Assembly: GCA_946498975.1 (NCBI GenBank) | Contig: CAMMQC010000006.1 | Location: forward strand, 1-52,544 | DNA length: 52,544 nucleotides | Origin: an uncultured Mycoplasmatota bacterium | GTDB lineage: Bacteria; Bacillota_I; Bacilli_A; RF39; UBA660 | Direction of reading: 5' to 3' | Shown: positions 1 through 52,544 of the stretch, in pieces | Layout of the letters: every line of letters starts with the position of its first letter | Numbering within the stretch: the first letter of the stretch is position 1 | Translations under genes and position numbers: made by a program | Notes under the pieces: model-generated | Database searches by the model: none | The model's input: the letters and a program-made list of their open reading frames with translations, nothing else | Told to the model about the DNA's origin: nothing

Positions 1-61
1 ACGTTCTAATTAAAAAGTATGGTTAGTTGTTTTCAGTGTACCCTAATTCAAAAAATATGTA

Positions 62-87
62 TAAAGTTTAATACAATTTAAACTTTA
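62..87. repeat. Perfect inverted repeat upstream of prsA
   Basis: Two perfect 10-bp arms (TAAAGTTTAA and its complement) are separated by 6 bases. Read on the minus strand, a T-rich run follows a few bases later, so it may end a minus-strand transcript that lies outside the window. It could also be an operator for prsA. The rest of 1-158 is AT-rich and shows no gene. Confidence 0.4.
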
Positions 88-158
88 AAATAAAAAAATA
101 GAAAATAAAGTTAAATTTTTTGTAGAAAATACTTGACTTTATTATGGGAGGAAATTAA

Positions 159-1163
159 ATGAAAAAAATAGTTAAAGTGACCGCAAGTGCTCTTGCAATA
201 TGCTTACTTGTTACTGGTTGTGGTAATAATGCTGAACTTAAAGATAATAATACAGTTGTTAAAACTGATGAAGGAAAGATTACAGCAGATCAGTTATATG
301 AAAGTTTAAGAGATAAGTATGGTATTGCATTACTTGTTGATATGATTGATCGTCAATTATTTGAGGAAAAGTATAAGACTGATGAAACTGAAGAAGAGAC
401 TATTGATGCTCAAATTGAGCAAATGAAGAGTCAATACAGTAATGACGAAGATGCATTTAATGCTGCTATTACTCAATATTTAGGTGTTGAAGATGAAGAT
501 GAATTAAGAGATATGTTATCACTTGAATATAAGAGAAATCTAGCGATTGAAGAGCATGTTCAAGACAGTATTACTGATGATGAGATAGAGAAATATTATG
601 ATGATGAAGTTATTGGTGATATTAAAGTTAGACATATATTGATTAGTCCTGAAACTACTGATGATATGTCTACTGAAGAACAGACTGAAGCTGAAGAGAA
701 AGCTAAGAAAGAAGCAGAAGATTTAATTAAAAAGTTAGATGATGGTGCTGACTTTGAAGAGCTTGCTAAAGAATATTCTGATGATACTGGTAGTGCTAGT
801 GATGGTGGTTTAATTGATTACTTTAATAAAGATGATAATATGGATGAAGCTTTCTTAAATGCATCAATTGATCTTGAAGAAGGTAAATATACAGAAGAGC
901 CTGTTCAATCTAGTTTTGGTTATCATATTATTCTTAAGTTAGATCAAAAGAAGAAACCTAAACTAAATAAGGTTAAAAATGATATAATAGAGACTTTAGC
1001 AGAAGAAAAGTTAAATGAAGATGCAGCACTTAGATATAATGCTTTAATAGAGATTAGAGAAGAGGCTGGTATTAAGTTTAACGATGATAGCTTAAAGAAA
1101 GATTATGATGAGTTAATGCAACAATTAATAGATAGTGTTAATAGTAGTACTACTGCTAGTTAA
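159..1163 (+). CDS. prsA: PrsA-like foldase lipoprotein (parvulin-type peptidyl-prolyl isomerase)
   Basis: Extracytoplasmic peptidyl-prolyl cis-trans isomerase that helps secreted proteins fold on the outer face of the membrane. The N-terminus is a lipoprotein signal: a Lys start, a hydrophobic stretch and the lipobox LVTGC with Cys21 as the predicted lipidated residue. A PpiC/rotamase domain spans about residues 155-260, with recognisable blocks (VRHILI, ADFEELAKEYSDD, GGLIDYF, SSFGYHII). It is flanked by charged helical segments, as in Bacillus PrsA, and 334 aa is a little longer than usual. The start has a GGGAGG ribosome site 7 bases upstream. A terminator follows, so it is monocistronic. 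Family assignment is firm; clients are unknown. Confidence 0.92.
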   Translation: MKKIVKVTASALAICLLVTGCGNNAELKDNNTVVKTDEGKITADQLYESLRDKYGIALLVDMIDRQLFEEKYKTDETEEETIDAQIEQMKSQYSNDEDAFNAAITQYLGVEDEDELRDMLSLEYKRNLAIEEHVQDSITDDEIEKYYDDEVIGDIKVRHILISPETTDDMSTEEQTEAEEKAKKEAEDLIKKLDDGADFEELAKEYSDDTGSASDGGLIDYFNKDDNMDEAFLNASIDLEEGKYTEEPVQSSFGYHIILKLDQKKKPKLNKVKNDIIETLAEEKLNEDAALRYNALIEIREEAGIKFNDDSLKKDYDELMQQLIDSVNSSTTAS

Positions 1164-1184
1164 TAGTAATCAAATTTAATAGTT

Positions 1185-1221
1185 AAGAGAAGTACACATT
1201 TTTAGGTTACTTCTCTTTTTT
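1185..1221 (+). terminator. Rho-independent terminator of prsA
   Basis: A 10-bp perfect stem (AAGAGAAGTA with TACTTCTCTT) with a 13-base loop is followed by a run of T. Its T-run abuts the -35 box of the next promoter. Confidence 0.85.
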
Positions 1222-1248
1222 GACAAAATAGATACTTTGTGATATAAT
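1220..1248 (+). promoter_or_regulatory. Sigma-A promoter of the 1280 gene
   Basis: Consensus TTGACA (1220-1225), 17-base spacer, consensus TATAAT (1243-1248). The start codon lies 31 bases further on, so the leader is short. Confidence 0.88.
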
Positions 1249-1279
1249 ATGCGACACAAGAGACGAAAGGGATGAAATA

Positions 1280-1975
1280 ATGAGAAAAGATATAACTCTA
1301 GAAACTAAGGAAAGATTAATACCTATTTATGAACAAGTAGAAAAAGATTTTAGTAAATTTCCTGATATTAAGACTACTGAAGATTTCTTTGCTTGGAGAG
1401 ATAATATAAAGAAGGAAATAGAAGATGAATTTGTGAAAGCTCAAAAGCCATGCGATGATGCTACAAAAAAGATATTGCGTAATAAAAAAGTAGAAGAAGC
1501 GATTCAAGGAAATGAGTCATTAGAAATGCTTTATGCTTGGACTAAATGTGATAGAATGGTTACTGGTACTAAAGCTATAATTCGTACTGTTAATGACAGA
1601 TATGGAATTGAAGATAATGATCATGTAATTAAGGCTAGTGATGTTTTGCATAATCATCTTATAGAAAATGGTAAAGGTAATGTCAGTGATTTATTTGATC
1701 TTTTTCAAATACAAGAACTTAATTTATTAGTAAAGTATCAAAACTATGAATTTAAACATATAACTAATCGTTTTGAATTTGAAAGATTAATATTTAAACA
1801 AGATGAATATCCTTGGCCTGCTCCTTTGTTTATCGCTGCTTTAAAAGCTTATGGTGTAGAAACTGAAGATTTACTTGCTATAGGAAGAAAGTTCTTATTT
1901 TTAGGTAAAAATTACATAGAAGAGGTTAAAAATAATTATTCTAATACAGAAGAGAAAAAGCATACACATAAATAA
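1280..1975 (+). CDS. Conserved-looking protein of unknown function, 231 aa
   Basis: I do not recognise a family. The product is soluble, highly charged and probably all-helical, with no signal peptide or membrane segment. It contains a short Trp/Pro patch near residues 178-184 (YPWPAPL) and a Lys/His-rich tail. It has a perfect sigma-A promoter, a good ribosome site (AAAGGG) and its own terminator, so it is clearly expressed as a single-gene unit and perhaps strongly. The neighbours (prsA before, recX convergent after) give no functional hint. Confidence 0.7.
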   Translation: MRKDITLETKERLIPIYEQVEKDFSKFPDIKTTEDFFAWRDNIKKEIEDEFVKAQKPCDDATKKILRNKKVEEAIQGNESLEMLYAWTKCDRMVTGTKAIIRTVNDRYGIEDNDHVIKASDVLHNHLIENGKGNVSDLFDLFQIQELNLLVKYQNYEFKHITNRFEFERLIFKQDEYPWPAPLFIAALKAYGVETEDLLAIGRKFLFLGKNYIEEVKNNYSNTEEKKHTHK

Positions 1976-2003
1976 AGGAGGTAATGAACTTATCTCCTTT
2001 ATT
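1971..2003. terminator. Bidirectional terminator between convergent genes
   Basis: AATAAAGGAG pairs perfectly with CTCCTTTATT across a 13-base loop. It overlaps the end of the 1280 gene and the end of recX and can serve both strands. Confidence 0.75.
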
Positions 2004-2748
2004 CTTTTGGTATATTAAAGCCTAAGCTATACATTTTTTGTTTAAGTTTATACTCTAGTTCTTTACCAGAGTATTTTTTACTTAATTTGTTATAATATTT
2101 TTGATATTCTTTTTTGGCAATATCATTATTTTCTTCTATATCAGTAGAGTTTAATACTTCTTTTATTATATCTTTAGAAAAGCCATTATTAATTAAATCT
2201 ACTTGTAATTTCTGTTTTAAAACTTTAGCACTTTTATTATGATTAGATTTTATTTTTTTGGAGATTAACTTCTCTATTTTTTCTTTTTCTAGAGAAACAG
2301 TATACTCTTCTAAAGCTTCATTATAATCATTAGGCTCTACTCCCTTTTTATCTAACTCTAAAGCTATTTTTTTAGGGCCTTTATTAGTTGTAATAATACT
2401 ATTATGAACATAACTTTTAGCATAGTTTTTATCATTAATATAACTTTGTTTTTCTAAAGTAGTGATAGCAAAGTCTATACTTTCCTTACTATACTTTTTT
2501 TCTGTTAGTTTTTTTCTTATCTCTTCTTTAGTTTTAATAGTTCTTTTTAAAGTCTTTAAAGTATCATAATAACTCTCATAGTTTTTATTATCTTCAATTA
2601 TCTTATTAAGATCATCTTCTTCTATAGTCTTTGTTATTAAAAGTTCATATTTTAATATTATCTCTTCATAAAAATCATAAGAGTTAAAATTATCTAAATA
2701 AATAGTATATAAACCATTAGGTCTTTTCTTAAACTTTTCTATTTTCAT
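1999..2748 (-). CDS. recX: RecX-family regulator of RecA
   Basis: RecX proteins bind RecA filaments and inhibit strand exchange and coprotease activity. The protein has the characteristic three-helix repeats: a segment around residues 65-110 (TKEEIRKKLTEKKYSKESID, then SYINDKNYAKSYV) and a second block with KGPKKIALELDKKGV. At 249 aa it is close to the Bacillus form (about 264 aa). The start has an AGGAGG site, and it begins 10 bases after the radical SAM gene stops, so the two are probably cotranscribed. RecA itself is not in the window. Confidence 0.88.
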   Translation of the reverse strand: MKIEKFKKRPNGLYTIYLDNFNSYDFYEEIILKYELLITKTIEEDDLNKIIEDNKNYESYYDTLKTLKRTIKTKEEIRKKLTEKKYSKESIDFAITTLEKQSYINDKNYAKSYVHNSIITTNKGPKKIALELDKKGVEPNDYNEALEEYTVSLEKEKIEKLISKKIKSNHNKSAKVLKQKLQVDLINNGFSKDIIKEVLNSTDIEENNDIAKKEYQKYYNKLSKKYSGKELEYKLKQKMYSLGFNIPKE

Positions 2749-2758
2749 TAGTACCTCC

Positions 2759-3814
2759 TCATTTAATTACTTTATTAAAATGATATAACTGTTTACATAA
2801 AGGTCTTTTTCTAGTACCACTATGTAGTTCTACTTCTTCTAAATTCTCATAAATATTTGGTGTCTTTATACCAATACTATTAAGTGTCTTTAAATCATAT
2901 TCTTTAAAAGCTGCACATGGTAAAACATATTTAATAACTAGTTTACTTAACCCTGCTGTACATTTATGGGTATCTTCTCCTTGTAAATGAATTCCTACTC
3001 TTAAATTACCTTTAAATTTATCTTTACATCTATTAAATATTTCAATAAATTCCTTAAATTCATTTTCTGATAAAGAAAGTAAATCTTCATTAATTTTTCC
3101 TCTTCCTTGAGGAACAAAGTTTAAAATACTTAATTCATCAAATTCTGCTACATTTAACATTTCAATAATATCTTCTAATTCTTTATAATTAATTTTAGTA
3201 GGAATAAAATGAGCATCTGTATTTAGTCCAGAACTTTTCGCTTTTATCATTGAAAGAGTAACTAAATCAAATAAATCTTTAGTACCCATAATCTTATCAT
3301 AGATATTTCTATCCCAAGCCTCAAAATCAAAAACAATTTTATCTAAACCATTCTCTTTTAATAGTTTACAATCATAAGTGGAAAGATGGTCATACTTTTT
3401 TTCATCATAACTCAAATATATTGACATTTGTTTACTTATTAACTTTTCATATTCATCTTTAGGCATGCCTTCACTAAGATATGATTTATATGATTTTCTT
3501 AAATTAAATTCTAACTGTTCCCTATCAGATTCTGACATTTTAAAACGTTTCTTTATGCCACTAGTAAATAATACTGTTTTAATATTATTTAATTTACAAT
3601 ATCTAATCATTCTTAATAATTCAGGGTGTAATAAGGGTTCTCCTCCAGATAAAGATATTTCTTCTATTCCTCCCATACTCATAAAATAATCTATTACTTC
3701 TTTAAACTTTTTATATTCTATTATCTTTTGTTTATTAATAGAAGAACAAGACGAACAAAAAAGACAGTTGTTAGGACAAGTTTCAATTATTTCAAAACAC
3801 AGGTCTTTTAACAT
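2759..3814 (-). CDS. Radical SAM protein with CxxxCxxC cluster
   Basis: Radical S-adenosylmethionine enzyme. CPNNCLFC at residues 13-20 provides the three Cys that bind the catalytic 4Fe-4S cluster, and SGGEPLLHP around residue 56 is the SAM-binding GGE motif. A C-terminal part has further Cys residues (CTAGLSK near 282, LPCAAF near 297, RPLCKQ near 340), which might bind a second cluster as in SPASM/Twitch-type proteins. It is 351 aa and soluble. The substrate cannot be told, and no precursor peptide is obvious next to it. It shares a transcript with recX. Confidence 0.85.
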   Translation of the reverse strand: MLKDLCFEIIETCPNNCLFCSSCSSINKQKIIEYKKFKEVIDYFMSMGGIEEISLSGGEPLLHPELLRMIRYCKLNNIKTVLFTSGIKKRFKMSESDREQLEFNLRKSYKSYLSEGMPKDEYEKLISKQMSIYLSYDEKKYDHLSTYDCKLLKENGLDKIVFDFEAWDRNIYDKIMGTKDLFDLVTLSMIKAKSSGLNTDAHFIPTKINYKELEDIIEMLNVAEFDELSILNFVPQGRGKINEDLLSLSENEFKEFIEIFNRCKDKFKGNLRVGIHLQGEDTHKCTAGLSKLVIKYVLPCAAFKEYDLKTLNSIGIKTPNIYENLEEVELHSGTRKRPLCKQLYHFNKVIK

Positions 3815-3873
3815 ATATAATCACCTTCTTGCTAGTTATTGTAGCATATTAAACTAATTATTTAAATAAGATA

Positions 3874-3899
3874 AAACACATATCCTAATGATATGTGCC
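3874..3899 (-). terminator. Terminator of rpoZ
   Basis: CACATATC pairs with GATATGTG across a 5-base loop. Read on the minus strand it is followed by TTTT just after the rpoZ stop codon. Confidence 0.7.
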
Positions 3900-4114
3900 T
3901 ACTTATTTTTTTCAACTACCTTTAATTTACCCTCTAAAATCTCTTCTAAAGCTCTACCTATATTTTTACTACATTTATATTGGTTAAGAGCTAGTTGATA
4001 GTGTTCATCTTTAGTCATCTCTTTACTACGTCTTGCTGCAATATGAACTAATTCATATTTAGAATTTACAATATTTAGTAGTTTATCAATAGATGGATAT
4101 ATCACTTGTATCAC
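3899..4114 (-). CDS. rpoZ: RNA polymerase omega subunit
   Basis: The small omega subunit helps assemble the beta-prime subunit into RNA polymerase. At 71 aa it matches the short Bacillota form. The diagnostic parts are present: YPSIDKLLNIVNSKYELVHIAARRSKEM, where AARR is the conserved omega motif, and the ALEEILEGKL helix near the C-terminus. In many Bacillota rpoZ follows gmk; here it stands alone between a bile-salt-hydrolase-like gene and a radical SAM gene, with its own promoter and terminator. Confidence 0.92.
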   Translation of the reverse strand: MIQVIYPSIDKLLNIVNSKYELVHIAARRSKEMTKDEHYQLALNQYKCSKNIGRALEEILEGKLKVVEKNK

Positions 4115-4130
4115 ACTCCTTATTATTATC

Positions 4131-4210
4131 TTATAATTATAAAGAATATTTTACAAGCATTATGACACAATTAGACACTTTGTGACATGTAAAAGGCAAT
4201 AGTGTTATCT
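4131..4210. repeat. Intergenic promoter module, copy 1 (upstream of rpoZ)
   Basis: This stretch is recognisably similar to 5214-5293: both share the blocks ATAATTATA, TTTT-CAAG, TGACA-AATTAGA and ATGTAAAA in the same order. On the minus strand both contain a similar promoter (here TTGTAA, 17 bases, TAAGAT). It looks like a duplicated or conserved regulatory intergenic region. Confidence 0.45.
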
Positions 4211-4217
4211 CGATTAA

Positions 4218-5192
4218 TTAGTTTTGTAATCTTATTTGTTCTTCTTTTATTAATGGATATGAAATAAAATCTTTACTATCTAAATTTTCTTTATACATGT
4301 CAACTGCTGTAATTTGATGATTATCATAAGTAGTATAGTAATAAATACCTTTATTTGTATTACAACATGAGGTGTAAAGAGTTATCTCATATTTTCCATT
4401 TTCTATTTCACAACAACCTCTTTGTTGATCAACAGAGTTTAAGATATGAAAAAATTGACTGACACTTTCTTTTTCTGTGTCTTTAGAGATGGAATTAAGT
4501 TTTACAAAGGATGCTCTTATAAATCTAGATTGACTTGATAAGTCTCCGGGAAGTCCTATTGCACCCATTCCTCTACTATATCTTTTTAATTCAAAATCTT
4601 TACTAAATTTACATTCTGGTTCTCTATTAGATAGGTGCATATAATTGTTTAGAGCGAACATTTGCTTATCAAAGGTAGGATTATTTGTTAAGACTCCTAC
4701 TTTATTTTCATATATCTTAATTCCTTCTTTTACTGATTCTACAGTTATTGATTCTTTATCATCTGATATAAGCCAGTGTAGTTCTGCTAGTGGTAAATCT
4801 TTACTAAAAGGAACATTTAAAAAATTCATATTTTTAATTAACTCTTTCGCTTCTTTAACACTACTACATCTACTTAAAATCCAAGGGATGAATTCAAACT
4901 GAGTGATATTATCTTTTCCAATAATTTTATCATTATATACGGTATTACCTACAAAGTTTAAGCCTGCTATTCCTAGTCCTTTTTCATTAATGGCATCATA
5001 ATATAATGGATAGTTTCCAATAACAGTAGCCATTCCTATAATAGCATAATGATTATTTATATCACCTTTTTCTTTGAAATGAAATGGATAATTTCTTGGA
5101 GTGATAACTACTTCTTCATTATAAGAGATTTCATAATCTAAAGTACGTCCAAAATAAAAGTCTTTTGTTTTGTATGTTACAGCGGTACACAT
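4218..5192 (-). CDS. Choloylglycine hydrolase family (bile salt hydrolase / penicillin V acylase)
   Basis: Ntn-hydrolase that cleaves amides such as glycine- or taurine-conjugated bile salts. After removal of Met1, Cys2 becomes the N-terminal nucleophile (MCTAVTY). The FGRTLDYE block supplies the conserved Arg16 and Asp19, and the Asn-rich VLTNNPTFD and the FYIRAS/RFIRASFVK-type Arg region are also present. The length of 324 aa is standard for cytoplasmic bile salt hydrolases, and there is no signal peptide. It is a single gene between the CotD-like gene and rpoZ. Bile salt rather than penicillin V is favoured by the gut-type gene content, but substrate preference cannot be read from sequence alone. 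Confidence 0.88.
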   Translation of the reverse strand: MCTAVTYKTKDFYFGRTLDYEISYNEEVVITPRNYPFHFKEKGDINNHYAIIGMATVIGNYPLYYDAINEKGLGIAGLNFVGNTVYNDKIIGKDNITQFEFIPWILSRCSSVKEAKELIKNMNFLNVPFSKDLPLAELHWLISDDKESITVESVKEGIKIYENKVGVLTNNPTFDKQMFALNNYMHLSNREPECKFSKDFELKRYSRGMGAIGLPGDLSSQSRFIRASFVKLNSISKDTEKESVSQFFHILNSVDQQRGCCEIENGKYEITLYTSCCNTNKGIYYYTTYDNHQITAVDMYKENLDSKDFISYPLIKEEQIRLQN

Positions 5193-5213
5193 AATATTCC
5201 TCCTTTATTATAT

Positions 5214-5293
5214 ACTATAATTATAGAGAACTTTTTGCAAGATTTGTGACATAATTAGATATTTTTCTATGTAAAAAACCAAGATGGTTATCT
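5214..5293. repeat. Intergenic promoter module, copy 2 (upstream of the bile salt hydrolase gene)
   Basis: Counterpart of 4131-4210 with the same order of conserved blocks. On the minus strand it holds TTGCAA, 17 bases, TAGTAT as the likely promoter of the hydrolase gene. Its right end also contains the terminator of the CotD-like gene. Confidence 0.45.
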
Positions 5294-5300
5294 TGGCTTT
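5274..5300 (-). terminator. Terminator of the CotD-like gene
   Basis: CCAAGAT pairs with ATCTTGG around a 4-base loop. On the minus strand six T residues follow directly. Confidence 0.8.
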
Positions 5301-5638
5301 TAACGGAAGTTACAACATGAACCTTGGTCGATATTGCAGCATACATTTTCTTCACAACAAGTATATCTAGGGCAATAAGTATGTTTGAAAATGTGATGAT
5401 TAACTATTCTTGTATGGATTGGACATACATGAGGTACTTGATGAACGAAGGTTCTATTTATTTGACGTTGTTGTACTGGTTCCATAATTGGAGAGTTAGT
5501 AGTCATCATTCCCATATTTTGTCCCATACCCATAGTATTACTATTCATATTGATATCAATATTCATATCTTGGTCAACAACATTGTTATTGCCATCGATA
5601 GTAGATGTCATATCAATATCTTGATTATTAAATAACAT
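5300..5638 (-). CDS. CotD-like spore coat protein, His/Cys-rich
   Basis: A 112-aa protein in two parts. The N-terminal half is rich in Asn, Asp and Met (low complexity). The C-terminal half has the His/Cys spacing of Bacillus CotD-type inner coat proteins: FVHQVPHVCPIHTRIVNHHIFKH, then a run of paired Cys (YTCCEENVCC, GSCCNF). Such proteins are cross-linked into the spore coat and made in the mother cell. The start has an AGGAGG site 7 bases upstream. Assignment rests on composition and the HVCPIHTR-NHH pattern, not on a long alignment, so it is moderate. Confidence 0.6.
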   Translation of the reverse strand: MLFNNQDIDMTSTIDGNNNVVDQDMNIDINMNSNTMGMGQNMGMMTTNSPIMEPVQQRQINRTFVHQVPHVCPIHTRIVNHHIFKHTYCPRYTCCEENVCCNIDQGSCCNFR

Positions 5639-5698
5639 ACACTTTCCTCCTCTAGTATTAAGATATTCAGTTAGGAAATTTGTGTATAAATTATTTGC

Positions 5699-7006
5699 CT
5701 AAAATGGCATTTTAAAATTACCATTTTTCATTTGTTTCATCATTTTTTTCATACTTTCAAATTGGGTTAATAGTTTATTTACTTCTGATACTGATAATCC
5801 ACAACCTTTAGCGATTCTTGTTTTACGTGATGCTTTAATAATAGAAGGATTTCTTCTTTCTTCTTTAGTCATAGATAATATTATTGCTTCTATATGAGCC
5901 ATTTGTTTAGGTGGGATATTTACATTAGTTAATCCCATTTTTTTAGCACCTGGTATTAATTTTATGATATTTTCAAGAGGTCCTAATTTCTTTATTTGTT
6001 TTAATGTACTTAAAAAGTCTTCAAGATCAAACTTACCTTGTTGCATTCTTTTAGCAGTCTTTTCAGCTTCCTTCTCATCAATGGCAGCTTCTGCTTGTTC
6101 AACAAGGGATACGATATCACCCATACCAAGAATACGTCCTGCCATACGTTCTGGGTCAAAAGAATCTAGTCCATCTAGTTTTTCACTTACACCGATGAAC
6201 TTGATAGGTACATTAGTTAAGTGTCTTACTGATAAGGCAACACCACCTTTAGTATCACCATCTAACTTAGTAAGTATTACTCCTGTTAGTTTTAATTTAT
6301 CGTTAAAACCTGTAATAACATTAATAGCATCTTGTCCCATCATAGCATCTATTACAAGTAATGTTTCCTCAGGAGACACCGCTTCAGTAATATTTGCTAA
6401 TTCATCCATTAAGGCTTCATCTATTTGAAGACGTCCTGCAGTATCGATTAAAACATAGTCATAACCATTTTCTTTAGCATAATTAATAGCATTCTTACTT
6501 ATTTCTACAGGATTTCCTTTACCTTCACTATAAACTTCAATATTAAGTTCTTTACCAAGTTGTTTTAACTGGTCTATGGCTGCAGGACGATAAACATCAC
6601 AAGCGACCATTAAAGGTTTCTTACTCTTTTTCTTACGAAGATAGTTAGAAAGTTTTCCTATAGTTGTAGTTTTACCACTACCTTGAAGTCCTACTAACAT
6701 AAGAATGGCAGGATTTCCTGTTGTATTAAGTGGTGCAGAGTCTCCTCCTAATAATTCAGTTAATTCATCTCTTACTATCTTAACAAATAAATCTCCTGGT
6801 TTAATACTGGTTCTAACTTCTTCTCCTAAAGCTTTTTCTTTAACATTATTAACAAACTCTTTAACTACTTTATAATTTACATCTGCTTCTAGTAATGCTA
6901 GACGTATTTCTTTCATCATATCGCCGATATTATCTTCAGTAATTTTACCATAACCTTTTATCTTATGTAGAGCATTTTGTAATCTATCTCCTAAGCTTTC
7001 AAACAT
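5699..7006 (-). CDS. ffh: Signal recognition particle GTPase Ffh (SRP54)
   Basis: Protein component of the signal recognition particle; it binds signal sequences and 4.5S/6S RNA and docks with FtsY. Order: N domain about 1-85, G domain with P-loop GLQGSGKT near residue 105, DTAGRL near 190, TKLDGD near 247, then the Met-rich M domain from about 295 (KMGLTNVNIPPKQMAHIEAI, MTKEERRNP, KGCGLSVSEVN). At 435 aa it is slightly short because the C-terminal Met/Gly tail is reduced, ending MKNGNFKMPF. In many Bacillota ylxM sits next to ffh; here ylxM is with ftsY 8 kb away. Confidence 0.96.
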   Translation of the reverse strand: MFESLGDRLQNALHKIKGYGKITEDNIGDMMKEIRLALLEADVNYKVVKEFVNNVKEKALGEEVRTSIKPGDLFVKIVRDELTELLGGDSAPLNTTGNPAILMLVGLQGSGKTTTIGKLSNYLRKKKSKKPLMVACDVYRPAAIDQLKQLGKELNIEVYSEGKGNPVEISKNAINYAKENGYDYVLIDTAGRLQIDEALMDELANITEAVSPEETLLVIDAMMGQDAINVITGFNDKLKLTGVILTKLDGDTKGGVALSVRHLTNVPIKFIGVSEKLDGLDSFDPERMAGRILGMGDIVSLVEQAEAAIDEKEAEKTAKRMQQGKFDLEDFLSTLKQIKKLGPLENIIKLIPGAKKMGLTNVNIPPKQMAHIEAIILSMTKEERRNPSIIKASRKTRIAKGCGLSVSEVNKLLTQFESMKKMMKQMKNGNFKMPF

Positions 7007-7069
7007 ATTATCACTCTCTTTTCTTCTAATATTATAACTGATAAGTATGAAAAAGTAAAAAGAAAATGA

Positions 7070-7816
7070 TTAAATATCACTTTCAGTATTGGTTAGATTA
7101 TTAGCAAGAGTTGTTAACTCTTCAATTAAATTATTATATTCGTTTAAGATATTATCATCACTAATATAGATATCTGTATCAGTGTATTCTATATAATTAG
7201 CATTAGTTTCTAAGAATGTTAATATTTCATCTACTTTATCTAAAAATTCATTTAAATTATTAGATAGAGCCTCCATTTCTTCCTTAGTACTATTAAGCAT
7301 TTCTATATCTTTTTCAGTATACATAAGATCTAAGTAAAAATCATAATAATATTCACTATCATTAAGTTTATCTTTATCTATTAAGTTCTTAATAGTTTCT
7401 TCTTCACATAGACTACTAATATTTTCTATCTCTTTAGTAACTTTACTTTTAGTATTACTTATAAGAGTATGACTTTTTAAGTAATTAGGACTATCATTTC
7501 TTAGACTTTCAACAGTTAATATATTAGTTAATTCTTCATCATTTAAATAACTATTTATCGCTTTAACACTGTATGATAGACTCTTATAATACTTTTTAAC
7601 AGCTTCTTCTACATAGGCTCTATCTCCTGTTGTTTTAACTTCTATAGAATAATCATCTTTCGCTAAGTCTTTATTACTGTAGTTAATTATTTCTTGTTTT
7701 AATATGTCTTCTTCCTGTAATTCTTTAAAAGCTGTAAAGAATATTAATCCTATAATTATGACAACTGCTATTACAATACCAATAATTATCTTTTTAATAC
7801 TTTTTTTCTTTTTCAT
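7070..7816 (-). CDS. Membrane-anchored protein of unknown function, 248 aa
   Basis: I do not recognise a family. A Lys-rich start (KKKKSIKK) is followed by one hydrophobic segment at about residues 8-28, typical of an N-terminal signal anchor. The rest is acidic, helical and probably coiled-coil, with heptad-like Leu/Ile spacing, and no cysteines suited to a lipobox. It lies in the same direction as the next gene upstream (7884) and ffh downstream, and may be part of one transcript. A role at the cell surface or envelope is all the sequence suggests. Confidence 0.65.
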   Translation of the reverse strand: MKKKKSIKKIIIGIVIAVVIIIGLIFFTAFKELQEEDILKQEIINYSNKDLAKDDYSIEVKTTGDRAYVEEAVKKYYKSLSYSVKAINSYLNDEELTNILTVESLRNDSPNYLKSHTLISNTKSKVTKEIENISSLCEEETIKNLIDKDKLNDSEYYYDFYLDLMYTEKDIEMLNSTKEEMEALSNNLNEFLDKVDEILTFLETNANYIEYTDTDIYISDDNILNEYNNLIEELTTLANNLTNTESDI

Positions 7817-7883
7817 AAATTTTATCCTTTATTAAAATCAAATTTTTCTTATCCTTATAAATATTATTTTAGTATAAGCTATC

Positions 7884-8627
7884 TTAACTTTCTGGTATTT
7901 CTATATCTTCTATTTCCCCAAAATTAGAATAATTAACTGTGATTGTTGTTGTAGTAGGCATATTGTTAATATATGTAGAATAACTAGTTAAATCATAAGT
8001 AATTTTAACCACTTCATCTTCTTCATTAGTCTCTAAGGTTATTTTATTAGGAATATCGGCAATGTCAAGGTTAGTATTATTAATAATAGAGTCTATAGTG
8101 TTTGTAGTTATCTCATAATTATAAGAAGTATTACCACTTTCATACTCTGTTTTAGATACTAGATAAGCTTTTTCTAAGAATTTAGATATATTGTTATCAT
8201 CAGTGATATTATTAAAGTGATATAATTCACTAGTTACTTCGTATTTATCAGTAGTCTTTATTAAATTGATATTATCATAAATAAAGTAATTATAAAAGGT
8301 ATTATTACTAGCCATTACTCCTTCTATTTTGTCATCATTTTTATCTCCTGTAAAGTTAGTTACTGCACCGTTAATATTTTCTTCTCTTGTAAAATGATAA
8401 TTACCACTTTCGATACCATCTAATTTATATTCAGTATTAACTTTATTATCATTTTGTGTATCAACAGTTCTATTACTATTATAATTTGTTCTTATTAGAG
8501 ATATCAAAACGAAGAAAAAGATAAAATAAAAGATAAAGAAAAGTACGGCTCTTCCTCTTTTACTTTGATATAAATCTTTAATAAACTTGATATATTTATT
8601 TTCTTCCTTTTTCTTTTTTTCTTTCAC
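7884..8627 (-). CDS. Membrane-anchored protein of unknown function, 247 aa
   Basis: A strongly Lys-rich N-terminus (about 25 residues) precedes one transmembrane segment at about residues 28-48 (VLFFIFYFIFFFVLISLI). The remaining 200 residues are outside the membrane and rich in Asn, Thr and Tyr, with alternating strand-like patterns, so a beta-rich external domain is likely. The gene starts within the last bases of fmt (overlap of 4 bases), which implies translational coupling to fmt. The family was not recognised. Confidence 0.65.
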   Translation of the reverse strand: MKEKKKKEENKYIKFIKDLYQSKRGRAVLFFIFYFIFFFVLISLIRTNYNSNRTVDTQNDNKVNTEYKLDGIESGNYHFTREENINGAVTNFTGDKNDDKIEGVMASNNTFYNYFIYDNINLIKTTDKYEVTSELYHFNNITDDNNISKFLEKAYLVSKTEYESGNTSYNYEITTNTIDSIINNTNLDIADIPNKITLETNEEDEVVKITYDLTSYSTYINNMPTTTTITVNYSNFGEIEDIEIPES

Positions 8628-9562
8628 TTTAATACTACTCCTAACAATTCTTTTTTATCTATACCATTTAAGTAATCTTTTACTAAACATCTTTTCTTAC
8701 CTTCTATAGCGATATCTGTTAGTATTATTTCTTTATCACCTGTAACTACTCTAATACCATCTTTTTCAAAACCAACTATTGTTCCAGGAAGAGTATTAGT
8801 ATAATATCTATCACTAAGTCTTACATCATATACTTTCATTCTTTTACCATTTAAAGTTGTATAGGCACCTGGAGTTGGATTTAAGGCTCTAACTTTGTTA
8901 TCTACTTGGATGTTTGTTTTGGTAAAGTCAATCTTCTCATCTTCTTTAGTAATGTTATACCCATAAGTAACTTCAGATTCATCTTGTTTAATGGGATTAA
9001 TATTACCACTAATTATATTAGGTAGAGTTTCTAATAGTAAATCTTTACCCATTTCACTTAATCTATCATGTAGTGTTCCTAAGGTATAATCTTTAGTGAT
9101 AGCAGTTTCAGTCTGACTAATAATATCTCCTGCATCCATTTTAACGTCCATGTACATAATAGTTATACCCGTTTTATCATAACCATCCATAATAGCATGA
9201 TGAATAGGGGCCCCTCCTCTTAGTTTAGGTAGTAGTGAAGCATGAACATTAATACATTTATATTTAGGATAATCAAGTAACTCTTTAGGTAATATTTGTC
9301 CATAAGCACAAGTTACTATCATATCAGGTTCATACTTTAATACTTCCTCATATTCATTTCTTATTTTAACTGGTTGTAATACTGGTATATTATATAATGC
9401 ACTAGCTTCCTTAATTGGAGTTGGTGTTAATATCTGTTTTCTACCAACTTTTTTATCTGGTTGGGTAACAACTGCAACAACGTTGTAGTTTTCGGCAAGG
9501 GCCTTAAAGATTGGTACGGCAAAGTCTGGAGTACCCATAAATACAATTTTTATATCTTTCAT
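8624..9562 (-). CDS. fmt: Methionyl-tRNA formyltransferase
   Basis: Formylates the amino group of Met on initiator tRNA using 10-formyltetrahydrofolate. Diagnostic blocks: VFMGTPDFAVPIF at the N-terminus, the HASLLPKLRGGAPI folate/catalytic loop around residues 107-120 (Asn106, His108 region), MDAGDI near 143, and the C-terminal OB-like domain with ALNPTPGAYT. At 312 aa it is the normal length. The start has a good AGGAGG-type site (TTAGGAGGTTAAC). It overlaps the start of the 7884 gene by 4 bases. Confidence 0.95.
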   Translation of the reverse strand: MKDIKIVFMGTPDFAVPIFKALAENYNVVAVVTQPDKKVGRKQILTPTPIKEASALYNIPVLQPVKIRNEYEEVLKYEPDMIVTCAYGQILPKELLDYPKYKCINVHASLLPKLRGGAPIHHAIMDGYDKTGITIMYMDVKMDAGDIISQTETAITKDYTLGTLHDRLSEMGKDLLLETLPNIISGNINPIKQDESEVTYGYNITKEDEKIDFTKTNIQVDNKVRALNPTPGAYTTLNGKRMKVYDVRLSDRYYTNTLPGTIVGFEKDGIRVVTGDKEIILTDIAIEGKKRCLVKDYLNGIDKKELLGVVLK

Positions 9563-9563
9563 G

Positions 9564-10811
9564 TTAACCTCCTAATACATTTAAAATTATAGTTATCGTT
9601 GCACCTAAACTTATCATAAGAAGTCCTAAAAGAGCGATAACATTGGCATTTCCATAACTATAAGCATTTTTATAATTAAAGTTAAATGTTTCTTTTTGTA
9701 CTTTTTCTTCTTGATAAGTTTCTCTAGTAACAGTTGTTACTACTGCTTTAGGCTTATCTTTAATTATAAATTCATTATTCTTAATCTCTCTATAACTAGG
9801 CATTGTTATTACAGATAGATAAAGAGAACTAATATTACTATATTTTCTAATAACTGGATACTTACTATCAGTTATTTTAGATACTAAATATGATAATTCT
9901 ATAGTATCAACACTTTTTATAATTTCATTAATATTTGGTAATGAATCTTTGGCTAAATCACTTCTTTTTATAAAAGCGATACAAGGAAGGGACTCAGATA
10001 AATTTAAAGCTTTCCATCTTCTATCAAATGTTTTAAGAACAGTTGTTTCTTCTTTAGTAGTCATATTAACGTGTTGACAAAGAGATGCTAAATTACTTTT
10101 ACATTTATGATAGTCTTTAAGATAAAAAGCATCTTTATTATAGTCTTTAAGATAATTATAATACTTACTAAGAGAAGTAATCTCAGCCATATATTCTGGG
10201 CTTCTAAAAGCATAGTAATAAGCCATAGCAGGGGAATCTGTTATATATATAGCTCTACTCTTTTCTTTTAAGTCTCTTGATATAATATTTTTATAGTTAT
10301 GATTAGAAAAGATGTAGTCTATTTTCTTTAAATCATTTAACTCTTTAATATCTATATCTTGTGTTAATCCTACTTCTTCTGTTTTTTCTTTAAAGATAGA
10401 AGGAAAACTATGAAAACAATAACCATTAACTATGTATTTATCATAAATGTACTTTAGTATTTCTTTTTTATCTTCAGTTTTAGTAGTAGTTATATTTAAT
10501 CTTTTAGAGACAATATCTATTAATAAAGAGTTACATTTAATGATTAAATCTTCATGATTATTATAATTACTAGTAATAGTATCTAATTTATTTAAGAAAT
10601 AATTATTATAAATATCATTATTAATTATAATTTGATATTTAATTACTATATCCATTGCTATTAATAGAGAATATCTATTATAACTATAGCCTTCTCCATT
10701 AATAGAGGCATTAGATCCTTTATTTTTAGTAGTTTCATTCATTAAGACATTATGAAGGATTGATAGTAAATGTTCATTTTTTAATAGTGTTTTAAAGTTC
10801 ATAACTATCAA
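9564..10811 (-). CDS. C-terminally anchored protein of unknown function, possible ADP-ribosyltransferase-like fold
   Basis: A 415-aa protein with one hydrophobic segment at the very C-terminus (about residues 391-413) and a soluble, probably cytoplasmic, body. The middle contains YCFHSFPSIFKEKTEEVGL near residue 130 and AIYITDSPAMAYYYAFRSPEYMAE near 189-212. The spacing of a His in a 'YxxH' strand, an 'xYxTDxPxxAxxYA' helix and a later Glu resembles the H-Y-E arrangement of ADP-ribosyltransferase-superfamily proteins. This is a weak structural guess from pattern only. The gene ends 1 base before fmt, so the two are likely cotranscribed. Confidence 0.55.
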   Translation of the reverse strand: MIVMNFKTLLKNEHLLSILHNVLMNETTKNKGSNASINGEGYSYNRYSLLIAMDIVIKYQIIINNDIYNNYFLNKLDTITSNYNNHEDLIIKCNSLLIDIVSKRLNITTTKTEDKKEILKYIYDKYIVNGYCFHSFPSIFKEKTEEVGLTQDIDIKELNDLKKIDYIFSNHNYKNIISRDLKEKSRAIYITDSPAMAYYYAFRSPEYMAEITSLSKYYNYLKDYNKDAFYLKDYHKCKSNLASLCQHVNMTTKEETTVLKTFDRRWKALNLSESLPCIAFIKRSDLAKDSLPNINEIIKSVDTIELSYLVSKITDSKYPVIRKYSNISSLYLSVITMPSYREIKNNEFIIKDKPKAVVTTVTRETYQEEKVQKETFNFNYKNAYSYGNANVIALLGLLMISLGATITIILNVLGG

Positions 10812-10904
10812 CCCTTCTTTCTAGTTTAAATTATACCACAAGAAAAAGTACTTTTACAATAAAGTACTCATTTTTTCTAATATAATAATTGATTGCCTTT
10901 TTAT

Positions 10905-12740
10905 TTATTCAAGAGCTAAAGTGAATGGATTTTGTAGGGTACCATCACCACTAGTTATTATGACGTTAGATTTTAGATTTAGAGATGGTTTGATACTAAA
11001 TTTATTAGTTGTATTACTTTCCGAACTGGTAGAAATATTTTTAACATTTCTAATTGAAGAAGAAGTTTGTAATGTTAAAGTCCAATAAAATGCATTATTC
11101 TCATACCGATTAAATTGTCCTGCCATTAATTCTCCTAATCTTAACAATCCTACTGTAGCTCTTGTTGTATTAGAAGTTAAACTACTCATATTAATATCTA
11201 TATACTTTGCTAATCTATAACTAGCAATACTTCCTACAGTTCCCAAATACCAAGTAGTATCATCTTCTATCATGTTTTCTTGTTCACTTGTTAAATAACT
11301 ACCACTAGTTAAATATTCACCATTTAGAAAACTTCCTATTGAATTTGTACTTGAATAATAAAGTGTATCGCCAAAAGATATTGTTTTAAAGGCACTTTTT
11401 TCTTTTAATGGCTCTGCACTAGTTATTTTAGTTAATCCTTCGGTTTCATGACTTACTATTCTATATAAATTGTTTTCTCCTGTTCCAAAACTTATATATT
11501 CTCCACTATATCTTTTATTTAATAGTGTTCCTGATAAATTATTGTCATTATCTCCCATTAATCTATAAGGATCTTCTTCAGTGCCACTACCTGATACTAT
11601 CTTTATTTCTGGTTTTAAATTTATTGATGGTCGTATTCCATTTGCAATATTATAACCTTCATATCTATCAAAAGTACCAGACATAATACAACGCCAAATA
11701 TTAAATTGGTCATATGAAGTTAATGTCCACCAAACAAGTCCATTATTTAAATAACCCTTACCAGCTGATGATCCTATATAACTTGTCTGATATTCATAGA
11801 CATTTAATAGTCCGACTGGATCTTCTACTATTGTTCCTCCGCCTTCTTCAGACGGCGGTTTACTTGCATCACTCATCTGACTGGCATTCCATTTACTATC
11901 CATTTTGATAAATTTCTCTGGTTCTCTTAAATTACCAAGAAAACCATCTACTGTTGTATCATTTAACCACATTTCCATATAACTACCTGCAAAAGCACTA
12001 CTATCATTGTCATAGGGAATGGCACTTATATTCCACTGTGTTACTAACTTAACAGAATTATCACTTGGATCTATTGATACCACTCTCCATAATTTTCCAG
12101 AGTACCATATATAATTGTAAGGATTGCTTCCCGTTACAAAGGTCTGCTCAGAATCTTCATAATTTAATCTACTCATGATGTCATCTTCTATTACTTCACT
12201 TACTGTTCCCGTTGATGTTATCTTTCTTAATAAATGTCCATCACTAGGTAATTCTAAATCATTATAATCTAATCCTACACTTACTCCTAGTTCTATACTT
12301 ATTTCTCTTTCTGTTGTATTCGCTACTCTTACTATATATGTATTACTTGATCCTGTTGTATCTACTTTTTCTAAATTTATTCCTGTTTCAGTCGGTGGAA
12401 CATTAAACTCATTTTTTTCTATATATCCTATATCTACTCCATCTGCTAAATCTCCTAGATAATAAAAATTAAATCTTGCTATTCTATTATTTGGATTAGA
12501 TAGTGTTACTATAAAATCTTTTCTACTATTGGCAGGTACTGTTAGGGTTTTTATTTCTTCTTCATCCACTAATAACTTGTAAGTTAAATTACCTGTTACT
12601 ATACTAACAGCATTACTCTTTTCTTTTGTTACTGTAAACATAGCATAAGAAAAATATCCTCCTAATATTAATAGAGTTACTATAATCATCACTATCATAT
12701 ATATCTTACTAAAGCTTGTTTCTAATAATATCTTTTTCAT
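10905..12740 (-). CDS. Large exported surface protein with TasA-like N-terminus and two repeated modules
   Basis: About 611 aa from the ATG at 12740, chosen because AAAGGAG precedes it; an in-frame ATG at 12767 has no site. A signal/anchor segment (IVMIIVTLLILGGYFSYAMF) is followed by SNAVSIVTGNLTYKL, reminiscent of the start of TasA/camelysin-type secreted proteins (S-N-x-F-x-x-G-x-L-x-L). Two homologous modules follow. Each includes an exported enzyme-like 'WRVVSID / YRIVSHE' strand, a 'WWTLT / YWTLT' block and ends with IRPSINLKPEIKIVSGSGT or IKPSLNLKSNVIITSGDGT plus DPYRL or NPFTL. Between them is a Pro/Glu/Gly linker. Likely an adhesin or matrix protein; no sortase motif was seen. Confidence 0.7.
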   Translation of the reverse strand: MKKILLETSFSKIYMIVMIIVTLLILGGYFSYAMFTVTKEKSNAVSIVTGNLTYKLLVDEEEIKTLTVPANSRKDFIVTLSNPNNRIARFNFYYLGDLADGVDIGYIEKNEFNVPPTETGINLEKVDTTGSSNTYIVRVANTTEREISIELGVSVGLDYNDLELPSDGHLLRKITSTGTVSEVIEDDIMSRLNYEDSEQTFVTGSNPYNYIWYSGKLWRVVSIDPSDNSVKLVTQWNISAIPYDNDSSAFAGSYMEMWLNDTTVDGFLGNLREPEKFIKMDSKWNASQMSDASKPPSEEGGGTIVEDPVGLLNVYEYQTSYIGSSAGKGYLNNGLVWWTLTSYDQFNIWRCIMSGTFDRYEGYNIANGIRPSINLKPEIKIVSGSGTEEDPYRLMGDNDNNLSGTLLNKRYSGEYISFGTGENNLYRIVSHETEGLTKITSAEPLKEKSAFKTISFGDTLYYSSTNSIGSFLNGEYLTSGSYLTSEQENMIEDDTTWYLGTVGSIASYRLAKYIDINMSSLTSNTTRATVGLLRLGELMAGQFNRYENNAFYWTLTLQTSSSIRNVKNISTSSESNTTNKFSIKPSLNLKSNVIITSGDGTLQNPFTLALE

Positions 12741-12766
12741 CTTCTTACTCCTTTCATTTATGCACA

Positions 12767-12798
12767 TAAAAAAGAATAGAATTATCCTCTATTCTTTT
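12767..12798 (-). terminator. Terminator/attenuator ahead of the surface-protein gene
   Basis: AAAGAATAG pairs perfectly with CTATTCTTT (9 bp, 9-base loop), followed on the minus strand by six T, only about 25 bases before the surface-protein start. Its 5' arm ends in TAG, which is the stop codon of the upstream short ORF if that ORF is read in the frame produced by 8 instead of 9 G residues. Confidence 0.75.
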
Positions 12799-12834
12799 AA
12801 GTCATAATGAAAGAAAGTAATGTTATTACTTAAT

Positions 12835-12966
12835 CTACAAGTAAACTGCCCCCCCCCAAGTAACATATTGTAAACTGATGTTAGTTCGGGGGTTAGTTGT
12901 AGATTGACGAATTAATTTACCCAAGAATTGACAAATTATTTTATCCTGATAAGTTAAATTAGCCAT
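12835..12966 (-). CDS. Short leader-like ORF (43 aa) containing a G9 tract
   Basis: Starts at an ATG with AAGGAAG 7 bases upstream, 22 bases after the HerA stop codon, and encodes MANLTYQDKIICQFLGKLIR... ending after TWGGAVYL. The Trp-Gly-Gly is encoded by TGG followed by seven more G (nine G in a row), remarkable in such AT-rich DNA. With eight G the frame instead continues about 15 codons further to a TAG lying inside the terminator stem at 12789-12791. I do not recognise the peptide. It may be a regulatory leader for the surface protein rather than a functional protein. Confidence 0.5.
   Translation of the reverse strand: MANLTYQDKIICQFLGKLIRQSTTNPRTNISLQYVTWGGAVYL
12849..12857. repeat. 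Homopolymeric C9 (G9 on the coding strand) tract
   Basis: Nine consecutive C on the plus strand, inside the short ORF. A GGGGG run at 12888-12892 and flanking bases (AACAT/ATGTT, AACT/AGTT) can pair with it to form an imperfect hairpin over about 12844-12899, placing the tract in a stem of the RNA. Such tracts slip during replication and commonly drive phase variation. Confidence 0.7.
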
Positions 12967-12988
12967 ATCTATTACTTCCTTTCTATTT

Positions 12989-15208
12989 TTATAAAGTTTC
13001 ATCATTATTTATATTTATTTCAGGTATCGGACCAACAATTCCTTCTCCTATATTATTTTGTATATTTTGATTAATAGGTTGTTGTTCTACTGATTGATTA
13101 CTAATGTTTGGAATTTCATTGATTGTACTAGACATATTATTTTCCATATTAGAGTTATTTGGTGAATTAAATATATAATTATTAGAAGATTGGTTATTTG
13201 TAACTTCATTTATACCTGTATTAGTTATTTCATTATTTACTTCATTAATAGGTTGATTTATATTATTAACCGGTTCTTGAGTTAAAACTTGTCCTTCATT
13301 ATTAATATTTACTTCAGGTATTCCCATATTAGTATTTTGCACTTCTTGTATATGGGTATTGTTAATTTCATTATTAATATTAGTACTTACTTTTACAGTT
13401 GAACTATTAACTGCATTATTTACTTGATTATTTTGTACTTGCCAATTATTATGTCCATCCCAAATTCCAACAACATCACAGTTACCACTAAGTGGCATTG
13501 GATCAGGCATTTTTAATTTAACTATTAAAGGTATCTTAAAAGCACTACCAAATCCAAGACAAGTTCCTGATTGTAGACTCTTTTGTTTTTCAACAATTTC
13601 ATCAGAAATATTAGGAACCATTTTCTTAATATACTCTACGTCTGTTGGATGGTTCATCTTAAAGATTAAGAAATTAGAACACTGTGAGATAACAGTATCC
13701 GACATTTCTACTGGTCTTTGAGTAATTAATCCTAGGATAAGTCCATATTTACGTCCCTCTTTAGCGATACGTTCAAAGATATTATATCCAATTAAGAATC
13801 TATCAGTATCATTTTGAATGTATCTATGAGCTTCTTCTACAAAGATATGAAAAGGAATACTTGCTCTATCTTTTAATCCCTTAGTAAACTCAAATAATAG
13901 CCTTGAATAAACTTTTGTTATTACTTTAGCGAAATCATCATCTACATCATCTAAGTTTATATTTACTAATTGATATTTTTTCCCATTACTAATCATTAAA
14001 TCTGATAAATATTTTTCTAATGATATATAGGTACCACTTTCCCATTTAAAGAAATTAGAATTACTTGAAGTAATTAGAGAATGTAGTCTTACTTTTAATG
14101 TTACTGAATCTCCATAAGTATTTTCATTACGTAGCCATCCTTCACTAATTAAAGTAAAATTTAAAGCTTTTTCTAAGTCATCTAAAGTATAATAACATTC
14201 TTTATTAGGTTCAAAATTATCATATTCATCATTTATAAAACTAGATACATATTCTGTTAATAAAACACTTTCTGAAAATTGTCCATGTGAATCTATTAAG
14301 AAACACTCTCTAAATTTTCTAACATATCCGATTCCTTGAACAGGGGCTTCTAGGTTAAATTGATCTGTTGAACAGCTATTAAGGATTGAAAAAACTTCAT
14401 TTCTTTTATTAGGAGCGGTCTGGTTTGTATATAGAATAGTCATAATTGCTTTTGCTATTAAGTGGTTTTTATATTTATTAGCATCTACTCCTGTACTTGC
14501 AAATATTCTTGCTAGTTTTAACATTCTTTCAATAATTGGTAATTGTGAATGCTCTGTCGCTTGCAAAAGAATAGTTAAATCATCTTCATTAAGTAAAAAG
14601 ATTGGTAGACGTAATGGCTCTCCTTTTCCTTCAACTTCATTAGTAGTAATAAAACGATAATTATAGTTAGGATTTATTTTACTTAAGTCTTTAAAAGCAT
14701 TGTAATACTCTCCAGATGAATCAAATAGTAAGATATTTGATTTATATGGAAATAGTCTTTGATCTTCAAACATGTTTTGCATTATTCTTGAGATACCACA
14801 AGATTTACCACTACCACTGTTACCAAAGATAGCGAAGTGATTACTAAAGAAATTATTAACATCTAAGTATACTGGAAAATCATTATAATAAGGACTAACT
14901 CCAAAAGGCATATATCCTGTTTTATCTTCTCCTGTTATTAGAGGTATTTCTTCTTGTTTAATTACTCTTATCTTGGCATCTAATGATGGTTTTCTTAAGA
15001 CACCTCCAACTAGACGTCCATTTGTTATTTCACCTAGAAACCTTGCTTTGACAATGCCATCTTCTAGATCATCTACTTCTCCTAAGATTGTCTTATCCTT
15101 ATCTTCGAATATTAAATGTAGGTTCATTAAGTTAATTGCTACTTCTTCGCCTTCTTTTAGTTTAATATTAGCACCTTGATCACTAATATAGATTATTTTA
15201 TCAAACAT
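12989..15208 (-). CDS. HerA/FtsK-type DUF87 ATPase with Asn/Gln-rich tail
   Basis: P-loop ATPase of the HerA-FtsK superfamily, which translocates DNA as a hexamer. An N-terminal beta-barrel-like domain (about 1-140) precedes the Walker A motif GNSGSGKS near residue 151; Walker B is HIFVEEAHRYI near 453, and ITQRPVEMS near 498 is the sensor/arginine region typical of DUF87. The last roughly 140 residues are low-complexity Asn/Gln/Ile repeats and probably disordered. It is 739 aa with a good AAAGGAG start. HerA in archaea and in some bacterial defence systems works with the NurA nuclease or a Sir2 partner; no such partner is next to it here, so its role is open. Confidence 0.8.
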   Translation of the reverse strand: MFDKIIYISDQGANIKLKEGEEVAINLMNLHLIFEDKDKTILGEVDDLEDGIVKARFLGEITNGRLVGGVLRKPSLDAKIRVIKQEEIPLITGEDKTGYMPFGVSPYYNDFPVYLDVNNFFSNHFAIFGNSGSGKSCGISRIMQNMFEDQRLFPYKSNILLFDSSGEYYNAFKDLSKINPNYNYRFITTNEVEGKGEPLRLPIFLLNEDDLTILLQATEHSQLPIIERMLKLARIFASTGVDANKYKNHLIAKAIMTILYTNQTAPNKRNEVFSILNSCSTDQFNLEAPVQGIGYVRKFRECFLIDSHGQFSESVLLTEYVSSFINDEYDNFEPNKECYYTLDDLEKALNFTLISEGWLRNENTYGDSVTLKVRLHSLITSSNSNFFKWESGTYISLEKYLSDLMISNGKKYQLVNINLDDVDDDFAKVITKVYSRLLFEFTKGLKDRASIPFHIFVEEAHRYIQNDTDRFLIGYNIFERIAKEGRKYGLILGLITQRPVEMSDTVISQCSNFLIFKMNHPTDVEYIKKMVPNISDEIVEKQKSLQSGTCLGFGSAFKIPLIVKLKMPDPMPLSGNCDVVGIWDGHNNWQVQNNQVNNAVNSSTVKVSTNINNEINNTHIQEVQNTNMGIPEVNINNEGQVLTQEPVNNINQPINEVNNEITNTGINEVTNNQSSNNYIFNSPNNSNMENNMSSTINEIPNISNQSVEQQPINQNIQNNIGEGIVGPIPEININNDETL

Positions 15209-15269
15209 ATAACAACTCTCCTTTATTCTATAAGTAAATTATATCGTTAAATTAAAAAAGTGACAAGAG

Positions 15270-15569
15270 TTATAGGGAAATTACGTCTTGTAATTTACGT
15301 TTTATCTCTTCATCACTTGTTTTTTTGATAATATTTTCTAACATTTCATTCTTTTTGGCTAACTTTAATTTAGCTTCATAATTTTCTAATCTTTTTATAG
15401 TTTCTTTAATTTGTTTATGAATAGCATTTCTACTGATATTATATTTAGTGGCAAGTTCACTTAAAGATAAGTTTTTAAAGTAATAATCTTCAAAGTATTC
15501 TTTTTGTTTATCGGTTAAAAGGCTACCATAAATATCATATAGTAAGGTATAATGTACTAACTCTTCCAT
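15270..15569 (-). CDS. ylxM: YlxM-like helix-turn-helix protein, SRP-associated
   Basis: Small (99 aa) protein of the UPF0122/YlxM family: LLTDKQKEYFEDYYFKNLSLSELATKYNISRNAIHKQIKETIKRLE is the typical sigma-70 region-4-like HTH. In Firmicutes it is usually encoded beside ffh or ftsY and stimulates SRP GTPase activity. Here it is the last gene of an ftsY - 102-aa membrane protein - ylxM unit and begins 1 base before the membrane-protein gene stops, which supports the assignment. Confidence 0.9.
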   Translation of the reverse strand: MEELVHYTLLYDIYGSLLTDKQKEYFEDYYFKNLSLSELATKYNISRNAIHKQIKETIKRLENYEAKLKLAKKNEMLENIIKKTSDEEIKRKLQDVISL

Positions 15570-15570
15570 T

Positions 15571-15879
15571 TTATAATCCTAATAGTTTTAGTACGGCTAG
15601 AACAATAGAACCTAGTCCTATTATGATATAAAGAATTGTTAAGTTTCTTCTTTTATAGATTAGAAAATTATTTAGGCCCATAACTAAGAGTGTAATACCT
15701 AAAAGTATTTCAAAGATGTATAGAAGGTCTGTTTTAAAGATAGTTACGATACCAAAGATAATTAGACCAATTGTTAAAAAGAATTGTAATATTATTAAGA
15801 CTTTTAAATAACTAAAGCTTTTTTCTTGTTGTTTTTTAGCTTTAGGGTTTAGTTGTACTACACTTTTACTCATTTTCAT
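15571..15879 (-). CDS. Small membrane protein, three predicted transmembrane segments
   Basis: 102 aa with hydrophobic segments at about residues 25-47, 52-74 and 78-101 and a basic N-terminus (NPKAKKQQEKSFSY), so the N-terminus is probably cytoplasmic. It overlaps the end of ftsY by 14 bases and precedes ylxM directly, so all three are translationally coupled. Function unknown. The position inside the SRP-receptor operon suggests a link to membrane protein insertion, but that is only inference from context. Confidence 0.75.
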   Translation of the reverse strand: MKMSKSVVQLNPKAKKQQEKSFSYLKVLIILQFFLTIGLIIFGIVTIFKTDLLYIFEILLGITLLVMGLNNFLIYKRRNLTILYIIIGLGSIVLAVLKLLGL

Positions 15880-16888
15880 CCTCCATAAAGTCTTTAAATA
15901 GACTATAAATATATTTTTCTATATCAAACTCTTGTAGGTCTTTAGCTGTTTCTCCTAGTCCTATATATTTAACTGGTAAGTTTACTTCTTCTTTAATTGC
16001 TAAGACTATTCCACCTTTAGCAGTTCCATCTAGTTTAGTTAGAATAATTCCTGTAAGGTCTGTTATTTCTTTAAATGATTTTGCTTGACTAATACCATTT
16101 TGTCCTGTTGTAGCATCTATTACTAGTAGCGTTTCATCAGGTGCTCTATCTATTAGTTTTTTAATAACTCTATTAATCTTTTCAAGTTCCATCATTAGAT
16201 TTGTTTTATTTTGAAGTCTTCCTGCTGTATCGATTAGAACTGTATCTATATCATTATTAATAGCATACTCTAATCCTTCATAAATAACACTAGCAGGATC
16301 TACTCCTTCACTTTTACCATAGAAGTCTACACCAATTCGCTCAGACCATTCTTTTAATTGTTTAGTCGCTCCTGCTCTAAAGGTATCTCCTGCTATTAAA
16401 AGAACTTTTCTATTTTTCTCTTTTTCTTTACTGGCAAGTTTAGCGATAGTTGTAGTCTTACCTACTCCATTAACTCCAACAAATAAGTAGACCGTTGGAT
16501 TAGTTTCATTTCTTTTTAAATTAGTAGATAATACTTCACCACTTACATAGATAATAAATAGTTCATCAACTATTACTTCTTTTAAAAATTCTGGATCAGT
16601 TATCTTTTCATCTTTAACTCTTTTTCTTAACTTTTCCATAAAGTTCATAACAGTATTGACACCAATGTCGGCCATAATTAAGATTTCTTCTAATTCTTCA
16701 AAGTATTCTTCATTTACTTTACTATAACGGTTCGTTAAATCTAAAAGACGAGATGAAAAAGTATTTCTACTTTTAGTAAGTCCTTTATCATAGACTTCTA
16801 AGCTTTCTTTTTCCTCTTTAACTTCTTTTTCTTCTTTTTTTATAAATTTATCTTTTAATTTGCTAAAAAAGCTCATGTTAATCACCAT
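15866..16888 (-). CDS. ftsY: Signal recognition particle receptor FtsY
   Basis: GTPase that docks the Ffh-ribosome complex at the membrane. A short acidic/basic N-terminal A-region (about 1-35; KKEEKEVKEEKE) is followed by the N domain and the G domain with P-loop GVNGVGKT near residue 139, AGDTFRAGA near 165, IDTAGRL near 219, DATTGQNG near 255 and LTKLDGTAKGG near 283. The 340-aa length is typical of Bacillota, where the A-region is short. The start has a good ribosome site at 16897-16903 (GATGGTG-type) within 8 bases. Confidence 0.95.
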   Translation of the reverse strand: MVINMSFFSKLKDKFIKKEEKEVKEEKESLEVYDKGLTKSRNTFSSRLLDLTNRYSKVNEEYFEELEEILIMADIGVNTVMNFMEKLRKRVKDEKITDPEFLKEVIVDELFIIYVSGEVLSTNLKRNETNPTVYLFVGVNGVGKTTTIAKLASKEKEKNRKVLLIAGDTFRAGATKQLKEWSERIGVDFYGKSEGVDPASVIYEGLEYAINNDIDTVLIDTAGRLQNKTNLMMELEKINRVIKKLIDRAPDETLLVIDATTGQNGISQAKSFKEITDLTGIILTKLDGTAKGGIVLAIKEEVNLPVKYIGLGETAKDLQEFDIEKYIYSLFKDFMEDENE

Positions 16889-16909
16889 CCAGTCTTATTT
16901 TATCAAGTT

Positions 16910-17194
16910 TTAATCAGAAAGTAAATTAGATAGTACTGAGTTATAGCCATTTTCTTTTTCTATGATAACATTATTTCTTTCATTAATAGTAACTATTTTT
17001 CTAGGTTCATCTAATAGATAAGACATTTTAACTCCTAGAAAGTCTGCGATTGTTTTAACATTACTAAGTTTTTCTCCTTTTCCTCTTACTAAATCTAAGA
17101 GAGTTGTATAAGGTATATGGGTCTCTTTTGATAGTTGGAAATAACTTGGAATACCATTTAATCTCATAAGTTCATTTAATACTTGTATATTCAT
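16910..17194 (-). CDS. XRE-family HTH regulator, 94 aa
   Basis: Residues 1-65 form a compact Cro/C1-type helix-turn-helix (SYFQLSKETHIPYTTLLDLVRGKGEKLSNVKTIADFLGVKMSYLL). The short tail has no recognisable ligand domain. It is divergent from the ABC importer operon with 144 bases between them that contain a 7-4-7 palindrome, so it may control the importer, itself, or both. It has its own promoter (17216-17243) and an AGGAGG start. Assignment to XRE is firm; target is inferred. Confidence 0.82.
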   Translation of the reverse strand: MNIQVLNELMRLNGIPSYFQLSKETHIPYTTLLDLVRGKGEKLSNVKTIADFLGVKMSYLLDEPRKIVTINERNNVIIEKENGYNSVLSNLLSD

Positions 17195-17215
17195 AAAATA
17201 CCTCCAGTTAATCTT

Positions 17216-17243
17216 ATTATAATTGCTATTTTTATAAATACAA
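17216..17243 (-). promoter_or_regulatory. Promoter of the XRE regulator
   Basis: On the minus strand: TTGTAT (17238-17243), 16-base spacer, TATAAT (17216-17221), 22 bases from the start codon. Confidence 0.7.
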
Positions 17244-17257
17244 GAGATTTTAAGAAG

Positions 17258-17311
17258 TTTACGAAAACTCGTAAATCGATTAGTAGCGAATCTTAAATAG
17301 TTACATATAAT
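17258..17311 (+). promoter_or_regulatory. Operator palindrome and -10 box of the ABC importer operon
   Basis: TTTACGA - 4 bases - TCGTAAA (17258-17275) is a perfect 7-bp palindrome, with further TCG/CGA half sites just downstream. TATAAT is at 17306-17311, but no good -35 box lies 17 bases before it, so the promoter may be weak or need a regulator. The XRE protein encoded divergently is the obvious candidate ligand. Confidence 0.6.
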
Positions 17312-17338
17312 ACTTTGAACTGAAAGGAGGATTTTAGT

Positions 17339-17806
17339 TTGAAAAAAACAATTGTTTATATCGTTGTTATTTTAGTTATTTTTGCTTTAGCTTGTGCTGT
17401 TTTATTTAACTTTAATAAGAAGGATGATGATGGTAAGGATTTAGAGACTGTAAGACTTGCTGAGGTTGCTCATTCTATTTTCTATGCACCTATGTATGTA
17501 GCGATTGAAGAAGGTTACTTTGAAGAAGTAGGAATTGATATTGAACTTAGTCTTGCAAATGGTGCAGATAAAGTAAGTGCTGCTGTTCTATCAGGTGATG
17601 CTGATATTGGTTTTGCAGGAAGTGAAGCGACTATTTATGTGTATAATGGTGGTGAGAAAGATTATCTTAAGACTTTCGCTAGATTAACTCAAAAAGATGG
17701 TTCATTTATTGTAGCAAGAGAAGATATTAAAGATTTTACACTTGATGATTTAGTTGGTAAGACTATTATTGGTGGTAGAGCAGGTCATCTCCTGTTAAAC
17801 TTATAA
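17339..17806 (+). CDS. ABC transporter substrate-binding protein, 5' part (interrupted by element A)
   Basis: Encodes residues 1-149 of an SsuA/ThiY (NMT1-like) periplasmic-binding-type protein: an N-terminal anchor (about 6-26), then RLAEVAHSIFYAPMYVAIEEGYF, the typical first ligand-lobe motif, and GDADIGFAGSEATIYVYNGG. TTG start with AAAGGAGG 6 bases before it. The reading frame runs into element A after GGRAG and ends after six foreign codons. Joining base 17785 to base 20802 gives GGRAGGMPEMTLEWAL, and the whole protein is then 330 aa, the normal family size. Substrate (thiamine precursor, sulfonate, nitrate or other) cannot be told. Confidence 0.85.
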   Translation: MKKTIVYIVVILVIFALACAVLFNFNKKDDDGKDLETVRLAEVAHSIFYAPMYVAIEEGYFEEVGIDIELSLANGADKVSAAVLSGDADIGFAGSEATIYVYNGGEKDYLKTFARLTQKDGSFIVAREDIKDFTLDDLVGKTIIGGRAGHLLLNL

Positions 17807-17807
17807 T
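17782..17807. other. Left attachment site (attL) of element A
   Basis: Core AGGT (17782-17785), then CATC, 4 bases and GTTAAACTTATAAT (17794-17807). The last 14 bases reappear inverted at 20776-20789 near the other end. The halves of this inverted pair are what a large serine recombinase recognises. Confidence 0.8.
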
Positions 17808-17839
17808 GTTTTTCCCCAAGAATTAAAGGAAACCTAATC

Positions 17840-19036
17840 TTAGGCTTCCTCAATTATTTTCTTTAGTTTATTTATTTGTCTTTGCAATATGACGCATAGT
17901 CTATATATTCTTTTATCAGAAATATGAGTAATGTGTTGATATTCATGAAGTAGGTTGTCAAAGCACTCTGGAATATCATCTAATTTAGATATATCTATTC
18001 TTTTTATATTTCTTACTACTTTGATAATTTCATCAAATGGTTTTACCTCGTAGAAAAATCTTCCATTTCCTGATATGATTACTTCATTTTCATCATAATA
18101 TGGAATGTTTAAAGCCATACCATTATCAAATATAGGTGCAACATCTAACCATTTTAGGGTATTAACATCTCTTATAATACCAAAATTATTTAAGTGTCTA
18201 TCTTCATTCATTATAAGAAAATCTAAGATATACATATTTTCTATCTTTTCCCTAGCATTAGGAATACCGTTTTCCTCTAATTTTTTAATATACTCTTCAT
18301 AGTCATCTGTATTATCATGTCTTTTCATATCATTTCTTATTTGATAGGCTGTAATAAGTTCGGTATCTTTATTTATAAAACAAGGACATTTAGATACTAC
18401 GGTATCTTTATATACATCTAAGGTATAAGGGACATGATTAAAACCTAATCTATCACATATCATAGATGCTAAAACCTCATTAAATGGTTGTAATATTTCA
18501 TTTTTATAACCGCCTTTTAATAGATATCTTGTACCATCTTCAATAATCCATGCTTTTTTTAACATACCATCAGTGGTATTGTTAGGTGTTATAAGAGAAG
18601 TTTCTTTTTTTACTATCTTACTATTAAGTGAAAGTGACGCTTCTAAAAACTCTGCATAATCAAAATCATTATCAAAAAAGTTAATATCATCATACTTTAT
18701 ATCACTGTTAAATGGTTTTAACCAATATTGATCCGATAAAGATAAACCGAAAGCTTTATCTAATAATTCAGTTGGGGCACTTATATCTAGGCGATGTAAT
18801 AATAAATCCAATTTATCTCTCCAAGAAGGAATACCTCTTCCTCTAAACCACTCTGATAAATTTGTTCTAAAAGGAGTATCATTGATATCATCTTTAATAT
18901 AAAAACTCTTTAAAATATAAGGAGCATAATCAATATTTTTAACTTCTATAATTCTATCAAAAAACTTAGAAACTGTATTATATTCTGCAACTAATACTTC
19001 TGTATTTTTATTCATTAAAATACATTTCATAACCAC
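17840..19036 (-). CDS. HipA-like Ser/Thr kinase-fold protein, cargo of element A
   Basis: 398 aa with the kinase core of HipA-type proteins. YLLKGGY near residue 172 holds the ATP-binding Lys; MNEDRHLNNFG near 275 is the catalytic loop (compare N-x-D-R-H-x-x-N-F in HipA); DVAPIFDNGMAL near 297 is the metal-binding Asp motif. The N-terminal third (about 1-160) is not HipB-binding-like as in HipA and is not recognised. No HipB-type HTH partner lies beside it, so it is a stand-alone kinase. Classical HipA phosphorylates glutamyl-tRNA synthetase and causes persistence; the target here is unknown. Confidence 0.72.
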   Translation of the reverse strand: MVMKCILMNKNTEVLVAEYNTVSKFFDRIIEVKNIDYAPYILKSFYIKDDINDTPFRTNLSEWFRGRGIPSWRDKLDLLLHRLDISAPTELLDKAFGLSLSDQYWLKPFNSDIKYDDINFFDNDFDYAEFLEASLSLNSKIVKKETSLITPNNTTDGMLKKAWIIEDGTRYLLKGGYKNEILQPFNEVLASMICDRLGFNHVPYTLDVYKDTVVSKCPCFINKDTELITAYQIRNDMKRHDNTDDYEEYIKKLEENGIPNAREKIENMYILDFLIMNEDRHLNNFGIIRDVNTLKWLDVAPIFDNGMALNIPYYDENEVIISGNGRFFYEVKPFDEIIKVVRNIKRIDISKLDDIPECFDNLLHEYQHITHISDKRIYRLCVILQRQINKLKKIIEEA

Positions 19037-19090
19037 ACCTTCTTCCTAATGTAATATGTATTATTATACCATATTTCCTTATGTTTTTCA

Positions 19091-20650
19091 TTAATATAGC
19101 TTAAATTTATAGTGAATTTTGATGGTTTTATCTTCACTTATAAGTATTTTATCAATTAAGTTTACTAGTAAGGCTCTACTTGGTTTTTCTAAGGATAGAT
19201 ATTCATTTATTTTTTCAAGTATATCTTTATCAGTATCTACTTTATCACTGTTTATGTTTTCTTTTTCAATAGATTCTAGTCTTTTTTTAAAAGAGATTAT
19301 TTCATCTTTATATCTAGCGGTTAGACGATTAAACATCTCTATATCGATATTACCATTTAACTTATCTTCATATACTTTGTCTATATAGGAGTTATTAGTT
19401 CTAATCTTTTTTTCTAATATACTAATTTCTACTTGTTTTTTAACTTTACTATCATTTTTCTTTCTAGCTTCTTCTATCCTTTCTTTAAAAGTAGTACTAT
19501 CTACATACTCTTTACACAGTTTTCTAATCTCCTCTAAAACGAGATTTTCTAGTTTTTTATAATTAAGGCTATGAGGAGTACATAAACCATATTTAGAATG
19601 GGCTGTATAATAAGAACAATGTGTGTAGTATCTTTTACCATCACTACTTTTATTTATTCCTATTTTATGATTACACTCCCTACATTTCATAAAACCAGAA
19701 AGTAACATAATATTATTGCCGGTAGGTTTATTTTTGTTTTTCTTAAGTAATTCCCCTACTGTATCAAATACCTTTTTATCAATAATCGCTTCATGAGTAT
19801 TTTCTTTTATTATCCATTGTTCCTTAGGGGTTCTAATTTCTTTTTTGGACTTATAATTTATTTTTCTTCTTCTTCCTTGAGTCATATTACCAATATATGT
19901 TTCATTAGTAAGCATTTCTTCAATAGTCCTAGGACACCAAAGGTCATAAGCCGTAGATTTCATACCACGATTTAGATTAGCATAAACACTAGGAGTTTCG
20001 ATATGCTCTTTTGAGAAGATATCTGCTATTTGTCTTGGGCTTTTTCCGGTGTATGCTAAAAGAAATATTTTCTTAATAATAGGTCTAATATTTTCATCAA
20101 CTATTAATTTATGTTTATCATTAGGGTCTTTTAAATAACCATAAGGGGCTTTAAAACCTAAGAACTCTCCTTTTTCCTTTTTTGATTTCAAAACTTTTCT
20201 AATCTTTTTAGATGTATCTTTTAAATAGTAATCATTAAACATTAATTTAAATTGTAAAAACTCTAAACCTGGTGTTTCATGGAGAGTATCAATATCATCG
20301 TTTATGGCAATATATCTTATACCTTTCTCAGGAAATATTCTTTCGATATATTCCCCCATAGAGATATAATCTCTTCCCATACGAGATAAATCTTTAGTTA
20401 TAATAGTATTAACCTTACCATTTTCTAAATCTCTCATTAATCTTTTCCAAGAAGGTCTATCAAAATTAGAGCCAGTAAAACCATCATCAACATATTCATC
20501 TATATAAACTAATTTTTCTTCTGTTTTCTCTAAAAATAGATGTAATAAATCTCTTTGATTTGTGATACTTTCACTTTCTAAGTTATCGCCATCTTCACGA
20601 GATAATCTAATATAAAGAGCAGTATTAAATATTTTACTTTTCATATTCAC
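19091..20650 (-). CDS. Large serine recombinase of element A
   Basis: Site-specific recombinase (519 aa) of the resolvase-like large serine integrase family. Residues about 8-160 are the catalytic domain: YIRLSREDG carries the nucleophilic Ser, and DLSRMGRD is the conserved Arg block. The recombinase domain and zinc ribbon follow (GFMKCRECNHKI...Y-HC...C), then a long coiled coil. The open frame begins with GTG at 20650; ATG at 20644 is an equally good start. Overlap with the small ORF upstream (ends 20634) implies coupled translation. It should act on the inverted attachment arms at both ends of element A. Confidence 0.93.
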   Translation of the reverse strand: MNMKSKIFNTALYIRLSREDGDNLESESITNQRDLLHLFLEKTEEKLVYIDEYVDDGFTGSNFDRPSWKRLMRDLENGKVNTIITKDLSRMGRDYISMGEYIERIFPEKGIRYIAINDDIDTLHETPGLEFLQFKLMFNDYYLKDTSKKIRKVLKSKKEKGEFLGFKAPYGYLKDPNDKHKLIVDENIRPIIKKIFLLAYTGKSPRQIADIFSKEHIETPSVYANLNRGMKSTAYDLWCPRTIEEMLTNETYIGNMTQGRRRKINYKSKKEIRTPKEQWIIKENTHEAIIDKKVFDTVGELLKKNKNKPTGNNIMLLSGFMKCRECNHKIGINKSSDGKRYYTHCSYYTAHSKYGLCTPHSLNYKKLENLVLEEIRKLCKEYVDSTTFKERIEEARKKNDSKVKKQVEISILEKKIRTNNSYIDKVYEDKLNGNIDIEMFNRLTARYKDEIISFKKRLESIEKENINSDKVDTDKDILEKINEYLSLEKPSRALLVNLIDKILISEDKTIKIHYKFKLY

Positions 20651-20735
20651 TTTCCATATAATAGTCTATTAAAAACTCTTCTATTATTTGTTGCAATGTC
20701 TTTCCATTTTCATTAAATATATTTACAATTTTCAA
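20634..20735 (-). CDS. Small ORF coupled to the element A recombinase (33 aa, TTG start)
   Basis: TTG start with AGGTGG 8 bases upstream; encodes KIVNIFNENGKTLQQIIEEF-type residues and ends LIDYYMESEYEK. Its stop overlaps the recombinase start by 11-17 bases. The Lys/Ile/Asn opening and a short amphipathic helix suggest a genuine small protein (directionality or partner factor) rather than noise, and element B has a similarly placed 39-aa ORF. Function unknown. Confidence 0.5.
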   Translation of the reverse strand: MKIVNIFNENGKTLQQIIEEFLIDYYMESEYEK

Positions 20736-20775
20736 TTTAACCACCTACTTAATTTTATGTATTTAGATTAAATAT

Positions 20776-20801
20776 ATTATAAGTTTAACTAACGATGAGG
20801 T
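20776..20801. other. Right attachment site (attR) of element A
   Basis: ATTATAAGTTTAAC (20776-20789, inverted copy of the left arm), GATG (20794-20797, inverse of CATC) and core AGGT (20798-20801). It also contains TATAAT on the minus strand, which may serve as -10 box of the recombinase transcript. Confidence 0.8.
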
Positions 20802-21347
20802 GGTATGCCTGAGATGACTCTTGAATGGGCTTTAAGCGATGCTGGAATTGACCCTAAGAATGATGTTAATATTGATACTTCTGTAGCTTTCTCTGCTATG
20901 AGTAGTGCTTTCATTGGAGGGACAGGTGACTTTGTCGCTTTGTTTGAACCTAATGCTTTAGAGTTAGAAAAAGAAGGTTATGGTTATGTTGTTGCAAGTT
21001 TAGGTGAACTTGGTGGAGTTGTTCCTTATACTGCTTTCTTTGCAAGAGATAGTTATTTAAATGAGAATAAAGAACTAATTGAAAACTTTGATAAAGCGAT
21101 TCAAAAGGGAATAGACTTTGTTCATAATAGTTCTGATAAGAAGGTAGCAGAAGCGATAATAGATCAATTTCCTGATACATCACTTGATGATTTAACAAAG
21201 ATTGTAAAACGTTATAGATCTATTGATGCTTGGCCTGATAATACAGAGTTTACCGAAGAAGAATTTGACCACTTACAAGATATTATGATTAATGCGAAAG
21301 AATTAGATAGTAAAGTTCCATTTAGTGACTTGATGTATGAAAACTAA
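20802..21347 (+). CDS. ABC transporter substrate-binding protein, 3' part (interrupted by element A)
   Basis: Continues the 17339 gene. From GGT at 20802 it reads GMPEMTLEWALSDAG and on to the stop at 21347 (181 residues). It contains the second ligand lobe: VAFSAMSSAFIGGTGDFVALFEPNALELE and the C-terminal helices ending KVPFSDLMYEN. An internal ATG at 20805 might allow a truncated product but has no properly spaced ribosome site. The stop overlaps the ATPase start by 11 bases, so the three importer genes form one tightly coupled operon. No stop or frameshift has accumulated. Confidence 0.85.
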   Translation, partial: GMPEMTLEWALSDAGIDPKNDVNIDTSVAFSAMSSAFIGGTGDFVALFEPNALELEKEGYGYVVASLGELGGVVPYTAFFARDSYLNENKELIENFDKAIQKGIDFVHNSSDKKVAEAIIDQFPDTSLDDLTKIVKRYRSIDAWPDNTEFTEEEFDHLQDIMINAKELDSKVPFSDLMYEN

Positions 21348-21762
21348 TATATTAGAAATTACACATTTATCTAAGAATTATCAAGATAAAAGTGGTGAAA
21401 TAGAAGCGATTAAAGATATCAATCTAAAGGTGAATGAGGGAGAGTTTATTGTAATAGTAGGACCTAGTGGATGTGGTAAAAGTACACTGTTATCAATACT
21501 TGCTAATTTAGAGACTAAATCAGGAGGTAATATTAAGTTTTCTGAAGATGATATAAAGCTTGGTTATATGCTTCAAAAAGATAGTTTATTTCCTTGGCTT
21601 AATATCTTAGATAACTGTCTATTGGGTCTTAAATTAAAAGATAAAGTAAGTATGGAAGATAAAGCTTATGTCTTAAAATTACTTGATACTTATGGATTAA
21701 GTGAGTTTATTGATAAGTTTCCTAGAAGTTTATCTGGTGGTATGAGACAAAGAGTTGGTTGA
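21337..21762 (+). CDS. ABC transporter ATPase, 5' part (interrupted by element B)
   Basis: Encodes residues 1-140 of an SsuB/TauB/ThiZ-type importer ATPase: Walker A GPSGCGKST near residue 43, Q-loop MLQKDSLFPW near 87 and signature LSGGMRQR near 133. It ends with a single foreign Gly and TGA inside element B. Joined at the AGTTG core (21753-21757) to 35832, the frame continues as RVALIRTLATKPDILLLDEP, the Walker B region, giving a 250-aa protein. The fragment on its own lacks Walker B and the H-loop and cannot hydrolyse ATP normally. Confidence 0.88.
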   Translation: MKTNILEITHLSKNYQDKSGEIEAIKDINLKVNEGEFIVIVGPSGCGKSTLLSILANLETKSGGNIKFSEDDIKLGYMLQKDSLFPWLNILDNCLLGLKLKDKVSMEDKAYVLKLLDTYGLSEFIDKFPRSLSGGMRQRVG

Positions 21763-21777
21763 ATGTTGTTAAGACAC
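21753..21777. other. Left attachment site (attL) of element B
   Basis: Core AGTTG (21753-21757). The stretch 21757-21777 is an inverted counterpart of 35806-35826 with 19 of 21 positions matching. On each side the arm begins with GTTGAAT or GTTTGAAT and ends GTTAAGACAC. Confidence 0.8.
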
Positions 21778-21778
21778 A

Positions 21779-21815
21779 AAAATAACCTAGTAAAAATTAA
21801 TTACTAAGTTATTTA
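21779..21815 (-). terminator. Terminator at the left end of element B
   Basis: AATAAC-x-TAGTAA pairs with TTACTA-x-GTTATT (one mismatch), immediately after the stop codon of the minus-strand gene at 21809. It shields the attachment arm from outgoing transcription. Confidence 0.6.
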
Positions 21816-22331
21816 TATTCTTCAAATATATCTATATCTCTATTACCAAACTCCCTTGTATATTCATCTTTACAATTTTCTTTATACCAAGATACTTTAT
21901 AATAAATCTTTTCTTTTACTTTATCTATATTGATATTAGAGTTCTTTTCTATAGCATGTAAAATAGGTATAATATCATTATCACAGATACAGATATCATA
22001 ATTAACTATACGTTCTCTTCCATATGATGTTTTTTCTTTCTTTAGTTTTCCTTTATACGATATATATATATATATAATCATCTTTAAATATATGATTTTC
22101 TAAAAAATATGTATAGTCTATATCAACAACTCCACTTGTTTTTAAATATCCTGTCATATATCGTATGGTGCCACTCCTAAATTCAATATAATCATCTGGA
22201 AGATCTTCTTTTTTTATTTTTGTCTTATACATTGCCTTAGAATATAAATATTCATTGTTAGTATCAACACTTCTTATACAACCTTTACCAAATTTCCCTT
22301 TGGTATAAAGGAATGAATTTAATCTTTTCAT
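21809..22331 (-). pseudogene. Gene split by an AT-dinucleotide tract (174 aa if the frame is restored)
   Basis: A first part starts at 22331 (ATG, GAGGAGG site) and reads MKRLNSFLYTKGKF to IFKDDYIYIYIV, then stops at 22053. A second frame continues from the same (AT)8.5 tract as ISYKGKLKKEKTSYGRER to the stop at 21809. Gain of one AT unit (or loss of two) joins them. The two halves together look like one soluble basic protein. It is either a contingency (phase-variable) gene in its OFF state, a decayed gene, or an assembly error in a repeat. Family not recognised. It is the last gene of the small-gene group behind the AAA+ genes. Confidence 0.55.
22060..22076. repeat. (AT)8.5 dinucleotide tract inside a coding frame
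   Basis: Seventeen bases of alternating A and T. Its length sets the frame of the 21809-22331 gene. Confidence 0.8.
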
Positions 22332-22356
22332 ATTTGTTACCTCCTCATTTGATACA

Positions 22357-22418
22357 ACAGTATCACTGGAGTAACTCGGTGTCAAGTATTTTATTTTTGT
22401 ATTCTGTAAAATACAAAA
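22357..22418 (-). promoter_or_regulatory. Promoter of the frameshifted gene with upstream inverted repeat
   Basis: Minus strand: TTGACA (22380-22385), 17 bases, TACTGT (22357-22362), a weak -10. Upstream lies a perfect 9-bp inverted repeat TTTTGTATT-N6-AATACAAAA (22395-22418), a possible operator or terminator of the 22466 gene. Confidence 0.5.
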
Positions 22419-22465
22419 TTGTACTTTTAAACATTTTTGTTTTGTGTAAAATAAAAAGAAATAGA

Positions 22466-22687
22466 CTAATATCTACTTCTATGTTTTATTCTTTTCACTC
22501 TACCATGTGTATTACTAGTTGTATCAGCATTTCCTTGATTCAAAAATGCAGGATTTACTTTATACATATCTAATTCTACTTTGTCTGAATGTTCCATTTT
22601 TCTTTTTATATCTTTATCATATTCTGCCATATTATGATTAATATTTTCTAATATTAAATTAAGTTCTTCCTGTGTAAGTTTTCCCAT
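22466..22687 (-). CDS. Small protein of unknown function, 73 aa (element B)
   Basis: Starts at an ATG with AGGAGG 6 bases upstream. The sequence is helical at the N-terminus (KLTQEELNLILENINHNMAEYDKDIKRKMEH) and ends with a basic tail (GRVKRIKHRSRY), so it might bind nucleic acid or act as a small adaptor. It lies about 50 bases downstream of the 117-aa gene in the same direction. I recognise no family. The strong ribosome site argues that it is real. Confidence 0.6.
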   Translation of the reverse strand: MGKLTQEELNLILENINHNMAEYDKDIKRKMEHSDKVELDMYKVNPAFLNQGNADTTSNTHGRVKRIKHRSRY

Positions 22688-22739
22688 AATGTACCTCCTA
22701 TGCCTATTAGTTTAACATATTTCTTCTTATTATTAAATA

Positions 22740-23093
22740 CTAAAATTCATCTAATAATGGGAAAGTTTTTTCACTATTTAGAAAATAATATATTTCTTCT
22801 AAAACTCGATAATAGTAATCTATCTTTCCATCATTTTGATTAGCATTTAAGATATTAAATAAATCTAGGTATACTTTTTTTACAATACTCTTATCATTAC
22901 TCATTATTAACATAATATTGTATAATCTTGTAAATACCATTTCTAAATTACAGGCAGTTGAGATTTTACCTTCAAGCATAGCAATTTCTTTAGCTTTATC
23001 AATAGGTATTTCAGGATATGCAGTAGTTATTTCATTTGCTATTAGATTTATTCTATCTTCTTCTAATAAGTTACCATTATATTCATACTGCAT
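22740..23093 (-). CDS. Protein of unknown function, 117 aa, directly behind the AAA+ gene (element B)
   Basis: Acidic, all-helical protein without signal peptide (LIANEITTAYPEIPIDKAKEIAMLEGKISTACN...). It starts 1 base after the stop of the ClpX-like gene at 23095, so its expression is tied to that gene. That position suits an adaptor, inhibitor or substrate of the unfoldase. Family not recognised; the link to the AAA+ protein is inference from spacing only. Confidence 0.6.
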   Translation of the reverse strand: MQYEYNGNLLEEDRINLIANEITTAYPEIPIDKAKEIAMLEGKISTACNLEMVFTRLYNIMLIMSNDKSIVKKVYLDLFNILNANQNDGKIDYYYRVLEEIYYFLNSEKTFPLLDEF

Positions 23094-23094
23094 A

Positions 23095-24783
23095 TTATTT
23101 TCTAACCTTTCTTTTTACAGTCTCTTCAGTTATCTTTTTAACAGTATCAACATCTAAATAAATTGTATCTTCTTTACCACGTAAAACTTCTTTTAAGAAA
23201 GGTGTTCTTATATTATTCATTACAGTTTGAAGACTTCTTGCACCTGTATTAAGGTCATAGGCAGCATCTGCAATAGCTTCATAAACACCATCTTCTATTA
23301 TTAATTTCTTACCATGTGAAGTTATCCATTTTTCAAAGCCAGCAATAGGACTTATTGTAGATTCTTTTAAAATTCTAAGTAATGACTCTTTAGAATATTC
23401 TTCTGTATGAAGAAATGTATTAAACCTACCTGCTAATTCTTTTTTTAGACCAATGTCAATTAAATCTTGAACTGTAATAGTATAGCTTTCGTTATTTTGG
23501 GCTTCTGCTCTATTTCCAAAACCGATAATTTGTTTTTTTTGAGTCTTTTTTTCTCTTAAATCTGTTAGAGCTGCTAAACATATAAAAGTTAATTTAGATG
23601 TATCAAATGTAATTTTTTCCCTATTGAAAAGATTATCACCAACAACAATTTCGTATGTTCCTCCACCCATAAAATCAAGTAATTGTTGTTGAACAGCTTT
23701 TTTCATCTCTAATAAACCATTCTCACTGCTATTTGCTAATTTATCAAATTCATCAAAAACAATAATACCTCTTTCTGCCATTTCCAAATTGCCACTTGCT
23801 TGTTTATATAGTGTTTCTAATGTATCAGTAATGTTTCCGCCAACATATCCCGTTGAAGAATAATTAACAATTGAGGTAGCCGTAAATGGAATATCTAACT
23901 TTTCTGTAATCTCTCTTGTAATAGCAGTTTTACCTGTTCCTGTTGGACCATCAAGGAATATTATAGACCTTTCACCATTTAAAGCATCATCTTTTGATGC
24001 TAAATCTTGGTTGTTAACAATATTATAAAATAAAGCTTCTGCTGCTACTTCTTGACCAATAAACTTGGCTTTTATATCATCAAGTATAGACCATAATTCT
24101 TCACTGTCTAAATCTATTTTTTTCTCTTCTTTGTTTTCTGATGGTTTTTCTCCAATATCGAGAAATTCTTTTAGTTGACTATTTAATGATATTACTCCAG
24201 GTAGTTTAAAGTTTTGCTTATTTGAAGAAGGCTTTTTTTGTAAAAGTCCATGTAATATAGCATAATTTTTTACAGTTTTAGCAATTGGATGGTCAAAAAA
24301 ATATTTTTTTGTATTATAAGTCTTCAAAAAATAATCTAGAATTTTAGAACCCATTACATCAATTGCATCAAAAGAGCAAATTATAATTTCTGGTGTAATC
24401 TTTCTTATGTTGATATTACTTGAGAAATTTTCAATTATAGACATTAATTCCAATTTAAAACATTTGTCATAAAATCCGCTATATTCAAGCTCTTCTAATT
24501 TTTTTATTTCCTCTTCTTTGGTATTTATAAAATCAAATAAATCTCTTTTTTGCAAGTCCTCATATTCATCTAATATATTACTTAGATTAGGAGTATAGAA
24601 ACTAGCTATAAATAAAGAAAGTATTTTTTTATCTAATTTTGAAAAAGTATATTCTTTGTATTCTACATAATCCTTTACTTTTTTGTTAATCTCCTTATCT
24701 TTTATTGTTGAATAAATATCCATTGCTTTATTTAGATATTCTTTTGTTTCATCATCAAAATTTTCATATGTAAAATCTAACAT
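23095..24783 (-). CDS. ClpX-like AAA+ unfoldase with IGF loop, 562 aa (element B)
   Basis: The C-terminal half is a ClpX/HslU-type AAA+ module: Walker A GPTGTGKT near residue 279, pore loop GYVG near 313 (identical to ClpX), Walker B VFDEFDKL near 340, IGFG near 420 (equivalent to the ClpP-docking loop of ClpX), a RFNTFL block and sensor 2 TGARSLQT near 513. The first roughly 200 residues are a helical domain found also in the neighbouring paralogue; they replace the zinc-binding domain of ClpX. So it could feed ClpP, but with different substrates. Own promoter upstream (24816-24844) and AGGGGG start. Confidence 0.82.
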   Translation of the reverse strand: MLDFTYENFDDETKEYLNKAMDIYSTIKDKEINKKVKDYVEYKEYTFSKLDKKILSLFIASFYTPNLSNILDEYEDLQKRDLFDFINTKEEEIKKLEELEYSGFYDKCFKLELMSIIENFSSNINIRKITPEIIICSFDAIDVMGSKILDYFLKTYNTKKYFFDHPIAKTVKNYAILHGLLQKKPSSNKQNFKLPGVISLNSQLKEFLDIGEKPSENKEEKKIDLDSEELWSILDDIKAKFIGQEVAAEALFYNIVNNQDLASKDDALNGERSIIFLDGPTGTGKTAITREITEKLDIPFTATSIVNYSSTGYVGGNITDTLETLYKQASGNLEMAERGIIVFDEFDKLANSSENGLLEMKKAVQQQLLDFMGGGTYEIVVGDNLFNREKITFDTSKLTFICLAALTDLREKKTQKKQIIGFGNRAEAQNNESYTITVQDLIDIGLKKELAGRFNTFLHTEEYSKESLLRILKESTISPIAGFEKWITSHGKKLIIEDGVYEAIADAAYDLNTGARSLQTVMNNIRTPFLKEVLRGKEDTIYLDVDTVKKITEETVKRKVRK

Positions 24784-24815
24784 ATATAATCCCCCTTTAT
24801 TTCAAATGTAGGCAT

Positions 24816-24844
24816 ATTATATCACTTTTTTGCTACTTTGTCAA
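24816..24844 (-). promoter_or_regulatory. Promoter of the ClpX-like gene at 23095
   Basis: Minus strand: TTGACA (24839-24844), exactly 17 bases, TATAAT (24816-24821). A full consensus sigma-A promoter sits between the two AAA+ genes, so the downstream copy can be made on its own. Confidence 0.85.
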
Positions 24845-24899
24845 ATTTGCTGCTCATTATATTAAAGAAATTCTCATGGAAAAAGCACTAGATAAGAGA

Positions 24900-26504
24900 T
24901 TATTTTCTAACCTTTCTAACAAATGTCTTTTCTATGGCATTATTAATTCTAGAAGCATCAAGATAAACTGTATTATCTTCTCCTGTAAATACTTCTTCTA
25001 AATAAATTGTTCTTACATTATTCATTATAGTTTGCAAACTTCTTGCACCTGTATTTAATTTATAAGCAGCATTGACTATTGCTTCATAAACGTCATCTGC
25101 TATTATTGGTGTTTTCCCATATGCAATTATCCATTTTTCGAAACTTTTAATCGGACTTATTGTAGATTCTTTTAAAATTCTTAGTAAATCATAACTAGAA
25201 TATTCCTCAGTGTGAAGAAAGGTATTAATTCTACCAACTAATTCTTTTTCAAGACCAATATTAATTAAATCATCAGGTTCAATGGTATAGGTGTCGCCAT
25301 TAATCATTTTATTTTTTCTTAGTTCTGTTAAAGCTCCTAAGAAGATAAAGGTTAAGTTTGAAGTATCAAATTCAATCTTTTTTTGGTCCATTATATTTTC
25401 ACCAACATTTATCTCATAAATACCTCCACCTGTAAAATCTAACAATTGTTGCTGGACGGCTTTTTTCATATCTAAACCATAGCCATTTTCACGATTATAA
25501 GCTAGTTTGTCAAATTCATCTAAGACAATGATACCTCGTTCAGCTTTTTCTAAATTATTACCAGCTTTTCTATACAATCTTATTAGTATATTAACTATAT
25601 CATCACCTCTATAACCAGTTGATGAATAATTAACAGCAGATGATGTAACTAAGGGAATATTTAATCTATTTGTAATCTCTCTTGTTATAGCAGTCTTTCC
25701 TGTTCCGGATGATCCATCAAGAAAAATTACAGAACGTTCTCCATCATTCAAGTCTATGTCTGAGGTTATTTTTTGATTATTAATTATATTATAAAATAAA
25801 TATTTCGTTACTTCTTCTTGGCCAATAAATTTTGTTTTTGTTGCATCAAGTATAGATAGTAATTCTTCTTTATTAACAGTAAATGTGTTCTGCTTTTTTT
25901 CTTCTTTTTCTTCATCAAATTCAGAAAAGAAATCATCTTCAGTATTTTTAACTTGTAATATTCCATTTATCTTAATATAATTTCTTATAGCATCAAAACA
26001 CGGATGAGTTGAAATATATGCTACTGTATTTATATTATCACTAAAATATTTGATGAAATATTCTATTACTTTAGAACCTGCAACAGTTCTTCTCATATAA
26101 TGAAATATAATTTCAGGTCTTAATTCTTTAAAAGAATAGATACTTGCTTCTTCATTTAGGATACTAATTAAATCTAATCTAAATTTTTTGTCATAATATT
26201 CTCTATAATCATTGCTTTCTAATGGTTTAATATTTTCTTTTTCTGTATTAACAAAAGAAAATAAATCATCTGCTTTAATATCATCATACTCTTTTAAAAT
26301 ATTAGCCAAATTAGTATTAGATATAAAACTAGCGATAAACATTGAAAAGACTTTTTTATCTAGTCTTGAAAAAGTATATTCTATTGTTTTATAACCGTCT
26401 TTTATTTCTTTAGTAATTTCTATATTTTCAATACTTGAATAAATATCCATTGCTTTGTTTAGAAAAATTTTTGTCTCTTCATTAAGGCTTTCATATGAAA
26501 ACAT
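24900..26504 (-). CDS. ClpX-like AAA+ paralogue lacking the IGF loop, 534 aa (element B)
   Basis: Paralogue of the 23095 protein along its whole length, including the helical N-terminal domain (FLNKAMDIYSSIE; compare YLNKAMDIYSTIK). AAA+ motifs: GSSGTGKT near residue 266, pore loop GYRG (Arg replaces Val) near 298, VLDEFDKLA, and TGARSLQT. The segment between ALTEL and YTIEPDDL is shortened, and the IGF(G) loop is missing, so docking to ClpP is unlikely. It may form mixed rings with the other copy or act as a protease-free remodeller. It begins 30 bases after copA, on the same strand, so it may also be read from the metal-responsive promoter. Confidence 0.8.
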   Translation of the reverse strand: MFSYESLNEETKIFLNKAMDIYSSIENIEITKEIKDGYKTIEYTFSRLDKKVFSMFIASFISNTNLANILKEYDDIKADDLFSFVNTEKENIKPLESNDYREYYDKKFRLDLISILNEEASIYSFKELRPEIIFHYMRRTVAGSKVIEYFIKYFSDNINTVAYISTHPCFDAIRNYIKINGILQVKNTEDDFFSEFDEEKEEKKQNTFTVNKEELLSILDATKTKFIGQEEVTKYLFYNIINNQKITSDIDLNDGERSVIFLDGSSGTGKTAITREITNRLNIPLVTSSAVNYSSTGYRGDDIVNILIRLYRKAGNNLEKAERGIIVLDEFDKLAYNRENGYGLDMKKAVQQQLLDFTGGGIYEINVGENIMDQKKIEFDTSNLTFIFLGALTELRKNKMINGDTYTIEPDDLINIGLEKELVGRINTFLHTEEYSSYDLLRILKESTISPIKSFEKWIIAYGKTPIIADDVYEAIVNAAYKLNTGARSLQTIMNNVRTIYLEEVFTGEDNTVYLDASRINNAIEKTFVRKVRK

Positions 26505-26534
26505 GTGTTAAGCACCCCCATAGAACAGATTATA

Positions 26535-28733
26535 TCACGTTAATAAATTATAATAAAGACTTACTTTTTTAAGTCTTAGAGAGTTTATAACTACGGTTAA
26601 ACTGCTAATAGTCATAGCAACACTTGCAAACATAGGATTCATACTTATTCCATAGTTTTCTAATAAGCCAATTGCGATAGGTATCATAAGTAAATTATAG
26701 AAGAAAGCCCAGAATAAGTTTTCTTTAATGATGAGATATGCTTTTTTACTTATTTTAATAAGGTCTAAAATATTAGAAATATCGTTATTCATAAGAATTA
26801 CATCAGCTGAGTCCATGGCAACATCTGTTCCATCATTAACACTTATACCAATAGTGGCATTTACTAAAGCAGGAGCATCATTAATACCATCTCCTACCAT
26901 TATTACTTTTTTACCTTTGTTAGTAAGGTCTTTAATAACAGAGGCTTTTTTCTTTGGTAAGACATTAGAAATTACTTTAGTTATACCTAACTCTTCTGCA
27001 ATAGACTCAGCAGTTACTTCATTATCTCCTGTTAACATAATTACTTCTATATTATTATCTTTAAACTTAGTTATAACATCTTTTATATTAGATCTAACTA
27101 TATCTTTAACACCTATTAGACCAATAACAATACCTTCTTCTATTACATAGATAATACTACAGCCATTATTTATTAAATTATTATAGTCTTCTTTATGATT
27201 ATCTTTTATTTTTAAATCTTTTAATAGAGAGTTATTACCTAGATAATATACTTTGTTATTAATACTTGCTTTTATTCCTTTACCATTTAATGTTTTAAAG
27301 TCAGTTACTTCTATTTTCTTTCTAACTTTAAAGGCAGTACTTATAGGATGAGAAGAACTCTTTTCTATATTAGATACAATATTAATTAAATCATTATCTT
27401 TATAATTAGAATAATTATATGTCTTATAGATATTTAAAGTTCCATTTGTAAGGGTTCCTGTTTTATCAAAGACAATAGTATCAATATCTTTAGCTTTCTC
27501 TAAGACTTCACTATTTCTTAAGAATAATCCTTTTTTAGCACATAATCCATTACTTACAACTACAACAAGTGGTACGGCAAGACCTAAAGCACAAGGACAA
27601 GCGACTACTAAGACTGTTACCATATGAATTAGAGATACTTCTAAAGGTAGTCCTATAAGTATCTGGATTATAAATGCTAGAAAAGCGATTAATAAGATAA
27701 CTGGAACGAAGATACCACTTACTTTGTCGGCAAGACGTTGTATTTTAGTCTTGGTATTAGTGGATTCTACTACTAGTTTAACTATTTCTGAGATGGTAGA
27801 GTCTTTTCCTATTTTCTTGGCAGTATATTCAATAAGTCCGTCATAACTAATAGATCCGGCGATAACATTTGAACCTTTTTCTTTTAAGACTGGGGTACTT
27901 TCTCCTGTAATAAAGCTTTCATTAACATAGGCTTTACCTTTAGTAACAATACCATCGACTGCTATTTTCTCTCCGGCTTTACAAATTAATGTATCTCCTA
28001 CTTCTACTCCATCGATAGTTACTTCTAACTCCTTATCATTCTTTTTTATAGTGGCACAAGTAGGAGTTATTTGGACTAGCTTTCTAATAGCATCTTTAGT
28101 TTTATCTTTACTAGAGTCTTCTAACACTCTACCTAGTTTAATAAAGTAAATTACCATACAAGTAGATTCAAAATATAGATTATGGATGTAGGCATTATTT
28201 CCTTTTAATATATTTATATAACTATAAAGACTATAGAGGAAACTAAAGATGACACTAAACATTACTAAAGTATCCATATTAGGCATTTTATGAAGTAAAT
28301 TCTTTATACCACTTTTGATAATGTCTAGTCCATAGATTAAATACACTAAAGTAATTATCAACAGGGTTGTGGATAAAATAAGAGGATGATTATGGTTAAG
28401 ATATGGGATACTTGGTAAGTTTAACATATCTCCCATAGATATATACATAATAAAGATAATAAGTAATCCTAGGATTATTAGTTTTATCTTATCAGTTTTT
28501 TTAGTAACTTTATCTTCTATTCCTTTGAATTCTCCTAAACTAGTAAATCCTGCTTCTTTAATAAATCTTTCTATATCTTTAACAGTTATATTTTCATAGG
28601 TAATAGTAGCGATAGATAAGACTAAATTAACAGTTGCACTAGTAATCCCTTCTTGTTTATTAAGATATTTTTCTAGTCCTGATGAACAGGCACTACAAGT
28701 CATTCCACCTATTTTTAAAACTATTTTTTTCAT
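26535..28733 (-). CDS. copA: Copper-type P1B ATPase (CopA-like)
   Basis: Metal-exporting P-type ATPase. The N-terminal metal-binding domain has GMTCSACS (residues 9-16). The ion-channel motif is CPC (VACPCALGLAV near 380), phosphorylation site DKTGT near 424, then TGDNE and the GDGIND hinge. CPC together with the N-terminal CxxC is typical of Cu(I) exporters. 732 aa with eight expected membrane spans, including one pair before the actuator domain. It is the last gene of the cadC operon, 2 bases behind cadA. Copper is inferred from motif type. Confidence 0.9.
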   Translation of the reverse strand: MKKIVLKIGGMTCSACSSGLEKYLNKQEGITSATVNLVLSIATITYENITVKDIERFIKEAGFTSLGEFKGIEDKVTKKTDKIKLIILGLLIIFIMYISMGDMLNLPSIPYLNHNHPLILSTTLLIITLVYLIYGLDIIKSGIKNLLHKMPNMDTLVMFSVIFSFLYSLYSYINILKGNNAYIHNLYFESTCMVIYFIKLGRVLEDSSKDKTKDAIRKLVQITPTCATIKKNDKELEVTIDGVEVGDTLICKAGEKIAVDGIVTKGKAYVNESFITGESTPVLKEKGSNVIAGSISYDGLIEYTAKKIGKDSTISEIVKLVVESTNTKTKIQRLADKVSGIFVPVILLIAFLAFIIQILIGLPLEVSLIHMVTVLVVACPCALGLAVPLVVVVSNGLCAKKGLFLRNSEVLEKAKDIDTIVFDKTGTLTNGTLNIYKTYNYSNYKDNDLINIVSNIEKSSSHPISTAFKVRKKIEVTDFKTLNGKGIKASINNKVYYLGNNSLLKDLKIKDNHKEDYNNLINNGCSIIYVIEEGIVIGLIGVKDIVRSNIKDVITKFKDNNIEVIMLTGDNEVTAESIAEELGITKVISNVLPKKKASVIKDLTNKGKKVIMVGDGINDAPALVNATIGISVNDGTDVAMDSADVILMNNDISNILDLIKISKKAYLIIKENLFWAFFYNLLMIPIAIGLLENYGISMNPMFASVAMTISSLTVVINSLRLKKVSLYYNLLT

Positions 28734-28735
28734 AA

Positions 28736-30589
28736 TTAATCCTCTTTTACTCTTAGTATTCTTAAAGCATTAATGATAGCGATAACTGAGACACCAACAT
28801 CGGCAAAGACTGCACACCACAGTGTTGTTGCTCCTAGGGTGCTTAGTAATAATACAAGTATTTTAACTGTGATAGCGAATACAATATTCTCTTTTACTAT
28901 TTGCATTGTCTTTTTACTTATTTTAATAGCATTTGCAAGTTTAGATGGTTCATCTGTCATAATTACGATATCTGCTACTTCTATCGCAGCATCACTACCA
29001 AGTCCTCCCATCGCTACTCCTATATCTGATAAGGCAAGAACAGGAGCATCATTAATACCATCTCCTATAAAGACTAGTTTGCCATCTATACTTTTTTCTT
29101 GCATTAAAGACTCTACTTTTTTAACTTTATCTTGAGGAAGTAGTTCAGCATAATACTTATCTAGTTTTAATTCTTTTGAGACATTTTTACTAATTTCTTC
29201 TCTATCTCCTGTTAACATTACTATTTTCTTAACATTATTTCTTCTAAATTCTTTAACTGCTTTATAAGCATCATCTTTAATTTTATCAGAGATAGTGATA
29301 GATCCGGCGAAAGTTTTATCAATAGCGATATAAATAACAGTTCCAATATCATTACTCTTAATGTAGTCAATATTATATTCTTCCATTAACTTTTCATTAC
29401 CTACTAGAACTTCTTTAGTATCTACTTTTGCAATAACTCCTTTACCTTTAAGTTCTTTAGTTTTTGTAACTATTTTTTCATTAATATCTTTACCATAAGC
29501 TTCTTTAATAGATAAGGCGATTGGGTGATTAGAATAGTTCTCTGCATAACTTGTATATTTTAGTAAATCTTCCTTTGAGTAATCTATAGCATTAACTTTT
29601 TGGACTTTGAATATTCCTTCTGTTAGAGTTCCTGTCTTATCACAAACAACTATTTCGGTGTTTGCAAGAGCCTCTAAATAGTTACTACCCTTTATTAAAA
29701 CTCCTATTTTAGATGAAGCACCTATTCCTCCAAAGAAACTTAGAGGTATTGATATTACTAAGGCACAAGGACAAGAGACAACTAAGAATGATAAGGCTCT
29801 ATATATCCAAGTTTTAAAGTTAGTATCTAATATTAAAGGTGGAATAAAGGCAAGAAGAATAGCGATTATTACAACTATAGGAGTGTAGTATTTAGCAAAT
29901 TTACTGATAAAGTTTTCTGATTTAGATTTTCTACTACTAGCATTTTCTACTAAGTCTAAGATTTTACTAACAGTAGATTCACAAAACTCTTTAGTTACTT
30001 TAACTTTTAGTATTCCTTCATTATTAATACATCCACTTAATACTTCATCAGTCTCAGTTACACTTTTTGGCATAGACTCTCCTGTTAGAGCAAGAGTATT
30101 AAGAAGAGAGTTACCTTCTACTACTATACCATCTAATGGTATTTTTTCTCCTGGTTTTATTAAGATAATATCACCAATTTTAACTTTATTAGGTTCTACT
30201 CTTTCAGTCTTTTCATCATGATAAAGATTGGCATAATCTGGTCTTATATCCATTAAAGATGCAACAGACTTTCTTGATTTATCAACAGCATAACTTTGAA
30301 ATAGTTCACCTACTTGATAGAAAAGCATTACTGCAACTGCTTCAGGAAATTCTCCTATAAAAAAGGCTCCTATGGTTGCAATAGTCATTAAAAAGTTTTC
30401 ATCAAAGACTTTTCCTCTTGTGATGTTTCTTAAAGCTTTTAAGATGATATCATAACCTACTATTAGGTAGGAAATAATAAATAGAATATCGCTAATGATA
30501 ACATTATCTAGTTTAAGGATAAATGCCAATACTAGTAAGATAAAAGATATTATAATTCTAATTAATTTTTTCTTCATCTTTTTTGTCAT
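28736..30589 (-). CDS. cadA: Zn/Cd/Pb-type P1B ATPase (CadA/ZntA-like)
   Basis: 617-aa heavy-metal exporter. CPC channel motif SCPCALVISIPLSFFGGIG near residue 272 is the form seen in Zn/Cd/Pb pumps; phosphorylation site CDKTGTLTEG near 317; TGDREE; GDGINDAP. There is no N-terminal CxxC domain in the protein itself. That domain is encoded separately by the 74-aa gene 2 bases upstream, so the usual single polypeptide appears split. Cd/Zn/Pb are the likely substrates. Confidence 0.9.
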   Translation of the reverse strand: MTKKMKKKLIRIIISFILLVLAFILKLDNVIISDILFIISYLIVGYDIILKALRNITRGKVFDENFLMTIATIGAFFIGEFPEAVAVMLFYQVGELFQSYAVDKSRKSVASLMDIRPDYANLYHDEKTERVEPNKVKIGDIILIKPGEKIPLDGIVVEGNSLLNTLALTGESMPKSVTETDEVLSGCINNEGILKVKVTKEFCESTVSKILDLVENASSRKSKSENFISKFAKYYTPIVVIIAILLAFIPPLILDTNFKTWIYRALSFLVVSCPCALVISIPLSFFGGIGASSKIGVLIKGSNYLEALANTEIVVCDKTGTLTEGIFKVQKVNAIDYSKEDLLKYTSYAENYSNHPIALSIKEAYGKDINEKIVTKTKELKGKGVIAKVDTKEVLVGNEKLMEEYNIDYIKSNDIGTVIYIAIDKTFAGSITISDKIKDDAYKAVKEFRRNNVKKIVMLTGDREEISKNVSKELKLDKYYAELLPQDKVKKVESLMQEKSIDGKLVFIGDGINDAPVLALSDIGVAMGGLGSDAAIEVADIVIMTDEPSKLANAIKISKKTMQIVKENIVFAITVKILVLLLSTLGATTLWCAVFADVGVSVIAIINALRILRVKED

Positions 30590-30591
30590 TA

Positions 30592-30816
30592 TTAAACCTC
30601 CTCGATACTTACATCTGGTTCTTCTCTTCTTATTACTTTCTTAATTTGTTTTAAGGCATTGTTTAGATTATCTTCACTACAACTAAATGAGAGTCTTTCT
30701 GTCATAAAACTAATAGAGACATTTTCTATTAAGTCAATCTTTCTTAAAGATTCTTCTAAAAGATTAGCACAGTTAGCACAATCTAATCCTTCTATTTTAT
30801 ATTTATAATCTTTCAT
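30592..30816 (-). CDS. Heavy-metal-associated (HMA) domain protein, 74 aa
   Basis: A free-standing ferredoxin-like HMA domain: YKIEGLDCANCANLLEESLRK carries the metal-binding CxxC. It occupies exactly the place of the N-terminal domain of CadA and stops 2 bases before the pump gene, so it is best read as a split-off regulatory domain that delivers metal to the pump or acts as chaperone. The C-terminal extension (VIRREEPDVSIEEV) matches the linker of CadA-type N-domains. A detached HMA peptide as first subunit is known in some Bacillota. Confidence 0.88.
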   Translation of the reverse strand: MKDYKYKIEGLDCANCANLLEESLRKIDLIENVSISFMTERLSFSCSEDNLNNALKQIKKVIRREEPDVSIEEV

Positions 30817-30831
30817 ATTATTTCCTTCTTT

Positions 30832-31194
30832 CTATCCTTTATGATTAATATGTTCTAGTCCTATTTCAAATAGTTTAACAATATGGTCATCATCTAAAGT
30901 GTAATATACTTCTTTACCACTTCTTCTACATTTAACTATGCCACTTCTTCTTAGGGTTGCTAATTGATGAGAAACACTTGATTTAGTCATATTTAAAACA
31001 TTGGCTAAGTCACATACACACATTTCGTCTTGATCGAGTGCAAAAAGTATTCTACATCTTGTTGTATCACCTATTAGTTTAAATAAGTCTGCTAGATGAT
31101 TAAAAGTATTTTCTGAAGGCATTTTATTTAATACCTTATCCACTGCTTCCTCATGAATAATATTACAATCACATGAAAATTCATTTCTAGACAT
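30832..31194 (-). CDS. cadC: ArsR/SmtB-family metal sensor, CadC-like
   Basis: Winged-helix repressor that leaves DNA on binding Cd, Pb or Zn. Residues about 40-110 are the ArsR HTH (DLANVLNMTKSSVSHQLATLRRSGIVKCRRSGKEVYYTL). The CVC motif on alpha-3 and the N-terminal pair CDC (residues 8-10) supply the Cys set used by CadC for soft metals. Its promoter carries palindromic half sites. First gene of the operon with the HMA protein, cadA and copA; autoregulation is expected. 120 aa, normal length. Confidence 0.9.
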   Translation of the reverse strand: MSRNEFSCDCNIIHEEAVDKVLNKMPSENTFNHLADLFKLIGDTTRCRILFALDQDEMCVCDLANVLNMTKSSVSHQLATLRRSGIVKCRRSGKEVYYTLDDDHIVKLFEIGLEHINHKG

Positions 31195-31223
31195 ATCATC
31201 ACATCCTATTAATATTATATGTT

Positions 31224-31281
31224 ATAGTTGAATTCTTACTCAACTATCTTTATTATAGTTGAATGGTCATTCAATTGTCAA
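31224..31281 (-). promoter_or_regulatory. CadC-type operator and promoter of the metal operon
   Basis: Minus strand: TTGACA (31276-31281), 18 bases, TATAAT (31252-31257). The spacer is filled by TTGAATG-GT-CATTCAA (31259-31274), a perfect palindrome. Downstream, TCAACTAT (31240-31247) and ATAGTTGA (31255-31262) form another pair, and a single ATAGTTGAA lies at 31224. The operator between -35 and -10 fits repression released by metal. Confidence 0.82.
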
Positions 31282-31285
31282 GAGT

Positions 31286-31322
31286 AAAAAAATACTAATA
31301 TAAATTACTTATAATTAGTATT
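31286..31322 (-). terminator. Terminator of the Nudix gene
   Basis: AATACTAAT (31291-31299) pairs with ATTAGTATT (31314-31322). On the minus strand a T-run follows. It overlaps the Nudix stop codon region and separates that gene from the cadC promoter. Confidence 0.7.
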
Positions 31323-32133
31323 ATTTTTTGTTATAACTATCTATTTCTAATAACTCTTCTAAATAACTTCTTTTAGGATTTTTTAACTTATTTAATTCCT
31401 CTTTAGTCTTCTTCTTATTTATAAAGTGAAGGTTAGAAAATTCTATTTCTAAGTTATTATCTTTTAGGTATGTTAAATACTCTTTGTAGTATTCTATCAT
31501 TTCCTTTTTAGTCATTTTTAACTTACTTTTAGCGATAATGAGATAGGCATTAGATTTTTCATTCGGTATACTTATGTATTTTAGTTTAAAACTTTCTATC
31601 ATGTTTTTATCTTCTAAATTAATATTTACTTCTTCCTTACATTCTCTTATTAGAGCATTAAATATATCTACCCTTTCTTCTTTAATATCAGTATTATCAA
31701 CATTACCTCCTGGTATTTGTAAACAGTTAGGAACTGAAGTATTACTTGCCATCTCTCCTATTACATAATAATTATCACTAGTTTCTAATAGACAACCTAC
31801 TACTAGGTTATGACACCCATATCCTTTAGGTAATCCTACTCTTTCATCATATAAATGATGTGAATATAGTGTTCTTTTACAAGTAATCTCTATTAGACTA
31901 TTTACTTCCTTATATCCACTTACACAAATTAGCTCACCATTAAAAAGACTAGGATTATCTTTCTTACTCTGTTTCCAAAAAATACTTATTTGTTCTTTTA
32001 TGTCTTTTGGTAGTTCTAGTATTTCATCTTTGAATTTTATTTTTATAGTTGTTCCTTCAATATTTTTTAACATATTAATATCACCCGTCTTATAGATTAA
32101 TTTTATATTATCATTTAAGTTTGGTAAATGCAA
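31321..32133 (-). CDS. Nudix hydrolase-like protein, 270 aa (element B)
   Basis: Nudix hydrolases cleave nucleoside diphosphates linked to another group. A Nudix box-like stretch is present near residues 146-180: IPGGNVDN...RECKEEVNINLED, where REC-x-EE is the metal-binding core, but the spacing after GG is several residues longer than in the canonical G-x5-E-x7-RE. The roughly 80 N-terminal and 50 C-terminal residues are not assigned. Between the cadC operon (convergent side) and tsaC (divergent). Substrate unknown. Confidence 0.7.
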   Translation of the reverse strand: MHLPNLNDNIKLIYKTGDINMLKNIEGTTIKIKFKDEILELPKDIKEQISIFWKQSKKDNPSLFNGELICVSGYKEVNSLIEITCKRTLYSHHLYDERVGLPKGYGCHNLVVGCLLETSDNYYVIGEMASNTSVPNCLQIPGGNVDNTDIKEERVDIFNALIRECKEEVNINLEDKNMIESFKLKYISIPNEKSNAYLIIAKSKLKMTKKEMIEYYKEYLTYLKDNNLEIEFSNLHFINKKKTKEELNKLKNPKRSYLEELLEIDSYNKK

Positions 32134-32160
32134 TAATCCATCATTTTCTTACGACATTTC

Positions 32161-32189
32161 TTGCAAGTCTTATTGGTCAGTGATACAAT
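32161..32189 (+). promoter_or_regulatory. Promoter of tsaC (element B)
   Basis: TTGCAA (32161-32166), 17 bases, TACAAT (32184-32189), 22 bases before the chosen start codon. Confidence 0.65.
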
Positions 32190-32211
32190 TCTTTAAATGG
32201 AAGGTGAATTT

Positions 32212-32826
32212 ATGAAGCGATGTAAACAAAGTGAAATAGAAGAAGTTGTAACTGTTCTTAAAAATGATGGTGTTATTAGTGTTCCTACTGATACTGTTTA
32301 TGGAATATGTGCTAGGATTAATTCAAGTAAGGCTTATCTTAAGTTAGTCAGTGTTAAAAATCGTCCTTCTACTAAGTCTTTTCCTGTTATGTGTAGTGAT
32401 ATAGAACAAATTAAAAGTATTGCTACTCTTGATGATAATGCTCTTAAATTAATTAAAGCTTTTATGCCTGGTCCTATTACTTTAGTCTTAAATAAAAGAC
32501 CTGATGCCTTTTCATATATTAATAATGCTGGTACAAGAGAGACAGATGAACTTGCTATTAGGATGATTCCATCTAAATTCTTAAATGAATTAATCGAAAA
32601 AGTTGGTAGTCCTTTGTTTTTAACGAGTGCTAATAAATCTGGGATGGATGTATGTAAGAGTTTAGATGAAATAGAGATAGAATGCCCTACTCTTGATGGT
32701 ATGGTTATGGGTGATGTATCTTTTGGAGAAGCTAGTACGATTGTTGATCTTACTGGTAATGATATAAAAATTCAAAGACATGGACCTATTAAAGAGGAAC
32801 AAATTATGAAAGTTCTTAAAAGATAA
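32212..32826 (+). CDS. tsaC: L-threonylcarbamoyladenylate synthase, YrdC/TsaC type (on element B)
   Basis: Makes threonylcarbamoyl-AMP from Thr, bicarbonate and ATP, first step of tRNA t6A formation. The start at 32212 follows GGAAGGTG (an in-frame ATG at 32197 lies before the site). Motifs: VISVPTDTVYGICARI near residue 22, K-N-R-P near 50, FMPGPITLVL near 90, SANKSGM near 144. At about 204 aa it is the single-domain YrdC form without the Sua5 extension. The remaining t6A genes (tsaD, tsaB, tsaE) are 15 kb away on the chromosome; this one rides on a mobile element. Confidence 0.88.
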   Translation: MKRCKQSEIEEVVTVLKNDGVISVPTDTVYGICARINSSKAYLKLVSVKNRPSTKSFPVMCSDIEQIKSIATLDDNALKLIKAFMPGPITLVLNKRPDAFSYINNAGTRETDELAIRMIPSKFLNELIEKVGSPLFLTSANKSGMDVCKSLDEIEIECPTLDGMVMGDVSFGEASTIVDLTGNDIKIQRHGPIKEEQIMKVLKR

Positions 32827-32844
32827 TATTTATTCTTAAGTATT

Positions 32845-32890
32845 AAATCACTTCTCATTTTAATATAGATTAATGAGGAGTGATTTTTTA
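32845..32890 (+). terminator. Terminator behind tsaC that masks the next ribosome site
   Basis: AAATCACTTCTCATT pairs with AATGAGGAGTGATTT (14 of 15 plus a wobble), then a T-run running directly into the ATG of the 39-aa ORF. GAGGAG, the ribosome site of that ORF, lies in the 3' arm, so the hairpin both ends tsaC transcripts and hides the start of the recombinase operon. Confidence 0.75.
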
Positions 32891-33009
32891 TGTGTTCTTA
32901 TAATGTTTTATCTGAATATGATAAATCTATTAGTGATGATGAGTTAAAAATAATAATTAATGATAAGTTATTTAGAATTATTACTATTCTTGAGATGAAT
33001 TTAGAATGA
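32890..33009 (+). CDS. Small ORF coupled to the element B recombinase (39 aa)
   Basis: ATG with GAGGAG upstream; product MCSYNVLSEYDKSISDDELK..., ending TILEMNLE. The stop overlaps the recombinase ATG by 4 bases (ATGA), a classical translational coupling. Same arrangement as the 33-aa ORF ahead of the element A recombinase, although the sequences differ. Possibly a recombination-directionality or regulatory peptide; function unknown. Confidence 0.55.
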   Translation: MCSYNVLSEYDKSISDDELKIIINDKLFRIITILEMNLE

Positions 33010-34565
33010 GAGAGAGTTTTAGGGTAGCAATTTATTTAAGACTTTCTATTGAAGATAAAGATAAATTAAATAGAACATACGATAGTGAATCTATTAAGAA
33101 TCAAAGACATATGTTAATGGAGGTTATTAATAATAATCCTAGTTATAATTTAGTCTGCGAATATTGTGATGAAGATTTATCTGGGGCAGGTACTTTTAGA
33201 CCAGAGTTTGAAAGATTAATTAAAGACTGCGAAAATGGTAAGATTGATATTGTTTTGTGTAAGAGTCAGTCTAGGTTTTCTCGTGATATGGAGATTGTAG
33301 AGAGATATATTAATAATAAGTTTAAAGAGTGGAATGTTAGATTTATTAGTTTATCTGATAATGCTGATACAGAAAATCCTGGTAATAAGAAGTCTAGACA
33401 GATTAATGGGCTTGTTAATGAATGGTATTTAGAGGATGTCTCTAATAATATTAGAAGTGCTTTTAATTCTAAGATGAAACAAGGTGAATTTATCTCTCCT
33501 TTCGCACCTTTTGGTTATTTAGTAGATAGTAGTGATAATAATAAATTAGTTGTTGATAAAGTAGCAAGTTTAGTAGTTAAAGATATTTTTAATTTATATT
33601 TAAAAGGGTATGGCTACTCTGCTATTGCAAAATATTTAAATGATAAAAATATACCTAGTCCATCACTTCATAAATATAGACAAGGTATTAAGTTAAATGT
33701 TGTTAGTAATAAAAAAAGAGATGAGATTAAATGGAATAGTAATGCTATTAAGACAATACTTAAAAATGAAGTTTATTTAGGTAAGCTTGTTCAGGGTAAA
33801 AGGACTACTGTTAGTTATAAAAATCATAAAATTATTAATAAAGATAAGAGTTTATGGATAAGTTATCCTAATACTCATGAAGCGATTATTGATAAAGATA
33901 CCTTTTATAAAGTACAAAAGGAGATGAAAAATAGGACTAAGCCTAGAAGCAGTAATACTGTTCATTTATTTTCAGGTAAAGCTTTTTGTTTAGACTGTGG
34001 TCATTATTTAAGAAAGAAAAACTCTTCAAGGCATGAATATTTAGTATGCTCTAATAATGTTATCTGTTCTAATAAGTCATCTATTAGATATGATAAATTA
34101 GAGAGTATTGTTCTTTCAGAGGTTAATAAACTATTAGATAAATTTTATGATGAGGAGTTATTAAAAGATAAAGTAAATAAAAAATATAATGAGGTGTATA
34201 AAGAAAAGATAGAATCTTTAGAAAGTGAATTAGTTAATATTAATAGAAAAATAGATGAGTCTAAAGATTATTTACAAAGTCTTTATGAAGATAAGGTAAA
34301 TGATGTTATTTCTACCCAGGTATTTAATACTTTAATAAGTAATTATGAAGATAATCTTAATAAATATTATAAACAGTTAAATGATGTTAATAAAAAGATT
34401 AATATTTATAAAGATAATATTAAAAGTTTTGATGATAAAATAATCTCTAAATATAAAAAACTAGATTGTCTTAATAGAGTTAGTGTTAATGAATTTATAG
34501 ATAAGATTTATGTAGGTAAAGTTAAAGATAATATTAGAAATATAAAAATTAAATGGAATTTATGA
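33006..34565 (+). CDS. Large serine recombinase of element B
   Basis: 519-aa site-specific recombinase: catalytic domain with YLRLSIEDKD (Ser nucleophile) near residue 13 and SQSRFSRDMEIVERYI near 84; recombinase domain (PFGYLVDSSDNNKL, IKTILKNEVYLGKLVQGKR); zinc ribbon with CLDCGHYL and CSNNVICSN near 320-350; then a long coiled coil of Lys/Asn/Asp helices. Same size and layout as the element A enzyme but clearly divergent, so each element has its own site specificity. It is inferred to act on the AGTTG-centred sites at 21753 and 35827. Confidence 0.93.
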   Translation: MRESFRVAIYLRLSIEDKDKLNRTYDSESIKNQRHMLMEVINNNPSYNLVCEYCDEDLSGAGTFRPEFERLIKDCENGKIDIVLCKSQSRFSRDMEIVERYINNKFKEWNVRFISLSDNADTENPGNKKSRQINGLVNEWYLEDVSNNIRSAFNSKMKQGEFISPFAPFGYLVDSSDNNKLVVDKVASLVVKDIFNLYLKGYGYSAIAKYLNDKNIPSPSLHKYRQGIKLNVVSNKKRDEIKWNSNAIKTILKNEVYLGKLVQGKRTTVSYKNHKIINKDKSLWISYPNTHEAIIDKDTFYKVQKEMKNRTKPRSSNTVHLFSGKAFCLDCGHYLRKKNSSRHEYLVCSNNVICSNKSSIRYDKLESIVLSEVNKLLDKFYDEELLKDKVNKKYNEVYKEKIESLESELVNINRKIDESKDYLQSLYEDKVNDVISTQVFNTLISNYEDNLNKYYKQLNDVNKKINIYKDNIKSFDDKIISKYKKLDCLNRVSVNEFIDKIYVGKVKDNIRNIKIKWNL

Positions 34566-34754
34566 AAAAAAATTAGTTTAACTGTATATTATATTAATAG
34601 AGATGGTAAAGAGAAAAACGTGATAGATGTCATGTTTTTTAATTGTATTTAGTTAATATTTTCACTATTTATATGAAAATACTATGTGTCTTGGTATCTT
34701 GGCATGAACTCTGTCTAACTAAAGCAATTACTATTTTGAAGAAAGGAAGGGATA

Positions 34755-34905
34755 TTTAAGAAGGTAAGTAAATTAATTAAAAAAGAGAAAGTTTTTGAGT
34801 TGTCTAGTATTACTAGACAACTGTAATTAAATCGTCTGGCAGTAAATATTGTAACACTGCTGTTGTTGATATTGAAGGTATGTTTATGGTTATTGAATTA
34901 ATATT
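34755..34905 (+). pseudogene. Degraded Bro-N/DinD-type gene remnant
   Basis: Between the recombinase and the intact Bro-N gene (34566-34953 has no intact gene). A stretch resembling that gene survives: 34869-34900 repeats TTGATATTGAAGGTATGTTTA and the following GTTATTGAAT almost exactly, and codons read KLIKKEKVFELSSITRQL before a stop. A perfect hairpin AGTTGTCTAG-N5-CTAGACAACT (34798-34822) sits where the intact gene has another palindrome, GGTTACAA-A-TTGTAACC. The rest of 34566-34754 shows only an ATTTTCA/TGAAAAT inverted repeat. Confidence 0.6.
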
Positions 34906-34953
34906 TGGTTTTAAGCTGTTAGTATGATTATAAAGAAAAGGAAGGAATTATAT

Positions 34954-35814
34954 ATGAATCAAGATAAAATGCATATTGTAAATAAGTTATTTAACAATGA
35001 AACAATTAGAACTGTTTGGGATAGTGAGAAAGAAAAGTACTATATCAGTGTAGTTGATATAGTTGGAGTTCTTTCTGAAAGCGATAATCCGAGAAATTAT
35101 TGGAAAGTATTAAAGTATCGTTTAAAAAAAGAAGGAAATGAGTCGGTTACAAATTGTAACCAACTGAAATTAAAAGCTAAAGATGGTAAATATTACAATA
35201 CTGATGTTGTTGATATTGAAGGTATGTTTAGGATTATTGAATCAATCCCTAGTAAAAATGCTGAACCTATAAAAGTGTGGCTTGCTAAACTTGGTAGTGA
35301 AAGAATTGATGAAACTTTCGATCCTTCTCTTGCAGTTCAAAGGGCAATAGATACTTATAGAGCTAAAGGGTATGATGAAGATTGGATTATTAAAAGAATC
35401 AAAGGTATTCAGGATAGAAAGAAACTTACTGAAGTATGGAAAGATAATGGTGTTGACAGTAATTTAGAATATGCAATACTTACTAACGATATCTATAGAG
35501 AATGGTCTGGTATGTCTGCTAAAGAATACAAAGAATTTAAAGGTCTTAGAAAAGAGTCTTTAAGGGATAATATGAGTGATATCGAAGTATTACTTGCAGA
35601 TATAGGTGAGATTACGACTCGTGAGCTTGCTAAAAAGCATAAACCTTATGGATTAAATGAAAATAGGAAGATTGCTAAAGCAGGTGGCGAAGTTGCTAGT
35701 AATACGAGAAAAAATATAGAAGAAAAACTTGGAGAGAATGTTATTAGTAAAAATAATAATCTTAATTATCAATATATAGATGATAATAAAAAGTTAGAAA
35801 GTACTGTGTCTTAA
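34954..35814 (+). CDS. Bro-N domain protein (DinD/antirepressor-like)
   Basis: About 286 aa from the ATG at 34954, chosen for its GGAAGG site; an earlier in-frame ATG at 34924 lacks one. The N-terminal domain has the typical Bro-N pattern: IRTVWDSEKEKYYISVVDIVGVL, then W-K-LK-RLKKEG, SVTNCNQLKLKAKDGKYYNTDV and WLAKLG. A C-terminal part (EYKEFKGLRKESLRDNMSDIEVLL) is that of DinD-like proteins. Such proteins bind DNA and serve as phage/mobile-element antirepressors or SOS-induced factors. It ends exactly where the right arm of element B begins. Confidence 0.82.
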   Translation: MNQDKMHIVNKLFNNETIRTVWDSEKEKYYISVVDIVGVLSESDNPRNYWKVLKYRLKKEGNESVTNCNQLKLKAKDGKYYNTDVVDIEGMFRIIESIPSKNAEPIKVWLAKLGSERIDETFDPSLAVQRAIDTYRAKGYDEDWIIKRIKGIQDRKKLTEVWKDNGVDSNLEYAILTNDIYREWSGMSAKEYKEFKGLRKESLRDNMSDIEVLLADIGEITTRELAKKHKPYGLNENRKIAKAGGEVASNTRKNIEEKLGENVISKNNNLNYQYIDDNKKLESTVS

Positions 35815-35831
35815 CAATATTCAAACAGTTG
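35806..35831. other. Right attachment site (attR) of element B
   Basis: Arm GTGTCTTAACAATATTCAA and onward (35806-35826, inverse of the left arm with 2 mismatches) followed by core AGTTG (35827-35831), after which the ATPase frame resumes at 35832. Confidence 0.8.
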
Positions 35832-36163
35832 CTCTAATCAGGACACTTGCTACTAAACCTGATATATTACTTTTAGATGAACCATTTTCAGCTTTGGATG
35901 CAATGACTAGAGTAATGCTTGCAGATGATGTTTATAAGATGGTTAAAGACTTAGGTAAAACTGCTATTATGGTTACGCACGATTTGTCGGAAGCTTTGAG
36001 CGTTGGTGATAAAGTAGTTGTACTTACGAAAAGACCTTGTGTTGTTAAAAAAATCTATGATATTAATTATAAGAATCGCTCTACTCCATTTAATAATAGA
36101 AAAGAAAAAGAATTTAATTACTATTATGAAAAGATATGGAGAGATTTAGATGTCAAACTATAG
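35832..36163 (+). CDS. ABC transporter ATPase, 3' part (interrupted by element B)
   Basis: Continues the 21337 gene: ALIRTLATKPDILLLDEPFSALD (Walker B and D-loop), IMVTHDLSEALSVGDKVVVL (H-loop His) and a C-terminus typical of SsuB/TauB-type ATPases. No stop or frameshift. The only good internal start would be ATG at 35894, after the Walker B motif, so this piece alone would be non-functional. Its stop overlaps the permease start by 14 bases. Confidence 0.88.
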
Positions 36164-36953
36164 TGAGGAACATAAAGAATTTCTTAAAAAGAAGAAAAAA
36201 GAGAAAATTATTGTTATTAGTTTTCAAATATTAATATTACTAGTGTTCATTTTAGGATGGGAACTATTAGCAAGATTTAATCTTATTAATACTTTTCTTT
36301 TATCTAGTCCTAGTCTAGTACTTAAAACTTTAGGAAGTCTATTTACTGATAATGATTTATTAGTACATATAGGTATTACTTTATATGAGACTGTAGTTAG
36401 CTTTTTAGTAGTTACAATTATTTCCTTGTTAGTCTCTACTCTATTTTGGTTTTCTAAGAGATTAGCAAAGATACTTGATCCTTATTTAACTGTTTTAAAT
36501 TCGCTACCTAAAGTCGCTCTTGGACCTTTAATTATTATCTGGGTAGGTGCTAGTACTAATTCTATTATCTTTATGGCTTTATTAATCTCTTTATTCTTGT
36601 CTATTATAAATGTTTATCATAATTTTAAAGAAACTGATAGTAACTATATTACTTTACTTAGAAGTTTAGGGGCTAGTAAATTACAGATATTTATGAAAGC
36701 AGTCATACCATCTAATCTATCTAATATTATTAATAATCTCAAAATTAACGTGAGTATGTGCTATATAGGTGTCATTATGGGTGAGTTGCTTGTATCGAAA
36801 AAAGGACTAGGATATTTAATAATGTATGGTACTCAAGTATTTAATATAGACCTTGTCATTGCTTCTGTTATTGTTCTAGGTGTCTTAGCTTTCTTATTCT
36901 ATTATCTTATTTGTTTACTTGAGAAATTTATACAAAAGAAAACTGTTAACTGA
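36150..36953 (+). CDS. ABC transporter permease, SsuC/ThiX-like
   Basis: Membrane subunit of the importer, 267 aa, with about six transmembrane segments starting with VISFQILILLVFILGWELL. The EAA-type coupling loop LRSLGASKLQIFMKAVIPSNLSNI near residue 170 contacts the ATPase. Overlap with the ATPase gene fixes it as third gene of the operon. Intact. With elements A and B present it would be made, if at all, without working partners. The substrate is not predictable. Confidence 0.9.
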   Translation: MSNYSEEHKEFLKKKKKEKIIVISFQILILLVFILGWELLARFNLINTFLLSSPSLVLKTLGSLFTDNDLLVHIGITLYETVVSFLVVTIISLLVSTLFWFSKRLAKILDPYLTVLNSLPKVALGPLIIIWVGASTNSIIFMALLISLFLSIINVYHNFKETDSNYITLLRSLGASKLQIFMKAVIPSNLSNIINNLKINVSMCYIGVIMGELLVSKKGLGYLIMYGTQVFNIDLVIASVIVLGVLAFLFYYLICLLEKFIQKKTVN

Positions 36954-36969
36954 GGAGTTAGCAGTTTTT
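36941..36969 (+). terminator. Terminator of the ABC importer operon
   Basis: AACTGTTAACT pairs with AGTTAGCAGTT (11 bp, one wobble) around GAGG, followed by T. It overlaps the permease stop. Confidence 0.85.
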
Positions 36970-37003
36970 ATATGGTATACTTAATGTTATTTCATATAGC
37001 TTT

Positions 37004-37738
37004 TTATTCTTGACTTAGTGTATAACCACCATCTACTACTATATCTTGACCAGTTATAAATAGAGAATTTTCACTGTCCAAAAATAAGGCTACCCTTGCT
37101 ATATCATCAGGATTACCTAGTCGTCCTAATGGAGTATTACTTTCTATATCTTCTATATAATCATCAAAGTCTGGAGTTTCAATATATGACATTGGAGTCT
37201 TTATAACACCTGGAGAAATTACATTACATCTAATACCTAGTTCACCATATCTAGAAGCGATAGATTTTGAAAAAGCAATTATACCTGCTTTACTTGCTGA
37301 ATATATAGGAAAATATTTTGAGCCATTACTAGCTACTATTGAGCCAATGTTAATTATATTTCCTTTTGTGTTGTTTTCTTTCCATTTATCAATTATCTGC
37401 AAACACATGCTTATAGTTCCTTTTAAGTTAATATCAATAATATTATTTAATTCAAAATAATCATATTTTTCTTTTTCTTCACCATTACTAATTATCCCTG
37501 CACAATTTATTAAGATATCGATATTATTTAATTTATTTATAATCTGTTTAATGTCGTTATCATTACTAATATCACAAATAAAATAATTAATAGAGTTATT
37601 AGTATCGTTACAAACTTCTTCTAGTTTTTCTTTTCTTCTCCCTAAAATATACACCTCATAACCTTTTTCATAAAATGTTTTTGCAATAGCTTTACCAATA
37701 CCTGTTCCTCCACCTGTTATTAAAACTTTTTTAGACAT
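37004..37738 (-). CDS. Short-chain dehydrogenase/reductase (FabG-like), 244 aa
   Basis: Rossmann-fold NAD(P)-dependent oxidoreductase: TGGGTGIG (residues 8-15) binds the cofactor, NCAG near 89, catalytic Ser-Tyr-Lys with YSASKAGI near 153, and PGVIKTPM after it. A C-terminal DGGYTL block completes a classical SDR. 244 aa is standard. Could be a 3-ketoacyl reductase-like or sugar/alcohol dehydrogenase; no neighbouring biosynthetic genes narrow this. Downstream of the ASCH-Nudix gene on the same strand. Confidence 0.85.
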   Translation of the reverse strand: MSKKVLITGGGTGIGKAIAKTFYEKGYEVYILGRRKEKLEEVCNDTNNSINYFICDISNDNDIKQIINKLNNIDILINCAGIISNGEEKEKYDYFELNNIIDINLKGTISMCLQIIDKWKENNTKGNIINIGSIVASNGSKYFPIYSASKAGIIAFSKSIASRYGELGIRCNVISPGVIKTPMSYIETPDFDDYIEDIESNTPLGRLGNPDDIARVALFLDSENSLFITGQDIVVDGGYTLSQE

Positions 37739-37764
37739 TACATTTAGCCTCCTTTAAATATTAG

Positions 37765-38562
37765 TTACATTGTTCTTATATTGTATTCTAAAACCTTACA
37801 CTTATTATCAAGTAAAAATTTACCTTCAAATAATTCATCTTTAAATATGTACGGAGTGAATTTTTGATTTTGGTCAAACTGTTTTAGTTTTTCTAAATCT
37901 TCAAATTTTATCCATTCTAATACTCCTTCTTCTGATGCAGATAATAAATCTCCTTTATAATCATCAGCTGTATATACAAATATAATTCCTTCTGCCGAGT
38001 CTTTCCAATAGGATATTCCCTGTAGTTTTGGATTAATCAAAGTTAAACCTGTCTCTTCATAATATTCTCTAATTAAGCAGTCTAATGGTGATTCTCCTTC
38101 TTCAAATTTTCCACCAGGAGGAGCATAGACTTGTCCCCATTTTTTAGTAAATTTAATCATTAAAACTTTATTATCTTTTTTCAAATAACAAGCTGTTGTA
38201 TCTAGATGAGCAATACGGTGTTTTTTTATTTCAAAGACTATTATTCCATTTTTTGTGATTTCTTCTTCATTACAATATCCATTTTGATAAAATGAGTTGA
38301 CTGTACTCTCGATGTCATTATGTCTATCACTAAAATCTTCTTCAAAATTGGAGGATATAGCATCTTTTAAAGATTTAAAACAATTTATACTTTTAACATC
38401 CATTAATATTTTTTCTTCTGGATGAGAAACTTTATGAAATTCTATTATATCTCCAACTCTAACTTGTTGTCTTTTACTATCATTAACTCTATATTCTCTC
38501 TTTTTTAACCCATTTCTCATTCTTTCAAAAGCATTATCATTTACCTTCATTATATGTTTCAT
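37765..38562 (-). CDS. ASCH-like domain fused to a Nudix hydrolase
   Basis: Two domains in one 265-aa protein. Residues about 1-110 look like an ASCH/PUA-like domain (KHIMKVNDNAFERMRNGLKKREYRVNDSKRQQVRVGDIIEF, with the G-x-K-x-x-E/R-Y and V-x-G-D-x-I pattern), a fold that binds RNA or modified nucleotides. Residues about 112-245 are a MutT-type Nudix domain with box GGKFEEGESPLDCLIREYYEETGL, exactly G-x5-E-x7-REyxEExGl. This suggests a nucleotide-cleaning enzyme with a built-in recognition domain. Cotranscribed with the SDR downstream (26 bases apart). Confidence 0.82.
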   Translation of the reverse strand: MKHIMKVNDNAFERMRNGLKKREYRVNDSKRQQVRVGDIIEFHKVSHPEEKILMDVKSINCFKSLKDAISSNFEEDFSDRHNDIESTVNSFYQNGYCNEEEITKNGIIVFEIKKHRIAHLDTTACYLKKDNKVLMIKFTKKWGQVYAPPGGKFEEGESPLDCLIREYYEETGLTLINPKLQGISYWKDSAEGIIFVYTADDYKGDLLSASEEGVLEWIKFEDLEKLKQFDQNQKFTPYIFKDELFEGKFLLDNKCKVLEYNIRTM

Positions 38563-38679
38563 TAATTACACCTCTATTTTACTTCCTATCTCTTTTATTT
38601 TTCGAAAACTATTACGTTCATTTGTTCTGATTTTAGTATTGCTTGCTTCAGAATATATTTTGTCCCTTTAATTAATTTT

Positions 38680-39171
38680 TTATTTAAAATTATACTCTTT
38701 CTTTAACTCTTCTAATATTTCATAGACAACAGGACATATACTTGCATTACCAATAATACTATACATACTATATAATCTATCTTCTTTATCAGTAAATGGA
38801 TAATCTTTACAAGACTTTGGTAAACATTTTTTTACTTTACAATTATTATTGTTTAAAAACTGACAAGATTTAGTCTTAAATTTATATCTATCATCATCTT
38901 CTTCTAAATATTTCTTTTTAAATTTCTCTTTATCAATATGTAAAGTCTTAGTAATAGCATCTAATTCATCTTCTGTAATAACTGTTCCTAATTCTCTACA
39001 ACAATTCCTACATTTTGAACAGTCATATATTTTAAAATATTTATTATGTAATTCTTTAAACTGTCTATCTAATTTATCAGGGTCAGCATTCATCTTTAGA
39101 AATTGTCTAAATCTTAAATTTTCTTCTTCTTTTAAATTTTCTAATCTTTTAATAGCTTTTACTTCAATCAT
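38680..39171 (-). CDS. YkgJ-family cysteine-cluster protein
   Basis: 163 aa with the pattern of the YkgJ/CxxCxxCC family, thought to bind Zn or an Fe-S cluster: CSKCRNCCRELG near residue 52, KSCQF near 101, CKVKKCLPKSCKDYPF near 111, and a last Cys near 148 (SICPVV). The function of the family is unknown. It sits 10 bases downstream of the antitoxin/peptidase gene and may share its transcript. The remaining gap 38563-38679 has no gene. Confidence 0.8.
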   Translation of the reverse strand: MIEVKAIKRLENLKEEENLRFRQFLKMNADPDKLDRQFKELHNKYFKIYDCSKCRNCCRELGTVITEDELDAITKTLHIDKEKFKKKYLEEDDDRYKFKTKSCQFLNNNNCKVKKCLPKSCKDYPFTDKEDRLYSMYSIIGNASICPVVYEILEELKKEYNFK

Positions 39172-39181
39172 AACTACTTCT

Positions 39182-40249
39182 TTACAACCTTGTAATTAAA
39201 TTATTAAAGTCACTCCAGCCAACTATACCGTCTTTTTGTAATCTTCCTATTATTATACCAGTATTAACGTTATTTGCTTTGGCAAAGTCTTTTATTTGTT
39301 TTTCTGTATATTTATTATTTTTTATAAAATTATTATACTCGGTATCTTTTATTAAAATATTCTTTGCATAATTATCAGCTTCTAGTTCTATTTCTGTTTT
39401 ATCTATATTATCATCATCTATAAATATTTCTTTTTTACTATGTTTTATAAGATGAGCAATTTCGTGAAATAAGGTAAACCATAATATATCATCTCTTTTT
39501 CCTCTATCACTAATCATTATAATAGCTTTATCACAACTGATTTTATAAGAAACGCCATTAATATAAGTATGAGGTAGGTGAGGCTCATAAACTAGAGAAA
39601 CACCACAACTTTTAAGAATTTCTTTTATATTATGTAAGCTTTCTAAAAATGATGTGTTAGCTAGTAATCTTATTTCTTTTACTTTTTCTTTTAATAGTTC
39701 AGTATTAAATTTAGGATATTTATCTTTATTAGATTCTATTTCTCCATATCTTAAAAAACAGTATAGCGACTCTAAAGAAAAGTTTTCATTATCTTTTTTT
39801 CTAAAAGCTAATTTCTTTTTTAATTCTGTATCAAATGACAATGAGGCTACCCCAAAGAATTTTCTTAGATTTATAACTTTTTCAATAGGATCCTTTGTTT
39901 TTTCTATATAATCCCAATTTCTTTTAGACATTTCTAAGTATGGAATATTAATTAAATATTTTTCATCTTCTATTATAGAGTCCATATCCTTTTTCCTTTC
40001 TAATGATTCTCTATAATCACTTTCTAGGTTATTCCAAAAACTTGCTCTTATATTAAAGACATATTCTAATTTTAAAGCTGTCGCTGGTGTTATAGGAGCT
40101 TTACCCTTAATTATTTCATTAATTGTTTTTTTTGTTATACCTGTTTTATTAGCAAGATCTAATTGAGTCATACAATTTGTTTCTAATAATTCTAAAAGTG
40201 TTTCTCCTGGTGCTATTACATATTCTTCAAACTTTTTTAGATTACTCAT
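39182..40249 (-). CDS. higA: HigA-type antitoxin fused to an ImmA/IrrE-like peptidase
   Basis: 355 aa. Residues about 12-70 are an XRE HTH of the HigA type (APGETLLELLETNCMTQLDLANKTGITKKTINEIIKGK). The C-terminal part has the zinc-peptidase motif HEIAH (WFTLFHEIAHLIKH near residue 258) followed by an acidic Glu helix (ELEADNYAKNIL), as in ImmA/IrrE. Such fusions sense stress and can cleave repressors. It overlaps the higB stop by 8 bases. The pair has a consensus promoter with a palindromic operator. The partner toxin gene is frameshifted here. Confidence 0.85.
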   Translation of the reverse strand: MSNLKKFEEYVIAPGETLLELLETNCMTQLDLANKTGITKKTINEIIKGKAPITPATALKLEYVFNIRASFWNNLESDYRESLERKKDMDSIIEDEKYLINIPYLEMSKRNWDYIEKTKDPIEKVINLRKFFGVASLSFDTELKKKLAFRKKDNENFSLESLYCFLRYGEIESNKDKYPKFNTELLKEKVKEIRLLANTSFLESLHNIKEILKSCGVSLVYEPHLPHTYINGVSYKISCDKAIIMISDRGKRDDILWFTLFHEIAHLIKHSKKEIFIDDDNIDKTEIELEADNYAKNILIKDTEYNNFIKNNKYTEKQIKDFAKANNVNTGIIIGRLQKDGIVGWSDFNNLITRL

Positions 40250-40573
40250 AATGTTTATTCACCTCCAATATTTCTATATCTTTTATATTTCTTAAATCTT
40301 CTATTATTATATTATTATCTTTATTTTTAAATATTAGTCTATATTGATTTGTTATGTTAATGGCAAAATTATCTTTTAAATCGCCTTTTAGTTTATGTCT
40401 TCTATATGGTAAGCAGGTGGGAACATCGTTTAAATTGTCAAAAGCTTTAAGTTCTTTTATTCTTAATGGTAATTTCTTTGCAACTTCTACACCATATTTT
40501 TGACTAAGTCTTTATTATATTTAGGATTTTCACATAATTTTTGTAATTTATCTGTCTTGTATTTTAACTGCAC
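40242..40573 (-). pseudogene. higB: HigB/RelE-type toxin gene with a frameshift
   Basis: Start GTG at 40573 with AAGGAAGG 5 bases upstream. It reads VQLKYKTDKLQKLCENPKYN, then NKDLVK, and hits a stop at 40487. One base more in the A5 run at about 40493-40498 restores YGVEVAKKLPLRIKELKAF..., RRHKLKGDLKDNFAIN and NQYRLIF, the HigB toxin fold (mRNA interferase), ending at 40242 and overlapping higA. So the toxin is about 110 aa if intact. Either a real knock-out of the toxin beside a working antitoxin or a sequencing error in a homopolymer. Confidence 0.75.
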
Positions 40574-40593
40574 TAGAACCTTCCTTTATTTAG

Positions 40594-40644
40594 ATTAACC
40601 TAATTGGTTAATTTAATTATATATAATTGAAATAAATATGTCAA
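40594..40644 (-). promoter_or_regulatory. Promoter and operator of the higBA pair
   Basis: Minus strand: TTGACA (40639-40644), exactly 17 bases, TATAAT (40616-40621). Directly after the -10 lies ATTAACC-TAATT-GGTTAAT (40594-40612), a perfect 7-bp palindrome. A third GGTTAAT half site is at 40663-40669. This fits autorepression by HigA. Confidence 0.8.
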
Positions 40645-40726
40645 TAAATAGTTAACGAAATAGGTTAATTAAATTAATTAGTCATTATTAAATATTACTT
40701 TTTGTTTTCTAGTATAACATAAATTA

Positions 40727-40759
40727 AAATAATCAGAATAATTAATTTACTCTGATTAT
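40727..40759 (-). terminator. Terminator of the MerR gene
   Basis: AATCAGA pairs with TCTGATT across an AT-rich loop; on the minus strand a T-rich stretch follows. It overlaps the stop of the 40756 gene. Confidence 0.55.
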
Positions 40760-41121
40760 AAATATTTATCTAATTTATCTGTCTTATAAAGTTCTATTTT
40801 ATATTTAAGTTTATCTAAAGCTTCTGTCATAGTTTTAATCTTTTCTTCTAGCTTTTCTTGTTCTTCTTCTAATAGTTGTTGACGTTCTAATTTAGTACTA
40901 TCTCCTTTAGCATATAAATCAACATACATTTTTAATACTTCTATAGAAATACCAGCACTACGCATACATTTTATAAATTCTATTCTTCTTAAGTCATTAT
41001 CACTATAATCTCTAATTCCGCTACTATTCTTTTTAACTGGACCAATTAAACCTACTTTTTCATAATATCTTAGTGTATCATTAGTCATATTAAATTTTTC
41101 GGCTACTTCTTTTATTGTCAT
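40756..41121 (-). CDS. MerR-family regulator (AdhR/YraB-like), 121 aa
   Basis: N-terminal MerR winged helix (TIKEVAEKFNMTNDTLRYYEKVGLIGPVKKNSSGIRDYSD) followed by the second wing and a dimerising coiled coil (about 75-115, EEEQEKLEEKIKTM). It lacks the metal-binding Cys of MerR/CueR, so it belongs to the small-molecule/aldehyde-stress type group. It is transcribed divergently from the GH3 hexosaminidase, and its own promoter has the stretched 19-base spacer that MerR proteins act upon. Confidence 0.9.
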   Translation of the reverse strand: MTIKEVAEKFNMTNDTLRYYEKVGLIGPVKKNSSGIRDYSDNDLRRIEFIKCMRSAGISIEVLKMYVDLYAKGDSTKLERQQLLEEEQEKLEEKIKTMTEALDKLKYKIELYKTDKLDKYL

Positions 41122-41143
41122 ATTATTACTTCCCTTCGTAATT

Positions 41144-41174
41144 ATAATAGCATTTAGAGTCTAGTCTAAGTCAA
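41144..41174 (-). promoter_or_regulatory. MerR-type promoter with 19-base spacer
   Basis: Minus strand: TTGACT (41169-41174), spacer of 19 bases (41150-41168), TATTAT (41144-41149). TTAGA/TCTAA half sites lie in the spacer. Spacers of 19 bases are characteristic of promoters activated by DNA untwisting by MerR proteins, so the regulator probably controls itself. Confidence 0.75.
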
Positions 41175-41244
41175 TATTATTAAATAATTTTTCATATTAG
41201 TTATAAAATAATTATATAATGTTAGTAGTGATGAGGTGAATTTT

Positions 41245-42609
41245 ATGAAGAAGAAAATTATTGGTGGTTCTATTATACTTTTAATTCTTGTTATAGGGGG
41301 TATTGTTATTGGTTGCAACTTTAATGATAACAAAAGTACTCCTAAAACTTTAACTGCTACTGTTATTGGTGTTAATGATGGTACTTTTACAGTGCAAGAT
41401 AGTAATAATATTATTTATACTTTTGGACTGGATGATAATAGTTTAGAAATTGGCGAAGTTGTTAAGTTAGAGTATGATGGTTCTTTAAATAAGAATAAGG
41501 AAAAGCAAGATAATAAGGTTTTAGGTTATAAAACTGTTAATGGAACTAGTGATAGCGAAGGAATTCCTAGTGAGTGGCAAGATAATGGTATTTTTAAGGA
41601 TTTTTATATCTTTGCTGCTAAGAAGTTAAAAACTATGTCTCTTGATGAAAAGATTAGTCAATTACTTCTTGTAAGGTATCCTGATAATCCTATTGAAACG
41701 TTAGAGAAATATCAATTTGGAGGTTATGTTTTTTTTGAAAAAGATTTTAGAGATAAAACTAAACCAGAAGTAAAGGAAATGATTAATAATTTACAAAATG
41801 TATCTAAAGTTCCTATATTAACGGCAGTTGATGAAGAAGGGGGAACTGTTGTAAGAGTAAGTAGTAATCCAAACCTTGCTAGTAGTAAATTTGAATCACC
41901 AAGAGATTTGTATTTAAGTGGTGGTTTTGAGAAAATAAGACAAGATACTATTAATAAAAGTTTATTGTTATCAGAACTAGGGCTTAATTTGAATTTAGCA
42001 CCTGTTGTTGATGTTTCTACTAATTCTAGTGACTATATGTATAAAAGGGCTTTAGGTGAAAATACAGATTTAACTAGTACTTATGCTAAAACTGTTATTA
42101 ATGCTAGTAAAGGTTTAGGTGTATCTTATACTTTAAAACATTTTCCAGGATATGGTAATAATGCTGATACTCATACTGGAAGCGTTACTGATAATAGAAC
42201 TTACGATGATATTGTTAAGAATGATTTACCTCCTTTTGAAGCTGGTATTAATGAAGGAGCAGAAGCTGTGCTTGTGAGTCATAATATTGTTACTAATATT
42301 GATAGTAGCAATCCAGCATCACTTTCTACTAATATTCATAACTTACTTAGGAACAAATTAGGATTTACGGGCATTATTATTAGTGATGATTTAGCGATGG
42401 GAGCAGTATCTTCTATTGATAATGTAGCGGTTAAAGCCATAATGGCAGGTAATGATTTAATTATTACAACAGATTATGAAGAAAGTTTTAATGATATAAA
42501 AGATGCCGTAAATAACAAAACTATTGATGAAGGATTAATTGATAAGTTAGCTTTTAGAGTTCTTGCTTGGAAATATTATAAAGGGTTAATATTTGAAAAT
42601 CAAAAATAA
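41245..42609 (+). CDS. GH3 beta-N-acetylhexosaminidase (NagZ-like) lipoprotein
   Basis: Glycoside hydrolase removing GlcNAc from peptidoglycan or mucin fragments. Start ATG at 41245 after GAGGTG; the GTG at 41236 is within that site. Signal peptide with the lipobox VIGC (about residues 22-25), then an extra beta domain of roughly 80 residues (ATVIGVNDGTFTVQDSN...), then the TIM barrel: EEGGTV near 195, KHFPGYGNNADTHTG near 297 (the usual KHFPGHG has Tyr here, but the D-x-H dyad is kept) and the nucleophile in ISDDLAMG near 379. 454 aa, longer than cytoplasmic NagZ because of the added domain. Confidence 0.85.
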   Translation: MKKKIIGGSIILLILVIGGIVIGCNFNDNKSTPKTLTATVIGVNDGTFTVQDSNNIIYTFGLDDNSLEIGEVVKLEYDGSLNKNKEKQDNKVLGYKTVNGTSDSEGIPSEWQDNGIFKDFYIFAAKKLKTMSLDEKISQLLLVRYPDNPIETLEKYQFGGYVFFEKDFRDKTKPEVKEMINNLQNVSKVPILTAVDEEGGTVVRVSSNPNLASSKFESPRDLYLSGGFEKIRQDTINKSLLLSELGLNLNLAPVVDVSTNSSDYMYKRALGENTDLTSTYAKTVINASKGLGVSYTLKHFPGYGNNADTHTGSVTDNRTYDDIVKNDLPPFEAGINEGAEAVLVSHNIVTNIDSSNPASLSTNIHNLLRNKLGFTGIIISDDLAMGAVSSIDNVAVKAIMAGNDLIITTDYEESFNDIKDAVNNKTIDEGLIDKLAFRVLAWKYYKGLIFENQK

Positions 42610-42611
42610 TT

Positions 42612-42643
42612 AACAACTTGTCTGAACTGGCAAGTTGTTTTAC
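42612..42643 (+). terminator. Terminator of the GH3 gene
   Basis: AACAACTTG pairs with CAAGTTGTT across a 10-base loop; TTTTA follows. Confidence 0.8.
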
Positions 42644-42696
42644 TATCAAGTGCATCTAAATCATTTTGGAAATTCCAATATAATTGTCAAGAAAAG

Positions 42697-42724
42697 AAAA
42701 AGACTTAAGTAAAATACTTAAATC
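42697..42724 (-). terminator. Terminator of the alcohol/aldehyde dehydrogenase operon
   Basis: GACTTAAGTA pairs with TACTTAAATC (one wobble) around three bases; on the minus strand a run TTTTTC follows, just after the aldehyde dehydrogenase stop. Confidence 0.75.
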
Positions 42725-44160
42725 TAATCTAATATATTCTTTAAGACTATTGTCTTTGTTCTACTCATTTCTTTTAGAGTTGTAGATATTCCTTCGTTAC
42801 CAATACCTGAATGTTTCCAACCACCGAATGGCATTTCCGCAGCACGGAAGAAACTTGCTCCATTGATAACTGCTCCTCCTACTTCAAGAGCATTAGCTAC
42901 TTTGAAAGCTGTTTTCATATCTTTGGTCATAATATTTCCACATAGTCCATAACTACTTTGATTTGCTATTTCAATAGCTTCATCAACTGTATCAAAACTA
43001 CATACAGGAATAACTGGTCCAAAGATTTCCATATCTTTCATAACATCCATATCACGTGTAACATTATCAAGAACAGTTGGCTCTAAGAAGGCTCCATTTC
43101 TTCTACCTCCATAGACAAGTTTTGCTCCTTGTTCAAGAGTCTTTTTAATTTGATCTTGAACTCTAATTGCTGCTTTTTCATTGATTAGACAACCAATATC
43201 AGCATCTTCTTGTTGTGGCATGGCAACTTTTAGTGTTTTTATCTTTTCAACAGCACGTCTAACAAATTCATCTTTAACGTCTTTTTGAACTAAGAATCTT
43301 TTACTAGCACAACATACTTGTCCTGTATTATAAAGTCTTCCCCATACCATTTCATTTATAACTAGGTCCATATCAGCATCATTCATAACGATAAAAGCAT
43401 CATTTCCACCTAATTCTAGCATAACATGAGTAATGTTTTTAGCACAGTTTCCCATTACTTCACTACCAACTGCAGTACTTCCTGTAACGGTCATTAAATT
43501 TACCATAGGGTGTTTTGCAAGATATTCTCCAGTAGTTGGACCATCACCTGAGATACAGTTAATTACTCCAGCAGGCACACCTGCTTCCATCATTAAATTA
43601 CAGTAAGTATGAAGTGTTAATGGATTATATGTAGATGGTTTAACGATAACACTATTACCCATGATTAGAGCACTTGGAACTTTTTGACCAAATAAGTCAC
43701 AAGGGAAGTTAAATGGAATAATACATCCTACTACTCCTAGAGGTTCTTGAACTGTTAATTGAAGTGTTTTTTCGTATCCTTTTTCAATACCTGCTGGTAT
43801 TACATCTCCATATTCGTGTTTAGCTTTTTCAACATAACCACCAACAAAAGTTCTTGTATTTCCTATCTCATCTCTTGCTTCCTTAATTGGTTTACCTGTT
43901 TCTTTAGATAGAAGCTGGGCAAGTTCTTCTTTCTTCGCTTCTACTAAATCTACAAATTTATAAAGTATGTCTCCACGTTCGTGCATAGGCATTTTAGCCC
44001 ATTCTTTTTGGGCTTTAGCGGCCTCTTTTACACACATGTCAACATCTTGTTCTGTAGCATTAGGAACTGTATCTATTAACTCTCCTGTTGCAGGATTAGT
44101 TACTTCTATTACTTTTCCATCGCTAGCATCAACTAAACGACCTCCTATTAGATTCTTCAT
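42724..44160 (-). CDS. NAD(P)-dependent aldehyde dehydrogenase, 478 aa
   Basis: Oxidises an aldehyde to the acid. The ALDH superfamily features are complete: Asn in IIPFNFPCDLFGQK near residue 154, Glu in LELGGND near 247, catalytic Cys in GQVCCASKRF near 282 and FGPVIPVCSF near 380. It is most like the succinate-semialdehyde / lactaldehyde / GAPN-type clade, but the substrate cannot be assigned. Third gene of an operon behind the alcohol dehydrogenase and the FIST protein, 10 bases after the latter. Confidence 0.9.
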   Translation of the reverse strand: MKNLIGGRLVDASDGKVIEVTNPATGELIDTVPNATEQDVDMCVKEAAKAQKEWAKMPMHERGDILYKFVDLVEAKKEELAQLLSKETGKPIKEARDEIGNTRTFVGGYVEKAKHEYGDVIPAGIEKGYEKTLQLTVQEPLGVVGCIIPFNFPCDLFGQKVPSALIMGNSVIVKPSTYNPLTLHTYCNLMMEAGVPAGVINCISGDGPTTGEYLAKHPMVNLMTVTGSTAVGSEVMGNCAKNITHVMLELGGNDAFIVMNDADMDLVINEMVWGRLYNTGQVCCASKRFLVQKDVKDEFVRRAVEKIKTLKVAMPQQEDADIGCLINEKAAIRVQDQIKKTLEQGAKLVYGGRRNGAFLEPTVLDNVTRDMDVMKDMEIFGPVIPVCSFDTVDEAIEIANQSSYGLCGNIMTKDMKTAFKVANALEVGGAVINGASFFRAAEMPFGGWKHSGIGNEGISTTLKEMSRTKTIVLKNILD

Positions 44161-44170
44161 TTAATCCTCC

Positions 44171-45358
44171 TTATTCTTCCCCGAAAGCAGTAAATGATAA
44201 CATTAGACCACCACAGATGTTAGCAGAATGTTCATCATATCCATATTCACCAAAAGTAAATACGGTAATAAATGGAACTCCATGAGCTTCTTCAACTAAG
44301 TTTTTATAAACTTCATCGATTCTATCACCAATTCCAAGTTTACGTCCTCCACAGTGAACTAAGAAATAACCAGCTGGTTCTGTTGATAGTTGACTCTTAA
44401 CATCTTTTAGAGTAGTTTTAGTAGATTTAATTAATTCATCTACAGTTGCTTCTAATTGAACGATAGCAGTTTTTTCTACTACTTTATTACCTAAGTTAAT
44501 AACATCATCTGTGGTAGTTTTTGTTCCCATATCATCTCCAAACATTGGATGACGAACTACTGTTAAGTTTCCAAGAGGATCTTTTACTCCTAATGGTTTA
44601 GTAATAGATGCTACTAATAGGTTTTGTCCTTTTAATTCACTTGGACTTTTACCAATCCAATCAGCATATTTCTTAAGTGCAGATACTCCATCGATTTTAA
44701 CTAGAGTACGGTCATTTTTAACTTCTGTAATTAGACCATAGTTTTCAGTATCACGGTAAGCACCTGTATAAGATGTTACGATATCATTATCTGTATAGAA
44801 GAAAGCAACAGCAACACCATCTTGGAATACTTGATCATTGCAGAATATTTTCCAGTTTCCTTCTACTGTATCATCAGCAGCACTTCCTCCAAACATTGGA
44901 ACTCTACCAATAACATCTTGGATACCCATTAGGTAATCTTCTTCTTCTTTTGGACTTGCTACCATATAGAAATAGTTAGGTGAATAGTTTTCTCCGGCAT
45001 TTTCAACAGCTTGTCTAGCTACTTTACGACCTATTTCTCTAGCATTTTTTCCTGCTTTATGGGCAGCAACTCCAATATTAATATTTTTATCATCGAAAGA
45101 CATAAGTCCAGCGAAACCATCTTCACTTTCAATGATTCCATCATTAGTTATAATCATACCACTACTAGTACAACCAATAACTGGAGCGCCTTTCATTGAT
45201 GACATTGCACCACTTACTACTTCTTCAACATCATCATTGCATGAACAGTACATCATTCCAAGTTTTGGACGCATACCTACATTGGCATTCTTAGCAGCTT
45301 CTTTTCCTTTTGCATATGAATCCTTTAGGGTTGAATACCCTACTTTTGTTTTTAACAT
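44171..45358 (-). CDS. FIST-domain sensor protein, 395 aa
   Basis: FIST_N and FIST_C domains, predicted to sense small ligands (proposed amino acids or their derivatives). N-terminal domain about 1-180 with GMMYCSCNDDVEEVVSG and GAPVIGCTSSGMI; C-terminal domain about 195-395 with GVAVAFFYT, LLVASITKPLGV, VHCGGRKLGIGDRIDE and TFGEYGYDEHSANI. No kinase, cyclase or HTH output domain is attached. It lies between an Fe-type alcohol dehydrogenase and an aldehyde dehydrogenase, which is unusual for FIST proteins, normally linked to signalling. Confidence 0.82.
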   Translation of the reverse strand: MLKTKVGYSTLKDSYAKGKEAAKNANVGMRPKLGMMYCSCNDDVEEVVSGAMSSMKGAPVIGCTSSGMIITNDGIIESEDGFAGLMSFDDKNINIGVAAHKAGKNAREIGRKVARQAVENAGENYSPNYFYMVASPKEEEDYLMGIQDVIGRVPMFGGSAADDTVEGNWKIFCNDQVFQDGVAVAFFYTDNDIVTSYTGAYRDTENYGLITEVKNDRTLVKIDGVSALKKYADWIGKSPSELKGQNLLVASITKPLGVKDPLGNLTVVRHPMFGDDMGTKTTTDDVINLGNKVVEKTAIVQLEATVDELIKSTKTTLKDVKSQLSTEPAGYFLVHCGGRKLGIGDRIDEVYKNLVEEAHGVPFITVFTFGEYGYDEHSANICGGLMLSFTAFGEE

Positions 45359-45386
45359 AATTTTCCTCCCTTTTTATTTACTTCTT

Positions 45387-46565
45387 TTATTCATAAGCTT
45401 CTTTATATAAAGCTAAGATATCTTCTTTTGTTACTTCTCTTGGATTACCACCAGTACAAACATCATTGATAGCTTGATTAGCAAGTGTTTCTAGGGCATC
45501 ATATGGAATTCCTATTTCTTTTAGTGTTTTAGGAATACCTACAGCTCTTGCTAGACTATCAACAGCATCAGCTACCTTATTAACAGCTTCTTCATCTGTT
45601 AAGTTATCCATATCAAGTCCAAACTCACGTCCCATATCTATAAAACGGTCAGGACAAACTTTACCATTCCATCTTAAAACATGTGGTAGTAGTAGAGCGT
45701 TAGCAAGACCATGTGGAGTATCAAAGTATGCTCCTAGAGAATGAGCCATTGAATGAACGATGCCTAGTCCTACATTGGAAAAGCCCATACCAGCGATATA
45801 TTGTCCATATCCAACTCTCTCAATTGCATCTTTATCTTTTTCATTAACTGCTTTTTCTAAGTTATGATAAATTAAGTTCATCGCTTGTTTATGGAACATA
45901 TCAGTCATTAACCATGCACTCTTAGTAATATATCCTTCCATTGCATGAGTTAGGGCATCCATTCCTGTTGCAGCGGCTAGACTCTTTGGCATTGTAGCCA
46001 TTAATTCTGGGTCAATTATTGCAACTACTGGAATATCGTGTGGGTCTACACATACCATTTTCTTCTTTCTTTCATCATCTGTAATAACATAGTTAATTGT
46101 TACTTCAGCGGCAGTACCTGCAGTTGTAGGTAAAGCGATTAATGGCATACCTGGATTTTTAGTAGAAGCAACACCATCAAGACTTACCACATCACTAAAT
46201 TCAGGATTAGTCATAATGATACTCATACATTTAGCAGTATCAATTACAGAACCTCCACCAACAGCGATTAGAAAGTCTGCTCCACTATCTCTTAGGATAT
46301 CTAATCCCTCATTAACATTATGAACGTTTGGATTAGGTTTAATATCACAATACACTTCATATTCTAGTGATATCTCATCTAAAAGTTCTGTAACTTTACT
46401 TGTAACATTAGCATCTAATAAAGATTTATCTGTTACAACTAAAGCTTTCTTATATCCTCTTCCTTTAATTTCATCAATTAGGCTTCTTCTAGCATTATAA
46501 CCAAAGTAAGAAGTTCCATTTAATATAATTCTGTTTGTCACTTTGTTTACCTCCCTTATTATCAA
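45387..46565 (-). CDS. Iron-containing alcohol dehydrogenase (group III, FucO-like)
   Basis: 392 aa; NAD(P)-binding GGGSVIDTAK near residue 96 and the metal-ligand blocks DALTHAMEGY near 196 and HSMAHSLGAYFDTPHGLANA near 260, holding the Asp and three His that bind Fe(II). Reduces an aldehyde to an alcohol or the reverse; 1,2-propanediol/lactaldehyde or butanol-type substrates are possible. It is the first gene of the operon with the FIST and ALDH genes, and the start has GGGAGG in its leader. Together the genes could run an aldehyde dismutation. Confidence 0.9.
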   Translation of the reverse strand: MIIREVNKVTNRIILNGTSYFGYNARRSLIDEIKGRGYKKALVVTDKSLLDANVTSKVTELLDEISLEYEVYCDIKPNPNVHNVNEGLDILRDSGADFLIAVGGGSVIDTAKCMSIIMTNPEFSDVVSLDGVASTKNPGMPLIALPTTAGTAAEVTINYVITDDERKKKMVCVDPHDIPVVAIIDPELMATMPKSLAAATGMDALTHAMEGYITKSAWLMTDMFHKQAMNLIYHNLEKAVNEKDKDAIERVGYGQYIAGMGFSNVGLGIVHSMAHSLGAYFDTPHGLANALLLPHVLRWNGKVCPDRFIDMGREFGLDMDNLTDEEAVNKVADAVDSLARAVGIPKTLKEIGIPYDALETLANQAINDVCTGGNPREVTKEDILALYKEAYE

Positions 46566-46622
46566 TTATAGCATATATTTCGACATTTTTAAGAGTTTTC
46601 TTTAGAAAATGTTAACAAAAAT

Positions 46623-46644
46623 AAAAAAGATCTAATGATAGACC
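46623..46644 (-). terminator. Terminator of the SDR gene at 46645
   Basis: GATCTA and TAGACC pair (one wobble) around ATGA; on the minus strand TTTTTT follows. Confidence 0.6.
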
Positions 46645-47529
46645 TTAATTATTAGATTCATGTGATATTTCTTCAATAGTTTTATTATTAGAATTTAATA
46701 GAGCCATACTAGTCCAACTTGAAGTTAGTCCATAATCTATATAGATAAGTTGTCCTGACATATAAGAACAGATATCACTTCCTATAACTACCATTGGGTA
46801 TCCCATATCTTTAGGCTCTGCAGCATATCCATTCCAGCTCTTTAGGAAGATGTTTTCAATCATAGCAGCTCCTTCTTCGGCATTACCTGTTGGACTTGTG
46901 GATTTGTTAAAGTCATCAGTTAAGCCTGTAGTTGTATCTCCTGGATTAATAGCATTAATTCTTATTCTTCTATCAATGAACTCTTTACTCATACATTTAT
47001 AAGTTACGTATGAAAGTAAGCATTGTTTTGCAAAAACATAAGAACTTTCTATTTCTTTTGGATGTTCTTCATACCACTTCATCGCTTCATCCCAAGTCTT
47101 TAAATTGATTAATTCAACGGCTTTAGGATATACTTGTTGCCAACCAAAGCCTCCAACTGAAGCGATATAAGTTACTGAACCATGATCTGTTATTCTATCA
47201 AGTAGCCTTTCAGTCATATACTTTTGACTATAGAAGTTTACTTTTTGAACTAATAGTTCTTTTCCTTTAAAACCGGCAATACCATGACATAAGAATAAAG
47301 CATCAATTTTATCAGGCAAATCATCTATTACTTTATCAATCTCTTCTTTATTACTTAAGTCAGCTTGATAGGCCTTCTTTACAGGTAAATCAATAGGATT
47401 AATGTCAATTGCATAAACTTCTGCTCCTAGTTCTAGTAGAAGTTCAGTTGCTGCTTTACTCATTCCAGAAGCAGAACCAGTAATAACAACAGTCTTTCCC
47501 TCATAACCAAATAATTTTTTTAAATCCAT
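46645..47529 (-). CDS. Short-chain dehydrogenase, 3-alpha-hydroxysteroid-dehydrogenase-like, 294 aa
   Basis: NAD(P)-dependent SDR: TGSASGMS near residue 17 (cofactor loop), DINPIDLPVKKAYQADLSN near 42, LFLCHGIAG near 77, active-site YVFAKQCLL near 165 (Tyr, Lys) and NAINPGDTTTGL near 192. The insertion with WDEAMKWYEEHPKEIE before the Tyr and the terminal YIDYGLTSSW are seen in 3-alpha-hydroxysteroid / carveol-dehydrogenase-like SDRs. With the bile salt hydrolase in the same window, bile acids are one possible substrate, but this is speculative. Single gene with its own promoter region and terminator. Confidence 0.75.
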   Translation of the reverse strand: MDLKKLFGYEGKTVVITGSASGMSKAATELLLELGAEVYAIDINPIDLPVKKAYQADLSNKEEIDKVIDDLPDKIDALFLCHGIAGFKGKELLVQKVNFYSQKYMTERLLDRITDHGSVTYIASVGGFGWQQVYPKAVELINLKTWDEAMKWYEEHPKEIESSYVFAKQCLLSYVTYKCMSKEFIDRRIRINAINPGDTTTGLTDDFNKSTSPTGNAEEGAAMIENIFLKSWNGYAAEPKDMGYPMVVIGSDICSYMSGQLIYIDYGLTSSWTSMALLNSNNKTIEEISHESNN

Positions 47530-47624
47530 GTAATCATTCCTTTCTACTTTACATTATTATTGTAACTCTAAAAAGGAATTTTATTTTAATTTTTTGAAAA
47601 GTTGGACTTAAATTGACACATATA

Positions 47625-48629
47625 TTATTGTAAAGGGGTTGTTGATAAGCTGTTTAAGTTAAACGCAGCTCTTCTACCTAGTTTATAAGCATAGTAACCG
47701 GCGGCAGCAATCATTGCAGCATTGTCTGTACAATATTTAAGAGGTGGGATAGAAAGGTGAATATTATTTTCTTTACACATATCACTTAAAGCCTCTCTTA
47801 GTATAGAGTTGGCAGCGACTCCTCCTGCTACAATTAGATTATTGATATTATAGTCTTTTAGGGCTTTCTTTGTCTTAGAAACAATACTTGTAACAGCAAC
47901 TTTTTGAAAAGATGCAGCAAGGTCGGCTTTATTTATTTCTTTACCTTTTTGCTCTTCATTATGATTTAAGTTTATAACGGCACTCTTTAGACCACTAAAT
48001 GAGAAGTTATAAGAGTCATCATTTAAAGGAATAGGTAGTTTATATGTAGGCTTACCTTCTTTTGATAGTTTATCTAGTTTAGGACCTCCTGGATAAGGTA
48101 AGCCCATTACTCTTGCTACTTTATCATAACACTCTCCTATCGCATCATCTAGAGTTCCTCCTAGTTTTTCAAAGCTAAAGTGGTCTTTCATCTTAATAAG
48201 TTCTGTGTGGCCTCCACTTACAACTAGGGCAATTAATGGGAACTTTAAGTCTTCAACTAAACTATTAGCATAGATATGTCCGGCAATATGATGTACTGGT
48301 ACTAGAGGTTTATTATAGATATAACTTAGAGTTTTAGCCGCTTGCATTCCTACTAAAAGGCTACCAATTAAACCTGGTCCATAAGTTATAGCGATAGCGG
48401 TTACATCCTCTATTTTCATATTCGCTTTCTTTAAACAATCTTCAATTACCAAAGTAATATTTTTAACATGTTCACGACTTGCTATTTCTGGTACTACTCC
48501 TCCAAAGTTTTCATGAATATCTATTTGACTAGAGGTACTGGTAGCAATCTCCTCTCTGCCATTTTTAACAATAGAACAACTAGTCTCATCACAACTACTT
48601 TCTATTCCAAGTATATATACATCTTTCAC
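47625..48629 (-). CDS. tsaD: tRNA threonylcarbamoyl transferase subunit TsaD
   Basis: Catalytic subunit that moves the threonylcarbamoyl group to A37 of ANN-decoding tRNAs. ASKHA fold with IESSCDETSCSI at the N-terminus, metal-binding HHIAGH near residue 111, LVVSGGHTELI near 137, GEVYDKVAR-type IGECYDKVARVMGL near 167, YPGGP and VAGGVAAN near 267. At 334 aa it is normal length. Behind rimI, separated by a bidirectional hairpin, and close to tsaB and tsaE. Confidence 0.96.
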   Translation of the reverse strand: MKDVYILGIESSCDETSCSIVKNGREEIATSTSSQIDIHENFGGVVPEIASREHVKNITLVIEDCLKKANMKIEDVTAIAITYGPGLIGSLLVGMQAAKTLSYIYNKPLVPVHHIAGHIYANSLVEDLKFPLIALVVSGGHTELIKMKDHFSFEKLGGTLDDAIGECYDKVARVMGLPYPGGPKLDKLSKEGKPTYKLPIPLNDDSYNFSFSGLKSAVINLNHNEEQKGKEINKADLAASFQKVAVTSIVSKTKKALKDYNINNLIVAGGVAANSILREALSDMCKENNIHLSIPPLKYCTDNAAMIAAAGYYAYKLGRRAAFNLNSLSTTPLQ

Positions 48630-48663
48630 ATTATCACTTCCAAACTTGCTCTTATTTTAACAC

Positions 48664-48691
48664 AAAAGACTCTATTTTTAAAGAGTCTTTT
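48664..48691. terminator. Hairpin between rimI and tsaD
   Basis: AAAAGACTCT pairs with AGAGTCTTTT perfectly (10 bp, 8-base loop) over the end of rimI. On the minus strand only TTTT follows, so it may reduce rather than stop transcription into tsaD. Confidence 0.65.
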
Positions 48692-49079
48692 CCATAAGTA
48701 TTCCATTTATACCATCATAATATTTTTCTCTTGTAGATACTTTTTTAAAGCCATATTTTTTATAGAGATTAATGGCTACAATGTTATCTTCTTTAACTTC
48801 TAAAGTTATATTCTTAATATTATTATCTTGATACTTTTCGACTAGATAGTTTAATAGTTTATTACCAATACCTTTTCTTCTTTCTTTAGTAGTAACTTCA
48901 AACTGTTCTATTTCAATTCTATCATAGATAAGACTATATAGAAGAAAACCTATTATCTTATCTTTTTCCACATAAGTAAGGATTTTTAAGTAAGGATTTG
49001 TGGAAAACTCATTTCTAGTTAACTTATAAGTGAAGTTATCCACAGAAAACAGTGGATAACTATCGTATTCTTTAATCAT
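48678..49079 (-). CDS. rimI: RimI-like ribosomal-protein/GNAT N-acetyltransferase
   Basis: 133-aa GNAT fold: IGFLLYSLIYDRIEIEQFEV, the acetyl-CoA loop TTKERRKGIGNKLLNYLVEKY near residue 80, LEVKEDNIVAINLYKKYGFKKVSTREKYY typical of RimI. The family acetylates N-termini, classically of ribosomal protein S18. In Bacillota it is regularly linked to tsaB and tsaD. It overlaps tsaB by 4 bases (ATGA), so the assignment is supported by context. Confidence 0.88.
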   Translation of the reverse strand: MIKEYDSYPLFSVDNFTYKLTRNEFSTNPYLKILTYVEKDKIIGFLLYSLIYDRIEIEQFEVTTKERRKGIGNKLLNYLVEKYQDNNIKNITLEVKEDNIVAINLYKKYGFKKVSTREKYYDGINGILMEKTL

Positions 49080-49702
49080 AACCCAGCTTTTTCCTCTGCT
49101 TCTGTCTTTTTTAAGTAAATAGGATTTACTAAATGAGGATTAATTCCTTCACTATTTTCATAATGTTTAACTATTTTTAGAATATCTGGGTCATACTTAA
49201 CTTTTTCTAGATTTATATTTATATCATTATTAGTAATAACAATTACATCACTTAAATCTTTACTTTTATCTAATAGGTCCTGTAAATATATATGAGAATC
49301 CTCTACAACTTTATTGTTATCTTTGTCATAAATCGCTCCATAAACGAACCCGCGTCTAGCATCTATTAAAGGCATTTTATAAGTATCATTATGACAAGAT
49401 ATAGCCATAGCGGTTAGACCTGATATAGGGGTAATATTTATATTTAAAGCCCAGGCAATAGTCTTGGCAATAGTTATTCCTATTCTAATACCTGTAAAAG
49501 AACCTGGTCCATTAACAACTATTATCTTATCTAGGTCTTTAGGGGTAATCTCTGCTTCATCAAACAATTCTATTATTTTAGGTAATGCTTCTTTAGATAA
49601 ATCTTTTTCATATTTTTTCTTTACAGAAGATACTAGTTTATCATCAATAACAATACCACTATATAAATAATCACTAGATGTATCTATATATAGAACTCTC
49701 AT
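49076..49702 (-). CDS. tsaB: tRNA threonylcarbamoyladenosine assembly protein TsaB
   Basis: Partner of TsaD and TsaE in t6A synthesis; ASKHA fold without catalytic role. LYIDTSSDYLYSGI at the N-terminus, GPGSFTGIRIGITIAKTIAWALN near residue 66, PLIDARRGFVYGAIYD near 115. 208 aa. Linked by 4-base overlaps (ATGA) to tsaE upstream and rimI downstream. Confidence 0.94.
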   Translation of the reverse strand: MRVLYIDTSSDYLYSGIVIDDKLVSSVKKKYEKDLSKEALPKIIELFDEAEITPKDLDKIIVVNGPGSFTGIRIGITIAKTIAWALNINITPISGLTAMAISCHNDTYKMPLIDARRGFVYGAIYDKDNNKVVEDSHIYLQDLLDKSKDLSDVIVITNNDININLEKVKYDPDILKIVKHYENSEGINPHLVNPIYLKKTEAEEKAGL

Positions 49703-50160
49703 AGAACATCCTCACATAGTTCTTCATATTTAGAACCATATGGTGTAATAGAGATTATTCTTGTATCTTCATCTTCACTAGATAATTTAAATTTAATCTC
49801 AAGGCGTTCTTCTGGTAGGTAATCTCTTATCATATCAGCCCATTCAATAATACAGATACCACCTTTAGTATAATAATCTTCTAGACCAATATCATCAACT
49901 TTACCATCTAGGCGATAAACATCCATATGATATAGTGGTAATTCTCCACTTGTATATTCTTTAATAATATTAAAAGTAGGTGATGTTATTTCTTCTTTAA
50001 CTTCAAGAGAAGAAGCAAAACCTTTAGTAAACATTGTCTTACCTGAACCTAAATCACCTATTAGACAGATAACCATATTAGGAAATTTCTCTGATTCAAT
50101 ATTTTGTGCTAATTCAACTGTATCGCTTTCACTGTAACTAGTTATTTTATAGTTGTTCAT
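49699..50160 (-). CDS. tsaE: tRNA threonylcarbamoyladenosine ATPase TsaE
   Basis: Small P-loop ATPase that drives the TsaB-TsaD complex. The start at 50160 is preferred (GAGGAG 8 bases upstream; an in-frame ATG at 50217 has none), giving about 153 aa. Walker A GDLGSGKTMF near residue 35, SPTFNIIKEY near 60, YHMDVYRLD near 80 and EWADMI near 107 are typical. First gene of the t6A operon. Confidence 0.93.
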   Translation of the reverse strand: MNNYKITSYSESDTVELAQNIESEKFPNMVICLIGDLGSGKTMFTKGFASSLEVKEEITSPTFNIIKEYTSGELPLYHMDVYRLDGKVDDIGLEDYYTKGGICIIEWADMIRDYLPEERLEIKFKLSSEDEDTRIISITPYGSKYEELCEDVL

Positions 50161-50240
50161 AATTATCTCCTCTTTTCTATCTAGTTCATTATAGCAAAGG
50201 AGAGAATACTTTTTCAAGATGTTTAGAGATTATTTTTCTG

Positions 50241-51161
50241 TTAGTTGTTTATTTCTATTTCTAAGTGTTCATTATCAGAGATTAATGGGGTATTTAGAAT
50301 TCTAAACTTCTTATCATTGTAGAATAAGTATCTTAGCTCATCAAAGTTTTTATTAGGCTCTAGCATAAGAGTAGCAAGGTCATCTAAGTCCTTTAAATCT
50401 TCTTTCGTAAGATTAAAGAACTCATTATCGTCATCTATATAACTAGGCATAAATAGGTAAGATATTTCATCGCCCATAAGAGCATGAAAGTCAAAGAAAA
50501 GGCTGTAGGCTAGCATATTTAAGCCTTGAAAGGATGAGCCATGGATATATTTATTTATATCATCTTTACCACTTCTTACATTAAGCCAAATTTCCGCTAT
50601 CCAAGCAAAGTTTTTATGGGGCATATCTGTGTGATCTTTACCACTATTTTTGTCTGGATCACAAGTTATCCATCTATTTTCGTCTTTATTATAGTATTCT
50701 ATAATCCAATGATCTATATACTTACCATCTTCAGTAAAGTATGAGGCAAAACCACTACGAACTCTACAAGGTATTCCTTTCGCTTTGAGAATAGAGGCAA
50801 GTAAAACTGCTACATAGCGACAAGTAATAACTACTTTATGTCTTATTTCTCTATTCTTAGTAAAACCTCTTTCATCTTGCCTAAAAAGTTCTGCTGTTAT
50901 GGCAGGAGCGGTTAGTAAGATATCATCATGACTAATATATTTCCACCAAGGATATTCTTCAGAGACATGGTCATGACTTTTACCTTGTTCTAATTGTTCT
51001 TTTCTACTTCTTCTTAGTTCTGTTCTATGAATTGTTTGAGATAGTATTAAGTCAGTCAATTCTTCCATATCATTAGGCAAACTCTTATAGTATTCTTTAT
51101 ATGGTTCATAATTAGTATACATACTTGTTTTCAAATAAAAATCTAACATTTCCTTATTCAT
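50241..51161 (-). CDS. Transglutaminase-like protein, about 306 aa
   Basis: Papain-like transglutaminase fold: Cys in VVITCRYVAVLLASIL near residue 113 with GIPCRVRSGF after it, His in YIDHWIIEYY near 150 and Asp in WITCDPD near 166 make the triad. The start at 51161 is chosen for GGAGGT upstream; the longer frame begins at 51194 with no site. No signal peptide, so cytoplasmic. Proteins of this type can be transglutaminases or cysteine proteases, or inactive; the C-terminal 110 residues are unassigned. Confidence 0.78.
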   Translation of the reverse strand: MNKEMLDFYLKTSMYTNYEPYKEYYKSLPNDMEELTDLILSQTIHRTELRRSRKEQLEQGKSHDHVSEEYPWWKYISHDDILLTAPAITAELFRQDERGFTKNREIRHKVVITCRYVAVLLASILKAKGIPCRVRSGFASYFTEDGKYIDHWIIEYYNKDENRWITCDPDKNSGKDHTDMPHKNFAWIAEIWLNVRSGKDDINKYIHGSSFQGLNMLAYSLFFDFHALMGDEISYLFMPSYIDDDNEFFNLTKEDLKDLDDLATLMLEPNKNFDELRYLFYNDKKFRILNTPLISDNEHLEIEINN

Positions 51162-51231
51162 AATAAAAACCTCCATTAGTATTATAGCAAGCAAATATAT
51201 TAAAATCCTTGCTTTTATACAATGAAAAATG

Positions 51232-52026
51232 TCAAATTAAAGGGAACCAGATCTCTACATAATTGTCATAATATATTTCAAGATAATTCTTTTCTCCTAA
51301 TTTGCACTTTAAACTAGGTAAATATATTTTTTCTGTATCATTTATATAATTATTAATGTCAAGAGCTTTAAATGATGAGACTATAACTACAAACCAACTT
51401 GATGATGATAAAGTAAACTTTGAAGCTTTACCCCATCTTTCTTCCAAACCAATGTGGTAGTAAAATTCTTTGTTATTATTTTTTAGAAGTTCTGATAATC
51501 CATAGCGTTTTTTAATATTTATAAATTCTTTATTTTCAGCTTTTGTCTTATTCCAAAATTTTTCAATGAGATTTGAATTGTTATTAATAGGAAACAACTC
51601 TTTTATGGTATATAAAGTAAATTTTTTATTATCTACGATCTTGTATTTTATATCATCTCTTTTGATATAGTCAGATTTAAAATGTAATACTGGATAAATT
51701 TTAGAGGCTTTACCTTCCTTAACTTCCTTTGGTGTTACATTATGAAAAGATATAAAACTTCTTGTAAATGATGAGGGATTTGTATAATTATATTTATATG
51801 TTACATCTATAACTTTCATATTATTATGTAAATCTTTCGCTGCTAAACTTAGTCTTCTATACCTTACATATTCTTTCATCGTAATTCCTGTTAATAATTT
51901 AAATAATTGCTCAGCGATATAAAGATTAGTACCTAATATTTTTGCTGTATAGTTATAATCTATTTTAGCTTTTAAATTATTTTCTAAGTATTCTATAACT
52001 TCATTTAATTGTTTATATATGTTCAT
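51232..52026 (-). CDS. AraC-family regulator with ligand-binding-like C-terminal domain
   Basis: About 264 aa from the ATG at 52026 (GGGGTG upstream; the longer frame to 52110 runs through the rRNA terminator). The DNA-binding domain is N-terminal: two HTHs, IDYNYTAKILGTNLYIAEQLFKLLTGITMKEYVRYRRLSLAAKDL and VTYKYNYTNPSSFTRSFISFHNVTPKEV (AraC signature). The C-terminal part (about 110-264) resembles the GyrI/SoxS-Rob-like effector domain. Its targets are unknown, and it lies directly downstream of the rRNA genes. Confidence 0.82.
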   Translation of the reverse strand: MNIYKQLNEVIEYLENNLKAKIDYNYTAKILGTNLYIAEQLFKLLTGITMKEYVRYRRLSLAAKDLHNNMKVIDVTYKYNYTNPSSFTRSFISFHNVTPKEVKEGKASKIYPVLHFKSDYIKRDDIKYKIVDNKKFTLYTIKELFPINNNSNLIEKFWNKTKAENKEFINIKKRYGLSELLKNNNKEFYYHIGLEERWGKASKFTLSSSSWFVVIVSSFKALDINNYINDTEKIYLPSLKCKLGEKNYLEIYYDNYVEIWFPLI

Positions 52027-52056
52027 AAAATAACACCCCACTATTAGTATAACAAA

Positions 52057-52087
52057 AAAAGACCTATCATTTAAGAAAAAGTCTTTT
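52057..52087 (-). terminator. Terminator of the rRNA operon
   Basis: GTCTTTT (52081-52087) pairs with AAAAGAC (52057-52063); on the minus strand seven T follow. Located after the 5S gene. Confidence 0.75.
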
Positions 52088-52100
52088 ATAAACAAAAAAA

Positions 52101-52208
52101 TAGTAAGCAACTTCCTATTTTCGCATACACTATCGTCGGCGTTAAGTGGCTTAACTTCTGTGTTCGGGATGGGAACAGGTGTACCCCACTTGCTATCGTT
52201 ACTTACTA
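52101..52208 (-). rRNA. rrf: 5S ribosomal RNA
   Basis: Minus-strand sequence shows the conserved 5S core CCTGTTCCCATCCCGAACAC and AGAAGTTAAG, and the ends AGTAAGTAAC and GTTGCTTACT pair to give helix I. About 108 bases, normal size. Follows the 23S gene after about 60 bases. Confidence 0.93.
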
Positions 52209-52269
52209 AAATATAGAGAAATAATTCTCTGAAAACATAGATATTGTGTTCATCAAATTTATTAAATAG

Positions 52270-52544
<275 letters not shown>

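Follow-up and report, generated by a model that had tools for sequence, protein, structure and literature searches.

The window, i.e. the whole stretch of 52,544 nucleotides that was analysed, contains two genes for ClpX-type AAA+ proteins (AAA-1 and AAA-2) and a short gene directly behind the first of them, all three within an integrated element. The features of this region are as follows:

21337-21762 and 35894-36163: split ABC-transporter ATPase gene, N-terminal (left) and C-terminal (right) part
21754-21757 and 35828-35831: GTTG at both junctions of the element
21758-35827, no strand assigned: integrated element of about 14 kb with imperfect inverted ends, splitting the ABC-transporter ATPase gene
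21809-22081, minus strand: 90-aa ORF, element cargo
22053-22385, minus strand: 110-aa ORF, element cargo
22466-22687, minus strand: 73-aa ORF, element cargo
22740-23093, minus strand: 117-aa gene (partner gene), one base downstream of AAA-1; its product (family YEYNGNL...) is predicted to comprise five helices
23095-24783, minus strand: AAA-1, ClpX-type AAA+ unfoldase of 562 aa with an IGF (ClpP-docking) loop and a Clp_N-like N-domain (about residues 1-184)
24816-24844, minus strand: consensus promoter of AAA-1 and the 117-aa gene (TTGACA-17-TGnTATAAT, 12/12 match), in the gap between AAA-2 and AAA-1
24900-26504, minus strand: AAA-2, IGF-less ClpX-type AAA+ protein of 534 aa, forming a distinct lineage with the proteins of the related loci L007 and L115
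26535-31194, minus strand: two metal P-type ATPases, an HMA-like 74-aa protein and an ArsR-type regulator, element cargo
33006-34565, plus strand: large serine recombinase of the element

An earlier note on this DNA had described a mobile pair of unfoldases with three small partner genes. The mobility was confirmed for the window, as the module of unfoldase and 117-aa gene is part of the serine-recombinase element that splits the ABC-transporter ATPase gene. It lies at one end of this element. Three related loci (L035, L036 and L037) share the left junction, with AAA-1 and the 117-aa gene close to it. Searches of IMG/VR, PLSDB and INPHARED for a phage or plasmid origin of the module gave matches to the general ClpX motor only. 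Among the three small genes, only the 117-aa gene turned out to be conserved, while the others belong to the cargo of the element. The 73-aa ORF is placed as described, but its product is no more than mildly basic on inspection; among the fetched loci, L036 was the only other one to contain it, within the same ssuB-type element. The 110-aa and 90-aa ORFs overlap at a (TA)9 tract near 22060 (22053-22081) and would comprise about 180 aa if joined; probably they represent one gene broken at this tract, of which L036 retains only the 3' part. The broken frame, which had been taken for that of a phase-variable gene, may reflect phase variation or decay, and no sign of actual phase variation was observed.

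Beside the recombinase, the element carries further cargo at 32197-32826 and 34924-35814, which by eye is similar to a Sua5/TsaC-type and a BRO-N-type protein. A second small element (17840-20650) encodes a HipA-like protein (PDC-M03A as best PADLOC match, E 1.4e-17) and another serine recombinase; it interrupts the substrate-binding-protein gene (17339-17806 and 20805-21347) of the same ABC transporter. The right edge of the window (52102-52544, minus strand) comprises a 5S rRNA and the 3' end of a 23S rRNA.

AAA-1 and AAA-2 showed an identity of 57% across 528 aligned residues, including the N-domain. Matches of both to ClpX models were highly significant (E 1e-43 and 1e-46), and both remained far below the curated ClpX cut-offs, at less than half of the required score, with 147 and 159 bits compared to 359 bits for TIGR00382 and 126 and 141 bits compared to 371 bits for NF003745. 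Each protein contains one AAA+ module, and the likeness to solved ClpX chains starts at about residue 207-235 and is confined to this module. AAA-1 comprises the motifs GPTGTGKT, GYVG, DEFDK, IIGFG, GRF and GARS, and AAA-2 comprises GSSGTGKT, GYRG, DEFDK, GRI and GARS, while the IGF loop is absent. ORFs and motifs are therefore as described for the two paralogues before. In an alignment with ClpX relatives, Walker A, Walker B, pore-1 loop, box VII arginine and sensor 2 were intact in both proteins. No motif of the RKH loop of ClpX was found in AAA-1 or AAA-2, where this loop is replaced. The same holds true for the N-terminal C4 zinc domain of ClpX, since AAA-1 has cysteines only at 108, 136 and 402 and AAA-2 only at 169.

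The IIGFG motif of AAA-1 sits exactly at the IGF position of ClpX, and members of the wider family show the motif at the same place. Thus, it is not a chance match, and the importance attributed to this loop was justified. Nearly all IGF-bearing lineages, including distant ones, showed the motif at the ClpX position; in many members it reads LGF, and L039 carries IVF instead. For E. coli ClpX, the exchange I268L was described to reduce ClpP binding (PMC7112951). The predicted promoter in the gap between AAA-2 and AAA-1 would allow the transcription of AAA-1 and the 117-aa gene without AAA-2 from an own transcription start. Since the overall promoter scan gave about as many promoter-like sites as in shuffled sequence, the weight of this site results from its perfect match and its location.

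The helical N-domain that both proteins share instead of the zinc domain was reproduced by structure prediction. The model of residues 1-184 (pLDDT 92.4, pTM 0.90) is mostly helical with one beta-hairpin, and its best Foldseek match was the N-domain of ClpA (probability 0.80, E 0.36). In the VIA comparison, all 22 of the first 22 ranks were Clp/Hsp100 N-domains or the related ClpT, with Z-scores from 8.7 to 5.0, while the next unrelated match reached 2.7. The highest values were determined for ClpC (Z 8.7, rmsd 3.2 across 126 residues), Hsp104 (7.9), ClpB (7.1) and ClpA (7.0). According to the model, the N-domain has the fold of the ClpA/ClpB/ClpC N-domains, which is a statement on fold and not on homology. 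Sequence and profile searches for a Clp_N likeness were negative, and a sequence homology with the ClpC N-domains of the host was rejected, as hhalign gave a probability of 0.1%, equal to shuffled controls. Since this profile comparison gives nothing, the fold likeness to Clp_N may exist without homology. In most of the AAA-1 and of the AAA-2 comparisons, the N-domain showed 57-60% identity compared to 82-90% for the motor, and a dN/dS of 0.4-0.6 compared to 0.17-0.33. This faster divergence of the N-domain was not seen in the pairs L035/L036 and L042/L109.

The 117-aa gene is separated from the 562-aa gene by a single base (23094 lies between the stop codon and the ATG), as the earlier note had stated. 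Among the fetched relatives, about 30 distinct loci from many genera showed a 117-aa gene immediately behind a ClpX-type gene, in most cases 0-3 nt apart. All of them belong to one family of gut Bacilli, and most adjoin housekeeping genes. Outside the genus of the window, the copies are mostly chromosomal with neighbours such as ffh, polA, valS, eno, dCTP deaminase and similar genes. Some of the fetched relatives deviate from this arrangement: L112 and L119 are 117-aa genes lacking the neighbour, L123 and L124 are fragments, and no 117-aa gene accompanies the four unfoldases L041 and L051-L053, of which L051-L053 represent one lineage. Nine of 35 genomes from the genus contain the 117-aa family, and its occurrence among the sampled genomes of the bacterial family is patchy (16 of 386). 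In a phylum sample of 295 genomes, it was found only in the genome of the window itself. The distances between the 117-aa proteins correlate with N-domain distances (r 0.77) and motor distances (r 0.69), and none of 2000 permutations reached either value, although such a mirror-tree correlation can arise from shared descent alone. Altogether, unfoldase and 117-aa gene very probably form one functional unit. The compact system proposed before does exist in this form, but an obligate pair of unfoldases within it is not supported, as relatives carry one unfoldase alone.

The structure model of the 117-aa protein (pLDDT 92.3, pTM 0.87) comprises five helices. No convincing match was obtained in Pfam, PHROG or the PDB (best Foldseek E 1.5), the best VIA match reached Z 5.2 with unrelated helical proteins, and no viral look-alike was found at E <1. 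Among the matches listed for the model there was no structure resembling ClpS, MecA or SspB, although one may still exist. By analogy, there is about an even chance that the 117-aa protein is an adaptor, and the predicted five-helix protein is regarded as a candidate for a new adaptor family.

The assumption of an obligate pair of unfoldases had to be abandoned. Among the fetched relatives, AAA-1-type and AAA-2-type proteins stand side by side only in the window. The relatives in the same element (L035-L038) carry AAA-1 and the 117-aa gene without AAA-2, L007 and L115 carry an AAA-2-type protein and the 117-aa gene without AAA-1, and the chromosomal loci carry one unfoldase each. These loci thus argue against the pair of unfoldase genes, but not against the unit of unfoldase and 117-aa gene. 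The gene order of L007 (genome G013, 66% complete) is P-ATPase, AAA-2-type gene and 117-aa gene, the latter being 89% identical to that of the window. The first 25 codons of this AAA-2-type gene and the upstream region with the promoter are AAA-1-like, while the remainder is AAA-2-like. In this other species, an AAA-2-type gene has thus taken over the position of AAA-1 ahead of an AAA-1-type 117-aa gene and, if functional, works with an AAA-1-type partner. AAA-2 was not seen to be fused in frame to the 3' end of AAA-1 in L007, as only the 5' end and the promoter are AAA-1-like.

AAA-2 clusters with the protein of L007 and that of L115 (genome G202 from another genus, with an own 117-aa gene), and this IGF-less clade has a support of 100/98. 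This clustering rules out a recent tandem copy of AAA-1 and, as judged from the sequences, AAA-2 originates from an older, separate IGF-less lineage. A decaying pseudogene is likewise unsupported, because the dN/dS of the AAA part is 0.20 compared to L007 and all catalytic motifs are kept. A more distant IGF-less group, referred to as type B (L116, L117, L118, L121 and the upstream unit of L048, L048:3-533), is characterized by a Walker A of SSTGGGKT, a GYKG pore and an own 117-aa family gene behind each member. In L048, the type-B unit lies directly upstream of an IGF-bearing unit, which represents an independent parallel to the window. One type-B protein (L116) carries repeats as N-domain, Sel1-like by eye. 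Accordingly, the IGF loop was lost in at least two lineages, each time as a whole loop and with the 117-aa partner retained. Since the 117-aa gene is kept after such losses and follows IGF-bearing and IGF-less ATPases alike, the partner belongs to the unfoldase and not to ClpP, and the 117-aa protein itself is no pointer to ClpP. The adjacency of AAA-1 and AAA-2 in the window reflects the assembly on a mobile element and not an obligate pairing.

ClpX is among the most conserved bacterial unfoldases. In a genome-wide search, AAA-1 and AAA-2 were the only ClpX-type proteins in the genome of the window, and canonical ClpX above the cut-off was found in none of 196 sampled genomes of the family, while other families of the class do have it. 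About 39% of the genomes in this sample carry one to four diverged ClpX-type proteins. ClpP is present in 167 of 192 sampled family genomes, and the ClpP of the window's genome can be aligned over its full length with solved ClpP chains and looks canonical. In one genome (G229, 94% complete), an FGF-bearing unit was observed, yet no ClpP was found. Within an incomplete coverage of the literature, we found no paper that describes the loss of ClpX in this family or the proteins described here. Altogether, the sampled gut Bacilli family shows no recognisable canonical ClpX, a retained ClpP and a patchy set of diverged ClpX-type motors with several N-domains.

Two further groups of ClpX-type proteins were observed. 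In a sample of 20 (L125-L144), another N-domain was encountered repeatedly, often beside hisS and usually together with an IGF motif. The proteins with this domain (L126, L129, L130, L135, L138 and others) comprise 480-840 aa, and in some (L141, L142 and L127) the motor appears degenerate. A third group in the genus of the window comprises proteins of about 520 aa with LGF or IGF in most of them, and many copies lie beside nrdD/nrdG (L065, L067-L070, L072, L073, L078, also L074-L076 and L079).

Based on these observations, we propose that AAA-1 is a ClpX-derived single-ring unfoldase, in which a rapidly evolving N-domain with the ClpA/ClpB/ClpC fold has taken the place of the zinc domain. By analogy with ClpX, ClpA and ClpC, docking of AAA-1 on the host ClpP via the IGF loop appears fairly probable, and substrates would most likely be unfolded into ClpP. 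The N-domain and the helical 117-aa partner would choose or deliver these substrates. AAA-2 would be a sister lineage that lost the docking loop and kept the ATPase machinery; most likely, it remodels substrates independently of ClpP and shares the 117-aa partner with AAA-1. The many LGF motifs and the FGF-bearing unit of G229, a genome in which no ClpP was found, weigh against this proposal, as do the negative profile comparison of the N-domain and the occurrence of the 117-aa gene behind both IGF-bearing and IGF-less ATPases. Taken as a whole, the proposal of AAA-1 and the 117-aa protein feeding host ClpP, a ClpP-independent AAA-2 and a common partner is slightly favoured.

A different explanation would be that AAA-1 and AAA-2 co-assemble into mixed rings, as had been suggested in the earlier note, in which the IGF-less subunits lower or switch the docking on ClpP and the 117-aa protein is common to both. 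The identity over the full length including the N-domain, the placement of both types in one and the same position ahead of 117-aa genes of one kind and the second locus with an IGF-less unit directly upstream of an IGF-bearing one (L048) are consistent with this. Since each type occurs alone in relatives, AAA-1 has a predicted promoter of its own and both proteins are separate lineages, such rings are quite unlikely, and that the number of IGF loops in the ring sets whether and how tightly ClpP docks, with the 117-aa partner common to both, is slightly less probable still. If true, they would represent a switchable protease or remodeller in bacteria otherwise without ClpX. The module could also act independently of ClpP throughout, so that the IGF loop would be a remnant and complexes would be disassembled as by ClpX alone. 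The retention of the 117-aa partner by IGF-less members (AAA-2, L007, L115, L116-L118, L121) and the replacement of IGF by IVF in L039 point in this direction. Against this, the motif is kept in place across very divergent members, and when it is lost, the whole loop goes, which makes a ClpP-independent function of all members rather unlikely.

Two of the functions suggested earlier were compared with the genomic neighbourhood. The patchy occurrence, the mobility in the window and the fast N-domain, which could serve as a target sensor, would fit a phage-defence or conflict module. However, the chromosomal copies adjoin housekeeping genes (ffh, polA, valS, dCTP deaminase), and the matches to 12 PADLOC families near these loci are single, scattered and generic, as for example one to polA. 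PADLOC-DB 2.0.0 gave only weak generic AAA matches for the module proteins (best E 1.4e-6) and none for the small proteins. Without a consistent PADLOC signal, a defence function is improbable. A role in proteostasis under metal stress, deduced from the P-type ATPases that the element carries next to the module (window, L007 and L035-L038), is least credible and can nearly be dismissed, as the metal genes are element cargo and absent beside about 20 chromosomal loci in other genera.

The module with its natural IGF-less sisters represents a natural experiment on the evolutionary exchange of ClpP docking and substrate choice. Compared to the known systems, AAA-1 resembles ClpX in the single AAA+ module, Walker A and B, the GYVG pore, box VII, sensor 2 and the position of the IGF motif, which in ClpX belongs to the loops that hold ClpP (PMC7112951, PMC7112952). 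In contrast to ClpX, the module has neither zinc domain nor RKH loop and reaches only 126-159 bits compared to cut-offs of 359-371, while it comprises a Clp_N-like N-domain and a dedicated 117-aa partner; furthermore, AAA-2 shows no IGF loop and a GYRG instead of the GYVG pore. The predicted fold of the N-domain resembles that of the class I Hsp100 proteins ClpA, ClpC and ClpB (Z 7.0, 8.7 and 7.1), which are characterized by a Clp_N double-repeat N-domain and two AAA+ modules, whereas AAA-1 and AAA-2 have one AAA+ module of the ClpX type and the N-domain sequence is not recognisable as Clp_N. The N-domains of class I Hsp100 proteins such as ClpA and ClpC bind adaptors, among them ClpS and MecA. 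Like ClpS, MecA and SspB, the 117-aa protein would be a small protein acting with an unfoldase; it differs from these adaptors in that the searches gave no sequence or structural match to them. Multiple ClpX paralogues, with accessory copies in specialised roles, are described for Myxococcus xanthus (PMC11423568). There, the accessory copies accompany an essential ClpX1, whereas the present proteins occur without a canonical ClpX and with exchanged N-domains.
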